Assembly: GCA_902802945.1 (NCBI GenBank)
Contig: CADCOC010000027.1
Span: 1 to 57,379, forward strand
Reading direction: 5' to 3'
Length of the DNA stretch: 57,379 nucleotides
Source of the DNA: an uncultured bacterium
Lineage (GTDB): Bacteria; Verrucomicrobiota; Kiritimatiellia; RFP12; UBA1067
Shown: in pieces, positions 1-57,379 of the stretch
Layout: every line of letters starts with the position of its first letter
Numbering within the stretch: the first letter of the stretch is position 1
Made by a program: the position numbers and the translations under genes
The notes under the pieces: model-generated
Database searches by the model: none
What the model was told of the DNA's origin: nothing
What the model saw: the letters and a program-made list of their open reading frames with translations, nothing else

Positions 1-17
1 CTTGCAGTCTCTCTCAT

Positions 18-41
18 GAGGCACAGGGCAAATCGTGCCTC
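18..41. repeat. short inverted repeat near left edge
   Basis: Arms GAGGCAC (18-24) and GTGCCTC (35-41) form a 7-bp stem with a 10-base loop. It lies about 90 bases beyond the end of the minus-strand LRR gene, so it could be part of a transcription end. No T-run follows on either strand, so terminator function is unproven. Bases 1-131 show no gene. Confidence 0.35.
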
Positions 42-131
42 TACTTTATACTGCCAGTCAGAGGCAAAATCTCACGCGGGAATTTTGGGAAATGTTGCCA
101 ATTCACATCACGCACCGCCAATCCTCAAGTC

Positions 132-1334
132 TTATTTCATCTTGACTCTTACCTTGAAAAAGTTGTAGTTCGACTCCTGTCCGGACGGGACGACCGTCCA
201 GTCGCCCGTGAGGAGCGACTGCCGTCCGAGGATCGTATAGGTGCGCTTGGCGGCCTCTGCAGCAGGCAGCACGGGCGTCCAGGAGACGACGGGCGTTCCG
301 CCGCTCACGGTGACCGTTGCACTGAACACGTCGTTCACGTCCGTGGGATCCGTCCCCACCACATAGTCCTGCCACACCTGCAAGTCATTGCCCGCCGCAT
401 CCTTCTTCCCCGTCGGCTTCGTAAGCGACGCGGTGAAGTCGCTGCCGAACTTCGCGGTGTACGACGGGAAGCGCGACAGCCACGTGTCGGGCACCGCCGT
501 GGACCCGCCCGTGATCTCCGTGACCACCACCACGAACCCCGTCGCCTCCGTGATCGTCTCGACGCTCGGACCCTCTGCCACCGTCTCGTGCGCCTGCATG
601 TAGCCATAGTCCACCGGCCACTTCTCCGGCACGCCCTTTTCGTAAGGGGATATCCAGCCGTACGTGTTCCGGTTGATGTGCACCTTGAACCGCTCATAAT
701 ACCCGTAATTGCGGAAGATCATCTCGCCGAGTCCTGACTTCTCCGTCATGGACGGAATTGTCAGGCGCGGCGCGTTACCGAGGAAGTACACATCTGTGAG
801 ACTGGCACATCCCTGGAAACATCCGGCGCCAAGGCGTGAAAGCGTCTTGGGGAACGTAATTGACGTCAGACTGATGCAGTTCGTGAATGCGGCGTCGCCG
901 ACCGTCGTGAGGCCGGATCCGTCTGCAAACGTGATGCTTGCCAATTTCCAGCAATCGGAGAACGCCCGCGCGCCGATCTCGCGAACGGTCGCGGGAATCT
1001 GCACACTCGTGATGTTCTGGCACACGATGAAGGCCGCGTCGTTGATCTTCCGCACCGGCAAGCCGCCGATTGTGGCCGGAATAGCCACCTGGCCTTCATA
1101 CCCCGTATTCGACAAGGCAGGGCGCGCCGGATAGCAGTGCCCAAGCACCACGTAAGTCGCGCTCGCCTCGCCGGTTCGTCCGGGCTCGCACACCTTCGTG
1201 TAGTTGAGCGCCGGCGTACCGGATGTCGTACCGGTATGGTACTCATACGGCGGGATTGTATAAGACGCCGCAAGCGTCGCCGTCGCCGCAGCCGTCAATA
1301 GCGCCGCCATGAAAATATTTTTTACGAAACTCAT
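132..1334 (-). CDS. secreted BspA-like leucine-rich-repeat protein
   Basis: About 400 residues. The start at 1334 is chosen because GGAGG-like sequence lies just upstream and because it places a clear signal peptide (MSFVKNIF, then a run of alanine and leucine) at the N-terminus. Residues of about 90-190 carry LRR_5/BspA-type repeats of the form 'AF..C..L.SI..P..L..IG', as in gut surface proteins. The C-terminal 100 residues (WQDYVVGTDPTD, a GGTPVVSW stretch, ending NFFKVRVKMK) resemble a tail I associate with secreted proteins of gut Verrucomicrobiota. The product is therefore exported, probably surface-bound or a binding protein. Its ligand cannot be told from sequence. It stands apart from the genes upstream, with a GC-rich hairpin (1360-1381) in its leader. 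Confidence 0.85.
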   Translation of the reverse strand: MSFVKNIFMAALLTAAATATLAASYTIPPYEYHTGTTSGTPALNYTKVCEPGRTGEASATYVVLGHCYPARPALSNTGYEGQVAIPATIGGLPVRKINDAAFIVCQNITSVQIPATVREIGARAFSDCWKLASITFADGSGLTTVGDAAFTNCISLTSITFPKTLSRLGAGCFQGCASLTDVYFLGNAPRLTIPSMTEKSGLGEMIFRNYGYYERFKVHINRNTYGWISPYEKGVPEKWPVDYGYMQAHETVAEGPSVETITEATGFVVVVTEITGGSTAVPDTWLSRFPSYTAKFGSDFTASLTKPTGKKDAAGNDLQVWQDYVVGTDPTDVNDVFSATVTVSGGTPVVSWTPVLPAAEAAKRTYTILGRQSLLTGDWTVVPSGQESNYNFFKVRVKMK

Positions 1335-1359
1335 CTTGTTCCTTCCTCCCTCACCAAGC

Positions 1360-1381
1360 GGCCGCCCCACCCGGGGCGGCC
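1360..1381. repeat. perfect GC hairpin in leader of LRR gene
   Basis: Arms GGCCGCCCC (1360-1368) and GGGGCGGCC (1373-1381) with a 4-base loop, 26 bases upstream of the LRR start. No T-run follows on the minus strand. It may end transcription from the small gene upstream imperfectly, or act on the leader of the LRR mRNA. Confidence 0.45.
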
Positions 1382-1424
1382 GTGACTTTCGGCATTGATG
1401 ATTAACGTTCAGACAACCGTCATC

Positions 1425-1613
1425 TTAGGCCGGACCTTTTCCAGAGGACGTGATGCCCATCAGTTTCTTCCACGATTCGTGGTCGAGAACCACGGGACCA
1501 GGTTCGTCTGGATCGCTCATCCAGCCAACCGGCTTCGCGTCCTTCTTAGCGGAGAAAAAATCCGCGGCCGAATACATCGGCACCATCTTGCGTTTCTTTT
1601 TAGGTGTGTTCAT
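1425..1613 (-). CDS. small hypothetical protein with SAADFF motif
   Basis: 62 residues, basic at the N-terminus (MNTPKKKRKM). The start is supported by AAAGGA about 8 bases upstream. I do not recognise a family. Residues 15-20 read SAADFF, matching the pattern SAx[DE][LF]F that occurs three times in the small acidic protein at 31.26-31.57 kb, so the motif may be a shared docking segment. It lies 69 bases downstream of the HExxH gene on the same strand and is probably co-transcribed with it. Confidence 0.6.
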   Translation of the reverse strand: MNTPKKKRKMVPMYSAADFFSAKKDAKPVGWMSDPDEPGPVVLDHESWKKLMGITSSGKGPA

Positions 1614-1682
1614 GTGTCATTCCTTTCACAAACAAGAACTCCGGCAAATATGCAATCTTACGGTTTGCCGCATCTTGGTATC

Positions 1683-2087
1683 TCATTTCGCACCGGCGCC
1701 TTGATTCACTATCGCCCCCAGAAACGCCTCGCCGAGCTCCCCAACTGAATTGGCCATCAGCTCGTCGAACGACGCGAGGCCGGACGAGACGTCCTTCGGC
1801 CGCGGCTTGCGCCTGAACACGCCACTCTTCGCGAAACGCAGGGCGGAGGCGTGGACAAGCTCGTGGAAGAGCGTGGCGATGCTCTCCGGCGATCCATCGA
1901 GTCTCTCCACCCACACGAGGCAGCCGAACGTCTCCGCCGGCATCGTGTCCGCCGAAATCGTGGCACCGCGCTTGTACGTGAACACCGGCTCGCCGCCGAA
2001 CATCGTCTGGTTCAGCTCCTCCGCCGGGCCGACCCGCAAGTCAACCAGAAACCCGTCAAACTTCGATTCATATTGCAACTCAATCAT
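1683..2087 (-). CDS. HExxH-motif protein, putative zinc peptidase fold
   Basis: 134 residues starting MIELQYESKFDG. The start at 2087 gives a good spacing from GGGAG; an ATG two codons earlier would be too close. Residues around 75-80 read HELVHA, an HExxH motif as in minimal zincin folds such as those of phage and ImmA-like proteins. The chain is short and no third zinc ligand can be assigned with certainty. The protein could be a metallopeptidase, or a non-catalytic domain keeping the motif. No signal peptide, so cytoplasmic. The 2088-2232 gap upstream holds nothing I recognise. Confidence 0.65.
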   Translation of the reverse strand: MIELQYESKFDGFLVDLRVGPAEELNQTMFGGEPVFTYKRGATISADTMPAETFGCLVWVERLDGSPESIATLFHELVHASALRFAKSGVFRRKPRPKDVSSGLASFDELMANSVGELGEAFLGAIVNQGAGAK

Positions 2088-2232
2088 TTTCATTATCTCC
2101 CACCCTAATGAAACGCCGCCGGCCCTCGCGTCTTACAAGTAAGTAGAAGAATATTGCGCAGGGATGGGCTGCCAAGCTACTTACAAAGTGCCTTCCCTAT
2201 TTGACAAACTGTGGCCGCCTGTCAAAAACCAA

Positions 2233-3417
2233 TCAATCATAACCAATCTCGCGCGTCATGAACTCGCGCTCGAACTGCTTCAGGAAGTACTGGTCGGTCA
2301 TGAGCGAGAGGTAGTCCGCGACGATGCGGGCGGGTGGCGTTTCATCGCGGTAGGAGTGCGGGAAATGGCGTAGGTAGTCTTTGCACACGCCACTCTCCAG
2401 ATCATCCCGCTCAACCGCCTCGAGATAGACTTCGAACAGCATCGCCATCATTCGCGTGAACTTGCCGCGCTGCTCGGCGAGGAGATTGCAGCCGTAGATG
2501 CGCGCCCCGTTGAACGCCTTCAGTTCCCTGTAGGCCTCGAAGACCTCAGGCGAGAACTCGAGGTGGCCCTTGCCGAAACTGTGCTCGACGATGTCCGTGC
2601 AGAGCGTCCCGATGATGTCCGTGTTCCTCTTGCCAAGAACCCTGACGCATCTCTCCGGGATGTCCGTCCGTTTGATTATGCCGACGGCGATTGCGTCTTC
2701 TATATCCTTGCCTATGTAGGATATGATGTCCGAGACGCGCACGACGCATCCTTCGAGCGTGGACGGGAACACCTGGCGGTCGAAGCCGGGCGTCTTCATG
2801 CACTCGGCGAGATTCGCCTCAAGCTTCTCCCACTTGAGGTTCTTCCGATTATAGTCGTACACCGGCACCTCGATCTCGCCGTTATGTCCGAGGATTCCGT
2901 CGAGGACAGGCAGCGTGAGGTTGAGCCCGCGTCCGCCCTTCTCGAGGTGCTGCAGCACGCGCACGGACTGCGCGTTGTGCATGAACGTGCCAGCGCCGTG
3001 CTTTGCCAGCAGCCTTGCAAGTTCAGCCTCGCCCGTGTGTCCGCACGGCGTGTGGCCGATGTCATGTCCGAGCGCGATGGCCTCGATGAGGTCTTCGTTC
3101 AGCCGCAGGCAGCGTCCAATGGATCTGGCGATCCTGGAGACCATCTGCACGTGGAGAAATCGTCGTGAGATGTGGTCGTTCTTGATCTGGAAGAACACCT
3201 GCGTCTTGTCCATGTACCGCGCGTAGGCGTGGCAGTGCATGATGCGGTCCGCGTCGTGCGCGAACGGCGTCCTGAAGTATCCGCGCTCCCCGCGCTCTGC
3301 GGCCCTCCTGCACGCCGCGGGGTCACTGCTGAAGCACGCATGCTCCCCGTCCAGCACCGCCCTCTCGACATCCAGGCTCGACTCCGCCACCCGATGCAAT
3401 ATCTCCCCGTCCTTCAC
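2233..3417 (-). CDS. dgt: dGTPase-type HD-domain dNTP triphosphohydrolase
   Basis: 394 residues from a GTG at 3417, preceded by GGGAGGG and one base after the recD stop. Family signs are the Dgt-like N-terminus (RGYFRTPFAHDADRIMHC), the HD core GHDIGHTPCGHTGE, HNAQSVRVLQ downstream and an aspartate in VVRVSDIISYIGKD. Enzymes of this family hydrolyse dNTPs to deoxynucleoside and triphosphate in the cytoplasm. Some defend cells by lowering dNTP pools during phage infection. It is the last gene of a run that includes recC, recB, recD and two DUF262 proteins, so either a DNA-repair or a defence role is plausible. Substrate preference is not visible. Confidence 0.88.
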   Translation of the reverse strand: MKDGEILHRVAESSLDVERAVLDGEHACFSSDPAACRRAAERGERGYFRTPFAHDADRIMHCHAYARYMDKTQVFFQIKNDHISRRFLHVQMVSRIARSIGRCLRLNEDLIEAIALGHDIGHTPCGHTGEAELARLLAKHGAGTFMHNAQSVRVLQHLEKGGRGLNLTLPVLDGILGHNGEIEVPVYDYNRKNLKWEKLEANLAECMKTPGFDRQVFPSTLEGCVVRVSDIISYIGKDIEDAIAVGIIKRTDIPERCVRVLGKRNTDIIGTLCTDIVEHSFGKGHLEFSPEVFEAYRELKAFNGARIYGCNLLAEQRGKFTRMMAMLFEVYLEAVERDDLESGVCKDYLRHFPHSYRDETPPARIVADYLSLMTDQYFLKQFEREFMTREIGYD

Positions 3418-3418
3418 G

Positions 3419-5386
3419 TCATTTCCCTCCCTGCGTCCCCTTGTTCCCGGCTTCGGTCGCACCGCTGAGCGCAATGCCCGTGTCGCGCTCGATCTTCCTC
3501 TCCAGCGCCACCGTCAGAGCCTTCTCGGCCCCCACGACCACCGCCCGCTTCTTCGCGCGTGTGATGCCCGTGTAGACTATCTGCCGGTTGAGAAGCGGAT
3601 GCTTCTCGTCGTCCGGCAGCACCACCATCACGTTCTCGAACTCCGACCCTTGGCTCTTGTGCACCGTCATCGCATACGCGAGCTCGTGCTCTGGCAAGAG
3701 CGCCACCGGACACGCGATCGTCTTCGCCCCGCGCGGGAACAGTACCACCATTCCATGCGGACCACGAACCGTCACTCCGACATCCCCGTTGAAGAGCTTT
3801 CTCTCCGGAGTATTGTGCGTGACCATGATCGGCACCCCAACCATCGACAGATAATCTCCTCTCACGCCAGCAGCAGTCTTCGCCTCCTTCAGCAGAAAGG
3901 CATTCGCTTCTTTCACGCCATACCATCCTTCTCGGACGAGCGTGAGAATGCGGCGGCGGTTCAGTTCCCTGAAAAGCGCCTCTGACGCATCGGACTTCAC
4001 TCCGCCGAGCGACTTGTCCGACCTTTGTATATCACCCGCCTTTTTCACAAGCTCGTTGCCAGACATCCATTTTCTGTACAGTTCCAGAATGCCGTCTTTC
4101 TTTATGTCCGCTTTCGGACACAGCCATTGGAATTTGCTCTTCCCCTCAGCAATCTGCTCCGCGCAAGGCAGCTCCTCAGCCTGAATCTGCCGAGGCAACC
4201 AGCTCTTCACCATCGTCTGCGCCGCCTCCTCGTCGTTCAACGGCAGTGAGTTGATAGCCTGCGCGACGTCGGACACCTCTCCCTTCGCACGCTCGCAAAC
4301 CGCCAGCCGCTTGACGAGATTCTCGTTCATGCCGAATTTGGTCAAATCGCCTAGCACGGCGCCCGTATCGACAGACGGCAGCTGATCGGCATCGCCGAGG
4401 AGGATGAGCCTCGTTTCATCTTTAAGCGCCGAGATGAGCGCGTGCATCAGATAGATGTCGACCATCGATGTCTCGTCAACGATGACCACCTTCTTCTCAA
4501 GTTGATTCTTCTCGTTATGCTTCCAGTTGGGAGCATAGCCGCCGAGCAGACGATGTACGGTCGATCCTTCAAGTTTCCCGGCGATGTCGACAATCCGCTC
4601 GCCGTTGAGCCCGGCACATTGATCGAGAATGGCCTCGGACATCCTCTGCGCTGCACGCCCCGTAGGCGCGGCAAGCGCAATGTCCTTTTCCGTCCAGTCA
4701 GCATGAACCTTCAGCAGCGCACGCAGAATCGCGCACACCGTCGTTGTCTTGCCGGTGCCTGGCCCACCGGTAATTACGGTGAAGCGATTGCCCACTGCCG
4801 CGGCAAGCGCCTCCTTCTGTTCCGGGTTCAACTCAAAGCCGATGAACTTTGCCGCCACGTCGACAATCTTGGGGGCGACATCTCCCATGGTCTTGTTCGC
4901 GGCAACGAAGTCTCTCAAACGTTCATTTACTTTCTCAACCGAATTCTTGTTGCGCTGGAAATACCATCTGCCCTCATCAAACACAAGAACGTCTTTATCG
5001 AATTTCGCTACGGCGACATCCCAATCGATATCGCCAAGCAACGTACCGACAGATTCCGCGTAGGCAGCATTCTCCTCGACTCCCGCCTTCTTCGAATCGT
5101 CTATGTAGCCTCCATCGATAAGCAGCCCGATCACAGCATCCTTTTTCATGTATGCGTTGCCCTGCCCTTCCGACAGGAACATCGCCGCAAGAAAGAGATA
5201 AAGACGAGGATCTTCGGCGCTAGCCCGCTCGTAAATGTCCCTTGCCGTCTGCAGCTGAGCAAGTCTGAGCGACCGCGCGGCAAGAAGTCGCGCGATGATC
5301 TTGCGCACATTTTTTGCTACATCCGCATCTCCGGACGGGATACCGAAAAGCTTCAATGTGTCCTGGTATTTCTCAAAGGCCATCAT
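3419..5386 (-). CDS. recD: RecD, exodeoxyribonuclease V alpha-like helicase
   Basis: 655 residues, close to the usual RecD length. Its ATG at 5386 overlaps the recB stop as TGATG and is preceded by AGGAGG. An SF1 helicase core is visible: GGPGTGKTTT (about residue 210, Walker A), APTGRAAQRM, VVIVDETSMVD (Walker B), LLGDADQLPSVD, and TVHKSQGSEFENV near the C-terminus. It should be the fast 5'-3' motor of a RecBCD-type helicase-nuclease that processes double-strand breaks and degrades linear foreign DNA. Order recC-recB-recD with overlapping ends indicates one operon and one complex. Confidence 0.93.
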   Translation of the reverse strand: MMAFEKYQDTLKLFGIPSGDADVAKNVRKIIARLLAARSLRLAQLQTARDIYERASAEDPRLYLFLAAMFLSEGQGNAYMKKDAVIGLLIDGGYIDDSKKAGVEENAAYAESVGTLLGDIDWDVAVAKFDKDVLVFDEGRWYFQRNKNSVEKVNERLRDFVAANKTMGDVAPKIVDVAAKFIGFELNPEQKEALAAAVGNRFTVITGGPGTGKTTTVCAILRALLKVHADWTEKDIALAAPTGRAAQRMSEAILDQCAGLNGERIVDIAGKLEGSTVHRLLGGYAPNWKHNEKNQLEKKVVIVDETSMVDIYLMHALISALKDETRLILLGDADQLPSVDTGAVLGDLTKFGMNENLVKRLAVCERAKGEVSDVAQAINSLPLNDEEAAQTMVKSWLPRQIQAEELPCAEQIAEGKSKFQWLCPKADIKKDGILELYRKWMSGNELVKKAGDIQRSDKSLGGVKSDASEALFRELNRRRILTLVREGWYGVKEANAFLLKEAKTAAGVRGDYLSMVGVPIMVTHNTPERKLFNGDVGVTVRGPHGMVVLFPRGAKTIACPVALLPEHELAYAMTVHKSQGSEFENVMVVLPDDEKHPLLNRQIVYTGITRAKKRAVVVGAEKALTVALERKIERDTGIALSGATEAGNKGTQGGK

Positions 5387-8300
5387 CACAGTTCCTCCTT
5401 TTCCTTATCGGCTTCTTCCTTATCGCTGGCGTCGATCCTGACACTGAAAGCTTTGGCGAACTCCGCTCGATCCCCCTCTTTCATCGTATGCACGAATTTA
5501 CCGCTTGCATTCGTCCCTGTCTCGCCACCACGCACGAACAGATACGCAATGCCCTTTACGGCATTTTCGCCCAGCCATTTCTCTGCGGCAAGCGTGTAGA
5601 TCTTGTATTGGAGGTGATATCCCGCCTCGTCCATCGCGGTCACGACGGTTGCGTCTTCGTAGTCATCAAGCGCGTTCGTCTTCCAGTCCACAATGTAATA
5701 ACCATCGTCGCGGCGCACAAGCAGGTCGATCGATCCGTTCAACGCGCCAGCCCCCTCTTCACGGACACCCCCGAGATTCGATTCGTCGAGAACGAAGTTC
5801 ACCTCCGCCTTGCGGTCCTTCAACAGTATCTCGCAGAGCTTGAACTTGTTGTTACCCCCCAAATCAAGTTCGGTCCGCAGCGCGTTCCACGCCATGCGCG
5901 CGATGACGGATGCCGTTGTTTCAACGTTCTTTTCCGCACCGCCATTGACCATAGCTTCGCCGCCATTATCCCTCTGTTTGTCGCCTTCCTTCCGGACCTG
6001 GTTCGCGACTCCATTCGCCGCCATTCGCCGCCTCACAAGTTCCAGAAGCGGCGATTTCTTCTCATCCGTCTCGTTAATCAGCTCCTTGAACTCGTCCTCA
6101 CTCTTCTGCCCGATCTCAAATCCAATCCCGTCACTCGCCTCGCACAATTTCTCCATCACCTCATGGAACACCGTACCCGACAGCGCACCTTTCGGCACAA
6201 GCGACTTCTTCTGCTCTTCTTTCTGATTCTGATCATAAGGAGCATTCTGTCCCTCGTCTTCTTTAGGTTTAGGGCCCTCCACCTCTTCCACCTTCTTGGC
6301 ACTATGGTGATTTAGCGACGAGAACGAATCCCACTTGAACCTCCACCCCTTCATGCCAAGAGTTGGCGGGCGCTCCCTCAGATCAAGTGCCGACGGAAAT
6401 ACAGGCGGAAGCTTCTGCTTGCCCGGATCCCGCATCCGACTTTCGACATCGTCTTTGCACAACGTTTTAATTGCATCACCAAGATATTTCTTTAATGCAG
6501 AACCTCCCTTGCCGAGCCCACCTTGCGGAATGTTCCGTGACCATGGCAAATACAACTTAAAGGTCGCGCGCGTCAGGGCAACATATAAAAGCCGCTTAGT
6601 TTCCGCATCCGTGGCGTTCCCTGCAAATCCATATGCAATGAACACAGCGTTGAACTCTAGGCCTTTAGCGGCGTGCATTGTCATTACCTGCACTGCGGGC
6701 GCTTCGCTCGCCTTGTTTCGGACGCTTCCGTTCTCTCCCGCAAATGCGTCTCCGCTTTTCAGCGCGCGAAGAGCATCAGCTAGTTCGGCGACAGATTTCG
6801 CTCGCCCGTAATCTTTGAGGAGCTGGTCAAATACCTGGCGGTAACCTGCAGGATTGTTTACAGCCTTAGTCTCCCTCATTACCGACTCAAACAACCTGAT
6901 CCAGTCATGCTTGTCGGCATAGTTGCGCCAGCGCTCGCACAACCAGTCAAATGCCGCATCGCCATTCTTCAAGCGCGCGTCAAGCCCCTGGGGAACAAAC
7001 CCGAACAATGGCGTCAGAAGCAATGCGGAAAGATTCCCGAGGCTACGCGGCATAGACAGATAGTCAAGAAGCGCAAGAACACTTTCCGCCTCCTCTCCGG
7101 CGAAGAATCCTTTTTCATGGTAAAACCGACACGGGATGTTCTTCGCCAAGAGCATCTGCTGCACAAAATGTCCATCGTCGTTGCTGCGCACGAGAACGCA
7201 CATGTCATCCCATCCCATGCGCGTGCCCCATTCCTGACTCTTATTGAGACGAATCATCTCGTTTGCGGCATTATCTACAAATTGCGGAATTCCATCCTTC
7301 GCCTCAAGCAACTCCACGGCTTTCTCGCCTGCTGGATAATGGAAGTCCTTCACCTTCTCCGGAGGATTGGCTTGCGGGAATGACACCTTCTGATAATTTA
7401 TCTGCTGTCCTCCTGCCTCCATGCCCGCGAACCATCCATTTGCGAACATTGTGTGGAAATCGTTCACCATATCCTCTGTCGAACGATACATTTTATCAAG
7501 CGACTCGAACTGCCCGTTTTTCGCAAGCAACTCCGCCTTTGCATCCATATATGTGGCGAGGTCTGCACCGCGCCATCCGTAAATGGCCTGCTTCGGGTCC
7601 CCGACGACTATGAGATGCCCTTCGTCCGCAAAGAGCTTCTTGAATATTTGCCACTGCTTTGCGTCTGTATCCTGAAACTCGTCTACGAGTGCCAGGCGAT
7701 AACGACCGCGCATGCGCTTCACAAAACCTTTTTGCGCGTCGGTCGCATCAGGAGATGTCGCCGCCACGACAAGACGTGCCGTCTCGCGGATAAGATCGTC
7801 AAACGTCACGGTGCTGGAGCGGAGCTTAAGCCGCACGAACTCGGGATAGGCCTTGCCGACCACATCGCGGAGAATCGTCTCTCGCAACAGCTGAACTTTT
7901 GCCCCGGCCAGCTCCTTTACTTCTGCGTATGCCTCAAACCCCGGTCGCTCGCAGAATACCGCATCAATTATTGCGCCATCCCACTTGTGCAACGTGAAAT
8001 CTATGTTCCCCTGGCATATAAAATCCAGCGCCGCCACACAATCCTTCTGATCGCTGCTGGGATCTTTCACAATGCGGATCTTGTCATCAAGCTGAGAGAA
8101 GAAATTATACTGCGCCCTGTTCCAGTTCCGCCTTTCCCTAAATGTGCTACCGTTCGCCGTGTGTGCCATCGCATATGCACCCGGCCCCCCTTCATCCCAT
8201 CCCGGCAGGCGGTAAATGGCCCCATGCAATCCCTCGTTTAGCGCGGCAATCTCCTGTTGCCACTCTTCGAAGTTATCCTTGCCTACGATTTTAATAAGCC

Positions 8301-8781
8301 TTGAGACGGCGGCCTTGGCCATTCCTTCGGCATCACCGTCCGCATCCCAATACTCCATCTCCTTGGCGAACTTGTCCGCGTATGCTTCCTGAAACTCTCT
8401 AGAGGCAAGCACATTGTGAACGGCCTTTTCGCAAAGCTCATTGTCGGAGCCTCCGATATCCATCCCCATTGTCATCCCGCTTTCGAACGGATACGAGGCG
8501 AGGACTTCACGGCAGAATGAATGTATCGTGCAGATTGTCGCTTCGTCAAGATGTTTCGCCGCTTCATTCCCGGACAGCATCTTGCGGATACGCTCCTTCA
8601 ATTCACCAGCGGCCTTCTCTGTAAATGTTACTAGAAGAAGACTTCTTATGTCATATTTTTCCTTCAACACAAGTTTTTCGACTATGTGCTCCAGGGTATA
8701 GGTCTTGCCTGTCCCTGCCGAGGCCTCTATAACCGCATTGCGGTCGTAGTGAAGCTTATCCCAAATTGATTCGTTTGCCAT
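5386..8781 (-). CDS. recB: RecB, exodeoxyribonuclease V beta-like helicase-nuclease
   Basis: 1131 residues, near the E. coli RecB length. Start ATG 8781 has GGGAGG nine bases upstream. The N-terminus has a UvrD-like motor: IEASAGTGKTYTL (Walker A), LLVTFTEKAAGELKERI, LVDEFQDTDAKQW (Walker B), VVGDPKQAIYGWRGAD, and MTMHAAKGLEF. The C-terminal RecB nuclease domain has GSIDLLVRR at about residue 1020 and IVDWKTN about 10 residues later, with the acidic metal ligands and lysine intact. So both helicase and nuclease should work. It lies between recC and recD, with the recD start overlapping the stop. Confidence 0.93.
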   Translation of the reverse strand: MANESIWDKLHYDRNAVIEASAGTGKTYTLEHIVEKLVLKEKYDIRSLLLVTFTEKAAGELKERIRKMLSGNEAAKHLDEATICTIHSFCREVLASYPFESGMTMGMDIGGSDNELCEKAVHNVLASREFQEAYADKFAKEMEYWDADGDAEGMAKAAVSRLIKIVGKDNFEEWQQEIAALNEGLHGAIYRLPGWDEGGPGAYAMAHTANGSTFRERRNWNRAQYNFFSQLDDKIRIVKDPSSDQKDCVAALDFICQGNIDFTLHKWDGAIIDAVFCERPGFEAYAEVKELAGAKVQLLRETILRDVVGKAYPEFVRLKLRSSTVTFDDLIRETARLVVAATSPDATDAQKGFVKRMRGRYRLALVDEFQDTDAKQWQIFKKLFADEGHLIVVGDPKQAIYGWRGADLATYMDAKAELLAKNGQFESLDKMYRSTEDMVNDFHTMFANGWFAGMEAGGQQINYQKVSFPQANPPEKVKDFHYPAGEKAVELLEAKDGIPQFVDNAANEMIRLNKSQEWGTRMGWDDMCVLVRSNDDGHFVQQMLLAKNIPCRFYHEKGFFAGEEAESVLALLDYLSMPRSLGNLSALLLTPLFGFVPQGLDARLKNGDAAFDWLCERWRNYADKHDWIRLFESVMRETKAVNNPAGYRQVFDQLLKDYGRAKSVAELADALRALKSGDAFAGENGSVRNKASEAPAVQVMTMHAAKGLEFNAVFIAYGFAGNATDAETKRLLYVALTRATFKLYLPWSRNIPQGGLGKGGSALKKYLGDAIKTLCKDDVESRMRDPGKQKLPPVFPSALDLRERPPTLGMKGWRFKWDSFSSLNHHSAKKVEEVEGPKPKEDEGQNAPYDQNQKEEQKKSLVPKGALSGTVFHEVMEKLCEASDGIGFEIGQKSEDEFKELINETDEKKSPLLELVRRRMAANGVANQVRKEGDKQRDNGGEAMVNGGAEKNVETTASVIARMAWNALRTELDLGGNNKFKLCEILLKDRKAEVNFVLDESNLGGVREEGAGALNGSIDLLVRRDDGYYIVDWKTNALDDYEDATVVTAMDEAGYHLQYKIYTLAAEKWLGENAVKGIAYLFVRGGETGTNASGKFVHTMKEGDRAEFAKAFSVRIDASDKEEADKEKEEL

Positions 8782-8796
8782 TGCGCACACCCTCCC

Positions 8797-11634
8797 TTAC
8801 TCTTCCAGCTTGCCAGACATTGGCAGTTTGAACAACTGGTAATACATATCCTTCAGCTCGGCCCCCGTCGGCGGGCAACGCCACCTGTCCAGAACCTTGT
8901 CTATGACAAGTTTCGCGCCCGAAGGCTCAACGCCCTGTGCAATTTCATCCCAAAAACCTTGCGAAGTTTTGTCATTCGGAATAATAACAATGTTAATCAA
9001 CTTCTCTCGCAAGTTATCGTAAGACACCGCACGAGGAATCGTTCCATATAATTCCCTTACTTTAGTAATATGGCCAAGCGCCTCGTCATGGGGAATAGTC
9101 CACGACCAAGTCTGCACAATATTGTTAAACGCTATGACTTTGATCTTAAATTCAAGGTCTTTCGTCGCTTTTGATTCGACATACTTGACCAAGAAACCAT
9201 AAAACGACTCCAATACCGCTGACGGCGGAATCCGAATCAGAACATCCTCCCTGTCAACTTTGGTCGTGCTTGTGTAGTTCCGGCACAACAAAGCGAATCC
9301 ATCTTCTTTTTTCTCCTCACGCAACCAAACGCGATCCTCGTCTGTGACATTCGCATCCGCCCAGTCCTGCTGCTCAGCAGTTTTCTTTAGCGCGAACTCG
9401 CCGAGATACGACAGTGGGAGGCGGGCGCCTTTTTGAGATTTCGCGTACTCTGATTTTAGGTCTTGCAACATCATCGCCTTCTCCAGATCCCATTTTGTGC
9501 TGCCATATGGAACACCAAGCGGAGTCTCGGCATCGATTGAAGTCGATCTCCATTGTTCGCTGGCGATCTTGAATCTTCTGCTGAATACTCCATTGTACGG
9601 ATCTTTTACAAATGCAGCCAGGTCTTTGACAGAAGGCTCTTCTGACGATCTCTTGTCTGCTTCCCTGCCTTGCACGGGGTCAGCCACAACATCAGGCACA
9701 TTTTGCAAGGCTGACGCCAGTGGATAATGCTCCACCGTGACACTTTCCGCGACTTCGCGCACCAGCGACGAAGGATAGAGCGTCGCGTCTGATTGCAGAT
9801 CGAAACACGGATAGGACAACACCAGTTCTTTTCTCGCCGACGATACGGCCGCCATAAACTGGGCACGCGATTTCGCGGCGCGGAGCGTGTCTTTCCGTTC
9901 TTCCTCTGGCAACTCGTTACGCACGTCGAGCGTGGAACGATCGTTCTTCCCTGGGATGGCACCTTCAAGCAGACCGATCACAAAAATATACTTGAATGGA
10001 ACATAAGCGAGCGAACGAAGACCTCCAATCGTAACTCCATGCCGCAGATACCCGCCTTTTGCGCACTCAATGCTTGAAACAGAGCATTCGACGAAAGCGA
10101 CCGGGAGACGGAATCCCTGTTCGCCTTCGATCTTGCTGAGGCGGTTCAATGTCCGAACGATACCTGCCCTGACAAGAGTCTCGGGAGAATCGTCTTTTTC
10201 GGCGGCCAAAAGCTCATCCATCAACGCATGAAGTCGTCCGGCCCATGTATTGGGCCATTCTTCCGGATCTTCCGACGAGCACCTAGCCTTTATGTCGTTC
10301 AAAGCGGACAGCCGCCGATGCAGAATCTCGACGACTTCGGAGAATTTCTCCACCCTCTCCGGCTCACGCGCTTCAAGCTTCATTCCGTCCAGCGTATCGG
10401 CAACAAGTCCGAGACGGAGGCGTTTCAGCGCCCATTCCCAGTTGAAACGCCCGGAGACATTGCCCTCGTCGCTGTCCGCTTCGTTGTAGCCCTCAAACGC
10501 ACCTACACGGTCAGCGAGCTTCTGCCATTCAATTACATCATCACGCGAAAAGCCCATTCCCCGCTGGACACATGGGTTCGTCAGTGCCGTGAACAGACGA
10601 CGACGATTTAGCCCGTACCGGGCAATGTCCATAAGCGCAAGGAATCCGTCGAGATATGAACTGTAGTCGCTCGTGGTCGCGTCAATGAGCCCGAACGGAA
10701 TCTGACCGCGCCCTTCGAACACGCTTTCGATCATCGTCCGATACTTCGGCATGTCCGTAACCAACACCGCGATATCAGAGAAGTCAACGCCGTCCTTCTT
10801 GGCGGGCTTGCCGTCCTTGTTTCCAGCCCAGACGGCGTCCAATATCCGCTCGTGAACCATCTCCACCTCACGGCGAATCCCCGGTGCGCCAACCACACGC
10901 AGCGACACGCCGTCTTCCACGGACGTCTTTGCTTCCGGCTGGTACCAGACGACCTCATGCGTCTTCGCCGCCCAGTCTATGATCTCGCGCTGAAGCGGCG
11001 TCAATAGCGTATGCCCGAAGAGAATAATCCTTTCGGTCTCCCCTTTGGGCTCTGAACCGCGCAGGGAATCAAACACCTTCCGCTGCGATCGGACATCTTT
11101 CATCGACTCGGCAAGCGCTTGTTCGCCCTTGAAGATGTCGCTCCGGTCCTTGAACTCCTCCAACAACGACAAATACCCTGTAGCCTCGTAGTCGTCGATC
11201 AGCTGGCCAAGGGTGTTCACCAGCTGAACCGCACGCTTCGCCTCGCGCTGCGAGACAATCGTCAGCGGACCAGGACTGTTTTTCTCTTTAATGTACTTGC
11301 GGAACGGGGCAAACTCCTCGCGCCCATCCGTCATCAGTATGTTCAAGATGATAAGGGGATAGTCGCGCCCCGAGATTATTTCTCCACCGTCAGGATCGTT
11401 CTCCTTCAGGAGCCGTTCGAGCTCGTCGTTCAGGAATGGCATCTCGACACCGGCGCTCAGCTCAGGCACCTTCGCAAGCACCTTCATCTTCAGCCAGTTA
11501 CCGAGGTTCGGGTTCGCCACCGCGACCTTAAGAAACTCGAACGGCCCCTTCGCCTTCCGCTCGCGTGCCAATTCATTAACTAACTCCGCGGCAAGATTCT
11601 CGATGCGAGCATTCTTTATGACTTGCAAAGACAT
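8797..11634 (-). CDS. recC: RecC, exodeoxyribonuclease V gamma-like subunit
   Basis: 945 residues, somewhat shorter than E. coli RecC. The start MSLQVIKNAR at 11634 overlaps an AGGAGG ribosome site. Family-like stretches are PNLGNWLKMKV near the N-terminus, the LFGHTLLTPLQREII region, and IGLLEGAIPGKNDRS plus YPCFDLQSDATLYPSSL in the middle. RecC is an inactivated helicase/nuclease fold that holds RecB and RecD and, in E. coli, reads Chi. The Chi-recognition residues cannot be assigned here. It starts 12 bases after the stop of the DUF262-DUF1524 gene, so the defence-like genes and recCBD probably share a transcript. Confidence 0.88.
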   Translation of the reverse strand: MSLQVIKNARIENLAAELVNELARERKAKGPFEFLKVAVANPNLGNWLKMKVLAKVPELSAGVEMPFLNDELERLLKENDPDGGEIISGRDYPLIILNILMTDGREEFAPFRKYIKEKNSPGPLTIVSQREAKRAVQLVNTLGQLIDDYEATGYLSLLEEFKDRSDIFKGEQALAESMKDVRSQRKVFDSLRGSEPKGETERIILFGHTLLTPLQREIIDWAAKTHEVVWYQPEAKTSVEDGVSLRVVGAPGIRREVEMVHERILDAVWAGNKDGKPAKKDGVDFSDIAVLVTDMPKYRTMIESVFEGRGQIPFGLIDATTSDYSSYLDGFLALMDIARYGLNRRRLFTALTNPCVQRGMGFSRDDVIEWQKLADRVGAFEGYNEADSDEGNVSGRFNWEWALKRLRLGLVADTLDGMKLEAREPERVEKFSEVVEILHRRLSALNDIKARCSSEDPEEWPNTWAGRLHALMDELLAAEKDDSPETLVRAGIVRTLNRLSKIEGEQGFRLPVAFVECSVSSIECAKGGYLRHGVTIGGLRSLAYVPFKYIFVIGLLEGAIPGKNDRSTLDVRNELPEEERKDTLRAAKSRAQFMAAVSSARKELVLSYPCFDLQSDATLYPSSLVREVAESVTVEHYPLASALQNVPDVVADPVQGREADKRSSEEPSVKDLAAFVKDPYNGVFSRRFKIASEQWRSTSIDAETPLGVPYGSTKWDLEKAMMLQDLKSEYAKSQKGARLPLSYLGEFALKKTAEQQDWADANVTDEDRVWLREEKKEDGFALLCRNYTSTTKVDREDVLIRIPPSAVLESFYGFLVKYVESKATKDLEFKIKVIAFNNIVQTWSWTIPHDEALGHITKVRELYGTIPRAVSYDNLREKLINIVIIPNDKTSQGFWDEIAQGVEPSGAKLVIDKVLDRWRCPPTGAELKDMYYQLFKLPMSGKLEE

Positions 11635-11645
11635 ACATCCTCCTC

Positions 11646-13703
11646 TCAAGCCTGATCGTTATTGGTTTTAACTCCCAGCGCCGAGGCTAAAAGTGCCAGC
11701 ATTGTTTTCTCGTGCTCCGCGCACGCAGATTCTCGCCATTTCTGGGCCGTTTTCTTCACTGGCTCGTCACTTTGTTCAAATGACATCTCAATCTCCTTTG
11801 TTAGATTAACCATTATACGATATTTCAGACTACCTACATTTTCAGCATTCTCATTCGCACGAGCTTTTGCAGCGGGTGGAAGATTTGAAAATTTAGAATT
11901 CGTGTTCGGCGTCAGCAAACAAAGATTCCCAAATCTGTCACGGTCGTAACAACCATTGGTTTTAGCCTCCCAAGGCTCCAGCTCTCCTTCTGACGGATGC
12001 TGCGGATACCAATGCTCCACTGAATTCCGATACTCATATACGAAGTTCTTATACTGTTCTTTGTCCTTCATCCACAGGAGGAAGTCAAGGTAATTGAATA
12101 ACAAATGTGAAGTCCCAGTCCCTTTCCGGAAATTGCAACCTCTTAACTCTTCATATCCCTTCTTCACGGCAGGCACTACCACATCTTTCTCCACAAATGT
12201 CCTGAAATCCAACATATTGGGATCCGCTTTCTTAGCCCACAGCCAATTCAATAACTTCGTGACCCAGTGCATGCTCTTGACTTCAGTATAAGACACACGA
12301 AGACTCGACTGCAACATTAAAAGCTCTTTTCTCGGAACATAATCAGTATCAGCCCCTGTCGAATTATATTTGGGGGAAGCGTCATCACCCTTCTCAAGTT
12401 CTTTTAAACTCCACTCACCCAGCGCATTGTCTTCAGCATAGTCTCTCTTCACAATATACTTATCAAAGAGGTATCGGCACTCCAAAAGAAACTGAGCGAA
12501 TTTCCACGCACGTTCTTTTTGTTTATCATCTGTCAAGCTATTGGGGAACAATTCAAGGAATTTCGGGATGAGATTCTTTTCGCTCAATTCCCACCCCTCT
12601 ACATCTGTCTTTGCCTGGCCAATTTTATGGCACTTAAACACCTTAATGACATTCAGAAGAAAATGAGGGAAATCAATCACACTACGGAATCGCGGCTTGT
12701 CATACGGCTTTTCCATTTCATCATCGTCATCATCCACATTTGTTGAAAGGGAATTAGACTTAGCGAGAACGGCTTTCCATATTGTTATTTCTGAATTGAC
12801 TTTATTTTCGTCACCATCTTTCTCCTTCGACTCCAAATCAGGGAGCTCGTTCCATTCTTTGCCAAACCACTGTTCGCGTGTCTCTTTGTCCAGATGCATC
12901 TGAACATACCCGTTCATATCCGAACAGGCATTCCAAATCTTCGAAAAAACCTCACGGTGACATGGCGAAAGATAGCTAACAATCCTACCCTTTATAATAT
13001 CTTGCGGTTCAAGCTGTTCTCCACGCGTATTCATCACTTCAAAATAGCGATTCAAATCCGTATTCTCTGGCACCTCAATTCGGTATAGGTTGACATGCTT
13101 CAACCCGCGTCTTAAACGGGCCTCGAAGTCCTTATCGTTGAGACGTAACAGTATCGTCCGGACACCATCGCAAATGCTTCCCTCCAATTCCAAACATTCC
13201 TTCCCGTCATTGCATTTCCACCACGGGTCATTTGCTTCCTTCCAAACACCAGACTCAACACCTTTTACCTGCGAAATGATTTTTCCTATGAGTTTAATAG
13301 CATTCTCCGATCGCGCCCGCCATTTATAAGTCAACGCCCGCTCATTCTTTATTTGGATCCCCAAACACTTGAATAACATATATAGAGCCGTCAACCGCTG
13401 TTGCCCATCAATCACTTCATAGACACGACATCCCGTCCCCTCTTCAATAGTCTTCTTCACCACAATAGATCCTAAGAAGTAAGGAGCGATCTTATCTCCA
13501 GCAGCAGCACCTTCAGGGATAACCCCAGCTATGTCATCAATTAATTGATCAATTTCATTTGGCCTATCCACATCTTGAGACTTGGTTCCCCAAGCAAAAG
13601 CACGTTGATAAATAGGAACCTCATATCGTGTGTTCGGCTCATCAAAGAATGTCTGTCCTCCATCTACCCAGAGCGGGAGCTTCTGTACGAATTCTGTAGC
13701 CAC
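11646..13703 (-). CDS. DUF262-DUF1524 protein, GmrSD/SspE-like nuclease
   Basis: 685 residues from a GTG at 13703, with AGGAGG seven bases before. The N-terminal DUF262 (ParB-like NTPase/nickase) domain shows VPIYQRAFAW at residues about 29-38, YFLGSIVV, and VIDGQQRLTALY at about 100. The C-terminal DUF1524 (HNH-like) domain shows SVEHWYPQH at about 564 and the following RFGNLCLLTPNTNSK pattern. This domain pair defines GmrSD-type modification-dependent restriction enzymes and SspE-like effectors, which cut foreign DNA. The middle (residues 250-500) is long and not recognised. It is AT-richer than the flanking chromosomal genes. Given its place beside a second DUF262 protein and recCBD, a restriction role is likely but the DNA signal it reads is unknown. 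Confidence 0.88.
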   Translation of the reverse strand: MATEFVQKLPLWVDGGQTFFDEPNTRYEVPIYQRAFAWGTKSQDVDRPNEIDQLIDDIAGVIPEGAAAGDKIAPYFLGSIVVKKTIEEGTGCRVYEVIDGQQRLTALYMLFKCLGIQIKNERALTYKWRARSENAIKLIGKIISQVKGVESGVWKEANDPWWKCNDGKECLELEGSICDGVRTILLRLNDKDFEARLRRGLKHVNLYRIEVPENTDLNRYFEVMNTRGEQLEPQDIIKGRIVSYLSPCHREVFSKIWNACSDMNGYVQMHLDKETREQWFGKEWNELPDLESKEKDGDENKVNSEITIWKAVLAKSNSLSTNVDDDDDEMEKPYDKPRFRSVIDFPHFLLNVIKVFKCHKIGQAKTDVEGWELSEKNLIPKFLELFPNSLTDDKQKERAWKFAQFLLECRYLFDKYIVKRDYAEDNALGEWSLKELEKGDDASPKYNSTGADTDYVPRKELLMLQSSLRVSYTEVKSMHWVTKLLNWLWAKKADPNMLDFRTFVEKDVVVPAVKKGYEELRGCNFRKGTGTSHLLFNYLDFLLWMKDKEQYKNFVYEYRNSVEHWYPQHPSEGELEPWEAKTNGCYDRDRFGNLCLLTPNTNSKFSNLPPAAKARANENAENVGSLKYRIMVNLTKEIEMSFEQSDEPVKKTAQKWRESACAEHEKTMLALLASALGVKTNNDQA

Positions 13704-13715
13704 TGATTGTCCTCC

Positions 13716-16700
13716 TTACTTCAATTCCTTTAACGCCTTCTGCAAAGCCACACGTTCGCCTGTGAACTGCTCGTCTTCGCGCTTACTGTGCTCTACCGCT
13801 ATCTTTGCTACATCTGTGTGGAACACAGCATTGCGAATTAAATAAAACATCGCTTTCTGGTTAGAATACCTATCATTTCCGTCTGGTAACCCAATTGCAT
13901 ATTTGTTTGGAGTCTTGGCTCCAAAGTACGCAAGATCCAGACAGACCGAATACGCCCACAAACATAACTTGACCACCGTTCGCCGAACATCTTCTGTAGG
14001 AATGTCAAACCCAAAACGATCAAAATACGCCATCAAAACAGCATAAAACAGATTGCGTGCGTAAGGCGAATTATAACTCTCAATTACAGTTTTCACAGAG
14101 GCATACTCGGCGCGTGCAAGTAATTTCTTAATTTCTCTCTTCCACTCAAGATAATGCTTCACATATTCAAAGAAACATTCGCCAGGAGTAAAGTCGTCGC
14201 CAATCTGGAAATGGGTACCGGTCACACAGACTCGATCAACATACCCGTATTTGTCCTTATAACCAAGTGGAACGCCCTTGAACACATAAATATCCTTTGT
14301 GGAGAACGCATTGCTCTTTTCCTTACGCGACCATCTGTATATTGGATAAAGGATATCTTGGAAAAGTCCCCCAATCACGTTGCTGTCCAAGTTTTCCCAG
14401 TCGCTAACCTGCTTAGTTTCCTTTTCTTCAAATTTCTTCTTCTCCTCTTTAGAAGCCCCCTTCGGCGCTTTCATAAGCCGCAAATGATAAGCCTTCAGCA
14501 GATCGTGTGGCGCCAAAGGGCGTCCACGCGTGTTTTGAGAATCAAAGAGCTGGAAAGCTTCTTCTTGTGTTTCAACGCAAATCACAACAACCTCAAGCGA
14601 CTCTGCCAATACCTTCTTGAGCATTTCGAGATAATCAGTATTCCCATCTGTACGACTCTTCAGATATTCGCAGATATAAACCATGTTGTTGTGCAAGTTC
14701 CGCTGCGATTCCAGACTCTGCGAGAGCGCGGGATAGAACTTCGAGTTCGAAATATGTCCAAGATTAAGCCCCATTCCTAAGGCTAACAAAGTAAAGGTTA
14801 TAGTTCTCTGCTGCCCATCAACAATGTCATAGTACTCTTGATCGTCATTCTCGTCTTTCTTCTTGTTGAGCACAATCGTGCCGACTCGATAAGGTCGCAT
14901 TGATGGTTCAACATTATCCTCCTTACACTTTTCAATGACCATCTTGTCAATATCACTCAGCAACTCCAGAACACTCCGCCTTGTCCACTTGTAGGGACGT
15001 TGATAATCGGGAATACGCAAATTGGGGATTGCAAGATAGTCAAGAACCTTCATTACATTCTCTGCGCCCACTTCCGGTGGTGTCTTGTCGTACTTCAGAG
15101 CGCCCTTTAAGCACTCTTCAAACTCTTCCCCAAGGTCCAGATAAGGATCATCCTGTTCTGCGTCCACCAACTTTGAGACCCGCTTCCGAACTTCCATTTC
15201 TATGTCATTCTTCCCATATCCCGGTTTTTCAACACCCATTGTAGACATCCCACATGTCAACAACCCCTTTACTTCATCATTACTCCGACCTCCATTACGC
15301 AAATCCCTTACTATCTTTAATATTTCATCGTCCTCAGACGAAAGAATATCTTCCTTGACACCTAACAACTTGCGAACTTTCCTATCCGCATCCGAATCTC
15401 TCGTGAAATCTATTGCCAAGGATCCATCTTTGACGCTAGCTGGGCTAAGTAGCTGCCCATTTGTCGAACACAACCATGGGATGGTCCTCAAAAGATAAAG
15501 GAGGTAATTGGAAAACCCTTCACTCTTTGAACTATTCTTAAAATAGTTATGTTGTCCATCAGGAAATAGATTCGTAGCCGCAGTAGACAATAAATTGCGA
15601 AGTATCTCCCAGATCACAAGCGCTTGACCACGCCAAACTTTAATATCGGTTCGAGTAGCGGTAAGAATAAGTTTTCTCAATCCATCAATTTCAAACTCTT
15701 CCCATGTTTCATCATTTACCCTATAGGATGTAGGCTCCTTCCAAGCTTCCCTGGTTTGCATATAGCCTTCATCAAAATCCCCTTTGGAGAGACTCGTCAC
15801 CTTCAATCTCGGCCACTTTGACACTCCCAATTCGCTAAAGAACAATACAACTTCATCCCTCAAGCCCTCTTGTACGTTATTCCTGTATATTTCGACATCC
15901 AAATAATCACCCATGGAAAGAGGTTCAAAATAATTTCTAAGCAGTTCGCTTTCAAAATACAATTCATTTGCAGTTTTTCGCCCACTTTGGCGGGAGACTA
16001 TCCAAGTGCATTCAGACAATCTCAACATTATGTCACGCCGGTCAGCTTGATTAACAGCCGTCCTCAGCCCTTCAAAGATTAGTTGGAATGCGGCGATATG
16101 GTCATCAAAGGAAGCCTTATTCAACTCACCAATCATAGAAAGAATCTCATCTTTGGGCGTCGGACGTGTAATTCCTAGTTCCCTCAAATAACGAGATGCG
16201 GGGGAGTCTGGATCGCAAACCAATAACGGCTTGACCGTCTGGAATCCTTGGACCGCCCTCCCTTCAGCATTTGGAAGGAACAAACAACGTTCGCCGGCGT
16301 TATTGACTGCAGGAACCGCTGTTCCATCAACGGTTTTGAAAATTGGCTTTTGCGCAAAAAGTCCCCACTTCCTCTTTTCGCCATTCAATACAAAATCATA
16401 ACAACTCTGTAACCACTCGTCAGCGCGTTCTGCGATGAACTTCCTCGTCAGTTTTTCCAACACAAACTGTTGATCAACCCAATGTTGTATGCACTCCCTG
16501 AGAAAAGCTTTCCCGCCGTCATATTCTCTAACTCGTTGTTCGTTATATCTAGGGAATATCCAAGTCGCCTCGGCCTTGTCTACAAGCGCAGCCAAGATCA
16601 CATTCGGAAATGTTCTTCGCAAAACATCAGTCTCTGCAAAAAATGCAAACTCCTTCTTAACGTAATGACCATCGTCCGCAGGGAGGACTGCACGACTAAT

Positions 16701-17930
16701 GAAAGAATTAAGAATTTGGTGATCTGGTTTTAGTATTTTGGGGAATGCGTGGTTGTTTAAGAAAATTGGCTCGAAAATTTTCCGGGGCTGTTCCGCTTGT
16801 TTATGAATCGGCAGCAGCTCAAGAATTCTGTCATCATAAAACACGCGATTCTCTCGTTGGCCTATCGCAACCATAACGGGAAATGAATCCGCGACTAATG
16901 TCGTGATCTTGCTCACGAGTCCGTTATTGTGCGGCTCCCCTTCGGTAATCGTCTCGCGTGCAGGATTTAGCTTGAAAGGACCATGCACGAGAAACTTCAA
17001 TCCATTATCTTGTTGTGTGGGGAAAAAGCAGAATGTCGTAAAGCCACTACAAGCCCTAACCCTTTTGTCCTCCGCCCCTAACATATACCCAATACAATAC
17101 TTTTCCAATGGGCTTTCTCCACGCGAAAAGATCAGAATTCTATCGTCATGAGTGGTAGTTTCATCTTCTATTCTAAGATTTCTGACCTCCTTAACATCCA
17201 TTGGATCAATACCATCAACGGAAACCCTGTCCCATTTCTTGAGGATCTCCACTGAGTATGATCCCGAACATCCGTCTTCACAAGCATAAGAGACTCTCTC
17301 CAATGTTCGGAGAAAAAGAGTTGGCATAACAAGATTTCGCAGCTTCTCCTTAATTTCCGTGTAGGCTTCCGTTCGTGATGGCACTTTATAGGCTTCATTA
17401 CCAGTTGATTTACGATTAAAATAAAAAACAAAGACCGTCCAACCTGGTTTACGATCTGGATAATTTTGCGACTCCCAATATGGGACGATATAATTTTTAA
17501 TTGAAAACATGAATTCATCATCATAGATGAAAGGCGTCTCAGTATATCGAAACACAGACTTGAACCCTACACCAAACTTTCCGATGGCATTGCCGCCCTT
17601 AGTGCTTTTTGCTACGGCTGTAATTGAATTCAACGACCCCAACCTACCTTGACTAAAGTCTTCGCGCTCGGACGTGACAGGTGTTATCGAAAAATGGACC
17701 GTCCCGTTATGTCGGAAAACAAGGCAATCTTTCTTCAGCTCGAACCGTGCTTCTGTAGCTTTCGAATCATCCGCGTTCTGGATAACTTCATAGATAAAAT
17801 GCGCTTTCTCTGAGTACTTCTCAACCTGCTCGTCCCAGATACCTTCTGTCGCGAAAGACTTTGGTACAGCTTTAAGACGATCTTCATGGAGCGCGGTAAA
17901 TAACCTTTTGATCTCTTCTCTATTCATCAT
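13716..17930 (-). CDS. GHKL ATPase fused to DUF262, putative defence protein
   Basis: 1404 residues. Start ATG 17930 (or 17927) follows AAGGA-like sequence. Residues 42-130 carry a GHKL/HSP90-type ATP site: FIYEVIQNADDSKAT (N-box, as in sacsin-like proteins) and IGKFGVGFKSVF (G-box). A long unrecognised middle follows. From about residue 960 a DUF262 domain appears: IPNLRIPDYQRPYKW, YRVGTIVLNKKK, then DIVDGQQRTITF at about 1038 and SQNTRGRPLAPHDLLKAY. No DUF1524 histidine motif is evident at the C-terminus, so it may be a sensor or switch rather than a nuclease. The next gene supplies a second DUF262 with DUF1524. I know of sacsin-like ATPases and DUF262 proteins separately in defence islands; this fusion I do not recognise as a named system. 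Confidence 0.85.
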   Translation of the reverse strand: MMNREEIKRLFTALHEDRLKAVPKSFATEGIWDEQVEKYSEKAHFIYEVIQNADDSKATEARFELKKDCLVFRHNGTVHFSITPVTSEREDFSQGRLGSLNSITAVAKSTKGGNAIGKFGVGFKSVFRYTETPFIYDDEFMFSIKNYIVPYWESQNYPDRKPGWTVFVFYFNRKSTGNEAYKVPSRTEAYTEIKEKLRNLVMPTLFLRTLERVSYACEDGCSGSYSVEILKKWDRVSVDGIDPMDVKEVRNLRIEDETTTHDDRILIFSRGESPLEKYCIGYMLGAEDKRVRACSGFTTFCFFPTQQDNGLKFLVHGPFKLNPARETITEGEPHNNGLVSKITTLVADSFPVMVAIGQRENRVFYDDRILELLPIHKQAEQPRKIFEPIFLNNHAFPKILKPDHQILNSFISRAVLPADDGHYVKKEFAFFAETDVLRRTFPNVILAALVDKAEATWIFPRYNEQRVREYDGGKAFLRECIQHWVDQQFVLEKLTRKFIAERADEWLQSCYDFVLNGEKRKWGLFAQKPIFKTVDGTAVPAVNNAGERCLFLPNAEGRAVQGFQTVKPLLVCDPDSPASRYLRELGITRPTPKDEILSMIGELNKASFDDHIAAFQLIFEGLRTAVNQADRRDIMLRLSECTWIVSRQSGRKTANELYFESELLRNYFEPLSMGDYLDVEIYRNNVQEGLRDEVVLFFSELGVSKWPRLKVTSLSKGDFDEGYMQTREAWKEPTSYRVNDETWEEFEIDGLRKLILTATRTDIKVWRGQALVIWEILRNLLSTAATNLFPDGQHNYFKNSSKSEGFSNYLLYLLRTIPWLCSTNGQLLSPASVKDGSLAIDFTRDSDADRKVRKLLGVKEDILSSEDDEILKIVRDLRNGGRSNDEVKGLLTCGMSTMGVEKPGYGKNDIEMEVRKRVSKLVDAEQDDPYLDLGEEFEECLKGALKYDKTPPEVGAENVMKVLDYLAIPNLRIPDYQRPYKWTRRSVLELLSDIDKMVIEKCKEDNVEPSMRPYRVGTIVLNKKKDENDDQEYYDIVDGQQRTITFTLLALGMGLNLGHISNSKFYPALSQSLESQRNLHNNMVYICEYLKSRTDGNTDYLEMLKKVLAESLEVVVICVETQEEAFQLFDSQNTRGRPLAPHDLLKAYHLRLMKAPKGASKEEKKKFEEKETKQVSDWENLDSNVIGGLFQDILYPIYRWSRKEKSNAFSTKDIYVFKGVPLGYKDKYGYVDRVCVTGTHFQIGDDFTPGECFFEYVKHYLEWKREIKKLLARAEYASVKTVIESYNSPYARNLFYAVLMAYFDRFGFDIPTEDVRRTVVKLCLWAYSVCLDLAYFGAKTPNKYAIGLPDGNDRYSNQKAMFYLIRNAVFHTDVAKIAVEHSKREDEQFTGERVALQKALKELK

Positions 17931-18005
17931 CCTTATCCTCGTATTTTCCTTTACGGCTAGATTATCCTTGAGCTAGGTAAAGAGCCTTTGCCGCAATTTA
18001 CTCCT

Positions 18006-18440
18006 TCAATGCGAAGCCAGCCATTTGCAAGCACCTGCCCATTTTTGATGCGCATTGTCTAATATCTCTTCTGGAATACCTTCACCATTCTCCAAGGACA
18101 ACCAGAAATCCTGGAGCTTCCCGAATGCCGCCTGAAAAACCCCATTCCCTCCATTTGACCCCTGAGTAGCTGTGAACGCAGCTGTCCTCATTAATCTACG
18201 GATGACATCAGAGACTTGCTCACATCCCCTGTATGAATACAAATTGTAGGAAGGCAATTCTGCCTCATGCATCCGGCTCACATACTCTTCGGTCAGATGC
18301 AAGGCATATTTCCGGTGATTTCGAGGATCCAACCGTTTTTTATCTCCACCAGGGACCTTGGGCATGTCAAGCCAGGCAAGGAAGTACACGGCAACATCTT
18401 GCCAGTTCTCCGCATTCATTACATCATCCAGCATTATCAT
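18006..18440 (-). CDS. hypothetical protein, first-module partner
   Basis: 144 residues starting MIMLDDVMNAENWQDVAVYF. The ATG at 18440 is preceded by GGAGG at 7 bases, which decides it over an upstream start overlapping the previous gene. Mostly helical in appearance, with two tryptophan-rich ends (AENWQDVAVYFLAWLD and HQKWAGACKWLASH). No known family, signal peptide or membrane segment. Lies 43 bases after the 319-aa gene and 75 before the GHKL/DUF262 gene, so it is probably a small structural or regulatory part of the same system. Confidence 0.75.
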   Translation of the reverse strand: MIMLDDVMNAENWQDVAVYFLAWLDMPKVPGGDKKRLDPRNHRKYALHLTEEYVSRMHEAELPSYNLYSYRGCEQVSDVIRRLMRTAAFTATQGSNGGNGVFQAAFGKLQDFWLSLENGEGIPEEILDNAHQKWAGACKWLASH

Positions 18441-18483
18441 CGCAGTTCCTCCATTCAGATTCTTCCGAGTTGCTATTAATTCA

Positions 18484-19443
18484 TCAACCTGCCGATGGTA
18501 CAACTATGAAATGGCCATGTTCACGCAAAAGGCGAGGTATGCTGATCCTGAAGTCGTCAGGCATATTGCGTGAAAAATCAATGATGATAGACCGACACCC
18601 TTTTCCCAAAAGTTTCTCAACAGGGATCCATGGGCGATCATAATCAGTGGCAACATAATAGGCGTATCGATAGGGGGCGCCTTCTTCACCGCATTTGTAG
18701 AGGCGAAAATCATCATCATCCGGTAGCCCGAACATCTCATCCAGCCCAGAATGTTCAGGATCGCCGTATCCTTCACCAATGATAACTAGCCCATCGGCAG
18801 TAAAGGAATCAAGGCCAATCTCGCCCTTTCGACAGACATAAACCAACACATGGCGTTGGGAATGTCCCTTCCCGCCTTTAGACTTAGGAGGTTTTGATGC
18901 GCCAGAATCTTCGGCAACAGCCGGAAAGTCACGATTCCCCGCATTTCCACCAGGGACAACGATTCTCCTAATATCGCTTTCCTCTATCTCCTTCAATTCC
19001 TGAGGAATAGTAAAATTCCGAGGTTCAATCTGAATATTCATTTCTCTAAGATCGTAATTCAACCATCCAAAAAGAACAATGCAATAATCCCCAATCTCCC
19101 CATGTGTGTAATACTGCTGATTATTATGCGTAAACGGATGCTCAAGAATGAACCTCGCTCGAGTATCGTCCGGCGCTCTTGAACCTTGAGCCTTTTGCTC
19201 AATCTCTTCGTGCGTACTTAGCAATCGTCTACCAGACCAGTAATATCTTGTATTCGGACGTTCGTTGCGAAAGCTATTGAATATCGCTTCAGGCACCCCC
19301 TTTTCAAACGCAGTATCAAGTACTTTAAGGAGTGTATCTTTATAGTTCCCATTGTCCAATTGTACATTGTTATCAACAATCACTCTGAACTTACGATTGC
19401 CGTTTTGAGGATTAAACCTCTTGAAGTCATTAAGCCTTGCCAT
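18484..19443 (-). CDS. hypothetical protein at head of RecBCD/DUF262 run
   Basis: 319 residues, ATG at 19443 (MARLNDFKRFNPQNG). No family recognised. The first half is soluble and mixed; residues about 175-200 are a flexible stretch rich in Ser, Lys, Pro and Gly (SGASKPPKSKGGKGHSQRH); the last 120 residues look like a compact alpha/beta domain (VLVYVCRKGEIGLDSF, GLVIIGEGYGD, RSIIIDFSRNMPDDF). It is the first gene of the eight-gene minus-strand run and lies just downstream of an aspartyl-protease-like gene on the same strand. It may be the specificity or sensor component, but the sequence gives no direct proof. Confidence 0.78.
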   Translation of the reverse strand: MARLNDFKRFNPQNGNRKFRVIVDNNVQLDNGNYKDTLLKVLDTAFEKGVPEAIFNSFRNERPNTRYYWSGRRLLSTHEEIEQKAQGSRAPDDTRARFILEHPFTHNNQQYYTHGEIGDYCIVLFGWLNYDLREMNIQIEPRNFTIPQELKEIEESDIRRIVVPGGNAGNRDFPAVAEDSGASKPPKSKGGKGHSQRHVLVYVCRKGEIGLDSFTADGLVIIGEGYGDPEHSGLDEMFGLPDDDDFRLYKCGEEGAPYRYAYYVATDYDRPWIPVEKLLGKGCRSIIIDFSRNMPDDFRISIPRLLREHGHFIVVPSAG

Positions 19444-19460
19444 TTTATTCTCTTTTTCTT

Positions 19461-20060
19461 TTAATTTTCGTCACAAACAAACGTCATCTTCCCGCCGACA
19501 CGGTCGACGACGAGGGTGAAGTTGGCGAAGAAGTCGTAGCCGATTACGCCTTCGGGCGGGACGTACGCCGGATTGTCCTGCGCGTCGCCGCAGAGGATCT
19601 CGAACGGGTGGCCCGCGAACTCGCACGGGACACGGCGCATCGGTGCCGTCCAAGGCCTGCCGTCAAAAGAGCACTCGTCGGCGATGCCGGCCGAAGGGAA
19701 GCCCTTCGAGAGGTTATGCACATACGAGTATGCCGCGCCGGTGTCAATGTAGCGCATGCCCTCCACGCCGCCGACCGTCATCTTCACGAGCCAGCCGTTC
19801 GGTCGTACCTCGAACGGAACGGTAGTGCCTCCTTCAAGCGAAATCGGCTCGTCGGATGTCGTGATCTCGCTGTTGCGGTAGTCGAACTTCGTGTACCGCT
19901 TCAGCGCCTGCACGCCCGCGACGTGAAGCCCAGAAATCCCGAAGAACTCCTGAACTCCGGGCGCAACCAGCATGGACGCATGCGGAAAGCCGGTGTCGAC
20001 CAAACACCGCTTCCCGTCGATCTCAACAATCGGAACTTTCTTGATCAATCTGAATTGCAT
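19461..20060 (-). CDS. retropepsin-like aspartyl protease-fold protein, copy A
   Basis: 199 residues; ATG 20060 has GGGAG eight bases before. Two DTG motifs occur: CLVDTGFPHASM at about residue 20 and MRYIDTGAAYSY at about 105, each followed by a hydrophobic strand, and the C-terminus has GVIGYDFFANF. This is the pattern of bacterial retropepsin-like/clan AA proteases, with two catalytic aspartates in one chain. No signal peptide. A close paralogue lies at 24.0-24.9 kb on the same strand but carries an insert of about 77 residues. The 17-base gap to the next gene places it at the upstream edge of the eight-gene run. Substrate unknown. Confidence 0.8.
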   Translation of the reverse strand: MQFRLIKKVPIVEIDGKRCLVDTGFPHASMLVAPGVQEFFGISGLHVAGVQALKRYTKFDYRNSEITTSDEPISLEGGTTVPFEVRPNGWLVKMTVGGVEGMRYIDTGAAYSYVHNLSKGFPSAGIADECSFDGRPWTAPMRRVPCEFAGHPFEILCGDAQDNPAYVPPEGVIGYDFFANFTLVVDRVGGKMTFVCDEN

Positions 20061-20096
20061 TGTCACATCTCCCTATACCCTATAGAACTGGCACCG

Positions 20097-20519
20097 TCAG
20101 CAATCCTTACGGACTTTCGATTCCGGAAACACCACCGGCAGCAGCTCCGCGTCGGCGGGGCAGAAATCAAGTGCGGCCATCTTGACGGGAGTGTACCAGC
20201 CGAGGGCTTCGTGCTCGAGCGCGGCGGGCTCCGCGCCGGGTGCGGGCTCGCAGTCGATAAGCGTCAGGTGGATCGTGCGGTCGGGGTAGGCGTGGGTAAC
20301 CGCCGTGCGGACTCGGGCGTTCACGATCTCAAGCGCGATCTCCTCGCGGCATTCCCGGGCAAGTGCCTCGCAGGGCGTCTCGCCGGGTTCGATCTTTCCG
20401 CCGATGAACTCCCAGTGCCCGCCCTGCGACTTGCCGAGAGGCCGACGGCCGAGAAGAAACTCGTCCCCTCGGCGTATGATACCGCCTACGACCTCAATCA
20501 CTTTCCGTACCGGTTCCAT
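20097..20519 (-). CDS. mutT: MutT-type Nudix hydrolase
   Basis: 140 residues starting MEPVRKVIEVVGGIIRRGDE. The Nudix box is complete: GKIEPGETPCEALARECREEI fits Gx5Ex7REUxEExGU apart from the last glycine. The preceding FLLGRRP and GGHWEFIGG are typical of MutT, which removes 8-oxo-dGTP from the nucleotide pool. Other small Nudix enzymes have the same layout, so the exact substrate is uncertain. AGGAAG lies before the start, and a TATACT hexamer (20544-20549) sits upstream as a possible -10. Confidence 0.88.
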   Translation of the reverse strand: MEPVRKVIEVVGGIIRRGDEFLLGRRPLGKSQGGHWEFIGGKIEPGETPCEALARECREEIALEIVNARVRTAVTHAYPDRTIHLTLIDCEPAPGAEPAALEHEALGWYTPVKMAALDFCPADAELLPVVFPESKVRKDC

Positions 20520-20543
20520 TCTACTTTACTTCCTGACGCGCAG

Positions 20544-20549
20544 AGTATA
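20544..20549 (-). promoter_or_regulatory. possible -10 element upstream of mutT
   Basis: The minus strand reads GCTATACT 24 bases before the mutT ATG. No clear -35 hexamer is visible at 16-18 bases, so this is only a candidate. Confidence 0.3.
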
Positions 20550-20585
20550 GCATAATTTTCAGGGTTTGTGGTCACTTCCCAACGT

Positions 20586-20616
20586 TGGTGCCCCGAGGGG
20601 GAGTCGCCCCCACGCC
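20586..20616 (-). pseudogene. tRNA-Leu 3'-end fragment
   Basis: The minus strand of these 31 bases matches the 3' end of the tRNA-Leu genes at 26.6-26.8 kb, including the T-stem, acceptor 3' strand and encoded CCA. Two T-loop bases are missing and the rest of the tRNA is absent. Such 3' fragments are left by integration or recombination at tRNA genes. It could also act as a hairpin (GGGGGCGACTCCCCC) at the end of the gene ending at 20616. Confidence 0.6.
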
Positions 20617-20953
20617 TAGCACTTCTGCGACTGCTTCGTGTTCCATGCTATAGCGCGCTCGGGATGCCAGCCGAGCAGGTCCTCGTGAATGGGTTCCAGG
20701 ACGAACATCTTCTCGACGCCATCCACCAGTACGAGATACCGCTTGGTCGCCGGCGCGTGTACACCTCCCGTCCGCGGCGGGTGAAGACCGTCACGATGTC
20801 GGTGTTGATCTTGTGCTGCGCATACAGCGCAGAGGGACGCGGCCCCTGCTTCTTGGCGGGGCGGCGGTTGCAGTAGGACGCGGCGACGCGGTCCTCGTTC
20901 CAGCTAGATTTCATTGTTCGCATGTCTACATTCAACTTGTCGATTAAGATCAT
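20616..20953 (-). pseudogene. frameshifted paralogue of the 124-aa protein at 26.9-27.2 kb
   Basis: Starts with an ATGA overlap on the previous gene (ATG at 20953). The stretch SSWNEDRVAAS..CNRRPAKK through NTDIVTVFTRRGREVYT is nearly identical to the gene at 26861-27235, at DNA and protein level. After VYTRR the frame with this start runs into a low-quality tail ending at 20648. A shift of one frame gives a natural-looking ending (KRYLVLVDGVEKMFVLEP, then DLLGWHPERAIAW) that stops at 20616-20618. So it is either a frameshifted gene or one with programmed slippage. Function unknown; the protein is small and basic with no membrane segment. Confidence 0.6.
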
Positions 20954-21549
20954 CTTTCAAAGAAACTGAATTTTTTTTCGATTTTTTCGAACCCTGCCGG
21001 ACGCAACCAATAACCGCGCGCACACAGCTGTGCGGTCAGCTCACGGCAAAGGCTGCTGACAATCTCGCGGCACTGAGGGATGTCTTCAACCAGCGTCATG
21101 CCATAGCAATCGGTGCGTTCCTCCTGGTAGACCAGATGTTCTTCTGAGCGTCCTTCGTTCTTCGGTTGCGTAGTCTTGGCCAGACCATGCCCCATGCGGG
21201 CGAAGTCAATTCCCGTGAAGACTTCTGGCGGACAGATGACGCTCACGGTTGTCCAGAGTCCGCCATAACTATCATGGAGATGGAGTTTGACGGCCGCTTT
21301 GCGGCTGTCGGCCTCGCCGAGCTTCATGCACTCCACTTCAAAAAGAAGGTCGGCGTCCGCCCCGCCAAGTTCAGATTTTATCGGGAACTGCTGAGGTTCA
21401 TTCTCCCAGACCTGGAGGATAACCGAAGTAAACGCCCCCGTATTCCAGACGGAAGACATCGGATTGCTGATCCACAGTTTCCGAATCGGCAGACCCGTGC
21501 AGGCCGAAGCCAGCGCCGACATCAGACATTGAATACTATACATGATCAT
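20950..21549 (-). CDS. hypothetical protein
   Basis: 199 residues starting MIMYSIQCLMSALAS; AAGGAG lies seven bases upstream of ATG 21549. The N-terminal 15 residues are hydrophobic, possibly a weak signal or anchor, although the C-terminus is charged (EKIEKKFSFFER). The middle contains beta-like stretches (GAFTSVILQVWENEP, AAVKLHLHDSYGGLW). No family recognised. The next gene on the strand starts in its stop codon (ATGA), so they are translated together. Confidence 0.7.
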   Translation of the reverse strand: MIMYSIQCLMSALASACTGLPIRKLWISNPMSSVWNTGAFTSVILQVWENEPQQFPIKSELGGADADLLFEVECMKLGEADSRKAAVKLHLHDSYGGLWTTVSVICPPEVFTGIDFARMGHGLAKTTQPKNEGRSEEHLVYQEERTDCYGMTLVEDIPQCREIVSSLCRELTAQLCARGYWLRPAGFEKIEKKFSFFER

Positions 21550-21627
21550 CTTTTTCTCCTTTTTGTTGTTGACTGAATTGGTTAAACGGTAAAGTTGAAA
21601 GATTCCTTCAACCTGGCCTGTAGATGG

Positions 21628-21663
21628 GGCGTGTCCAGTTCCTGAACAGGAACTGGACACGCC
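21628..21663. repeat. perfect 17-bp inverted repeat
   Basis: Arms GGCGTGTCCAGTTCCTG and CAGGAACTGGACACGCC separated by only AA: a 36-base perfect palindrome, between the small gene ending at 21670 and the start of the 199-aa gene. There is no T-run on either side. It could be a terminator-like or processing hairpin, or a mobile palindromic element. Confidence 0.75.
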
Positions 21664-21669
21664 GCGGTT

Positions 21670-21819
21670 TTACCAGTCGTCACGTCGCTCATCGTTGTTC
21701 ATGCCATTCCGGAGAATGGCCGACACGTATTCAACGGCGACCGGACGCGTTTCTGCGTCGTCGTTTCTGGGCTCTTCGTCCATGACGAAGAGATTTGAAC
21801 GTAGATCGAAGTTATTCAC
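21670..21819 (-). CDS. small acidic protein, paralogue P1
   Basis: 49 residues from GTG 21819 with AAGGA six bases before. Contains MDEEPRNDDAE in the middle and ends NDERRDDW. A second copy (P2, 22583-22744) has the same layout and, in a shifted frame, the same DERRDDW ending. P1 lies 19 bases after an unannotated minus-strand reading frame, and P2 lies 12 bases after the 395-aa gene. Function unknown. The recurring small gene behind different neighbours suggests an accessory peptide, an antitoxin-like factor or a substrate. Confidence 0.55.
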   Translation of the reverse strand: MNNFDLRSNLFVMDEEPRNDDAETRPVAVEYVSAILRNGMNNDERRDDW

Positions 21820-21838
21820 TCTGTTCCTTGTTGGTTGG

Positions 21839-22240
21839 TTATTGTCGCTGACGGAGTTGCGGCGCGCGATTCCCTGGCGGAAGCATTACCTGAACCCGGA
21901 CGAACTGCGCCGCGCTGCCGAGTCGACGCAAGGCATGCGCAATGGCCGCGATCAGTTTGTCCCATACGCCCGCCATGTCGTGCTCGAGCGGAAGGCAGAT
22001 AGGCACGAGGGAGCGGAACGGATTGCCGTTTTGTTCCTTGGCGCCGATGGCCACGCAACGTTCGAGGCTGTGTTCGCGAATCGCAACGCCACAAACCTTT
22101 TCGGTTTCCTCCTCCAAGAACATGGCTTCGGCGGCAACTACGACCGGTGGGGTAAGGGCGGACTCTGCGACAAGATCATGCAGCGTTCGAAGGTGTTCCC
22201 CAAGTTCGTGCTGACAGACGCAGAGGAATGTCCGCGTCAT
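21839..22240 (-). CDS. uncertain reading frame upstream of P1
   Basis: 133 residues from ATG 22240. The C-terminal half reads like protein (EHDMAGVWDKLIAAIAHALRR), and the gene P1 follows at 19 bases with its own ribosome site. However, the opposite strand is also open across this stretch with reasonable third-position GC. No family recognised. The two strands cannot both be ordinary genes here; the minus frame is slightly favoured because it fits the operon direction. Confidence 0.4.
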   Translation of the reverse strand: MTRTFLCVCQHELGEHLRTLHDLVAESALTPPVVVAAEAMFLEEETEKVCGVAIREHSLERCVAIGAKEQNGNPFRSLVPICLPLEHDMAGVWDKLIAAIAHALRRLGSAAQFVRVQVMLPPGNRAPQLRQRQ

Positions 22241-22244
22241 GCAG

Positions 22245-22594
22245 ATGGCGATCTTTACGACGGTTATCAGAAAATACACGGGCTTGACCGTTCAGGCTCG
22301 AGGGCGCGCGACCTTTACGAGAGGGCAACGGGCACCGGCACCTGCGAGATCGTGCTCAACCCACCTGACCCCAAGGAGTTCAAGCGCATTCTTCTCAAGA
22401 CGTGCCGCGCAAATCGCGTTCGCGTGCATGCCGATGGTCGGCACGAATCTGACATCTGGCATGCAGAGACGTTTACCGAGAACTCGGACTTGATGGGCAA
22501 CATCAAGTCGAATAGCGCGTATCGCCGTGCATCAGCCAACGGTGTTGTTCAGCTCGAATTCAATTTCGACGGCATCTATCCGTCAGGATCGTGA
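22245..22594 (+). pseudogene. plus-strand gene remnant with probable frameshift
   Basis: From about 22310 to the stop at 22594 the plus strand has strongly coding-like codon use and a natural protein (CEIVLNPPDPKEFKRILLK, then GVVQLEFNFDGIYPSGS). The best upstream start (ATG 22245, MAIFTTVIRKYTGLTVQ) lies in another frame, so a one-base shift near 22310 is needed to join them. The same-frame alternative would extend left across P1, which is less likely. Family unknown. Its tail overlaps the end of P2 on the other strand. Confidence 0.45.
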
Positions 22595-22744
22595 AGCATT
22601 ACCAATCATCGCGACGTTCGTCGTAGTTGATGCTATTGGAATGGTTGACTCGTATTCAACGACGATCAGGTGTGGTTCAGTACCATCGTTTCTGGGTTCG
22701 TCGTCGATGGCGAAGAGGTCGGAACTTTGATTGAGAAAATTCAC
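22583..22744 (-). pseudogene. small acidic protein, frameshifted paralogue P2
   Basis: GTG 22744 with AGGAG upstream. Opens like P1 (SSDLFAIDDEPRND), then VVEYESTIP; the unshifted frame ends in an unrelated tail. Shifting one frame restores SINYDERRDDW and a stop at 22599-22601, matching the P1 ending. This supports a recent frameshift in a duplicated gene. It lies 12 bases downstream of the 395-aa gene. Confidence 0.55.
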
Positions 22745-22756
22745 TTTGCTCCTATT

Positions 22757-23944
22757 TCATCTCCCAACCCATTGATCTTCAAGGAAGTTAAGTCCTTGCA
22801 TATCATCTGCTTCCACAATATTCGACGCTGCAGCATCTGCAAATAGCGGTTGAACTTGGAAACCTAACCCCACATACTCACCAATCTTATTTTCCATATC
22901 GTAAAGCTTGTAGCATAGTTCCTTGTAATATGCCTTTACATAGTTAACGGCTCGTTCAAAGAAATTAGCCGGATGAAGTGTTTCTTTCTTGTCTAGAATG
23001 GAATTTATGTAATCAGGGATCACCACGATATTCCACAAATTTGTGAAACACAAAGGATCATATGCGTTACCCCAGACATGAGAAATAATGGCAGATGTAA
23101 TATTATTCCTATCACGTCCCTGACTAACCCTAGCACCAGAGAAGCGTTCTATGACCTCTCGAACTTCACGGTTGCCATCATGATCAACAATAACAGGAAC
23201 TCTTCTGCCAAAGCTATTGTACATAATCCTTCGCTGAGAAGAAGCGTCAATGGCAACCTCTCTCCCTACTAGGCCCACCGCAGTCCCATCTTCTTCTGTA
23301 TAGGCTCCCATTACAGTAGAATACCGTGCAGGAATTTTGTCATCATTTCTTATTAGCGCGAGAATTTCTTGGTGTCGTCTATCTACAGACTCCCTCCTAA
23401 AGAAATACGATCTCTGAATCATGTGTCTTACTAGGCTTCGCAATTTCTCTTCATCCGATAGACCCCCATTATCCGCTCCAACGATCAACTCAATCAGGCC
23501 GTCAAGGCAATTAATCACGCGATCATTAGCAGCGACTCTACGAGAATCTCTTGGTGTCGCCTGAGGAATTACATTTAAATCTTCGTTAGTTCTACTTGCC
23601 GTTCCTGTAGAAATATCCGCATCAATGCGTCCGGCTTGCAATGAAACCAAATACTTTCCGAAGCTATTAAGAGCTGCCAGAGGGCGACCATGTTGATCAG
23701 CTTTATTCACATCATCAAATTCGGGAAGATTTATTATCCGCGCTTTCTCCACCTCAAACTCCGCGGCCTGATCAAAACGAAATAGATTACCGATTCCCCT
23801 GTTAGGAATCTTGGCCTCAAGCCAATATTCCAGAACATCAACCTTATGCTGCTTGTAAGCAGCATCTTGACTTTTTGAGACTGCACTGTCCCATTCTGCG
23901 AATTGGTCACGATTCGCGATTACCTCTTCGTTGCTTATAAGCAT
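22757..23944 (-). CDS. hypothetical protein with HNH-like segment
   Basis: 395 residues, ATG 23944 with AAAGGA upstream. Markedly AT-richer than its neighbours, which suggests horizontal transfer. Residues of about 290-320 read SAIISHVWGNAYDPLCFTN followed by LWNIVVIPDYINSILDK. A His-Trp-Gly-Asn followed by an Asn in NLWNIV resembles the spacing of some HNH-type nucleases, but I cannot place all catalytic residues. The N-terminal two thirds are helical and unrecognised. No signal peptide. A restriction or toxin nuclease is one possibility. Confidence 0.65.
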   Translation of the reverse strand: MLISNEEVIANRDQFAEWDSAVSKSQDAAYKQHKVDVLEYWLEAKIPNRGIGNLFRFDQAAEFEVEKARIINLPEFDDVNKADQHGRPLAALNSFGKYLVSLQAGRIDADISTGTASRTNEDLNVIPQATPRDSRRVAANDRVINCLDGLIELIVGADNGGLSDEEKLRSLVRHMIQRSYFFRRESVDRRHQEILALIRNDDKIPARYSTVMGAYTEEDGTAVGLVGREVAIDASSQRRIMYNSFGRRVPVIVDHDGNREVREVIERFSGARVSQGRDRNNITSAIISHVWGNAYDPLCFTNLWNIVVIPDYINSILDKKETLHPANFFERAVNYVKAYYKELCYKLYDMENKIGEYVGLGFQVQPLFADAAASNIVEADDMQGLNFLEDQWVGR

Positions 23945-24024
23945 AATACCATTTTCCTTTCTTGTTTACTGTTAAGCCATATCAACACTTCTTAGAAACT
24001 TCAAGTAGCGATCAATGGCGGCTG

Positions 24025-24861
24025 TTAGTTTTTGATGAATGTCATCTTCCCGCCGACGCGGTCGACGACAAAGGTGAAGTTGGCGAAGAAGTCGTAGCCG
24101 ATTACGCCTTCGGGCGGGACGGCGCAACCGTTCGGGTTCGCCTTGTTGTCGCGGGCGTCGCCGCAGAGGATCTCGAACGGGTGGCCCGCGAACTCGCACG
24201 GGACACGGCACATCGGCGCCGTCCAAGGCCTGCCGTCAAAAGAGCACTCGTCGGCGATGCCGGCCGAAGGGAAATCCTTCGAGAGGTTGTGCACATACGA
24301 GAACGCCGCGCCGGTGTCGATGTAGCGCATGCCCTCCACGCCGCCGACCCTCATCTTCACGAGCCAGCCGTTCGGACGTACCTCAAGAGGAACGGTAAAG
24401 TGGCGAGAGACATGATTAAAGTGGCGAGAATCATGATTACGGAGAATCCGCCCAACACGAAAGACAATCAGTGTCACGTTGTTTACAGTGATGCCGAATT
24501 TTTCGGCGACCTCCTTCGATGACAATCTGTCAACCATGCGGCTCATGAAGACCTCAAGGGCTAGCGGCGAGATGGCGTGTTCATCCCTCAACGTCTTGAG
24601 CGCATACGCAAGTGCCTCGCTAATCTCGCCGCCTTCAAGTGGAATCGGCTCGTCGGATGTCGTGATCTCGCTGTTGCGGTAGTCGAACTTCGTATACCGC
24701 TTCAACGCCTGCACGCCCGCGAAGTGGAGTCCGGGAATCCCGAAGAACTCCTGCACCCCATGTTCAGCCGACATGAATGCGCCTGGATAGCCAGTGTCGA
24801 CCAAACACCGCTTACCGTCAATCTCGACAATCGGAACCTTTTTGATCAATTCGAATTTCAT
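24025..24861 (-). CDS. retropepsin-like protein, copy B with inserted HTH segment
   Basis: 278 residues; ATG 24861 with GGAG upstream. Both flanks match copy A (19.5-20.1 kb) almost residue for residue: N-terminal CLVDTGYPGAFM, then EPIPLEGG; C-terminal TVPLEVRPNGWLVK, MRYIDTGAAFSY and GVIGYDFFANF. Between EGG and TVP, where copy A has a single threonine, there are about 77 extra residues resembling a sigma-70 region 4 helix-turn-helix (see the separate entry). The insert is in frame and without stops. A short additional difference (DARDNKANPNGCA) lies near the C-terminus. The protein may be a protease with an acquired DNA-binding segment, or an inactivated copy. Confidence 0.78.
   Translation of the reverse strand: MKFELIKKVPIVEIDGKRCLVDTGYPGAFMSAEHGVQEFFGIPGLHFAGVQALKRYTKFDYRNSEITTSDEPIPLEGGEISEALAYALKTLRDEHAISPLALEVFMSRMVDRLSSKEVAEKFGITVNNVTLIVFRVGRILRNHDSRHFNHVSRHFTVPLEVRPNGWLVKMRVGGVEGMRYIDTGAAFSYVHNLSKDFPSAGIADECSFDGRPWTAPMCRVPCEFAGHPFEILCGDARDNKANPNGCAVPPEGVIGYDFFANFTFVVDRVGGKMTFIKN
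24397..24627 (-). other. in-frame sigma-region-4-like insert in copy B
   Basis: Encodes residues 79-155 of copy B. ALKTLRDEHAISPLALEVF, then SSKEVAEKFGITVNNVTL and FRVGRILRNHD follow the pattern of sigma-70 region 4, and parallel the C-terminus of the ECF-like protein at 31.8-32.6 kb (SDRDRDVFIRTVLDGEDAQH, then IIVCRVKEKLVKHG). At its end are two tandem copies of about 21 bases beginning AAGTGGCGAGA and ending CATGATTA. Confidence 0.65.
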
Positions 24862-24941
24862 TTGACGTACTCCTTTACCCACTCTAACGGCACTGGCAGA
24901 AAAATCTTACCTTAGAGTTTTCCCGTCGGGGCGGCCAGCAC

Positions 24942-25751
24942 TTAGCCGCCGCGTTCCTCTGGCGTGATCCGATAGGCGCGCCGGCCATTCAATGACTGAC
25001 AGAGATCAAGTATGAGGTCGTAGCCCGCTTTCGCATCCTCCACGCACACGTACTCGTCCAGGCCATGCGGATTATAGCCGCCGTTGCCGATGTCGCAGCA
25101 GCAAAGGTCGCATTTCATCATGAGCTTGCAGACGTCTGTGTTCGCCGGATGGTCAAGAACCTCCACCCCATGTTTTTCATACACCTTCTTGAGCACCGTG
25201 TTGTAGAACTTTTTCGAATACATCCTCGCGTTATTCTGGCGCCATTCGCTTGCCGTGCGCACCCGCCCCCAGCAGTCCATCGTAATGAGCAGCGAAACGT
25301 CTTTGAGGAAACTGTAATCCATCTTATCGGAGCCGACCAGGCCAACCTCCTCCTGGACGAAAAACACGGCTTTACACTTCGGCAGCGCGTCCATGATCGC
25401 GAGCGCCAATGCGACCCCGGCCTTGTCGTCCCCGCCGATTCCAAAACCTTCGACGTACAACTCGGTATTCCCCTCCGCGTTCTTCCGTTCCTTCACGGGC
25501 AACCGCTCATTCCGGTACACGTACTCAAGCTGTGGGCCCTGCATCGTGTCCATGTGGTTGACGAAGCAAGGAACGTACTCCCCCTTCCCAATCCTTCCCT
25601 TGGTCAGATACACGTTCCCCGCCTTGCCCACCGTCACCGTGATCGCGCGCCTTTTCGCGAATCCCAAAATGAAATCGCGAACCCGTTCCTCCCGATACGA
25701 CACCGACGGGATCGACAGCACCCTTTTCAGGAAACTCTTGTCAAACTTCAT
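24942..25751 (-). CDS. zinc aminopeptidase-like protein (M20/M42 type)
   Basis: 269 residues starting MKFDKSFLKRVLSIPSVSY. Motifs of the di-zinc peptidase fold are in order: NHMDTMQG (first zinc histidine and aspartate), GFGIGGDDKAGVALAL (bridging aspartate), FFVQEEVGLVGS (catalytic glutamate pair), and later a DHPANTDVC and HGLDEYVCVED region. It probably trims peptides in the cytoplasm. It is shorter than a full M20 or M42 enzyme because the lid/dimerisation domain appears reduced. The zinc-ribbon-like protein gene follows upstream with 12 bases between, same strand. Confidence 0.82.
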   Translation of the reverse strand: MKFDKSFLKRVLSIPSVSYREERVRDFILGFAKRRAITVTVGKAGNVYLTKGRIGKGEYVPCFVNHMDTMQGPQLEYVYRNERLPVKERKNAEGNTELYVEGFGIGGDDKAGVALALAIMDALPKCKAVFFVQEEVGLVGSDKMDYSFLKDVSLLITMDCWGRVRTASEWRQNNARMYSKKFYNTVLKKVYEKHGVEVLDHPANTDVCKLMMKCDLCCCDIGNGGYNPHGLDEYVCVEDAKAGYDLILDLCQSLNGRRAYRITPEERGG

Positions 25752-25763
25752 ACTCGTATTTTC

Positions 25764-26021
25764 TCACTTCTCATGCTTGCCGGTCGGGCTGTGGTAGCAG
25801 CCGGAGCCGTTGGAGGTGGAGCCGCACCAGATGCATTTGTTGCCGCCAGGGCCGTGGCGGTGCTTCTTCGTGGGTGAATGGTAGCAGCCAGAGCCATAGC
25901 TTGACGAACCGCACCACTCGCAATGCTTCTCGTCGTCGCGATGTTCATGCTTTCCGGTGGGGCTGTGGTAGCAACCGCTCCCATAGCTCACGCTTCCGCA
26001 GTATCTGCATTTCGTACTCAT
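25764..26021 (-). CDS. three-repeat CxxCG zinc-binding-like protein
   Basis: 85 residues; GGAGG precedes ATG 26021. Three near-identical repeats follow each other: CRYCGSVSYGSGCYHSP, CEWCGSSSYGSGCYHSP and CIWCGSTSNGSGCYHSP, each ending TxKH. Every unit has CxxC plus a later Cys-Tyr-His and a Lys-His, a likely zinc site. The repeats also show at DNA level. No family name is certain. It could bind nucleic acid or protein. Possible -10 (GCTATACT) lies on the minus strand about 30 bases upstream, at 26050-26057. Confidence 0.78.
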   Translation of the reverse strand: MSTKCRYCGSVSYGSGCYHSPTGKHEHRDDEKHCEWCGSSSYGSGCYHSPTKKHRHGPGGNKCIWCGSTSNGSGCYHSPTGKHEK

Positions 26022-26095
26022 CTGTTTTCCTCCAAGAACGTCACAGCGGTAGTATAGCAAAAAACCGATGGATGCGGTGAGATTGTTTCTGTGTT

Positions 26096-26392
26096 TCAGT
26101 CAACCATCCACGCCGACTCGACCTGAAATCCGCTTTGTCGCAGAAAAGCCATGAGTTCTCGATCTCGCTGGTTTTCCTCTGCGGCCCGAAGCAGGACATC
26201 TGACATGTTGAGGACGCGATGCCGGGCTCCAAGGACAAAATCAAGCACCTTTGCATAGGTGTCGAATAGTCCAAGGAGCCCGCCGTCCATCGTGTAGACG
26301 CCGTGCATGATGTTGTGCCACGGCCCGAACCAGAGCCTGGACATCACCTTCACGTCGCACCCTCTTATGTCAAGATCATACTTTTTCGGCAT
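26096..26392 (-). CDS. hypothetical protein
   Basis: 98 residues; the start is strongly supported by AGGAGG four bases before ATG 26392. MPKKYDLDIRGCDVKVM opens a mixed beta-rich N-terminus with YTMDGGLLGLFD in the middle, followed by a helical C-terminus (LLRAAEENQRDRELMAFL). No family, signal or membrane segment recognised. Isolated between the zinc-repeat gene and tRNA-Leu genes. Confidence 0.65.
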   Translation of the reverse strand: MPKKYDLDIRGCDVKVMSRLWFGPWHNIMHGVYTMDGGLLGLFDTYAKVLDFVLGARHRVLNMSDVLLRAAEENQRDRELMAFLRQSGFQVESAWMVD

Positions 26393-26410
26393 CTTACCTC
26401 CTAGTTCGCC

Positions 26411-26485
26411 TCATAGCGCGTACACCTCCCGCCCGCGACGGGTGAAGACCGTGACCTTATCGGTGTGCAGCCTGTATTCCCCTAT
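26411..26485 (-). pseudogene. remnant of the 124-aa protein family
   Basis: The minus strand reads TDKVTVFTRRGREVYAL then stop, matching the core of the gene at 26.9-27.2 kb. No start codon is available upstream before a stop, so this is a fragment. It is the third copy of this family in 7 kb. The rest of 26486-26640 shows no gene. Confidence 0.55.
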
Positions 26486-26640
26486 TGATTTTTGTCAACA
26501 TGTTGGGAACGGACCAAAACCGACCTCGGCGCGCAGAGCTGCCTGGTAGTGCCGCTGAGCATGCTGTCAATTACGGTACCTTTTCGCTTGACGCATCCTT
26601 TGAGAAACCATACTCTCTGCCATTGGGCGGCCGCTATGGA

Positions 26641-26725
26641 TGGTGCCCCGAGGGGGATTCGGACCCCCACGCCTTTCGGCCCTTGGATTTTAAGTCCAGG
26701 TCGTCTGCCATTCCGACACCGGGGC
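26641..26725 (-). tRNA. tRNA-Leu (anticodon TAA)
   Basis: Complete cloverleaf of 85 bases with encoded CCA. Acceptor GCCCCGG pairs with TCGGGGC; anticodon loop CTTAAAA gives TAA, which reads UUA and UUG. A long variable arm typical of tRNA-Leu is present (AGGGCCGAAAGGCGT region), and the T-loop reads GTCCGAATC, where TTCGA is usual. This slight T-loop change compared with the neighbouring tRNA-Leu may reflect drift. Confidence 0.93.
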
Positions 26726-26746
26726 TTCAGCCTCGCCCGCTATGAA

Positions 26747-26831
26747 TGGTGCCCCGAGGGGGAGTCGAACCCCCACGCCTTTCGGCCCGTGGATTTTGAG
26801 TCCAGGTCGTCTGCCATTCCGACACCGGGGC
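26747..26831 (-). tRNA. tRNA-Leu (anticodon CAA)
   Basis: 85 bases with encoded CCA, nearly identical to the tRNA-Leu 21 bases away. Anticodon loop CTCAAAA gives CAA, reading UUG. The T-loop is canonical (GGTTCGACT). The two are a tandem duplicate that has diverged at the anticodon, so together they serve the UUR leucine codons. A third copy survives only as a 3' fragment at 20.6 kb. Confidence 0.94.
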
Positions 26832-26860
26832 TAGGGCAAATGTACACCTCCCGCCCGTTT

Positions 26861-27235
26861 TCACGCGGCGACGAAAACTCCCGTGGGAGCTTCCGACATT
26901 GCGGACAGCTTTTCCGGTGCGGTTTTCGTTGCCGTTTCTGTTGCAGGCCATGCCTCCAGCAGTTCGCCCGTCCAGGCGTCGCACACGTAGCGGCCGCCGT
27001 TCACGGTCTCCACCTTGAGGTCGTCGCCGTCGATGCGGGACGACAGGACCACGTCGCCGAACCGGCGCGTGTACACAACCCGGCCGCGACGGGTGAAGAC
27101 CGTCACGATGTCGGTGTTGATCTTGTGCTGCGCATACAGCGCAGAGGGACGCAGCCCCTGCTTCTTGGCGGGGCGGCGGTTGCAGGCGGACGCGGCGACG
27201 CGGTCCTCGTTCCAACTAGATTTAATTGTGCTCAT
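26861..27235 (-). CDS. hypothetical protein, intact member of a local repeated family
   Basis: 124 residues; ATG 27235 with only weak GGG before it. Basic N-terminus (SSWNEDRVAAS, CNRRPAKKQG), then a beta-rich part (NTDIVTVFTRRGRVVYT, VVLSSRIDGDDLKVETV) and a C-terminal GGRYVCDAWTGELLEAW. The same core recurs at 20.6-20.95 kb (frameshifted) and 26.4 kb (fragment). No known domain is certain. It sits directly upstream of the tRNA-Leu pair. Confidence 0.6.
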   Translation of the reverse strand: MSTIKSSWNEDRVAASACNRRPAKKQGLRPSALYAQHKINTDIVTVFTRRGRVVYTRRFGDVVLSSRIDGDDLKVETVNGGRYVCDAWTGELLEAWPATETATKTAPEKLSAMSEAPTGVFVAA

Positions 27236-27439
27236 CACCCTACTTAACGTACAGTATGACAACGACTTACGCTTGAACGGAAAACTTTTTCAATCTTCGA
27301 CATCTTATTCCACCTCAAGCACGTCGCCAGCGGCTGATGCCGCCGACAACCTCAATCGTGTGACATACTCGGGCAATGTCCCGTTCATTGCGGTACCCTT
27401 TTCGGTTCAACCCCGTGAAACCGGCGTCCCAGCCTTTAC

Positions 27440-28183
27440 TCAGAAGTAAATGCGCTCCTCCACCCAGGGCGGGACCGGGATGGACTTTTCCTTCAGGACC
27501 TCCGCATAGCCCCTGAAGTCGAAATCGACCTCGCGGAACTGCACCTCGCCGATCGTCGGGTCGAAGAGTGCGTAGGTCGAGTAGGGACGCACCCGTGGGT
27601 ATCCCACCGACCCGACGTTCACAAGGTACTGACACCCTTTTGCCATGTGGAAGTCACGCTCGTTCTCCTCGCGGCGGCAATCCGGGAAATGCGGATCCGA
27701 GAAGAATCCAAGCGTGAATATCGCCGGCATGTGGGTGTGCCCCACGAACAGCATCCGCTCCTCGCGGCAGGTCATTGAATCGCGCGCATCAAACCTGTCG
27801 TGGATGTAGTCCATGAAGTGCGGATTGGCGAAGTTCGCGTGCGCGACCGCGAAACCGTCGTTCTCGTACACGTACGGCAGCGAACGCAGCCAGTCGAGAT
27901 CGTCAGCCCCCAGCTCGCGGCGGTGACGCTCCGTGCCCTCACGCGCGGATCCGATCATGCCGTTCGTGTCGCGCCAACCGACAACGGCGGCGTCGTGGTT
28001 GCCCATCACCGTGGGTATCCCGCGCTCGCGCAGGATTTTGATCGCACCCGCCGGATCGGGACCGTACCCCACCACGTCGCCCGCGCAGACCACTTTGTCC
28101 GCTCCGAAGTGTTCCGCATCCGCAAGCACTCTTTCAAGCGCCGATGGGTTCGCATGGACATCTGATATGATTGCATACTTCAT
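27440..28183 (-). CDS. YfcE/PrpA-like calcineurin-type metallophosphoesterase
   Basis: 247 residues from ATG 28183 (MKYAIISDVHANPSALERVL). The di-metal phosphoesterase motifs are complete: SDVHAN, GDVVGYGPDP, GNHDAAVVG, AHANFANPH, GHTHMPAIF, and NVGSVGYPR. Members hydrolyse phosphodiesters or phosphoproteins, or diadenosine tetraphosphate in the ApaH branch; the exact substrate cannot be told. No signal peptide, so cytoplasmic. The 27236-27439 gap upstream of the 124-aa gene holds no clear gene. Confidence 0.87.
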   Translation of the reverse strand: MKYAIISDVHANPSALERVLADAEHFGADKVVCAGDVVGYGPDPAGAIKILRERGIPTVMGNHDAAVVGWRDTNGMIGSAREGTERHRRELGADDLDWLRSLPYVYENDGFAVAHANFANPHFMDYIHDRFDARDSMTCREERMLFVGHTHMPAIFTLGFFSDPHFPDCRREENERDFHMAKGCQYLVNVGSVGYPRVRPYSTYALFDPTIGEVQFREVDFDFRGYAEVLKEKSIPVPPWVEERIYF

Positions 28184-28348
28184 CTTTTTCGTTCCTTCAG
28201 AAGTGGACAACGACCACGCTACGTCATTCTTACTACAAACGTACCCCCCCATCGTGCGAGCAGTCTTGCAACATTTCCGCTTAAACTGAATTTTTCATCA
28301 ATCGATGGACTGCGGACGTACCTCAGTCCATCCAGCTTCCGGCGAAGG

Positions 28349-28933
28349 TTACAGGACCTTGTCCACGATGCCCCAGGACTTGGCCTCCTCGGCGGACATG
28401 AAGTGGTCACGGTCGGTATCGTTGGTGACGGCCTCCAGCGTCTTGCCGGCCGCCTCGGCGAGGATGCCGTTGAGCATCTCCTTCAGGCGCAGGATTTCGC
28501 GCGCCGTGATTTCAATGTCGCTCGCCTTCCCCTGCGCGCCGCCCCACGGCTGGTGGACCATGATGCGCGCGTGAGGGAGGGCGAAGCGACGCCCCTTCTC
28601 GCCGGACGCGAGCAGCACCGCCCCCATCGACGCCGCCTGCCCCACGCAGTAGGTCGCCACCGGACACTTCACCATCTTCATCGTGTCGAGGATGGCGAGG
28701 CCCGCCGTGACGCTGCCGCCCGGCGAGTTGATGTACATCGACACCTCCTTCTCTGGGTCCTGCGCCTGAAGGAAGAGTAGCTCGGCCACCACGGCGTTCG
28801 CCGTGTCGTCGTCGATTTCCCCGCCCACGAACACGATGCGGTCCTTGAGGAGGCGCGAGTAGATGTCGTACGCGCGTTCGCCGCCGTAGGTTTTCTCGAC
28901 GACCATGGGAATAAGACTTGCTTTCGTTGTCAT
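28349..28933 (-). CDS. clpP: ClpP, ATP-dependent protease proteolytic subunit
   Basis: 194 residues, the usual ClpP length. Catalytic triad visible: serine in [11 protein letters not shown], histidine in [11 protein letters not shown], and aspartate in [12 protein letters not shown]. The oligomerisation stretch [18 protein letters not shown] is intact. ClpP forms a double-ring chamber and degrades proteins fed by AAA+ unfoldases such as ClpX. clpX or clpA is not adjacent; instead a double-AAA+ ATPase gene lies upstream on the same strand, about 110 bases away across a dual-hairpin repeat. Whether they work together is speculative. Confidence 0.95.
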
Positions 28934-28984
28934 TTCGTTTTGTCCTGTTTGTGTGGTTGTTTAGAAATTTGTAATGCGACACGT

Positions 28985-29043
28985 GGTAGGGCGGTTTCGA
29001 TGAAACCGCCGGAATGCGGCGGCATCATCGATGCCGCCCTACC
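28985..29043. repeat. dual-hairpin intergenic repeat, copy 1
   Basis: 59 bases beginning GGTAGGGCGG and ending CCGCCCTACC. Inside are two hairpins, GGCGGTTTC/GAAACCGCC and GGCGGCATC/GATGCCGCC, and the outer ends also pair. A near-identical 58-base copy lies at 32863-32920. It fills the gap between the AAA+ gene (stop at 29047) and clpP, so it may also end or process the mRNA. Confidence 0.85.
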
Positions 29044-29046
29044 GGT

Positions 29047-31230
29047 TCAGCCCGCGAAGCCGATGGCGGCGGAGTGGTCGCCGTCTTTCTTGACGGCGCA
29101 CTCCTCCTTCAGGGCCGCGATGCGGTCGAGGTTCGTGACGGCGTCGCCGAGGTAGAACTGCTCCTGGCGCACGGTACGGAAGTCGCCGGGCGCGAGGTTG
29201 CGGAGCGCCTTCAGCTCGGCGAACTCGTCGTCAGTGAGCGTAGCCTTGAACATGCGCTCGAAGAAGGACTTCTTCCCGGCGTCGTCGAGATAGCCGAACT
29301 CCAGCTTGAACGTGAAGCGGCGCATCGTGGCCGGGTCGAGGTTCTTCGAGAAGTTCGTCGCGGCCACCATGATGCCGTCGAAGTTCTCCATCTGCTGGAG
29401 GAGCTCGTTCACCTGGGTGATTTCCCAGCTGTGTCCGGCGTTCGAGCGGTCCTGGAGGAGGCCGTCAACCTCGTCGAAGAAGAGGATGGCGTGCTCGGCC
29501 TCGGCGCGGCGGAACGCCTTGGCGATGTTCTTCTCGGATTCGCCCACGTACATTCCGAGGATGTCGCTGCCCTTCACGACCACGACCCGGCGGTCGAGCT
29601 CCTTGCCGAGGTACTTGACGAACTCAGTCTTGCCCGTACCGGGAGGCCCGAAGAGTAGGATGTTCATACGGGGCTTGTCCTCGGACTCCGCGCCGAAGCC
29701 GGCGTCGAGGTAGTTGCGCGCGGCCTTCACGACGCGGTCGAGGCCGACCTTGCCCTTGATGCTGAGGCCCTCGAGCGAATAGTCCTTCGCGGGGAGGAAC
29801 GCGTTCGCATCCTTCACGCCCATGAGCTTGCAGTGGGGCTTCATCAGTGTGGCGACAAGCTCGTCCACCTTCTCGGACGCGGGCGCCATGCGCTTCACAT
29901 TCGAGAGCACGGTGGAGATGCCGCCCGCGCTCGTCTCGTACTTCGCAGCGTACTCCTCGATTTTCGTCTCGGGGATGAGCGCCTCCAGGCCGTGTTTCGC
30001 CACCTGGTTGCGCCAGATGGCAACGCGCTGTCCGTTGTTCAGACGCTCGAAGCAGATGGAGTAGTCGAAGCGCCGACGGACGGACTCGTCCATCTCGCGC
30101 GCCGGGGCATTGGAAATCCACACGGCAGGAACACGCATCTCGTCGAGGATGGTGTTCATCACGCCCTTCTCCGTGGACTTCCCGCCGGTGTCGAAGCCAA
30201 AGAGGCCGAAGAGACCGAACCCGCACGAGCTGCCGCGCAGGAGTTCGTCCGCCTCGTCCACAATCATGAGGCTTTCCGCAGGGTCCTCCTGCGTGTTGCA
30301 CACCTGGATGCCCATCATGCGCGCCTCGGACTTCATGTTCCGTCCGTCCTCGTCGCCCTGGCGGACCTCCCAGGCCGTACGCCCGAGCTCCTTCGCGAGG
30401 GAGCGGGCGAAAGAGGTCTTGCCCGTACCGGGTGCCCCGTAGAGGAGGATGTTGCACTTCCCGCCGCTTGCGGCAATCATGCGCTTGAGGACCTCGCCGT
30501 CCTTCGCGGAGAGGTCGCCGTAGAATTTCCAGGGAAGGACGTCCTTATCCTCGCTCTTCGCGTAGAAGCGGCGCTCGATGGTCTCGTCGGACGTGCCGTC
30601 CATGAACCCGCCCAGCGTCCGGCGGCTGAAGTCGTAGTCGCCGTCGAGGAGGCAGAACTTGAGGAGCGTCCCCTTCGGCGACAGGGCCTTCACCACCTCG
30701 TCGTACGAGCGGTCAAGCGCCATCGCGTAGTAGAGGGGCTTCTCGCGGTCCTCCACGCGGCACGGCCAGCTGAAGCACGTCTGGTCGCGCACGTAGGCGA
30801 GCGTGAGGATGTCGGCCTCGAGCGCGTTCAGCTTGAGGACGCGCACCAGCTCCGCGAAGCGGCGCGAGACGATGTCGGCGCCCTTCTCCGCGCTGTCCGC
30901 CTCCATGTACTCGCGCGCCGCGTCGAGGACCGCCCGACACTTGTCGCGAGTATCTTCGTTGTTCCAGAGCGCGCAGAACACGTCGTCCAGCGCGTCCTCT
31001 AGGTCGAGACGGCATGCACGCGACTTCGCGTGCTTCATCTCCTCAAGCTCCTCCGGCGTGTAGGCCGCCTCAATAAGCTCCACGCCCTTGTCGTGGTCGA
31101 AGCAGTTGCGCATGATGTCGAAGAAGTCGTCGTCACGGCAGTCGTCCTTATAGTTCTGGACCATGTTGCCCCAGTACTTCAGGAGTTTGCGGAACAGGAA
31201 GTTCTGCGGAACCTGCTTGAATTTCGCCAT
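29047..31230 (-). CDS. double AAA+ ATPase
   Basis: 727 residues. Two AAA+ modules: the first has YGAPGTGKTSFARSLAKELG at about residue 263 and LMIVDEADELLRG; the second has FGPPGTGKTEFVKYLGKELD at about 530, KGSDILGMYVGESEKNI (pore-loop region) and ILFFDEVDGLLQDR, ATNFSKNLDPATMRRF (arginine-finger side). Both Walker sites look active. The N-terminal 250 residues are helical and unrecognised. This resembles Cdc48/SpoVK-type unfoldases used for protein remodelling or, in several accessory systems, as regulators. Start ATG 31230 with AAAGGA upstream. A small acidic gene ends 29 bases before it, and ClpP follows. Confidence 0.85.
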   Translation of the reverse strand: MAKFKQVPQNFLFRKLLKYWGNMVQNYKDDCRDDDFFDIMRNCFDHDKGVELIEAAYTPEELEEMKHAKSRACRLDLEDALDDVFCALWNNEDTRDKCRAVLDAAREYMEADSAEKGADIVSRRFAELVRVLKLNALEADILTLAYVRDQTCFSWPCRVEDREKPLYYAMALDRSYDEVVKALSPKGTLLKFCLLDGDYDFSRRTLGGFMDGTSDETIERRFYAKSEDKDVLPWKFYGDLSAKDGEVLKRMIAASGGKCNILLYGAPGTGKTSFARSLAKELGRTAWEVRQGDEDGRNMKSEARMMGIQVCNTQEDPAESLMIVDEADELLRGSSCGFGLFGLFGFDTGGKSTEKGVMNTILDEMRVPAVWISNAPAREMDESVRRRFDYSICFERLNNGQRVAIWRNQVAKHGLEALIPETKIEEYAAKYETSAGGISTVLSNVKRMAPASEKVDELVATLMKPHCKLMGVKDANAFLPAKDYSLEGLSIKGKVGLDRVVKAARNYLDAGFGAESEDKPRMNILLFGPPGTGKTEFVKYLGKELDRRVVVVKGSDILGMYVGESEKNIAKAFRRAEAEHAILFFDEVDGLLQDRSNAGHSWEITQVNELLQQMENFDGIMVAATNFSKNLDPATMRRFTFKLEFGYLDDAGKKSFFERMFKATLTDDEFAELKALRNLAPGDFRTVRQEQFYLGDAVTNLDRIAALKEECAVKKDGDHSAAIGFAG

Positions 31231-31259
31231 TTTTCTCTTTCCTTTCGTTGTTATTAAAA

Positions 31260-31571
31260 TCAGAGGCGCACGCTGAAGAATTCGGACGCCGACATGACAC
31301 CATCGTCATCGTCCTCGTCATCGGCCGCGTCCGCGTCGCCGTCGGACGCCGGGGGCGTCTCCTTCTCCTCGGCACGGTCGGCGAGAATCTCCAGCGCACG
31401 CGCCTTCGTCACGCCGTAGATGCGCATCACCATCTTTACCTTGATTTCAGCGAAGAGGTCGTTTGCAGACTTCTTCCCGCGGCCCCGTCCCTTGCGGACA
31501 GGCGCCTTCTTCTCGTACGCAAGTTCGCCGAAGAGCTCTTCGGCGGACATCAGTTCTTCATCGTTGTTCAC
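31260..31571 (-). CDS. small charged protein with three SAx[DE][LF]F motifs
   Basis: 103 residues from GTG 31571, decided by GGAAGGA upstream. The motif appears as SAEELF (9-14), SANDLF (35-40) and SASEFF (94-99, next to the C-terminus). Between them are a basic patch (KKAPVRKGRGRGKK) and an acidic tract rich in Asp before the last motif. Not recognised as a family. It is followed by the double-AAA+ gene, so it may be an adaptor or substrate that presents the motif to a partner. The 62-aa protein at 1.4 kb carries the same motif. Confidence 0.68.
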   Translation of the reverse strand: MNNDEELMSAEELFGELAYEKKAPVRKGRGRGKKSANDLFAEIKVKMVMRIYGVTKARALEILADRAEEKETPPASDGDADAADDEDDDDGVMSASEFFSVRL

Positions 31572-31690
31572 TTTTTCGTTCCTTCCGTATTTCTGTTTCG
31601 ATTTTCTTAATGCGTTGTCATCCACATTCTCTAGAAGCAATAACTGTACCAACGTCACACCCTTACAAACAACAAGATTTTTCTGATCTG

Positions 31691-31719
31691 ATTGTCGACA
31701 TCTGACTGATGGTGGTCAA
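31691..31719 (-). promoter_or_regulatory. possible sigma-70-type promoter for the 31.57-kb operon
   Basis: The minus strand shows TTGACC, 17 bases, then GACAAT, about 120 bases upstream of the GTG at 31571. Both hexamers match the consensus at four or five of six positions. Candidate only. Confidence 0.3.
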
Positions 31720-31767
31720 ATTTTGAGCGATTACTTGACAGCAGTAACATTGCTTCGTTTTGCCTGA

Positions 31768-31783
31768 CTATACTTTAGTATAG
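31768..31783. promoter_or_regulatory. 16-bp perfect palindrome, possible operator
   Basis: CTATACTTTAGTATAG is a perfect dyad in the gap between the sigma-like gene (stop at 31835) and the operon starting at 31571. The length and symmetry fit a dimeric repressor site. No regulator can be assigned. The rest of 31572-31834 shows no gene. Confidence 0.4.
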
Positions 31784-31834
31784 CTGCCTATCCAAAAACA
31801 TCCTCCTAAATCGCTATGCCACACCGCCATTTCG

Positions 31835-32587
31835 TTATGCTCCAATCCTCCACAGCTTCTCTTCGGCGCGGATCCAGCCGCGCTTGAACGCCGTGCGTCC
31901 GTGCTTGACGAGCTTCTCTTTCACCCTGCACACGATGATGTAGAGATGGCTGCGATTACCCTTCAGCAGGTCGTCCGCGACATGCTGCGCGTCCTCTCCG
32001 TCGAGGACGGTGCGGATAAACACATCCCTGTCGCGGTCGCTAACACCATATTCGCCGCAGACAAGGTCCACCATCTCCCGGACCGCCATGCAGCGAATTT
32101 TCTCGCTCAGATGCTCGATCGGCGACTTGGCGTCCTGATTCCGAACCTCCTCCCTCGCCACCAGGTACTGGGTCTGACGCCGGATGTTGCGGAGACGCTC
32201 CGCGCGGGGACGCTCTCCGAGCGTGCGGTCGGCAAGCGTCGCCGAGTAGGCGTCGCGCAGCTCCTTGTGCGTGTTGCCGGCCCACGCCCACTTCGCCTCG
32301 CGCTCGTTCCTGTGGCTCAGAAAAGAACGCGCGTGCATCTGCACGAACCCGACCCACTGCGCCTCTGTCTTAGGTTCAAGCGCCTCCTCAAGACGATGGA
32401 CGGGATCGAGCCCCGCAATCTTTATGACCGCACTCTGAACTGCGTCTTCGCAGTCCTGCCTGTTGCCAGACCGCCAAAGCGAGTTGACGATCTTTGGACC
32501 GTGCTTCCAAAGGAGCACGCCCCATTCCCCGAGCGTGGGGATGTACGCGATGCTGTCGCTTGCTGCGTGTGTATGTTTGCTTGTCAT
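31835..32587 (-). CDS. ECF-like sigma-70 family protein
   Basis: 250 residues; ATG 32587 with AAAGGA upstream. Region 2-like sequence near the N-terminus (KIVNSLWRSGNRQDCEDAVQ then VIKIAG) and region 4-like helix-turn-helix near the C-terminus (SDRDRDVFIRTVLDGEDAQH, VADDLLKGNRSHLYIIVCRV). Somewhat longer than a typical ECF sigma factor, with an extra helical linker. It would direct RNA polymerase to a special set of promoters. Targets are not visible. It is divergent from the RtcR-type gene across 389 bases. The insert in the aspartyl-protease copy B resembles its region 4. Confidence 0.7.
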   Translation of the reverse strand: MTSKHTHAASDSIAYIPTLGEWGVLLWKHGPKIVNSLWRSGNRQDCEDAVQSAVIKIAGLDPVHRLEEALEPKTEAQWVGFVQMHARSFLSHRNEREAKWAWAGNTHKELRDAYSATLADRTLGERPRAERLRNIRRQTQYLVAREEVRNQDAKSPIEHLSEKIRCMAVREMVDLVCGEYGVSDRDRDVFIRTVLDGEDAQHVADDLLKGNRSHLYIIVCRVKEKLVKHGRTAFKRGWIRAEEKLWRIGA

Positions 32588-32862
32588 AATGATCCTTTGT
32601 TGTTGGAGGTTCATTTCTATATGCGGACGCAAAAAGTTGGTTGGCCAGACAGTTTTATGGACTAATGGAAATGCTTTTTCCTGATGGAAAGAATTTCGGT
32701 TCCTCCCTTGCCCGTGACCAGTTATTTTGATACAATATCAACCGCAAGCCCTTTCTTGCTTTCGCTATTGGGAGTTTAGGAGATTGGGAGACTTGGAGAA
32801 AATCCTCGAAAAGGCTCACTAAGGCGTTGTCCCAAAATATGTTGAACACAAAAGTAATGTAT

Positions 32863-32920
32863 GGTAGGGCGGTTTCGACGAAACCGCCGCAATCGGCGGC
32901 ATCATCGATGCCGCCCTACC
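32863..32920. repeat. dual-hairpin intergenic repeat, copy 2
   Basis: 58 bases, same layout as the copy at 28985-29043, differing at a few positions in the first loop and the spacer. It lies in the 389-base gap (32588-32976) between the sigma-like gene and the RtcR-type gene. The remainder of that gap shows no gene and no clear sigma-54 site. Confidence 0.85.
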
Positions 32921-32976
32921 GTGTTGTGTAAAAGTTATTTTTGGACAACACCTAACTCCACATCAGGAGGCAATTC

Positions 32977-34872
32977 ATGGAAAAGAAGGCCATCAAGAAA
33001 AACATTTTAATCTCTTATTTCGGATACGAGCATGACCAGCTTGAATACAAGGTGCTAGACAGGACATTCCTCGCCTCTTTCGGGAAAGACGCAAGGACTA
33101 GAGGGTATCTCTCGAGCCTGAGTCCGAAAGACATCAAGAGGACGGACATCTGGCGTCCTTCTGTCGCGCTCGCCTCCTACCCTGACCTAAAGTTCGACGA
33201 TTACTATCTTCTCTACAGCGGACTCAAGGGCTCCATGTTGAAAACCTTTAATGAAGTCGTGGAAGACATCAAGGCGTTACGGCCCGAGGTGAACCTGCAC
33301 ATAGAGGAGATGGCGTTCAAATCACCGTGGGACATGGTGAGCGTGTTCACGAACCTTTACAAGTTTGCCGAAGCCCACGCCTCGGAATTCGGCGCAGAAG
33401 ATACCATGTGTTATGTGAATTGCAACCACGGCACGATGCAGATCAGAGAGTCCCTGTTCATGCTCAGCCAGGAAGGCAAGATTCCCGGCTTGCGAATATT
33501 ACCGTCTCCATGGCACGACAATACAAAACGCGACTACCGGACCCCGGTGGGAAGCTATGCGAAAGACGATCCATCAGACTTCAACGCAGCTTATCGCAAG
33601 CTTTCCAGCGCCACGAAAAGGCAAGCGAAAGGCAAAGGCCTGCTGGAAGGAATGTTCATCGACAAGAGCAACACGGAATTCTTGGATCTGCTCGACCGGA
33701 TACTCTTCGTGGCGCAACGTACAAAGGAGCCGATACTCTTCACCGGACCCACTGGCAGCGGCAAATCGCATCTAGCCCAGAACATCGCAAAGGCAAAGGG
33801 GTTGAAGGATAAATTCGTATCCGTCAACTGCGCAACATTGGGTGGCGACCCGGGAATCATCAAAAGCGAGCTGTTCGGACACGACAGAGGTGACTTCACG
33901 GGTGCGATCAGTACGTGCGACGGAAAGCTGCAACAGGCTAACGGGGGAATCCTCTTCCTCGATGAGATTGCCGAACTTCCCCTCGACTCCCAGGCGATGC
34001 TCCTGACGGCCATCGAGACCAAGAAGTTTAGGCGTCCGCATTCGACGGTGGACATACAATGCGACTTCATGCTCATCTGCGGCACCAACAAGGATCTGTG
34101 GGAAGAAGTCAAGGCCAAGCGATTCCGCCTGGATCTGCTGGAGCGCATCAACACCTGGCATTTCCACCTCCCAGGCCTCGCGGAAAAAGAACGCCCCGGC
34201 TATGCCGCAAGGCGGAAAGACATCGCCCTCAATTGCCAACAGGTATTGAATGAGTACAATAAAAAGTATTCCTCGCATCTTGAATTCGCTACCGACGCAT
34301 TAAGGCGCTTCATCGAATATGCAGAAGCAGACACCACCGAATGGAAGGGCAACTTCCGTGAATTCAACGCCATGATCTTCAGAATGGCGACACTCGCAGA
34401 CGGTCTTCAGATTGAGTTACATGACGTCGAACGGGAAATCAAATACGCCGAGGCCGAACAAAAATCATACAAGACCGACGACAATGTTTCGACAATAGCG
34501 GCCAACACCCCTACAATTACAACGGAGCAAGATAGACATCCAACCGCGTCGCAAACCATTCATACGCCAACCCCAACCTCTACCCTTCCCGACGCCTCCT
34601 GCAAATTCGAGTTCCTGCGCGAACTGCTTGGCGAGAAGTACGCCGAGCTCCGCCTGGATGAACTCGCCCAACTTGCCTTCGTCGCCTCGGTCTGCGCGGA
34701 CGCGAAGAACCAGGCGGACGCCAGCCGACGCCTCCGCATCAATCAGAACGACTCAAAGGACGGTTCCCCGCAACTCTTCAAGTACCTGTACCATTTGGGT
34801 TTGAACTTCGACAAGGTCAAGTCCTTTGCGCGCGGGCTCAAGCCCTCTGATTCGTCTCAAGTGCGCAGATAG
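32977..34872 (+). CDS. rtcR: RtcR-type CARF/sigma-54-dependent activator
   Basis: 631 residues, start after AGGAGG (MEKKAIKKNILISYFG). The N-terminal 190 residues match the RtcR/CARF-like sensor fold with NCNHGTMQIRESLFML. The central AAA+ domain has TGPTGSGKSHLAQN (about residue 257), a GDFTGA loop at about 306 in place of GAFTGA, and GGILFLDEIAELPLDSQ. RtcR senses RNA ends made by damage and switches on the RNA repair operon rtcBA through sigma-54. No rtcB or rtcA is in this window. The DNA-binding C-terminus is present but weakly recognisable. Its end overlaps the end of the convergent helicase gene by 16 bases. Confidence 0.85.
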   Translation: MEKKAIKKNILISYFGYEHDQLEYKVLDRTFLASFGKDARTRGYLSSLSPKDIKRTDIWRPSVALASYPDLKFDDYYLLYSGLKGSMLKTFNEVVEDIKALRPEVNLHIEEMAFKSPWDMVSVFTNLYKFAEAHASEFGAEDTMCYVNCNHGTMQIRESLFMLSQEGKIPGLRILPSPWHDNTKRDYRTPVGSYAKDDPSDFNAAYRKLSSATKRQAKGKGLLEGMFIDKSNTEFLDLLDRILFVAQRTKEPILFTGPTGSGKSHLAQNIAKAKGLKDKFVSVNCATLGGDPGIIKSELFGHDRGDFTGAISTCDGKLQQANGGILFLDEIAELPLDSQAMLLTAIETKKFRRPHSTVDIQCDFMLICGTNKDLWEEVKAKRFRLDLLERINTWHFHLPGLAEKERPGYAARRKDIALNCQQVLNEYNKKYSSHLEFATDALRRFIEYAEADTTEWKGNFREFNAMIFRMATLADGLQIELHDVEREIKYAEAEQKSYKTDDNVSTIAANTPTITTEQDRHPTASQTIHTPTPTSTLPDASCKFEFLRELLGEKYAELRLDELAQLAFVASVCADAKNQADASRRLRINQNDSKDGSPQLFKYLYHLGLNFDKVKSFARGLKPSDSSQVRR

Positions 34873-36470
34873 TAGCGTGCGTCGCCCTTCGATGTTGCAC
34901 CGTATGGGTGATAGAGTGCCGGACGGAGACGGGGTAGCACATCCGCCAGACACTCATCCGCCGCATGCAGCACCTCCTCAACCTGCGTCCCCCGTCGGTA
35001 CTTGTTCGAGGTCTCGTTGTAGCCGAAGTAGTCCATCAGCATGGCCAGTTCGCCCGGCTTCGGTTCACGGCCGTCCGCCGAGAGACGTAGGAGCACCATT
35101 CCCCGCAGGAGCTCTATGGCGAGCCGCCGGTGCGACAGCGTGTGCCGCCAAATCTGGTCGACGCATACGCGCAGGTTGAGCGAAAGGGCCGGAACCACCC
35201 GGTCGCCGTCGCGCAGGAAGCAGGAAATCGCCGTCACCCGGTCAAGGCTCGTGCCGAAGCCCTTGTTGAGATGGATGGCGCACGGGGCGGGAACGCCGTC
35301 CCAGCAGACCGCATGCGCCGCCTCACGAAAGCGCGCAAGCGCATCGTAGATGCCACCGAACGCCCGCTCAAGGCGCTCGAGCTTGCGCGCGAACTTCAAG
35401 GGCGCGACCCGCGCCGCACGCCGGAACTCGCTTTTCCGCGCTGCACGGTCATTTTTCTCCCGCACATCCATCCGACGAAGCGTCTCCTTCAGCGTCTGCT
35501 CAATCGCCTCCGTGCCGTCCGTCAGCGCCAGCCAGCGGCCCAGCTGCCACCGGAAGGCGTTGCGCGGGGGCGCCACGCGCTCGAAGAGGTAGCTCGAGTT
35601 CGCGCTCTGCACGATGTTGCAGGCCGCCTTCCCAGGGGCGCGACGCAGACCGCGTCCGCACATCTGGATCGTCGGCAGACGCGAGGCGTCGCGCGCAAAG
35701 ATGCTCGCCACGTCGGGTTGGTCGAACCCCTCCGTGAGCATCGCCACGTTCGCCACCACCTGCACGCGACCACTCGCAAAGGCATCGATCTGGCTCTCCT
35801 TGTCGCTCTCGCCCGTCACCACCTCGCACGCCACGCCGCCTGCGGCGAGGCGTTCGCGAAACGCCACGCATTCGACGATCGTGGAGAAGAACACGAGGCT
35901 TTTCCCCCAGCGCTTGGGGTCCGCCAGATAGAAATCCGCAGCCGTGGCCACACTGTAGTTCGGAATGACGTACGTATTGAACGGGCTGAGGTACCCTTCC
36001 CGCACGAGGCGGCCGATGGAACACGTGCGCACCGTCTCCTGGAAGGAGAGCTTCATGCGGTCCGTCCGCATGGGCGTGGCCGAGAGGCCGATCGTCCACC
36101 TGGCGCGCATCCGCTCGTAGAGGAGCACGCAGCTCTGCGTCGCCTCATGGTGGGCCTCGTCGAGGACGACGAGCTCCACCTCCGGCGGTACCTTCTCGAA
36201 AAGCGAGACGGGGCGGATGTTGTCCTGGTAGAGGTCCCGGTTCGCCTCCATCATCTGGCGCAGCAGATGATGGCGCGGCGCCACCCAACCGACCTTGATT
36301 GGACGCCCCAGGTGTTCCTGGAAACGGTGGATCACCTCCAGGGCCATGTACGTCTTCCCAGAGCCGACAGGCGATTCAAGCAGGACGGAGGTGTGTCCCC
36401 GTTCCGCGAACGCGGACAGCGCCTCCTTGATTGCCTCCTGCTGGTAGGGTCTCTCTTCGTACTGCGTCAC
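34857..36470 (-). CDS. SF2 DEAH-type helicase
   Basis: 537 residues from GTG 36470. AGGAGG sits ten bases upstream and the DUF932 stop one base before, so the two are translationally coupled. SF2 motifs: ESPVGSGKTYMALEV (I), VLDEAHHEATQS (II), GLSATPMRTDRM (III), LTEGFDQPDVAS (V), and QMCGRGLRRAPGK (VI). The C-terminal 200 residues are basic and unrecognised. It looks like a restriction-type or RNA/DNA-unwinding helicase. It is the last gene of the fused RNA polymerase cluster and converges with rtcR. Confidence 0.88.
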   Translation of the reverse strand: MTQYEERPYQQEAIKEALSAFAERGHTSVLLESPVGSGKTYMALEVIHRFQEHLGRPIKVGWVAPRHHLLRQMMEANRDLYQDNIRPVSLFEKVPPEVELVVLDEAHHEATQSCVLLYERMRARWTIGLSATPMRTDRMKLSFQETVRTCSIGRLVREGYLSPFNTYVIPNYSVATAADFYLADPKRWGKSLVFFSTIVECVAFRERLAAGGVACEVVTGESDKESQIDAFASGRVQVVANVAMLTEGFDQPDVASIFARDASRLPTIQMCGRGLRRAPGKAACNIVQSANSSYLFERVAPPRNAFRWQLGRWLALTDGTEAIEQTLKETLRRMDVREKNDRAARKSEFRRAARVAPLKFARKLERLERAFGGIYDALARFREAAHAVCWDGVPAPCAIHLNKGFGTSLDRVTAISCFLRDGDRVVPALSLNLRVCVDQIWRHTLSHRRLAIELLRGMVLLRLSADGREPKPGELAMLMDYFGYNETSNKYRRGTQVEEVLHAADECLADVLPRLRPALYHPYGATSKGDARYYLRT

Positions 36471-36471
36471 C

Positions 36472-37557
36472 TTACGCGGCCTCCTGCGAGAAGTTGATGC
36501 CGCCGAGGTAGAAGTTGCTGGTCCGGACCGCGTTCGGATAGAGGTCCTCGAGGTCGAAGTCCTTGGACAGCACCGTCCCCGCGAAGGAATGGAGCGTGGA
36601 TTCGGGCTTGAGCAGCTCCGCATGGTGCGAGGCGAGCTCGGAGGCGAAGTTGAGGAGGTCGGCCACGCTGCACCCCACGGGCAGGAGCGGACGCTTCTTC
36701 TGTCCGATGTTCGTGAGGTCCGTCACGCCGTAGCGCACGCACGGGTTATCGGCGATTTCATTCAGCCGCTCGCGGAGGAGCATCTGGTTGCGCGTGTTCG
36801 CCACCGACCGGCGAATCAGGCCATCCAACAGCACTACCTCGCCCACCGACGCCTTCGTACCAGCCGCAGTGCACATGCGCTCCTGCAGCATCTCGACGCC
36901 GGACGGGTTGCTGAAGGACGCCAGCAGGCGGCGAAAATGCTCGCCGCTGTTGTCCTTGATTTCCATCTTCGTGCGGAAGAGCGGCGCCTCCGCCACCGCG
37001 CCGTTCGAGCAGACCTGCCGCCATGTGGCGAGGCTCATGTCGGGCATGCCCACGCCGTCCACGGGCACGCGACAGCGTACGCGCACGTGGTAGGTGCTGT
37101 CGTTCGGCACATCCCACGGGTCGTCGAGGTCGAGCATCGCGCTCAGCATGCCGTTGCCGTATTCGACCTCCTGCAGACGGCGGTCCTCGTGCAGGACGCC
37201 CTCGATGAACTTCACGGGCATGGGCAGGCCCTTGTCCTGCGTCAGACCCAGCGCCTGGTTCCGTTCCGTATCGACCGTCACGCGGAGCGCCAGATCGGGC
37301 TCCTTCTCGGCTGCGCGCGTCATCACCTCCAGCGGAGAGAAGAATCCGAACACGCCAAAGGGAATCCCCAGTTCGGCGGCAAGGGTTTTGTAGAACCGGT
37401 CGCTCAGTTTGTAAGTTGTCTGCCCGATGGAAAGACCTTTAATCTTCTCATCGTCGCACTCCAGAACCTCCACCATACGGCGAGGTGTAATGGGAATCGG
37501 CTCAAAACGGTCGCCGATCCGCGAATTCATGTCGATTTTTTCGGTTTTTACTGCCAT
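36472..37557 (-). CDS. DUF932 family protein
   Basis: 361 residues; ATG 37557 with GGAG eleven bases before. TWRQVCSNGAVAEAP and the preceding MLDLDDPWDVPNDSTYHVR pattern match the DUF932 (phage/plasmid-related) family, a group common on phages and plasmids with unknown biochemical role. No signal or membrane segment. Its stop is one base from the helicase start. A 142-base gap with a hairpin separates it from the unknown gene downstream of the RNA polymerase, so it may have a separate promoter. Confidence 0.78.
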   Translation of the reverse strand: MAVKTEKIDMNSRIGDRFEPIPITPRRMVEVLECDDEKIKGLSIGQTTYKLSDRFYKTLAAELGIPFGVFGFFSPLEVMTRAAEKEPDLALRVTVDTERNQALGLTQDKGLPMPVKFIEGVLHEDRRLQEVEYGNGMLSAMLDLDDPWDVPNDSTYHVRVRCRVPVDGVGMPDMSLATWRQVCSNGAVAEAPLFRTKMEIKDNSGEHFRRLLASFSNPSGVEMLQERMCTAAGTKASVGEVVLLDGLIRRSVANTRNQMLLRERLNEIADNPCVRYGVTDLTNIGQKKRPLLPVGCSVADLLNFASELASHHAELLKPESTLHSFAGTVLSKDFDLEDLYPNAVRTSNFYLGGINFSQEAA

Positions 37558-37633
37558 GGCTTTATAATCTCCATAAACAGAAACCGTATGCGCAGTAATA
37601 TCTTTCAAGTTTTCTGAATTTTTTTGAAGCGGC

Positions 37634-37658
37634 GAGAGCCGCCAAAATGGCGGTTCTC
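37634..37658. repeat. hairpin between the 254-aa gene and DUF932 gene
   Basis: GAGAGCCGCC and GGCGGTTCTC pair with one G-U, loop AAAAT. On the minus strand no T-run follows. The core GCCGCCAAAATGGCGG resembles the GCCGCCATCTTGGCGG hairpin near 53.83 kb, so it is probably a member of a dispersed palindrome family. Confidence 0.5.
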
Positions 37659-37699
37659 CATACGGCCGCACTTGTTGTCGTACGCTTGCTGTCCCGGCT

Positions 37700-38464
37700 C
37701 TACTCGGTGAAAACGCTAGCCAAAGGTAGCGAAGCATGCCCCCAGACCAAACGACAATTCTTGCAATAGGCGTGGATGTTCCCCGTGTCTGCCTTTTTCG
37801 ACGGTTCTGCCTTCTTAGAACGAAAGTTGGCGCAGAAATCTGACGTAACAAAGCCCGTCTGCGTCATTGTTTTGTGATTTCCTCTAAACGCTGCCGGACT
37901 TTCAAGAACCTCATTTCCTTCACTCTGCAGCCACTTCGCCACAGCCTCGTAGAACGCAAACTGCTTGCGAACGGCTTCTAGAATCTTGTGCGCCTCCGAA
38001 TCAAACCCATTGGGACGATATCCCAACAGCGGGTTGCGAGGAGGAATACACGCCCATCGCCCCGGTGCCATCTCGACAATTCTGATCTCGTAACTACGAA
38101 GGATAGAATCGAGCGGCGACACCTCCTCGCCGTTTGGTGCCGCATACGCGCCAGAAGAATCGACTTCATCCCGGATTTCGTCGTCATCAATGAAATCCAC
38201 ATCCGAGTCGTAGTCACCCTCTGCGGCATCCGCAATTTCAGCAACATTCTCTTCTTCTACGTCGGTCTCGACAACAATCCGGAAACTGGCGATCATCGCC
38301 TGCAAAATCTGTACTTGAGTGGCACAATCCGCGCGCAAAAACGTCGATGCCTGTATCCGTGTGGACAGTTCAACCTTGGCTTCCTGCTCATGTCTGGTGG
38401 AGACATCCATTCGATTAGACGGCTGCACGATTGTCGCCATCTGCAATCCAAAACCTAAAGCCAT
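37700..38464 (-). CDS. hypothetical protein coupled to fused RNA polymerase
   Basis: 254 residues; ATG 38464 follows the RNA polymerase stop by two bases, so it is almost certainly co-translated. N-terminal 80 residues are helical (QVQILQAMIASFRIVVE), then an acidic tract rich in Asp and Glu (residues about 85-105), then a basic domain with a Cys-containing end (SDFCANFRSKK, IHAYCKNCRLVWGH), which could bind zinc. No family recognised. An acidic middle and a zinc-like end fit a polymerase-associated factor, but that is inference from position. Confidence 0.7.
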   Translation of the reverse strand: MALGFGLQMATIVQPSNRMDVSTRHEQEAKVELSTRIQASTFLRADCATQVQILQAMIASFRIVVETDVEEENVAEIADAAEGDYDSDVDFIDDDEIRDEVDSSGAYAAPNGEEVSPLDSILRSYEIRIVEMAPGRWACIPPRNPLLGYRPNGFDSEAHKILEAVRKQFAFYEAVAKWLQSEGNEVLESPAAFRGNHKTMTQTGFVTSDFCANFRSKKAEPSKKADTGNIHAYCKNCRLVWGHASLPLASVFTE

Positions 38465-38466
38465 GG

Positions 38467-41400
38467 TCACGCTCCCGCTGCAAAACTGTTGAACATCACC
38501 TGCGCCGACGGCGAGGACAGCGGGATGTCCCGCATTTCGCCACTCAGTAATTTCAAGATCGTCTCCTTGTTTGCACGGCGCGCGACCGATTCCATGTCCT
38601 TGCCTTCGTCCACTTTCTTCAACGCGCCGTTGAGGGATTTTGTCCCGTAACCAACGAGAACGCGCCACAAGAGCTGGACATGCCGCGGATCCAGATCACG
38701 GTACGGAGTTATCGCGCCGTCCTCCCCGCACAGACATTTGTAGAATTCATCGTATGTTTTAGCCTTCTTACCGCTCAGGATGAGCGCGCGCACAAACTCG
38801 ATGTCCACTTGGCTCTTCCCCGCATGGGCGCTCTTCATCGAAAGTTGCGTGCCGCGTTCGCCGATCGACTGCGCGGCGATCAATCCCGCCGGGTACCCAA
38901 CTTCTGGCAAAGTGCCGTCCGACAAAGCCCCGTAGCACGCCGCGCAGATGCCAGTTTCGCAACCACAGTTGAGTATCGAACGCTTGCCGCCATCCGGTGT
39001 CTTGCACTTCTTGCACGTAATCGTCACTGGACGCAGGGCATAGACAAGACAACGCGTGAGATCGCCCGCCTTGCCGGTGTTGAGCTTCTTGTCGCACATC
39101 GAAGCGCGAGCGTTGAACGACGACCAGAAGATGTCCTCCCACGACATGCCGCCGACGAGCGAGCCCTGAATATCGAATTTCCGTTTCACCTCTTCGGACG
39201 GCACAAACCCCAGCTTGCCGGTCGCAAGTAGACCGCGAGGATTCGTGAACTGTTTGATCTGCTTTGCACCATTTGCCCCTGAGTTGACCATATCCGCCGC
39301 GAAACCGTTTTTCCCGTCATACACCACAAGGTCGTAGTAACCGAACGAGACACCCTCTTCCGTACATTTCTCGAACGCCGCACGCGCATCCTTCAAGACG
39401 GATTCGGCTTCGCCCTGTTTACAATGCTCTTCCAATCGCTTCTTCGCGGCACCGGAATCGCGCGCGCAGACGAGATATGCGCCCATCACGAAGTCTCGGT
39501 CGTAATTCGGGGTGATCTGTCCGTTCCCCGCCGAAAAGAGATTCGCGGACGGCGCCAGACGCGGCAGCGCCTCCTGTGCAGCGTCGGAAAGCGGCAGGTA
39601 ACCAGCCATCTCGTCGCCGTCAAAATCGGCCCCGAACCCCTTGCATGAAAGCGGCTGCAAACGGAACACCTCGCCGTCTGCGGGCTTTAGGACCTTCACC
39701 TTGAAGGCCTGCATGCTGTATTTGTGGAGAGACGGCTGCCGATTCATGAGCATCCAGAGCGGATCATGTTCAAGGTAGGTTTCAAGCGCCTGCACTTTTT
39801 CTGTGATCGTCGGCACCCCTCCACGCTTAGGCGAGCGCCAGCTGAATCCTGCGGCTGTCGCACCGTGGGACGACAGCGGATGTCCGTCAGCCGTTTCGCC
39901 GGCCACACGGTCCGCCAGGAGTTCCCAAAGGATAGACGCCGGAACGCCGACCTCGTCGAACGCAAGATCCGGCCCCGGAGTAATCACCAAGCGACACGAA
40001 CGGTCCACGCGCCGTCCGAGTCCCTCCCGTCTCACGAGCCCGTGTTTTCCGCAGCATGCGTCACGCAATATCTGAAACACGGTCGCGACCGCCTTCTCGA
40101 TCTGCGTCAACGCCTTCGTCTTTTCTTCTTCCGTCTGCGCCTTAGCATACCGGTCACACGCGGCGACGATGCTCCCATACCCGAACGGATCCTCCTCGCC
40201 TTCGTATCCCACGCGGTACCGGAGCGGCAGGACGGGGACGTAGCGCAGCTTCGGCTGATTAGACAAATTCTTGCCCGTCAACGCTTTCGCGGGATAGTCG
40301 ATCGGCTCCGGCAATTCGATCACGCCCCACTTTTCTTCTTCAGCGCACACGAATGCCTCGTTAAGCGAACCGAACATCGCCGGATCGCACACGCCTCCTT
40401 CGGCCATCTCGTTTTGCTCATTTGCAGCCTTGAGAAGGAAGCGCTCGCCCGGCTTACTCGCACTACACAATTCGCACGGACACAGCACGAGCGCGTCTCC
40501 GATGCTTTCCGCCTGCTTGTCCGACGTCTTGAGGCACATCCTCCGAAGTACCTCGCCCGCATTCACCTTCCTTTTGATGAAACAACGCACATCGCCCACG
40601 CCGTCAATGCCAAGTGCAGAAGTCTTCACCTCCAACGACAAAGTTGTGGCCGAGCCCCCTTTTGTTCCCCAAATCGGCAGTACCTCTAGGCAATCCTCCC
40701 GACTGGGACAACGGGCGTCTCGCCCGTTGCAGGCACCCGAAACGCGCATCCAATAATTGCCATTGCTTTCTTCCAGCGGTCCCTTGATCGTTACGCCAAA
40801 AAGTGACAGCAACGACGCAAGGCTCAGCGTATTCCGCTTGTCGCCCCCATTCCACGTAAAACGCATTCCACCGAACGCAAGCCGTGCGGAATCCTTCGGG
40901 CAGCGGAACTGTGCCGAATGGACCGCTACCGCAGACGCCTTTCCGATTGTCCGTCCCTTGCGATTCTGCTCCTCATTGAGACCGATCCGTTTGAGCAATT
41001 CGTTATCCGACATCCGCGAAAACGACACGGTCTTCTTTTTCGCGTTGACATCCATCTTGATCAGCATGGCCGCAAGATGGGCGGACAAGACTTGGGAGAA
41101 TCCAGTCTGGTCGAGTGCGGGCTTGCCCGCCCCCTTGACGGCGACGGCATCGGAGTTGCGAAGAAGGTCCGCGATGATCGGCTCCGATCCGGGATAGGCG
41201 GAAAGCGCCCACATTTCCATCTCGCCAACGCGTTGCCCGCCGCCGATGAGCCGCCCGTGCGCGGCCTGTCCCGTGGCGCAGGAATACAACGCGTCCTTTC
41301 CGCCGCGGCGCGCCTGCGCCTTCAACGCGGGGATGTGGTGGAGGCGGAAGAAATGCTGATACCCCACCACGATGGGCGATGCCGTCGTCACCTTGCGTCC

Positions 41401-43410
41401 GTCGGGCAGCGTCCAGTGAAGATGCGCCTTGCCGCATTCATCAAGTCCCGTCTCTTTGAGCAGACGCTGGACCTTCTCGTGGTCGAGCGCGCCGCAACAC
41501 GGCGCGCCCGCCGGTCCGACGGTCCCGTCCTTCAGCACGTCCGCATCGGTCTTTCCGTTGTGAAACAGCCATCCCAGATGCGTCTCCAGCAGCTGGCCGG
41601 GGTTCATGCGCGAGAGGACGCCATGCGGGTTCAAGAGAATGTCAACCGTCACTGTCATGCCATCGGGAAGCTTCAGTTTCGGCATTTCCTTCGCAGGCAA
41701 CACCTTGGAGACGACGCCCTTGTTGCCGTGGCGTCCCATCAACTTGTCACCCGGCTCCAGGGCGAACGTGCGCGCAATGCGGTACTTCAGGCGGCCTACG
41801 AATCCCGGATCGCGGTTGAGCGGCTTCTCCTTGATTTCAGGCGGGTATTCAATCTGCACGAGCTTCGCGGGGGCGGCGTCGACATACCGGATCGTATGGG
41901 TCTGTTCCTTGCCGTTCGCAATCTTCTTGAATTCCGCAATGGCCGTACCCTCACGCAGAGGTGCCCCCGCCGAGAGGATTTTGGTACACGTCCAGCCCGG
42001 ATCAATGTCGAGCGCGTAGTCCTTCTCTTCAGTAACGGCCATTTCTTTCACAATCGCGTCGCTCACCACGACCGCGTCGTCGAGGTTCCAGCCATACCAG
42101 GGGATGTACGCGACAAGCAGGTCGCGTCCGATCTTCAGCTCGCCGCCGTCCGAGCATGTCGGACACAGCCCCGCGCGCTCCAGCGGACGCATAAATTCGA
42201 CAAGCCCCGCTTCGCCGCCGGACTTCACGCACGGTGCTTCCGCCCCGCTCACGGGCACGCCCTGGCGCATGTTCTTCGCGCCCATCATGCTGCGCGCGTC
42301 GTCGTTGTGGTTCAGGAACGGAATCAGCGATGTGCACCAGCTCACGTGCGTTGAGCACTGGGACAACGGGCGTCCCGCCCGTTGTGGCCGCGACAAGCGC
42401 GGCCCTCCCGCACTGGGACAACGGGCGTCTCGCCCGTTGCCTTCTGCCGCGACGATCTGTCCCGTCTCATCCACCCACGCCCCACGCGCGAGCTGTAGCT
42501 GGATACCCACCATCTCGGACTCGGGGCTCTCGATCGGGCAGATGCGCCCTTCGAACGAGGGGTGGTTCTGTCGGAATTCGGCAGGCAGAAACCCGACACG
42601 GCTTCGGCTCACCTTGTAGCGCTTGATGCCGCAGATGCGTCCGGCCGCCTCGAGAATGTTATCAGGACGGATCACGTCAAACCCGTTGAACCGCCGTTCA
42701 CCAATCGACGAAACAGGCACAAGCTCCCCCGCCAAATCACCCCAGCTATCTCGCGTTCCATCCTTCAAGACAAAGAAACGATAGTAAAGTCGCAAAATAC
42801 GGTTGCGCAGCCAAACAGGGAACGTCACCGCCATGCGGTGGCCCAAGTCATCGGCATCATAAGTTTCTATATTGTCCTGATTCGATTGCGCCCATTCCTT
42901 CAAGTCGGCGTAATCTAGTACCGCGTCATAGACGCCCGGAAAAAACTTTGCCCACCAATGGACGAAGGCAATGTCGTACTGATCTGACTTGGAGAGCTTT
43001 TCTCCACCGATGCGGATGAACCGTCCGTCCGGCAACCCCAGACGAAGCTCCAGCTCCTTGCCATTGGGCACGCGCACCTTGCGCAGACCCGGCATTTCAC
43101 CGAGCCAGGAACTCCAGACGAGCCGCTGGGGCGCGTCCTTGTTTTCGGCGCCGGTGCCGCGCATCACGAACACGCCGTGATACGGGAGGGAAATGCCAAA
43201 CTCGCGCGAGTCACCGTCCGAGAAGGAGATGCAGAACCGTCCCGTGAGGTCCACGTTGTTCGCATACGCGAATTTCGCGTCATCAGCAGTGGGAAGGATG
43301 AGCTTGACCTTATCCACGTCCGGTGCCACCTTCCGCAGGCAGTCCGTTGCGGATTGCCGCCAGGTTTCAAGCGTCTCCGCGTCATCGTCTTTGAACATCA
43401 GCCAATTCAT
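38467..43410 (-). CDS. fused beta-beta' RNA polymerase, compact and divergent
   Basis: 1647 residues in one chain, beta part first. Beta motifs: GRICPIESPES (288-298), SLIPFLNHNDDARSMMG (361-377), LLVAYIPWYGWNLDDAVVVS (431-450), GDKLMGRHGNKG (554-565, with both lysines that match E. coli K1065/K1073), LSRMNPGQLLETHLGW, and GGQRVGEMEMWALSAY. Beta' motifs: GVCDPAMFG, KWGVIELPEP, LGRRVDRSCRLVITPGP (1131-1147), MNRQPSLHKYSMQAF, GADFDGDEMA (1260-1269, metal aspartates D1262, D1264, D1266), a gap-free 28-residue bridge helix (1430-1457), a second zinc site with six cysteines (1466-1492), and a trigger loop GTQLSMKSAH (M1525, H1529 kept). The N-terminal beta' zinc ribbon, most beta lobes, and the long beta' insertions are missing. 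Two in-frame palindromic inserts lie at 323-352 and 893-904. Start ATG 43410 follows the DUF445 stop closely; TTG 43416 is the alternative. Position 1260 is Gly where E. coli has N458. Confidence 0.93.
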   Translation of the reverse strand: MNWLMFKDDDAETLETWRQSATDCLRKVAPDVDKVKLILPTADDAKFAYANNVDLTGRFCISFSDGDSREFGISLPYHGVFVMRGTGAENKDAPQRLVWSSWLGEMPGLRKVRVPNGKELELRLGLPDGRFIRIGGEKLSKSDQYDIAFVHWWAKFFPGVYDAVLDYADLKEWAQSNQDNIETYDADDLGHRMAVTFPVWLRNRILRLYYRFFVLKDGTRDSWGDLAGELVPVSSIGERRFNGFDVIRPDNILEAAGRICGIKRYKVSRSRVGFLPAEFRQNHPSFEGRICPIESPESEMVGIQLQLARGAWVDETGQIVAAEGNGRDARCPSAGGPRLSRPQRAGRPLSQCSTHVSWCTSLIPFLNHNDDARSMMGAKNMRQGVPVSGAEAPCVKSGGEAGLVEFMRPLERAGLCPTCSDGGELKIGRDLLVAYIPWYGWNLDDAVVVSDAIVKEMAVTEEKDYALDIDPGWTCTKILSAGAPLREGTAIAEFKKIANGKEQTHTIRYVDAAPAKLVQIEYPPEIKEKPLNRDPGFVGRLKYRIARTFALEPGDKLMGRHGNKGVVSKVLPAKEMPKLKLPDGMTVTVDILLNPHGVLSRMNPGQLLETHLGWLFHNGKTDADVLKDGTVGPAGAPCCGALDHEKVQRLLKETGLDECGKAHLHWTLPDGRKVTTASPIVVGYQHFFRLHHIPALKAQARRGGKDALYSCATGQAAHGRLIGGGQRVGEMEMWALSAYPGSEPIIADLLRNSDAVAVKGAGKPALDQTGFSQVLSAHLAAMLIKMDVNAKKKTVSFSRMSDNELLKRIGLNEEQNRKGRTIGKASAVAVHSAQFRCPKDSARLAFGGMRFTWNGGDKRNTLSLASLLSLFGVTIKGPLEESNGNYWMRVSGACNGRDARCPSREDCLEVLPIWGTKGGSATTLSLEVKTSALGIDGVGDVRCFIKRKVNAGEVLRRMCLKTSDKQAESIGDALVLCPCELCSASKPGERFLLKAANEQNEMAEGGVCDPAMFGSLNEAFVCAEEEKWGVIELPEPIDYPAKALTGKNLSNQPKLRYVPVLPLRYRVGYEGEEDPFGYGSIVAACDRYAKAQTEEEKTKALTQIEKAVATVFQILRDACCGKHGLVRREGLGRRVDRSCRLVITPGPDLAFDEVGVPASILWELLADRVAGETADGHPLSSHGATAAGFSWRSPKRGGVPTITEKVQALETYLEHDPLWMLMNRQPSLHKYSMQAFKVKVLKPADGEVFRLQPLSCKGFGADFDGDEMAGYLPLSDAAQEALPRLAPSANLFSAGNGQITPNYDRDFVMGAYLVCARDSGAAKKRLEEHCKQGEAESVLKDARAAFEKCTEEGVSFGYYDLVVYDGKNGFAADMVNSGANGAKQIKQFTNPRGLLATGKLGFVPSEEVKRKFDIQGSLVGGMSWEDIFWSSFNARASMCDKKLNTGKAGDLTRCLVYALRPVTITCKKCKTPDGGKRSILNCGCETGICAACYGALSDGTLPEVGYPAGLIAAQSIGERGTQLSMKSAHAGKSQVDIEFVRALILSGKKAKTYDEFYKCLCGEDGAITPYRDLDPRHVQLLWRVLVGYGTKSLNGALKKVDEGKDMESVARRANKETILKLLSGEMRDIPLSSPSAQVMFNSFAAGA
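40702..40730 (-). repeat. in-frame palindromic element, NGRDARCPS type (copy 1)
   Basis: ACTGGGACAACGGGCGTCTC followed by GCCCGTTGC on the plus strand; arms CAACGGGCG and CGCCCGTTG flank a short loop. Read on the minus strand in frame as NGRDARCPS, residues 895-903 of the fused RNA polymerase, in the junction between the beta and beta' parts. Matches the copy at 42412-42440 base for base. Confidence 0.88.
42357..42384 (-). repeat. palindromic element, NGRDARCPS type (copy 2, different frame)
   Basis: Same palindrome as copies at 40.7 and 42.4 kb with one base changed (GTCCCGC for GTCTCGC). In the RNA polymerase frame it reads QRAGRPLSQ rather than NGRDARCPS. It lies 27 bases from the next copy, separated by a different hairpin. 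Confidence 0.85.
42386..42404. repeat. GGCCGCG hairpin between two palindromes
   Basis: Arms GGCCGCG and CGCGGCC with loop ACAAG. The 14 bases GCGCGGCCCTCCCG (42397-42410) recur exactly at 52842-52855, next to the other in-frame palindrome family, so the elements share modules. Confidence 0.75.
42412..42440 (-). repeat. in-frame palindromic element, NGRDARCPS type (copy 3)
   Basis: 29 bases identical to copy 1 at 40702-40730. Read in frame as NGRDARCPS (residues 325-333). It sits in a loop just before the beta segment SLIPFLNHND, a region where bacterial beta subunits vary in length. Confidence 0.88.
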
Positions 43411-43412
43411 AA

Positions 43413-44645
43413 TCAAATCCGCGTCAGCAATTGGAGCGAACCAACTATTGCGCCTAGAATGAAGCCCAGCACCTGCACGGCGCAGAGATTCTCGGACATG
43501 AACTCGTCAAGCGTCTGGTGAAACGTCGCGACGGACATGCCGTCGACAGCTTCCGTTACGCGCTGTTCAAGCCGGAGCTTGTCGAGAATCGCCTGCTTGT
43601 TCTCGCCGATGAGCTGGGCGACCTTCACGCCGACCTTTGGCAGCACGCCCTTCTCAAGCTTTTCGCGCAGCATGTCGGAGGCGAATGCACGGTCGATGAG
43701 CGCGGGAACGTTCTCGCGGAGATACGTAGCAATGTAACGCTTGCCGCGTACCCTCATTTCGCGGATAATTCCGCCCATCACCTTCTGTCCTTCTTCGCCT
43801 TTCATCCACAGAGTGAGCTGGTCCGCGTATGCGAGAAGTTTCTCCCTCAACATCGTCTGAGTTGTCTCGCGCACCAGCCATCCGTCCAGCTTGGCCTTCA
43901 TGCTCTCATAATCGGCAAAGTTATTCATGACATAGTCCGTAATCGCATCCGCGCCTATGCCAAATGGGATCTTCTCGTTCAGTTTCTGCCGCAGGAAGGT
44001 GCGCAATTCACCGCGCACCTCCTCGATGATTCCGCCCGCGTTTTCGCGAAGTGCCTCAACCAGCTTTTCGACAATGAACCGCCGGGATCCCTCGCTCTTG
44101 ATTCGGGGCAGGATTCCCTCGTTCCATATCTTCGACCAGGTATCATCCGTCGCCAGGCTGTCAATGACGGCAAGGACCTGACGTTCCACGTAAGGCGACA
44201 CGAACTCGACGATCTCGGCTTCATGCTCAACAAGATACCGTTGAATCCAGTCGCGGAGCTGAGTCATCCGCCGCGTGTCGTTCACAAACGCCAGTACCTC
44301 ACCCTTCATCTCCTCGACGAGCGCATCGGGGTTGAGCAGTTTCTTCCCGACCATGTTGCCGAGCGAGACGGCCATTTCGCGTTTCTGCCTCGGGATAATA
44401 CCCTGGATGCGTCCGCCCAGATGCGGCTCGTACGGTCTGAACAGATACCAAAGCGCCAGCCAGTTCGTGATGTATCCGACGGCTCCCGCAAGCAATATCG
44501 GCATAAACCAGCCAAGATACCGGTCAATACCCGCCGCCGTATCCACAGAGATCAGCAGCCGCGCCACCACATAGATGACCTCAAGGCCCAGCACTATCCA
44601 GCTGAACCGGTTGAAAAACCTATCCCATGTTTTCCACGCATCCAT
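43413..44645 (-). CDS. DUF445 membrane-associated protein
   Basis: 410 residues; ATG 44645 with AGGTAGG upstream. N-terminal hydrophobic segments FSWIVLGLEVIYVVARLLI and WFMPILLAGAVGYITNWLAL, with the GYITNWLAL signature of DUF445; a C-terminal hydrophobic end (VQVLGFILGAIVGSLQLL) follows a long charged helical middle. The family is membrane-associated with unknown biochemical activity. Its stop overlaps the region just before the RNA polymerase start (TTGATTATG), so the two genes are coupled, an odd pairing for a polymerase. Confidence 0.85.
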   Translation of the reverse strand: MDAWKTWDRFFNRFSWIVLGLEVIYVVARLLISVDTAAGIDRYLGWFMPILLAGAVGYITNWLALWYLFRPYEPHLGGRIQGIIPRQKREMAVSLGNMVGKKLLNPDALVEEMKGEVLAFVNDTRRMTQLRDWIQRYLVEHEAEIVEFVSPYVERQVLAVIDSLATDDTWSKIWNEGILPRIKSEGSRRFIVEKLVEALRENAGGIIEEVRGELRTFLRQKLNEKIPFGIGADAITDYVMNNFADYESMKAKLDGWLVRETTQTMLREKLLAYADQLTLWMKGEEGQKVMGGIIREMRVRGKRYIATYLRENVPALIDRAFASDMLREKLEKGVLPKVGVKVAQLIGENKQAILDKLRLEQRVTEAVDGMSVATFHQTLDEFMSENLCAVQVLGFILGAIVGSLQLLTRI

Positions 44646-44713
44646 AATCCTACCTAGTTAGAGGAAACTTCTCTCGGCCATCGACAATACCGCAAATCGG
44701 CAATTACCTTTAC

Positions 44714-47536
44714 TCATTGGTTCCGCTGGAAGGCGGACGCGGCGGCGGGATGGTCGGTGTTGATGTAGTCTAGGCCAAGTTCCCGCGCAAGACGCCAAGC
44801 CTCTGGATTGTCGGGATAACCCCACAGACGGAACTTGCAGCCCTTCGCGTGGGCCTCGCGGACGGCAACGCGGATTTTTTCCTTGTCCGCCTCGGACATC
44901 TCTCCTGAGCGCCATTTGGTGTAGGCACGCGCGTAGTGGCTGATGAGCGGTACGCGCTTGTACTGCTCGTCGGCCAGCTTCTTGGTGGGCGGCACGTCAA
45001 AGAACACATAATCGGGATAGGCGAAGAAATCCGTAATCTCGGAATGGTCGCCCGTTACCGTCAACCTCGCCGCAGAGGGGTTCTTCGCGATGGCAAAGCA
45101 GTCGTGATAGCCCTCCTTCTCAACCATCTCCACCAGACGGTCGAGCGCCGGCTTCCCGTTTTTGAGGTCGATAAGCAGCTGGAGCGGCTTTCCGTTCGCG
45201 TAGGCACGTCCGCCGTTCTTGCGCATGACTTCACGCAACGGCTCCAGATAGAGACGGCGAAGCGTGTTCTCCTTTTTCAGATCCTTGCGCGAATGCGATA
45301 CGAGCAGATCGCCGTCCACAAGGAATATGTCGGCCTCGATGGAGTCAGCCCCCGCCTCGTATGCCCCCCAAAACGGACGCTTCTGCGCGTAGTCGTTGTG
45401 CGAATGGATGAGCATCTTCTTCTCGGACGACACGCGCAAGATCTCAAACAACTCTCCATCATAGCGTTCGGACAGTACGACCTCAAAGCCAACCTCCTCC
45501 AGCTCGCGCCCTGCCATCTCCGACACGCGCTCGCCCTTCGCGCCCTTCAGGACGGCGTACTTCGCATCAGGATCAAGCCCTCTCACGGCGACGCGGCGTG
45601 AACGTTCCACCGCGTTGTGGCGGAACACGCCCACGAGGCCGCCGCTCTTTGTTTCTGTGTTGATACGCGCGAAACCGTCCCACGCGCCTTCCTGCGGCTC
45701 TCCGAATCCGGGGAGGTCCTGGCGGAACGACATAATGCCATGCCGCGCCTCAAGTTCCTTGAGCCAGCCGGCCCATTCCCTGTATTCGGCACGTTCGGCA
45801 AGAGAAAGCTTGCGGGGATCGCCGAGCATGATAGGAAGCGTCCCCGCAAGCGATTTGAAAGACAGCAGATGGTTGTCGCCGTTCAGGTGGAGATTGCCGA
45901 TCACGAGCGACGTCGCCGGCAACGCAGGCGTGCGGCCCCACGCAAGACTGCGCACGTAGAGGCGTCCGTCCTCGTTAGACCGAATGTTGGAGAGCCAGTT
46001 ACCCTCGGCATGCTTCGCGATACCGTAGTCCATGAGGAAGGTCTTGCCGGCCGTCTCGAACGTGCAGTCGATAAAGAGGTCCGGCGCGGCCTCGTGCAGT
46101 TCGTCGAAGAGCTTCATGCAGCCCGTGAGGATCGCGTCGTAGGAATCCTCGTGTCCGCGATGTCCGGGATGGTCCTTCGCGTAGCAGCCCGTGCGCACGT
46201 CGTTATAGACGTAGGCGCTCGTGGCGATCGCGAGGTCGAGCTTCACGTAGGCGAGGCCGTGGTCCCGCACGAGGCCGAGGATCTTGTCCCGGATGTATTC
46301 GCGCCAAGGCGTCCCCATACAGGCCGTGCGCGTGTTTCCGTGCGTGGTGTGCAGGTTGGAGAGATTCCCCGACTTGTCCTTCACGAACCACTCGGGATGT
46401 TCCTTCATGGGGGCGGACGCCGGATCGGCCCACGCGAGCGAGAGCCAAAGCCCCGGCCTCATGCCCTTCGACTTGATGTAGTCGAACACGGGCTTGAGTC
46501 CGCCTGGGAACTTATTCTCGTCAACCGCCCAGTCGCCCCGGCCATACTTGCCGTCGGAAATGTTGATCTGCCAGCCGTCGTCGATCACGAACTCCTCGAT
46601 CCCGCACTCCGCCGCCGCGTCGGCGAGTTCGCGGATGAGCTTCGCGTCGATGTGCGTGAGGAACGGCACCCACGTGTTGTAGACGAACATGGGCTTCTTC
46701 GGAATCGCCTCCACCCGCACGCCCATGTGTCTGCGCACGTATCCCGAAACAGCCCCTTCCACGACGCGCGACGGATCGGGACACTTCGAGTACGGCGCCG
46801 TGAACACCGGCATGGCCGTCCAGCTCTCGCCGGGCTTCAGCCATTTCCTGAACGGATACCGCTCGCCGACATGTGGCGTACCCGAAACGATGTAGCTGCC
46901 GTCCTGGAACGCGGTCGTGCGCTTCATCGTGGAGACGCCTTCGTTGCCGACGGCGATGCCACACCGCCTACTGTAGTCGTGTGCCACGACGAGCGGGTCG
47001 TTCCAGTCGCCGATATAGACGCTCCCCTCCTCGCGGTAGCGCCCGAAGTGGCGCATGACGCGGGAGTTGGTGCAGCCGAGCGTCGCGAGGCGGAACGTCT
47101 CCACGTCAACGTCCTCGATCGCGATGTCCTTCTCGCCCTTGTTCGCGACGGCGAGCGTCTTGCGGACGAGCACAAGGCCGGGATACGTGGTGTAGGTAAG
47201 TTCGATTCCCACCTTGCCGTCGGACGATACGCCCGTCACGGTCGTCGTGCGTGCGCCGCCCTTCGTCTCGCTCTTCACGACCTTGACGTCCTTCCAGGTC
47301 GACCATCCGGCGTACATCGTGCCATTGACACGGAACGCGAACTCGGGCGAACCGTTGCGCATGAACTCCGTGCCGTCGGAGACCTTGTACGACTTGCCGA
47401 GCAGATGCCCGCCGCGAAGATCAAGACTGCGTGAAAGGTTCCCGGAGGCAACCTCAACAGAACCCTCTGCGGGCTGTGCCGCGCCACACATCGCCGCCGT
47501 GCAGACGAATGCGAAAAGCAATTGAATTTTTTTCAT
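44714..47536 (-). CDS. secreted GH36-like glycosidase fused to GDPD-like domain
   Basis: 940 residues with a signal peptide (MKKIQLLFAFVCTAAMCGAA). Residues 280-560 form a GH36/alpha-galactosidase-like barrel: FVIDDGWQINISDG, MRPGLWLSLAWADP, and AYVKLDLAIAT with the likely nucleophile aspartate. The usual acid/base region is changed (DCTFETAGKTF), so activity is not assured. From about residue 700 a glycerophosphodiester phosphodiesterase-like domain begins: HSHNDYAQKRPFWGAYEAG, SIEADIFLVDGDLLVSHSRK. Such a fusion may degrade a glycosylated lipid or teichoic-acid-like polymer. The promoter-like TATAAT lies just before the start (see entry). Confidence 0.88.
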   Translation of the reverse strand: MKKIQLLFAFVCTAAMCGAAQPAEGSVEVASGNLSRSLDLRGGHLLGKSYKVSDGTEFMRNGSPEFAFRVNGTMYAGWSTWKDVKVVKSETKGGARTTTVTGVSSDGKVGIELTYTTYPGLVLVRKTLAVANKGEKDIAIEDVDVETFRLATLGCTNSRVMRHFGRYREEGSVYIGDWNDPLVVAHDYSRRCGIAVGNEGVSTMKRTTAFQDGSYIVSGTPHVGERYPFRKWLKPGESWTAMPVFTAPYSKCPDPSRVVEGAVSGYVRRHMGVRVEAIPKKPMFVYNTWVPFLTHIDAKLIRELADAAAECGIEEFVIDDGWQINISDGKYGRGDWAVDENKFPGGLKPVFDYIKSKGMRPGLWLSLAWADPASAPMKEHPEWFVKDKSGNLSNLHTTHGNTRTACMGTPWREYIRDKILGLVRDHGLAYVKLDLAIATSAYVYNDVRTGCYAKDHPGHRGHEDSYDAILTGCMKLFDELHEAAPDLFIDCTFETAGKTFLMDYGIAKHAEGNWLSNIRSNEDGRLYVRSLAWGRTPALPATSLVIGNLHLNGDNHLLSFKSLAGTLPIMLGDPRKLSLAERAEYREWAGWLKELEARHGIMSFRQDLPGFGEPQEGAWDGFARINTETKSGGLVGVFRHNAVERSRRVAVRGLDPDAKYAVLKGAKGERVSEMAGRELEEVGFEVVLSERYDGELFEILRVSSEKKMLIHSHNDYAQKRPFWGAYEAGADSIEADIFLVDGDLLVSHSRKDLKKENTLRRLYLEPLREVMRKNGGRAYANGKPLQLLIDLKNGKPALDRLVEMVEKEGYHDCFAIAKNPSAARLTVTGDHSEITDFFAYPDYVFFDVPPTKKLADEQYKRVPLISHYARAYTKWRSGEMSEADKEKIRVAVREAHAKGCKFRLWGYPDNPEAWRLARELGLDYINTDHPAAASAFQRNQ

Positions 47537-47543
47537 GTGGCGT

Positions 47544-47549
47544 ATTATA
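47544..47549 (-). promoter_or_regulatory. TATAAT just upstream of GH36/GDPD start
   Basis: The minus strand reads GGTATAATACGCCAC before ATG 47536: only seven bases separate the hexamer from the start, and no ribosome site is visible. This would fit a leaderless transcript, or chance. No -35 is obvious. Confidence 0.3.
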
Positions 47550-47684
47550 CCATCATTTCACGTTGGCGACGATGAGAAAACAGCATAAAAGCGTTTTGTG
47601 CGTTCACCAAAATGCCATAAACACTCATAAGTTTTGGGAAACTATCGGCGGTCATATCCTGCGCGGAGTCTGTCCACTCAACGG

Positions 47685-48875
47685 TCAGTCTCCGAAGATG
47701 CGGTCGGTGCCACGCACGAGGAACGGGCGGTCGAGTCCGTCCGCGAGGTACTCGCGCACGGCTATGAAGAGCGGCTCCATTAGCTCGTCGAACGTGTAGG
47801 TGCGCGTGGGCTTGGCCTTGGGTGGCTTGATCGGCCGGTCGAACGACACGGAACATTCGAGCGTGAGCGTAAGCGCGCCGGAGGCGAGCGCCAGCACGGT
47901 GTTGAGGTTGATCGTGCTGGTCGGCGTGCGGTTTGCGCTGATCTTGCCTGCCCTGAGCCCCGCCGCGTGGATTGCCGCGTTGATGCGGTCTGAGATCGCG
48001 TTCACCCGCTCGACCTTGGCGGGAAGGTCCACCGCGCTCGGGGTGATGGCGCTCGGCGCGTGTTCGTAGGAGTGCCCGTTCAGCACGGCGTCGACGCGCC
48101 AGCGCGCGGCGAGGTTCAGGATGCCGCGCGCCTCCGCCGTGCGGATGTCGCCCGGCGTGGCGTCGTGCATGATGTTGTAGCCGTCGGCGTTGGGGTATCC
48201 GCCGGGATACGACACCTTGTCGAGCGGAAGCGGGAACCACGACTTGCTCCCGCGCCACCCGACGAGCGAGCCGTCCTTCCACGTGCCCTGCGATGCGGCG
48301 CGGAAGTCGTGCCACGCGACGCCGCGCAGATGGTCGGGCGAGATGGCGCGTCCGTCCATGTTCGCGCAGGGCACGATGATGAAGCGGTACTTCGCGATGA
48401 GGTCGGTGAGCTCGCGGTGCGTCTTGCCGCGAAAGTCCCTGCCGGTCTCCAGCGCCTGGATGAGGTTCATCGTTCCGGCCACGCATTCGGGTTCCGCGCC
48501 GTGGACGCCCGCGAGGAGAAAGAACGTCTGCTTCACGGGAGGGGGATTCCCCATGTAGTTCTTCCACGTGGTGGAGGATGCGCCGGCGGACCAGTTCGTC
48601 TGCGGCGGCGCGTCGGGGAAGTCGCCGTAGAAAAGCGCGTACACGGGATAGCCCAGCGGCGTGTGCGCGATGATTTCCCTGCGCGAGCATTTCGTCGCCC
48701 GCTCGCAAATGTCAATGATCTCCTGCGGACGCACCTTCCAGAAGTCGGGGCGCGGTTCGAGTCCGTGCAGCTCAATCGGCTTGAACCGCGTCGGCCTGAT
48801 ATCCGCACCTGTCTTGGCGAGGAGCGGCAGCGCCGCACCAACCGCCATGTTGGCCATGAATTCTCTTCTGTTCAT
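47685..48875 (-). CDS. Tat-type secreted M14-family zinc carboxypeptidase-like protein
   Basis: 396 residues starting MNRREFMANMAVGAALPLLA, a twin-arginine (Tat) signal. M14 motifs: LAGVHGAEPECVAG gives the first zinc HxxE, NGHSYEHAPS gives the later histidine, and LTLECSVSFD the catalytic glutamate. The chain is longer than the smallest M14 domain because of a C-terminal helical part. It should cleave peptide or amide bonds, in wall peptides or host proteins, outside the cytoplasm. A gap of about 150 bases lies before the GH36 gene. Confidence 0.87.
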   Translation of the reverse strand: MNRREFMANMAVGAALPLLAKTGADIRPTRFKPIELHGLEPRPDFWKVRPQEIIDICERATKCSRREIIAHTPLGYPVYALFYGDFPDAPPQTNWSAGASSTTWKNYMGNPPPVKQTFFLLAGVHGAEPECVAGTMNLIQALETGRDFRGKTHRELTDLIAKYRFIIVPCANMDGRAISPDHLRGVAWHDFRAASQGTWKDGSLVGWRGSKSWFPLPLDKVSYPGGYPNADGYNIMHDATPGDIRTAEARGILNLAARWRVDAVLNGHSYEHAPSAITPSAVDLPAKVERVNAISDRINAAIHAAGLRAGKISANRTPTSTINLNTVLALASGALTLTLECSVSFDRPIKPPKAKPTRTYTFDELMEPLFIAVREYLADGLDRPFLVRGTDRIFGD

Positions 48876-48936
48876 CTTTTTCTGCCTTTCTTTCCACTGA
48901 CGTGTGCTTTCTTACTGTCGAAGCAGCCCGATATGT

Positions 48937-50445
48937 TCATTTCACGTCATCGCTATCTTCGCCAAATGATTCGGGAATTGACACCATGAAGACTTCCGCC
49001 GATCCGTCTTCATCTTCAAGGGTCAGGAGCGGTCCGCCGTAACAGGCATCCCACCTTACCTCGCAGCTGTAGACATGGTCGCAGAAATACTCGAAGAATT
49101 CCACAAGCCGCACGCGCAGCATCTCCATCAGCTGGCTGTAGCGTCCCAGCCTCACGGAGGGACAACTTATCACCCTCTCGCCCCTGTCATTTTGCGTCTG
49201 CAAAAGTGCGATCTTGAAATCGTCGTTCGCTGCATCGTACCTCATGGAACAGTGACGCTCCACATACGGGCGCACAAAACTTTCAATTATGAAATCAGCG
49301 TCCTGTTCTGCCGTTTCACCTTCTTTCGGCTCGTATGTCATCGTCCACTTGGGCCTGCCGCCAAATGCGCCCGGAGTGTCATCCTCCTTCGCCGTCACGC
49401 CCTCTGGCAACACACCGTCATCAACCACCGCCTCGCCGTCGCTCTCGTCATCATATTCAACATCATCGACAATGGCCTCTAGGTCTTCGCGTAACTTGGA
49501 CATTCCAATCTCGTTACGGCCCTTGATCAGTTCAAGCATCTCCGCCGGTTTGCGTTTCTCATCGGAAATCAACACCTCTATCGCATCTACGGCTGTGTTC
49601 GGATAGCGCGCAAACGGATCGCGCCCAGCCTTCAGATCTTCATCAAACCATTTGGCCGGCGGATAACTTCCAATCCAGAAATAGGGCCAGTCACCGTCAT
49701 GTGCCGCAAAAGGAAAAGCCTTCTCCCGAATAGTGTCTGCATAGTGATCGGCGATAGGTCCATACGGTCCAAAACCCGCGATTTCAAACGAGGCGAGCGC
49801 CTGCGTCGTTTCTCCGAGATTCGCTAAGGCCGTTCCCTTGAAGAATGCAACAATCTCGTCATCGTCCATCCTCGACGCGACGGCATAATCGACAATCTCT
49901 CGATGCCGCCGAAAAATTGCGAGAGACCTGCACACCTGCAACACGACATCGCGGCCTAAGGGCAGCTTGTCACGCAGTGCTCGGCGGATCCATTCGAAAG
50001 CTTCGCTGTCGCGCCCGAGCACATGCGAGTATATCGCCAAGCATGCGGCACCGAACGTGTTGCGCTCGGGATAGGCGTCAACACCATTTTTCTGGAGGTC
50101 GTAGGCCGCCTCGACGTCTCCCATCTCCCATGCACACATCGCCTCGTTGTTCCATGCTGTCCACATCTTGGGGTCAAGGGTACGTGCCTTGCAGAACAAC
50201 TGCCGTGCCGTCTTGTTCTGCCCCGCCTTAAACGCGGTCATCCCGTCGTTGCAGGCCTCATCCGCCTCTGCGATGTCCGTCCTGTGGTACACGCCCGCCG
50301 CAGTGCAGCGTACTGTCTGCACAATTTCGGCGTTCGTCATGTCGGGGGCGATGCTGTCGCGACACTTCGGCCAGCAGCAGAACTTGAACTTGCTGCCGCT
50401 GCCGCACGGACACGGTCCGTAGAGCATATCACTGCTGATATTCAT
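48937..50445 (-). CDS. SEC-C motif and TPR-like repeat protein
   Basis: 502 residues. The N-terminal zinc motif GPCPCGSGSKFKFCCW is a SEC-C domain. It is followed by TPR-like helical pairs (ACNDGMTAFKAGQNKTARQL, WTAWNNEAMCAWEMGDVEAA, LGRDSEAFEWIRRAL). The C-terminal 130 residues form an acidic hinge and an unrecognised domain. SEC-C proteins often bind metal and partner proteins. The ATG at 50445 overlaps the stop of the upstream ASCH-RadC gene as ATGA, so it is the last gene of a three-gene unit. Confidence 0.83.
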   Translation of the reverse strand: MNISSDMLYGPCPCGSGSKFKFCCWPKCRDSIAPDMTNAEIVQTVRCTAAGVYHRTDIAEADEACNDGMTAFKAGQNKTARQLFCKARTLDPKMWTAWNNEAMCAWEMGDVEAAYDLQKNGVDAYPERNTFGAACLAIYSHVLGRDSEAFEWIRRALRDKLPLGRDVVLQVCRSLAIFRRHREIVDYAVASRMDDDEIVAFFKGTALANLGETTQALASFEIAGFGPYGPIADHYADTIREKAFPFAAHDGDWPYFWIGSYPPAKWFDEDLKAGRDPFARYPNTAVDAIEVLISDEKRKPAEMLELIKGRNEIGMSKLREDLEAIVDDVEYDDESDGEAVVDDGVLPEGVTAKEDDTPGAFGGRPKWTMTYEPKEGETAEQDADFIIESFVRPYVERHCSMRYDAANDDFKIALLQTQNDRGERVISCPSVRLGRYSQLMEMLRVRLVEFFEYFCDHVYSCEVRWDACYGGPLLTLEDEDGSAEVFMVSIPESFGEDSDDVK

Positions 50446-51350
50446 GTAGGGAACTCCTTTGTCGTGTTGACGATTGCAAACTTGGAACCCGATCCAAGTA
50501 TCAAATGGTCGAGAAGCGAGACGCCGAGCAGATTGCCTGCCTCGCGGAGCTTCGCCGTCATGGTGATGTCCGCCAAACTCGGCGTCAGGTCGCCAGACGG
50601 ATGGTTGTGCGCGACGACGATGGAACGCGCACCCGCCTTGAGCGCTTCGCGGAACACCTCGCCGAGATCAACCGCCGCCGTACCAGTCTGAGCGCCAAGT
50701 GAAACAAGCACCGGTGCCGAGAGCGCACGACCGGCATCGTCGAGCGGCAACATGAAGAATCCTTCGCGCGCACCCGCGATCGGAACCGCCGCGTGAAAAA
50801 GTCGCGCCGCATCCTCCGCCGTCGCAACCTGTTCGCCTACGCATCGTGCAAGAGCGTCCGCCGCCGTCACCTGCACGGCAAGAGGGTCTGGCATCTGCCA
50901 CATCCCCACATTGCCCCTGCACGGAATCGGCTGGTCAAAACACGCCACCTCAGATAAATCCCACCAATACGCATATCCCTCGTCCCACTGGTAGGGCGCG
51001 ATCACCGAGCGCGCCGTATTGTCCCCCTCCAACCGCAAATCATTTCTCCCCCGCGCCTCATAATCGCACGCCCCCACGATCTTCCCCGGCCACTCCTTCA
51101 CGTCGCCCCATGCCGGGATCCGCTCAAAATCCTCCTCCGGCAACGCATGCGCCGCCCACTGCAAGAAATTACCGTACTCCTCCTTGCAGAACGACTTCGA
51201 GCAACTGACCGCACACCTCCCCTTCGCGGGCACGGGCATCGCGCTGCGGTTCTCAACGTGCTTGATTCCAAGCATGATGAGAACCGCATACGGCCCGATG
51301 CATGTAAAGGCGGAGGTGATCATTTTGCAGTTGTCACATGTCGTTGTCAT
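50442..51350 (-). CDS. ASCH-RadC fusion protein
   Basis: 302 residues. The N-terminal half fits an ASCH (RNA/nucleotide-binding PUA-like) fold: GPYAVLIMLGIKHVENRSAM, VPAKGRCAVSCSKSFCKEEY. The C-terminal half is a RadC/JAMM-like domain: VAHNHPSGDLTPSLADITM holds the HxH...D metal ligands. RadC-like proteins appear in mobile elements and phage defence, and ASCH in RNA-related roles. The fusion suggests a nucleic-acid-linked metalloenzyme. ATG 51350 overlaps the upstream stop (ATGA), and the SEC-C gene follows in the same way. Confidence 0.82.
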   Translation of the reverse strand: MTTTCDNCKMITSAFTCIGPYAVLIMLGIKHVENRSAMPVPAKGRCAVSCSKSFCKEEYGNFLQWAAHALPEEDFERIPAWGDVKEWPGKIVGACDYEARGRNDLRLEGDNTARSVIAPYQWDEGYAYWWDLSEVACFDQPIPCRGNVGMWQMPDPLAVQVTAADALARCVGEQVATAEDAARLFHAAVPIAGAREGFFMLPLDDAGRALSAPVLVSLGAQTGTAAVDLGEVFREALKAGARSIVVAHNHPSGDLTPSLADITMTAKLREAGNLLGVSLLDHLILGSGSKFAIVNTTKEFPT

Positions 51351-52330
51351 CGAAACGACAGCTTCAGCATATCGGCCACCCCCGCATGAAGAAGTGCCCG
51401 TATCGTAACTGCGGCAAAACTGGCGGATTGTCCCCTGGTAAGGACAATCGGATGTTCTCGCGGAATTTTGAGCTCGTCAAGCACCTCGTCAAGCATATCA
51501 TCAATCGTCCCTTCCGTGAGAGCCTCGCGTGGAATAGGGACTCCGAACCCCGTGTGCATGAAGCAATTGCCGACTGGCACGAAACCGCCCGTTATCACAC
51601 CATCCAGCAAAAGGGGGAACTTGCTCATATTCCGCTCGAAGAGGAAGAACTTCTCATCCGTCAGCATGTCGCGGCATTTCATTCCGCATCCAGGCACCAG
51701 TTCGTCAATCCTCGCCCACGAGTAGCGCAAGCGGCTCAGCCTCTTCATTGAGGCGTCGTAATCGGGGTTCTTGCCGGGTATGGTTTCCCTGATCGCCCGG
51801 TCAACTGGGACAAAGCCACAGGAATCGTCGTACATGCAGGCGAAGTCGGCGATGGCGAAACTCTCGTTTTCGGAGAACGCAGTCCGTCTCTGCCAGTCAA
51901 GTCCGATACGCGCGGCGGCGGCGGCATATTGACTCCGGGGCACAATCGGCTGCACGCAGTCCGTCATGAATTTGTCGAGCTGGCGCCGCGCGTTGCGGTA
52001 TTCCTGTACCTTCGCCTCGCGCTTGGCCTTGCTCTTACACCATGAGAAATCCGTCGTGTCCGAAGCATCGGAGCGATTCTCCTCGCTCTGCAGGAAGCTA
52101 AGCCGGGCGATGGCCGCCTTGGCCGCCCGGCGGAACTTGTTCGTCTTGAACGGCCCGACGCCACGCTCATGACATTCGAGCATATACTGCCAGGCTTCAA
52201 GGCAGTCGGCGTTCTCGGCAAGCTCCCTGACGATCCCTGCACCTTCCGCAATCTGCTTTGAAGACGCCGCCTCGCCATCTATCAGACGACGCGCGTACTC
52301 GAGTTGTTCCTTGGTTTTTTCGTCTTGCAT
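51347..52330 (-). CDS. hypothetical protein at head of ASCH-RadC operon
   Basis: 327 residues starting MQDEKTKEQLEYARRLID. The N-terminal 120 residues are helical and charged (SEL1/TPR-like, with ALEAWQYMLECHERGVGPF-type spacing, here EAWQYMLECHERGVG). The C-terminal half has small beta segments and CGFVPVDRAIRE. I do not recognise a named family. Its stop overlaps the ASCH-RadC start (ATGA), and it starts 13 bases after the gene with in-frame repeats. No signal or membrane segment. Confidence 0.72.
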   Translation of the reverse strand: MQDEKTKEQLEYARRLIDGEAASSKQIAEGAGIVRELAENADCLEAWQYMLECHERGVGPFKTNKFRRAAKAAIARLSFLQSEENRSDASDTTDFSWCKSKAKREAKVQEYRNARRQLDKFMTDCVQPIVPRSQYAAAAARIGLDWQRRTAFSENESFAIADFACMYDDSCGFVPVDRAIRETIPGKNPDYDASMKRLSRLRYSWARIDELVPGCGMKCRDMLTDEKFFLFERNMSKFPLLLDGVITGGFVPVGNCFMHTGFGVPIPREALTEGTIDDMLDEVLDELKIPREHPIVLTRGQSASFAAVTIRALLHAGVADMLKLSFR

Positions 52331-52343
52331 AGATTTTTCCTTT

Positions 52344-52934
52344 TCAATTTACAAAGATCTCGTGCCCGCGCGCCGCCCCTTCGCGGGCGGCGAATTCGCC
52401 GTCGGCCTTGAACTGCTCGACGGCCTTCTTCACCTTCGCCGAACGTCCGCCGAAGTCCGCCGTGCGCGCGATCACGAACGGGTCGTCAAGGCGAGGGCCG
52501 TAGTCAAGGTATTTTGTCTTGAAAACGTAGTAGCGGGAGCCATGCGGCGCGGCCGGAGTCCGCGCCCTACCATTCTTTGCGGCTAAAACATTCCCGTCGG
52601 GATAACCATATTCGCTGATCAGCTCCTCACGGGTCTTGATGCCGATGAATTCCGCCTCAAACACATGCCGTGTACCCTTTACATCCGCGTAGAGCCAAAG
52701 TTCCTTGATGGACGCGAACGACTTTTCATCGAACTCGTCCCCGTCCTTCACGGGGTAGTTGTAGATGCCGTGCCGCTTGATCCAGGCGAGTTGCTTCGCC
52801 TTGTACGTGCCGACAAGGACGGCGGAGGCGGTCGCGTAGGAGCGCGGCCCTCCCGCTGGTGGCGGCGCGACCGGAGTCCGCGCCCTACCAGATGTGACCT
52901 TATGCGGTTTTCTCTTCAAAAGTCTCTGTGCCAT
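52344..52934 (-). CDS. hypothetical protein with two in-frame palindromic elements
   Basis: 196 residues starting MAQRLLKRKPHKV. Two repeats encode GRARTPVAPPPAGG (from residue 16) and GRARTPAAPHGS (about residue 122), both in the same frame and inserted in loops. Removing them leaves a compact protein with VLVGTYKAKQLAWIKRHGIY, ELWLYADVKGTRHVFEAEF and SRYYVFKTKYLDYG, which may bind nucleic acid or nucleotides, but no family is certain. ATG 52934 has no strong ribosome site. It lies 13 bases from the next gene, so it may head the ASCH-RadC operon. Confidence 0.65.
   Translation of the reverse strand: MAQRLLKRKPHKVTSGRARTPVAPPPAGGPRSYATASAVLVGTYKAKQLAWIKRHGIYNYPVKDGDEFDEKSFASIKELWLYADVKGTRHVFEAEFIGIKTREELISEYGYPDGNVLAAKNGRARTPAAPHGSRYYVFKTKYLDYGPRLDDPFVIARTADFGGRSAKVKKAVEQFKADGEFAAREGAARGHEIFVN
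52546..52571 (-). repeat. in-frame palindromic element, GRARTP type (copy 1)
   Basis: 26 bases GGCGCGGCCGGAGTCCGCGC then CCTACC on the plus strand; arms GGCGCGG and CCGCGCC. Read on the minus strand as GRARTPAAP inside the 196-aa gene. One base differs from the copy at 52864-52889. Confidence 0.85.
52842..52855. repeat. 14-base module shared with RNA polymerase repeats
   Basis: GCGCGGCCCTCCCG is identical to 42397-42410 inside the RNA polymerase gene. It lies directly beside the GRARTP-type copy 2, showing that the two in-frame element families are mosaics of common parts. Confidence 0.7.
52864..52889 (-). repeat. in-frame palindromic element, GRARTP type (copy 2)
   Basis: 26 bases GGCGCGACCGGAGTCCGCGC then CCTACC; read in frame on the minus strand as GRARTPVAP near the N-terminus of the 196-aa protein. 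Same frame as copy 1, so both copies give the same peptide apart from Val for Ala. Confidence 0.85.
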
Positions 52935-53064
52935 AAATCGTTCATTCTCACTTTCAAGTGCCGCCGCATATTATATCAAAAATGCGCTCCCTTGCTCCAC
53001 TGCGGAAGACGTCGAATAAAAGTTCACACTTCATTCGTTCTACGTTCATTGCAACGGCGCGAGG

Positions 53065-53658
53065 CTACCGCCTATCAGAAAATACCGCCTCCGTGAGGAC
53101 ATGCAGGAACCGGTCATTCGGACGCGGCGCGCCGGGCGCAACCTCAAGCCGCCACGCCGCAAATGCGACGTGGCGAGATTGTCGCAGAACCCGTCGCCGA
53201 ACGACGCATGGCCGGAATACCAGAGGAGGCTCGGCACGCCGTAGAATCCGCTCTCGATGCCGCCCAAGTCGCGGCGGATGATTGCGGGCTTGCCCTTCCC
53301 CGGCTGGATGTCCTCAACGTGCTGCACGAGTGGGACGATGATTGCCTTGCGTTCGTCGGGGGTGAGCCCCTCCCATATCCAGTCGTAGGCGCATAGCGCG
53401 AGGATGCGCGAGGTGGAGTACCAGTTGACGGCGCGATGGTTGGCGTACGCGGCATGGTACGCGGCCACACTGGACTCCAACATCTTGCGCGCGCGCTGGT
53501 CCTTCGGCACGCGCCTTCACCTGCGGCCACGTCTCCGCGTTGAAAAACATCCGCGGATGGTCCCTGCGAATGGACGCCATCCAGGCGTCATCCTGTCCCG
53601 CGCCCATGCACACCATGGACGCCACCGTAAGTGCCGCACTTGCTATCAGTATTCTCAT
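53065..53658 (-). pseudogene. broken heparinase/polysaccharide-lyase-like secreted gene
   Basis: Signal peptide MRILIASAALTVASMVC from ATG 53658, then HPRMFFNAETWPQVKARA. A one-base shift near 53515 joins to VPKDQRARKMLESSVAAYHA and ILALCAYDWIWEGLTPDERK, which resemble the N-terminal alpha domain of heparinase II/III-like enzymes. A second shift near 53165 gives AFAAWRLEVAPGAP and a stop at 53065-53067. Two frameshifts and a missing catalytic C-terminus mark it as decayed. Bases 52935-53064 hold no gene. Confidence 0.7.
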
Positions 53659-53776
53659 GTTCTTTGCCTCACTCTCCGTACAAGGGCACATTGCCCCGGG
53701 CGACATGATTTTACTCTATTGCGCGTTTTCCCGTCAAGGGACGGTGTGAATTTTGAAATGCTCCGAAAATCGTACC

Positions 53777-53852
53777 GCCGCCTGGAAGGCGGCTTTCCCA
53801 GTTAGACACACTGACTGGGGAAGCCGCCATCTTGGCGGCGGAATAACTGGGA
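53777..53852. repeat. nested GCCGCC palindromes between pseudogene and large surface gene
   Basis: GCCGCC/GGCGGC (53777-53793), then GGCGGCTTTCCCAGT (53788-53802) pairing with ACTGGGGAAGCCGCC (53814-53828) with one mismatch, then CCGCCATCTTGGCGG. These are alternative overlapping hairpins, about 35 bases past the stop of the large minus-strand gene (53885). It may end transcription or be a dispersed palindromic repeat. 53659-53884 holds nothing else. Confidence 0.6.
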
Positions 53853-53884
53853 ATGCGGTGTTTTACACCAGCCGGTCGTGCGGC

Positions 53885-56800
53885 CTACCTCATGTAGATG
53901 ACGCTTCCCTGCTTCAACGTGCGGTACGGCTCGGAGACGAGCAGCGGAACCAGCGTATCCCCGTCCTTCGAAAGGATGAAGCGCATCGTCTTGTACCTGT
54001 TGCCATCGCCGAGCGGATCGCCAAGCGTGTAGGTGCCGGTCGTGCTGTTCGCCGCGACAGAGGCAATATTGGTGCAGAAACTCCATGCGCTTGGATCGGC
54101 GAACTCACCCGGGGCGGCACTAATCGGCTCTGTTGAATACGCGACCCACAGCTTTGTGGCGACGCTGGACGCAGACCATTCCAAGGTCACGTTCTCATTC
54201 GGTCTCGCCCAGTCGCGCTCGGTAATCTCAACCGTGCCCACCATCCTGACGCTCGACACCGCCGTCTGCACCATCTCGAAGGTGAGCGGTGAATAGCCCG
54301 TCCTCGAACCGCCCGTGAACGACGTATTTGCAGCGCCCACGTTGTGCAGTACCTTTGCCGTATTTATATCGTACAGGCAATATTCGCCACTCTTTACGAC
54401 GGGGATGTACTCGTGTATTACCATGCCCGACGAGTTCATCCACTTCATGTAGTAGAGTTTCACCATCGACGGCGTGCTGCTGCCGTTCGCCCAGATCTTC
54501 AACGAGGAATTCGGCCCGTAGAAGGTGTTGTTGTAGGTGTTCCAGGTGCTTGTCACGGTCGCGCTGCCATCTGTATACTCATGGTAGATGTTGTTTCCGG
54601 TCTTGTCGTCGATCGTGAAGAACTTGTCGACATCGCCTTGATAGACAATCTTCACGACATGATCGGCAAACCTGTCAAATCCTGTCACGATGTTGTTGCT
54701 GCCTTTCGCCGCGAAGCGAATAGTACCAGCACGGACGTTGGACATCCATCCGTCCCGATTGACTGCCGCATGCATTGTTTTCTGCCATCCGCTGCCGGCG
54801 GCAAAGATTGTCCTGTAGTCAGCGTCACTGTAAACCTGATTGTCCATGTTGAACTTGAACTCGGCCTTGTCAGTGCTAGCCGGGGTATAGCCCGTATTGA
54901 TGTATGCGCCGCTAACCTCCGGCTGGAGCCACTCGACCTCCTCGTCGTAGGGCGCGACCGCGCGGTCGCCGAGGAAGAAGCGGTAGTACGTGCCGGAGAC
55001 CAATGCCTCCGGGGGCAGCGTGTAAGTGCCGGACAAATCACCCACCGCGACGGAACCGATGACCTTGCGGTTGGCGCGCGGCCACGATCCGATGTTTTCG
55101 CCGTAGTCATGGTCGCCCCACGCGATCACGAGATCCTGCGCCGCGGCCGCTTCACCGCCGAATGCGAGCGTCGCCGTACCCGTCGTGGGGTGCGTGGGAT
55201 TATCGCGATTGAACGCGGTCAACGTGATCGTGCGCGTTTCGGCTTTTGTGAAGGAGGCGTTTGCCGTTGCGGTGCGCTCTTGTCTGGAAGTGCCAAAGAT
55301 GCCCACAATCTCGTTGACCGTCTTCACGCGCACATAGACCTTGCCCGCATTCCAAAGCGCGTCATCGTAGGGGATCGTCGCACTCCACGCACCCTCGTCG
55401 AGTGTCAGGTCGATCTTCTTGCCGTAGGACGTTGTCGCACCGTAGTCGAGCCACGCGGACGTCGTGCCAACGCCGAGCGTGACCATGCCTGTCGCCGCGA
55501 TCTGGTGCAGCGTCTCATCAACCGAAAGAACCGGCGTGGACGGCACGCTCGCCACGGTAGTTCCAGAGAATGTCTTCGAGACATTCACCGACTTGTTGTC
55601 GCCGCTTCTCGCGAAGAGGGTGATGTCAATGCCGCCTGTGGCATAGACATTCTCAACTGTGGCGACGCCATTGCTGGCAGTGGCAACCCCAGTCGCAAGG
55701 ACGTTCGTGACTGCCGTACTGCCGGTCGTGAACACGGCCACGATCTCCGCCGACGGGCCACCCGGCTGCGTGAGCGCCCAGTTGATCGTCGCCGTGGCTC
55801 CGTCCATGGTTATCGAGCAGTTCTCCTGGTCGAGAACCGTCGCGCCAAGATACTGCTGGGTATCCGACGCCCCCATCTGCCCGTCGGCGAAAGTGACAGG
55901 CCCATACGCAGTCTTCGCGCCGCCCTTGAACGACGTCCCTTCCGCGCCGGCGTTCCAGTAAAGTTTCTTACCGATCTTGTCGTACAGGCCGTATTCGCTG
56001 CCTTTCTTCACGGGAATGAAATGCGCCTGAAGCGTATTGCCCGAATTCCACTTTGAGTAGATGAAACGATAGGCGGAAGCGCCGAACTGCTTGCTGTCTG
56101 CACCCCCCTTGAATCCTGCCCAGAAACGGAGCTTTGCGGTACTGGCTACGCCGCTGAAACCATTTGCCGGATTGAGGTTGTCATGTGTTTTAGCAGTGCC
56201 GTTTATGACGAGTGCCTTCGATGCTGTCGCCCACTCGCCTTGTATTGTGTAGTCTATGGATGACGAAAATCCGGTAAAGTAGGCATATCCGCCGCGACGC
56301 GCACCAATCGTAAAAGACGAGCCTGCATTGCAGAATATCCACAGACTATTGCCACTGGCGGTTCCTGCGTCGAGTATGCTGCCGTAGTTGCAATCGCTCT
56401 CTATCGCATTGCCTGTGAAATTTGCCTTCAACTCGAACTTTGGATACTGCACCGGCGTGAAATCGGTCTTGATGTATGCGCCTGGTGCAACTGGCTGAAT
56501 CCACTCCACTTCCTCATCGTAGGGCATGGTTGCGCTGTCGCCGAGGAAGAGGCGGTAGTACGTACCGACCGTTTGAACTTCGTCAGGAAGCGTAAACGTG
56601 GCCGTCGTCGTGCCTGCCGCGACTGTGCCGAGAACGACGCTCTTGCCGGAGGGCCAGCTTGTGAGAGTCGCGCCATGGTCGGCGGTGTCCCATGCGACAA
56701 CGAGATCAAGCGCACCGTCCACGTACTCGAATCCCATGGTTATCTCGCCCGTCTCGAGATTGAATCCCGTCACGGTCATCGACGGGGCGACGCGCACAAC

Positions 56801-57379
56801 CAGGATGCTCTTCGCGTCCTCGGAAAGCATCGCCCTGTAGTACGGGAACGCCGTGACATCGGGAAGGTCGGAGTCGGTGAACACACCCTCGCCTGTCGTC
56901 GTGACAAGAGTGTTCGTCGTGCCAGCCGACGCTTGCGTCGCGGGGAGCGACGCGGCAAGTCCGCCGCCGAGCGACGTGTCGGGGACGACGAGCGTCGTGC
57001 CGATCTCGACCGTCGTGCCGCCCGTGTAGGCGAGCGAACCCGTGAAGGTCAGCTTGCCGCCGCCGACAATCTTCAGTCCTCCGTCAGCCGCTACGCCGTC
57101 AGCCTTGACGACGCCAGCGCAGACCTTGACCTTATCATCGTTGTTTGTCGTCTTGATCGTGCCGCCGTTTTCGCCGACAGCGATGGTCAGGTGTTCAGGG
57201 GTCGCACCGCCGGAGGTGCCAAGGGTGAAGCCGTCGTTCGTAAGCCCATTGATGTACAGCGTGCCGCCGTTGAAGAGAATCAGCGAGTCTGCCGTCGTGC
57301 CGACGTTGATGCGCCGGGTTGCAAGCGTGCCGCCGTTCAGGTTGAGCACGGCCCCGCCGGAAGTGGCGCTGCTGGCAAG
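53885..57379 (-). CDS. large secreted repeat protein, partial at right edge
   Basis: About 1164 residues visible, continuing past the window, so the start and any signal peptide are not seen. The N-terminal part (GGTLATRRINVGTTADSLIL, TGSLAYTGGTTVEIGTTLVV) looks like autotransporter-associated beta-strand repeats. Two copies of a module follow: DLVVAWDTADHGATLTSWP to GTYYRLFLGDSATMPYDEEV, EWIQPVAPGAYIKT, and again DLVIAWGDHDYGENIGSWP to GTYYRFFLGDRAVAPYDEEV, EWLQPEVSGAYINT, each leading into a LamG-like beta domain with an FTGG tail. The end is short (KQGSVIYMR). A surface adhesin or polymer-binding protein is likely. Confidence 0.85.
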   Translation of the reverse strand, partial: LASSATSGGAVLNLNGGTLATRRINVGTTADSLILFNGGTLYINGLTNDGFTLGTSGGATPEHLTIAVGENGGTIKTTNNDDKVKVCAGVVKADGVAADGGLKIVGGGKLTFTGSLAYTGGTTVEIGTTLVVPDTSLGGGLAASLPATQASAGTTNTLVTTTGEGVFTDSDLPDVTAFPYYRAMLSEDAKSILVVRVAPSMTVTGFNLETGEITMGFEYVDGALDLVVAWDTADHGATLTSWPSGKSVVLGTVAAGTTTATFTLPDEVQTVGTYYRLFLGDSATMPYDEEVEWIQPVAPGAYIKTDFTPVQYPKFELKANFTGNAIESDCNYGSILDAGTASGNSLWIFCNAGSSFTIGARRGGYAYFTGFSSSIDYTIQGEWATASKALVINGTAKTHDNLNPANGFSGVASTAKLRFWAGFKGGADSKQFGASAYRFIYSKWNSGNTLQAHFIPVKKGSEYGLYDKIGKKLYWNAGAEGTSFKGGAKTAYGPVTFADGQMGASDTQQYLGATVLDQENCSITMDGATATINWALTQPGGPSAEIVAVFTTGSTAVTNVLATGVATASNGVATVENVYATGGIDITLFARSGDNKSVNVSKTFSGTTVASVPSTPVLSVDETLHQIAATGMVTLGVGTTSAWLDYGATTSYGKKIDLTLDEGAWSATIPYDDALWNAGKVYVRVKTVNEIVGIFGTSRQERTATANASFTKAETRTITLTAFNRDNPTHPTTGTATLAFGGEAAAAQDLVIAWGDHDYGENIGSWPRANRKVIGSVAVGDLSGTYTLPPEALVSGTYYRFFLGDRAVAPYDEEVEWLQPEVSGAYINTGYTPASTDKAEFKFNMDNQVYSDADYRTIFAAGSGWQKTMHAAVNRDGWMSNVRAGTIRFAAKGSNNIVTGFDRFADHVVKIVYQGDVDKFFTIDDKTGNNIYHEYTDGSATVTSTWNTYNNTFYGPNSSLKIWANGSSTPSMVKLYYMKWMNSSGMVIHEYIPVVKSGEYCLYDINTAKVLHNVGAANTSFTGGSRTGYSPLTFEMVQTAVSSVRMVGTVEITERDWARPNENVTLEWSASSVATKLWVAYSTEPISAAPGEFADPSAWSFCTNIASVAANSTTGTYTLGDPLGDGNRYKTMRFILSKDGDTLVPLLVSEPYRTLKQGSVIYMR

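What the first reader, a model, noticed from the sequence alone, without database searches (positions are those of the whole stretch)
38467..43410. A single-chain, compact beta-beta' RNA polymerase outside any rpoBC context
The sequence shows one unbroken frame holding recognisable beta motifs (GRICPIESPES, GDKLMGRHGNKG, GEMEMWALSAY) followed by beta' motifs (RVDRSCRLVI, ADFDGD, bridge helix, second zinc cluster, trigger loop). It is about 1647 residues, against about 2750 for E. coli beta plus beta'. Known natural fusions (Helicobacter, Wolbachia) are full-length, and minimal polymerases such as phage YonO or killer-plasmid ORF6 are much shorter. Here there are no rpl, rpsL or fusA neighbours; the neighbours are DUF445, an unknown gene, DUF932 and a helicase. 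It is best read as an accessory polymerase of unknown promoter choice. The beta' zinc ribbon and most sigma-contact features are reduced, so it may not use the housekeeping sigma.
Basis: partly seen in the sequence, partly recalled or inferred. Interest (0 to 1): 0.95.

Follow-up and report, generated by a model that had tools for sequence, protein, structure and literature searches.

The report
One-chain RNA polymerase with mini-sigma54
A bacterium, likely a gut Kiritimatiellae, carries besides its normal RNA polymerase a second one built as a single compact protein, and in the relatives checked its gene occurs together with a gene for a shrunken protein predicted to fold like sigma54; the two likely form a private transcription machine that would stay off until an ATP-driven activator switches it on.

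The parts
38467..43410 (-). single-chain beta-beta' RNA polymerase (about 1647 aa; TTG at 43416 also possible)
   Evidence: Pfam, hhalign to canonical beta E 5.9e-81 and beta' E 5e-71; D460/462/464, beta K1065/K1073, bridge helix and first half of the trigger helix kept
37700..38470 (-). mini-sigma54-like partner (256 aa, GTG overlapping the polymerase stop; ATG at 38464 possible): Region I hook, acidic linker, ELH-HTH; no core-binding domain, no RpoN box
   Evidence: AlphaFold model matches sigma54; homologous partners match RpoN by profile and one matches PF04552 weakly; coupling; co-occurrence
32977..34872 (+). RtcR-like CARF-AAA+-HTH activator (candidate gatekeeper), loop GDFTGA
   Evidence: PF06956 67 bits and PF00158 145 bits, above cut-off; PADLOC RtcR--CARF_AAA_HTH 376 bits; motif alignment
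43413..44645 (-). DUF445 protein; overlaps the TTG-start polymerase ORF by 4 bases; same place in near relatives L011 and L012
   Evidence: PF04286 88 bits
34857..36623 (-). DEAD/ResIII helicase, in near relatives
   Evidence: 5 distinct polymerase loci (L008-L012) plus L176 and L177
31700..31722 (-). inverted-repeat-like upstream element AATTTGAC-N8-GTCAGAT, possible activator site
   Evidence: similar sequence seen by eye in L008, L012, L014, L176
31636..31651 (-). -24/-12 sigma54-type promoter-like site TGGTACAGTTATTGCT
   Evidence: identical in L012 and L176; one-mismatch site before the same gene in L014
31260..31571 (-). small acidic-tailed protein gene following that promoter ('c25')
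29047..31230 (-). AAA ATPase with two P-loop stretches after c25
   Evidence: PF00004 149 bits

Best explanation
The gene at 38467-43410 encodes a second RNA polymerase, beta and beta' on one chain with the catalytic motifs intact, and it is predicted to work with the mini-sigma54-like protein encoded right behind it (37700-38470) as a private holoenzyme that would stay closed until an AAA+ activator, likely the nearby RtcR-like protein, remodels it with ATP. SHOWN by calls: the polymerase with its motifs; a separate housekeeping rpoBC; the partner gene directly behind it and its exact co-occurrence with the polymerase in the host's family; the partner's sigma54-like predicted fold; an AAA+ activator gene nearby. 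INFERRED: (1) the polymerase is catalytically active; (2) the mini-sigma54 binds this polymerase rather than rpoBC. It lacks the sigma54 core-binding domain, which in normal enzymes blocks the RNA exit channel where sigma70 region 4 would lie, and the polymerase aligns over only part of the flap tip, so the two look reduced together; (3) Region I and the ELH form the same ATP-removable gate as in sigma54; (4) in this window the RtcR-like CARF domain senses cleaved RNA, as Salmonella RtcR senses tRNA halves with cyclic phosphate, and the target genes belong to stress or defence.
Confidence: 0.6

Rival explanations
1. Polymerase and mini-sigma54 form a holoenzyme, but the RtcR-like protein is not its activator: RtcR works with the housekeeping rpoBC-sigma54 on the c25-AAA operon, and the private enzyme is switched by something else or is constitutive.
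For: RtcR module without polymerase in G023 and G015; identical -24/-12 site in G023; own genome has RpoN.
Against: An activator-type ATPase lies near the polymerase in 13 of 14 loci across distant lineages, with changing sensor parts and, in L017/L021/L023, directly behind the partner; Region I, the part activators act on, is kept in the partner's predicted fold.
Confidence: 0.22
2. The sigma54-like protein is an inhibitor or chaperone that holds the polymerase inactive, and the polymerase itself is the effector of a conflict system (for example unprimed or runaway RNA synthesis) released by the AAA+ protein.
For: Region I plus ELH is the inhibitory half of sigma54 (PMC7057263, passages); no RpoN box in the window type; conflict-type genes upstream in distant loci (TCAD9 in L023, HD-CE in L021, AAA_5 plus a below-cut-off PDDEXK_7 in L015 and L018).
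Against: The HTH part is kept; long versions (L017) extend into a region that aligns with the sigma54 C-terminal part.
Confidence: 0.1
3. The polymerase belongs to an integrated element (phage or island) and serves that element's late genes, like phage-encoded polymerases.
For: Patchy distribution (16 of 345 genomes); integrase next to it in L019 and in L153; phages with fused beta-beta' exist (L087-L091).
Against: Phage fused polymerases fall outside the clade; the viral-contig scan gave 5 loci, all of that other kind; no integrase or phage structural family among the Pfam hits of the 25 window proteins scanned.
Confidence: 0.06
4. Artefact or decayed pseudogene.
For: Short palindromic repeats inserted in the frame.
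Against: All three inserts keep the frame; 117 of 121 family proteins keep both active-site motifs; the gene is found on many contigs.
Confidence: 0.02

Closest known systems
Housekeeping bacterial RNA polymerase core (RpoB-RpoC), incl. natural RpoB-RpoC fusions
   Same: Same order of domains, catalytic triad, bridge helix, trigger helix, second zinc site
   Different: One chain of about 1650 aa instead of 2749 (E. coli beta plus beta'); zinc ribbon, rudder, SI1/SI2/SI3 and much of the flap tip not aligned; accessory to a normal rpoBC; separate deep branch
Sigma54 (RpoN)
   Same: Region I helices, acidic linker, ELH-HTH in the predicted fold
   Different: 256 aa vs 477 in E. coli; no room for the core-binding domain; no RpoN box in the window type; no Pfam match above cut-off
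RtcR and other sigma54 activators (bEBPs)
   Same: CARF-AAA+-HTH, Walker A/B
   Different: Not next to rtcBA (a second RtcR on C52 stands beside a gene that I recognise by eye as rtcB); GAFTGA reads GDFTGA; loop lost in 3 of 13 loci
YonO (SPbeta prophage) and crAss-like phage fused beta-beta' polymerases
   Same: Relatives of multisubunit polymerases on one chain (PMC5467207 and PMC7481178, passages read)
   Different: Those are described as phage or prophage proteins with very distant homology; this one aligns over 1009 columns with beta and beta' and comes with a sigma54-like partner. Not compared by sequence here
Phage multisubunit RNAPs (mReC lineage, jumbo phages)
   Same: Multisubunit-type polymerases outside the cellular rpoBC set
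   Different: The IMG/VR fused polymerases found here (2033-2511 aa; whether they are mReC was not tested) form their own clade

Membership tests
Multisubunit-type (two-barrel) DNA-dependent RNA polymerase | catalytic aspartate triad and beta active-site lysines | tested here: met
Multisubunit-type (two-barrel) DNA-dependent RNA polymerase | bridge helix and trigger helix | tested here: met
   bridge helix 32/32 columns, trigger helix N-part 28/28 aligned; C-terminal trigger helix not aligned
Multisubunit-type (two-barrel) DNA-dependent RNA polymerase | RNA synthesis on DNA | not testable with these tools
   needs biochemistry
Canonical RpoB-RpoC core enzyme | beta' N-terminal zinc ribbon | tested here: not met
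   motif in 0 of 121 family proteins, 27 of 29 rpoC controls
Canonical RpoB-RpoC core enzyme | groups with rpoBC of its host's relatives | tested here: not met
   SH-aLRT 100 branch separates them
Canonical RpoB-RpoC core enzyme | alpha subunits bound | not testable with these tools
   one rpoA match in the genome; use by this enzyme unknown
Sigma54 (RpoN) | Region I helical hook plus ELH-HTH | tested here: met
   by predicted structure only
Sigma54 (RpoN) | core-binding domain (E. coli about 120-250) | tested here: not met
   a mostly low-confidence acidic linker of about 60 residues lies between Region I and the part matching 269-405
Sigma54 (RpoN) | RpoN box / -24 binding domain | tested here: not met
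   window protein ends at the position of sigma54 405; long versions extend further but no RpoN box was seen by eye
Sigma54 (RpoN) | Pfam Sigma54 models above cut-off | tested here: not met
   1 of 13 members hits PF04552, 18.6 bits vs 22.8
Sigma54 activator of RtcR type | RtcR/CARF domain plus sigma54-interaction AAA+ domain | tested here: met
Sigma54 activator of RtcR type | GAFTGA loop | tested here: inconclusive
   GDFTGA in the window; 10 of 13 loci GAFTGA-like, 3 lost
YonO-like or crAss-like single-chain RNAP | sequence or tree grouping with them | not tested
   no such sequence was fetched

The most novel reading that the evidence does not exclude
A cellular, non-phage, self-contained second transcription system: a one-chain RNA polymerase plus a sigma54 stripped to its ATP-removable gate, fired by an RNA-damage-sensing CARF-AAA+ activator. 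It would be the smallest activator-gated transcription machine that I know of and would show that sigma54-type control can be cut down to gate and polymerase, with -24 recognition and the core-binding domain dispensable.
Probability: 0.45. Interest if true: 0.96.

Novelty: categorically new. Interest (0 to 1): 0.92.

Why it matters
Bacteria are taught as having one RNA polymerase core with exchangeable sigma factors. This locus points to a second, chromosomal polymerase with its own initiation factor, in a family large enough to study (7582 matches at E<=0.001 among 8000 scored candidates, canonical subunits possibly among them; members labelled Kiritimatiellae and Verrucomicrobia and one in the isolate Methylobacter psychrophilus Z-0021). 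It makes two open questions directly testable: what part of sigma54 is needed for ATP-gated promoter opening, and how far a multisubunit-type polymerase can be reduced and still work. The parts come from known superfamilies; the combination is what I could not find described. It also offers a compact orthogonal transcription system.

Tried and rejected
Phage origin: the viral-contig scan gave 5 loci, all of another fused type, outside the clade. Record searches: the window enzyme against plasmids, L023's enzyme against plasmids and phages: 0 records where one place covers 80% of the query in each; only 15 rows of each list were seen, mostly rpoBC. Descent from the host's own rpoBC: rejected by the tree. 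YonO-type minimal enzyme: rejected on size and on alignment with both subunits. Partner as sigma70/ECF or alpha-like protein: no Pfam support, and sigma54 chains lead both structure searches. I suspected gene 31835-32632 to be an ECF-like factor by eye; Pfam gives no support, dropped. Sigma54-type site in front of the polymerase operon: none with <=2 mismatches and GG/GC kept in window 28000-50000 apart from the one at 31636; the whole-window count of loose sites is at chance (19 vs 25 expected), so only the conserved site is used. DUF932: no match. PADLOC: polymerase and window partner match nothing at E<=0.001. Literature: searches listed no paper on this system; these were capped lists (for example 15 of 1,833, 15 of 150), of which titles and starts of abstracts were seen. 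Passages of PMC5467207, PMC7481178 (and its outline), PMC4679880, PMC7057263, PMC4012209 and PMC7790460 were read. Most subscription papers and bioRxiv are not held.

Recalled, not from a call: E. coli coordinates of flap tip, rudder, lid, SI1-SI3, bridge helix; the -24/-12 consensus; that Helicobacter and Wolbachia have fused rpoBC (also in the finding); killer-plasmid ORF6; that TCAD and HD-CE domains belong to conflict systems.

The tree left out L025, one canonical row with a short rpoC, and pairs that failed a length filter; L025 was added. L022 and L024, short contigs, were not used in the trees. P0192 was left out of the partner alignment (its length and Pfam domains differ); A3 holds 55 of the partner sequences, not all. 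Several partners scored were also in the model c2; the clean cases are the window-type loci (window, L008-L013: 66-94 bits) and L023 (26 bits, E 9.5e-7) against model c2d, which was built without them.

Full report
1. The observation. The frame lies on the minus strand, 38467-43416; relatives start at the ATG at 43410. Pfam finds beta domains (PF04565, PF00562, and PF04560 just below cut-off) followed by beta' domains (PF00623, PF04998). The genome, a draft of 300 contigs, has a separate rpoB (cut at a contig start) and rpoC on C98, one rpoA match and one rpoN above cut-off. Close named relatives are labelled Kiritimatiellae, Verrucomicrobia or Lentisphaerae, some from rumen or other gut samples, so the host is likely a gut Kiritimatiellae; this is inferred.

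2. The enzyme. Profile alignment to canonical subunits covers beta 512-1340 (530 columns) and beta' 238-962 (479 columns) with E 5.9e-81 and 5e-71. Kept: K1065 and K1073, D460/D462/D464, bridge helix, four cysteines of the second zinc site, first half of the trigger helix. Not aligned: zinc ribbon, rudder (2 of 19 columns), beta before 512 with SI1, most of SI2 and SI3; of the flap tip 12 of 30 columns align. The elements on both sides of the zinc ribbon align weakly to P0001 997-1044 (E 0.013, Prob 3%), as if the ribbon alone had been cut out. The beta' C-terminus is not aligned by this method. Of 121 proteins (query and the 120 listed of 7582 matches), 117 keep both active-site motifs; the four misses are P0027 and P0028 (fragments of 1227 and 1034 aa), P0075 and P0096.

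3. Lineage and spread. In a tree of 61 rows the 28 single-chain members plus L153 are one side of a branch (SH-aLRT 100) against canonical enzymes (those of the host's relatives included), fused canonical ones and phage fused ones; a 27-row mixture-model tree agrees. Long branches are present and the program warns of them, so placement inside the clade is unsure. 16 of 345 genomes of the class carry it at E<=1e-60, 14 of them in the window's own family. A draw of 387 genomes of the phylum has 12 matches; 5 are of this family by score (over 400 bits), 7 are canonical rpoB at 205-211 bits. One isolate, Methylobacter psychrophilus Z-0021, carries a distant member (L023).

4. The partner. The gene directly behind the polymerase (window 37700-38470) has a homologue at the same place in 16 of 16 loci (window, L008-L021, L023). 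Searched from 60 nt before the polymerase stop, the first possible start lies -10 to +15 nt from it in 15 of 16 (L020: +63): translational coupling is likely. A genome search at E<=1e-8 finds it in 14 of 114 genomes of the family, exactly the 14 with the polymerase at E<=1e-60 and none of the other 100; in G006, G011 and G529 the polymerase is a piece at a contig end. A matching of this kind by chance has odds of about 3e-18 if genomes were independent, which they are not.

6. The activator. A sigma54-activator-type ATPase is found in 13 of 16 loci; in L013 and L020 the contig ends, in L019 there is none within 10 kb. In L014-L016 and L018 it faces the partner; in L017, L021 and L023 it follows it in the same direction and shows no DNA-binding tail. 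In the window it is RtcR-like, separated from the partner by a helicase and the DUF932-like gene. PMC7790460 (passages) reports that the Salmonella RtcR CARF domain binds tRNA 5' halves ending in cyclic phosphate; PMC4012209 (passages) notes RtcR-like activators near restriction systems. The own genome has a second, stronger RtcR match on C52 (229 bits) next to a gene that I recognise by eye as rtcB.

7. Evidence that limits the claim. The RtcR-like gene of the window with c25, AAA gene, helicase and DUF932-like gene exists at 92% (G023) and 75% (G015, with an in-frame stop) identity in genomes without detected polymerase or partner; G023's contig ends 0.3 kb past its last match to the window, so the absence rests on the whole-genome searches. 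A -24/-12 site (TGGTACAGTTATTGCT) with an inverted-repeat-like element upstream stands before c25 in the window, L012 and G023, with variants of 1-3 mismatches in L014, L010 and L008 and none in L009 and G015. So this activator likely drives the c25-AAA operon with ordinary sigma54, whatever else it does. Three of 13 activators have lost the GAFTGA loop, which would fit a changed partner but does not show it; one of them, L014, keeps a good -24/-12 site.

8. Context. Upstream genes vary: DUF445 (window, L011, L012), AAA_5 plus a below-cut-off PDDEXK_7 pair (L015, L018), RecD-like helicase with PDDEXK (L016), TCAD9 (L023), HD-CE with a nucleoside hydrolase (L021), Tle1-like (L009). Several are of conflict or defence type, which is suggestive only.

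9. Verdict. A real, conserved, accessory single-chain RNA polymerase with a dedicated sigma54-like partner. Confidence: polymerase family and accessory status about 0.97; active enzyme about 0.85; partner related to sigma54 about 0.9; private holoenzyme about 0.75; gating by a nearby activator about 0.6, and by this very RtcR-like protein about 0.45.

Noticed in passing
window 40703-40728, 42358-42383, 42413-42438 (-): A palindromic repeat (AACGGGCG[A/G]GACGCCCGTTGTCCCA) sits three times, in frame, inside the polymerase gene and adds NGRDARCPS-like peptides that the 13 aligned relatives lack; 38 exact copies in the genome, 0 for the reversed control.
   Followed up: partly
L025 6787-12569: A Deltaproteobacteria contig carries another one-chain beta-beta' polymerase frame (1673-1732 aa, runs off the contig) directly behind an alpha-like gene (PF01000, PF01193); it falls outside the clade described here.
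   Followed up: partly
L027, L071, L039, L043, L079: Fused beta-beta' frames of 2043-2306 aa in Jettenia (L027), a Nitrospirae bin (L071), two Adlerbacteria bins and one unnamed bin; L027 and L071 branch apart from the canonical enzymes.
   Followed up: partly
L087-L091: IMG/VR phage contigs with single beta-beta' frames of 2033-2511 aa and conserved neighbours.
   Followed up: partly
L153 1297-14672: A clade member of 2023 aa lies near a family A DNA polymerase, a DUF3854 gene and an integrase, without detectable partner.
   Followed up: no
window 29047-32632: Module beside the RtcR-like activator: -24/-12 site, small acidic-tailed protein and double AAA ATPase, also present without the polymerase in two genomes; function unknown.
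   Followed up: partly
window 3419-17930: RecBCD-like genes and two GmrSD-type genes, one with a sacsin domain, in a row.
   Followed up: no
window 26641-26831: Two tRNA-Leu genes (TAA, CAA anticodons) in tandem, 94% alike.
   Followed up: no
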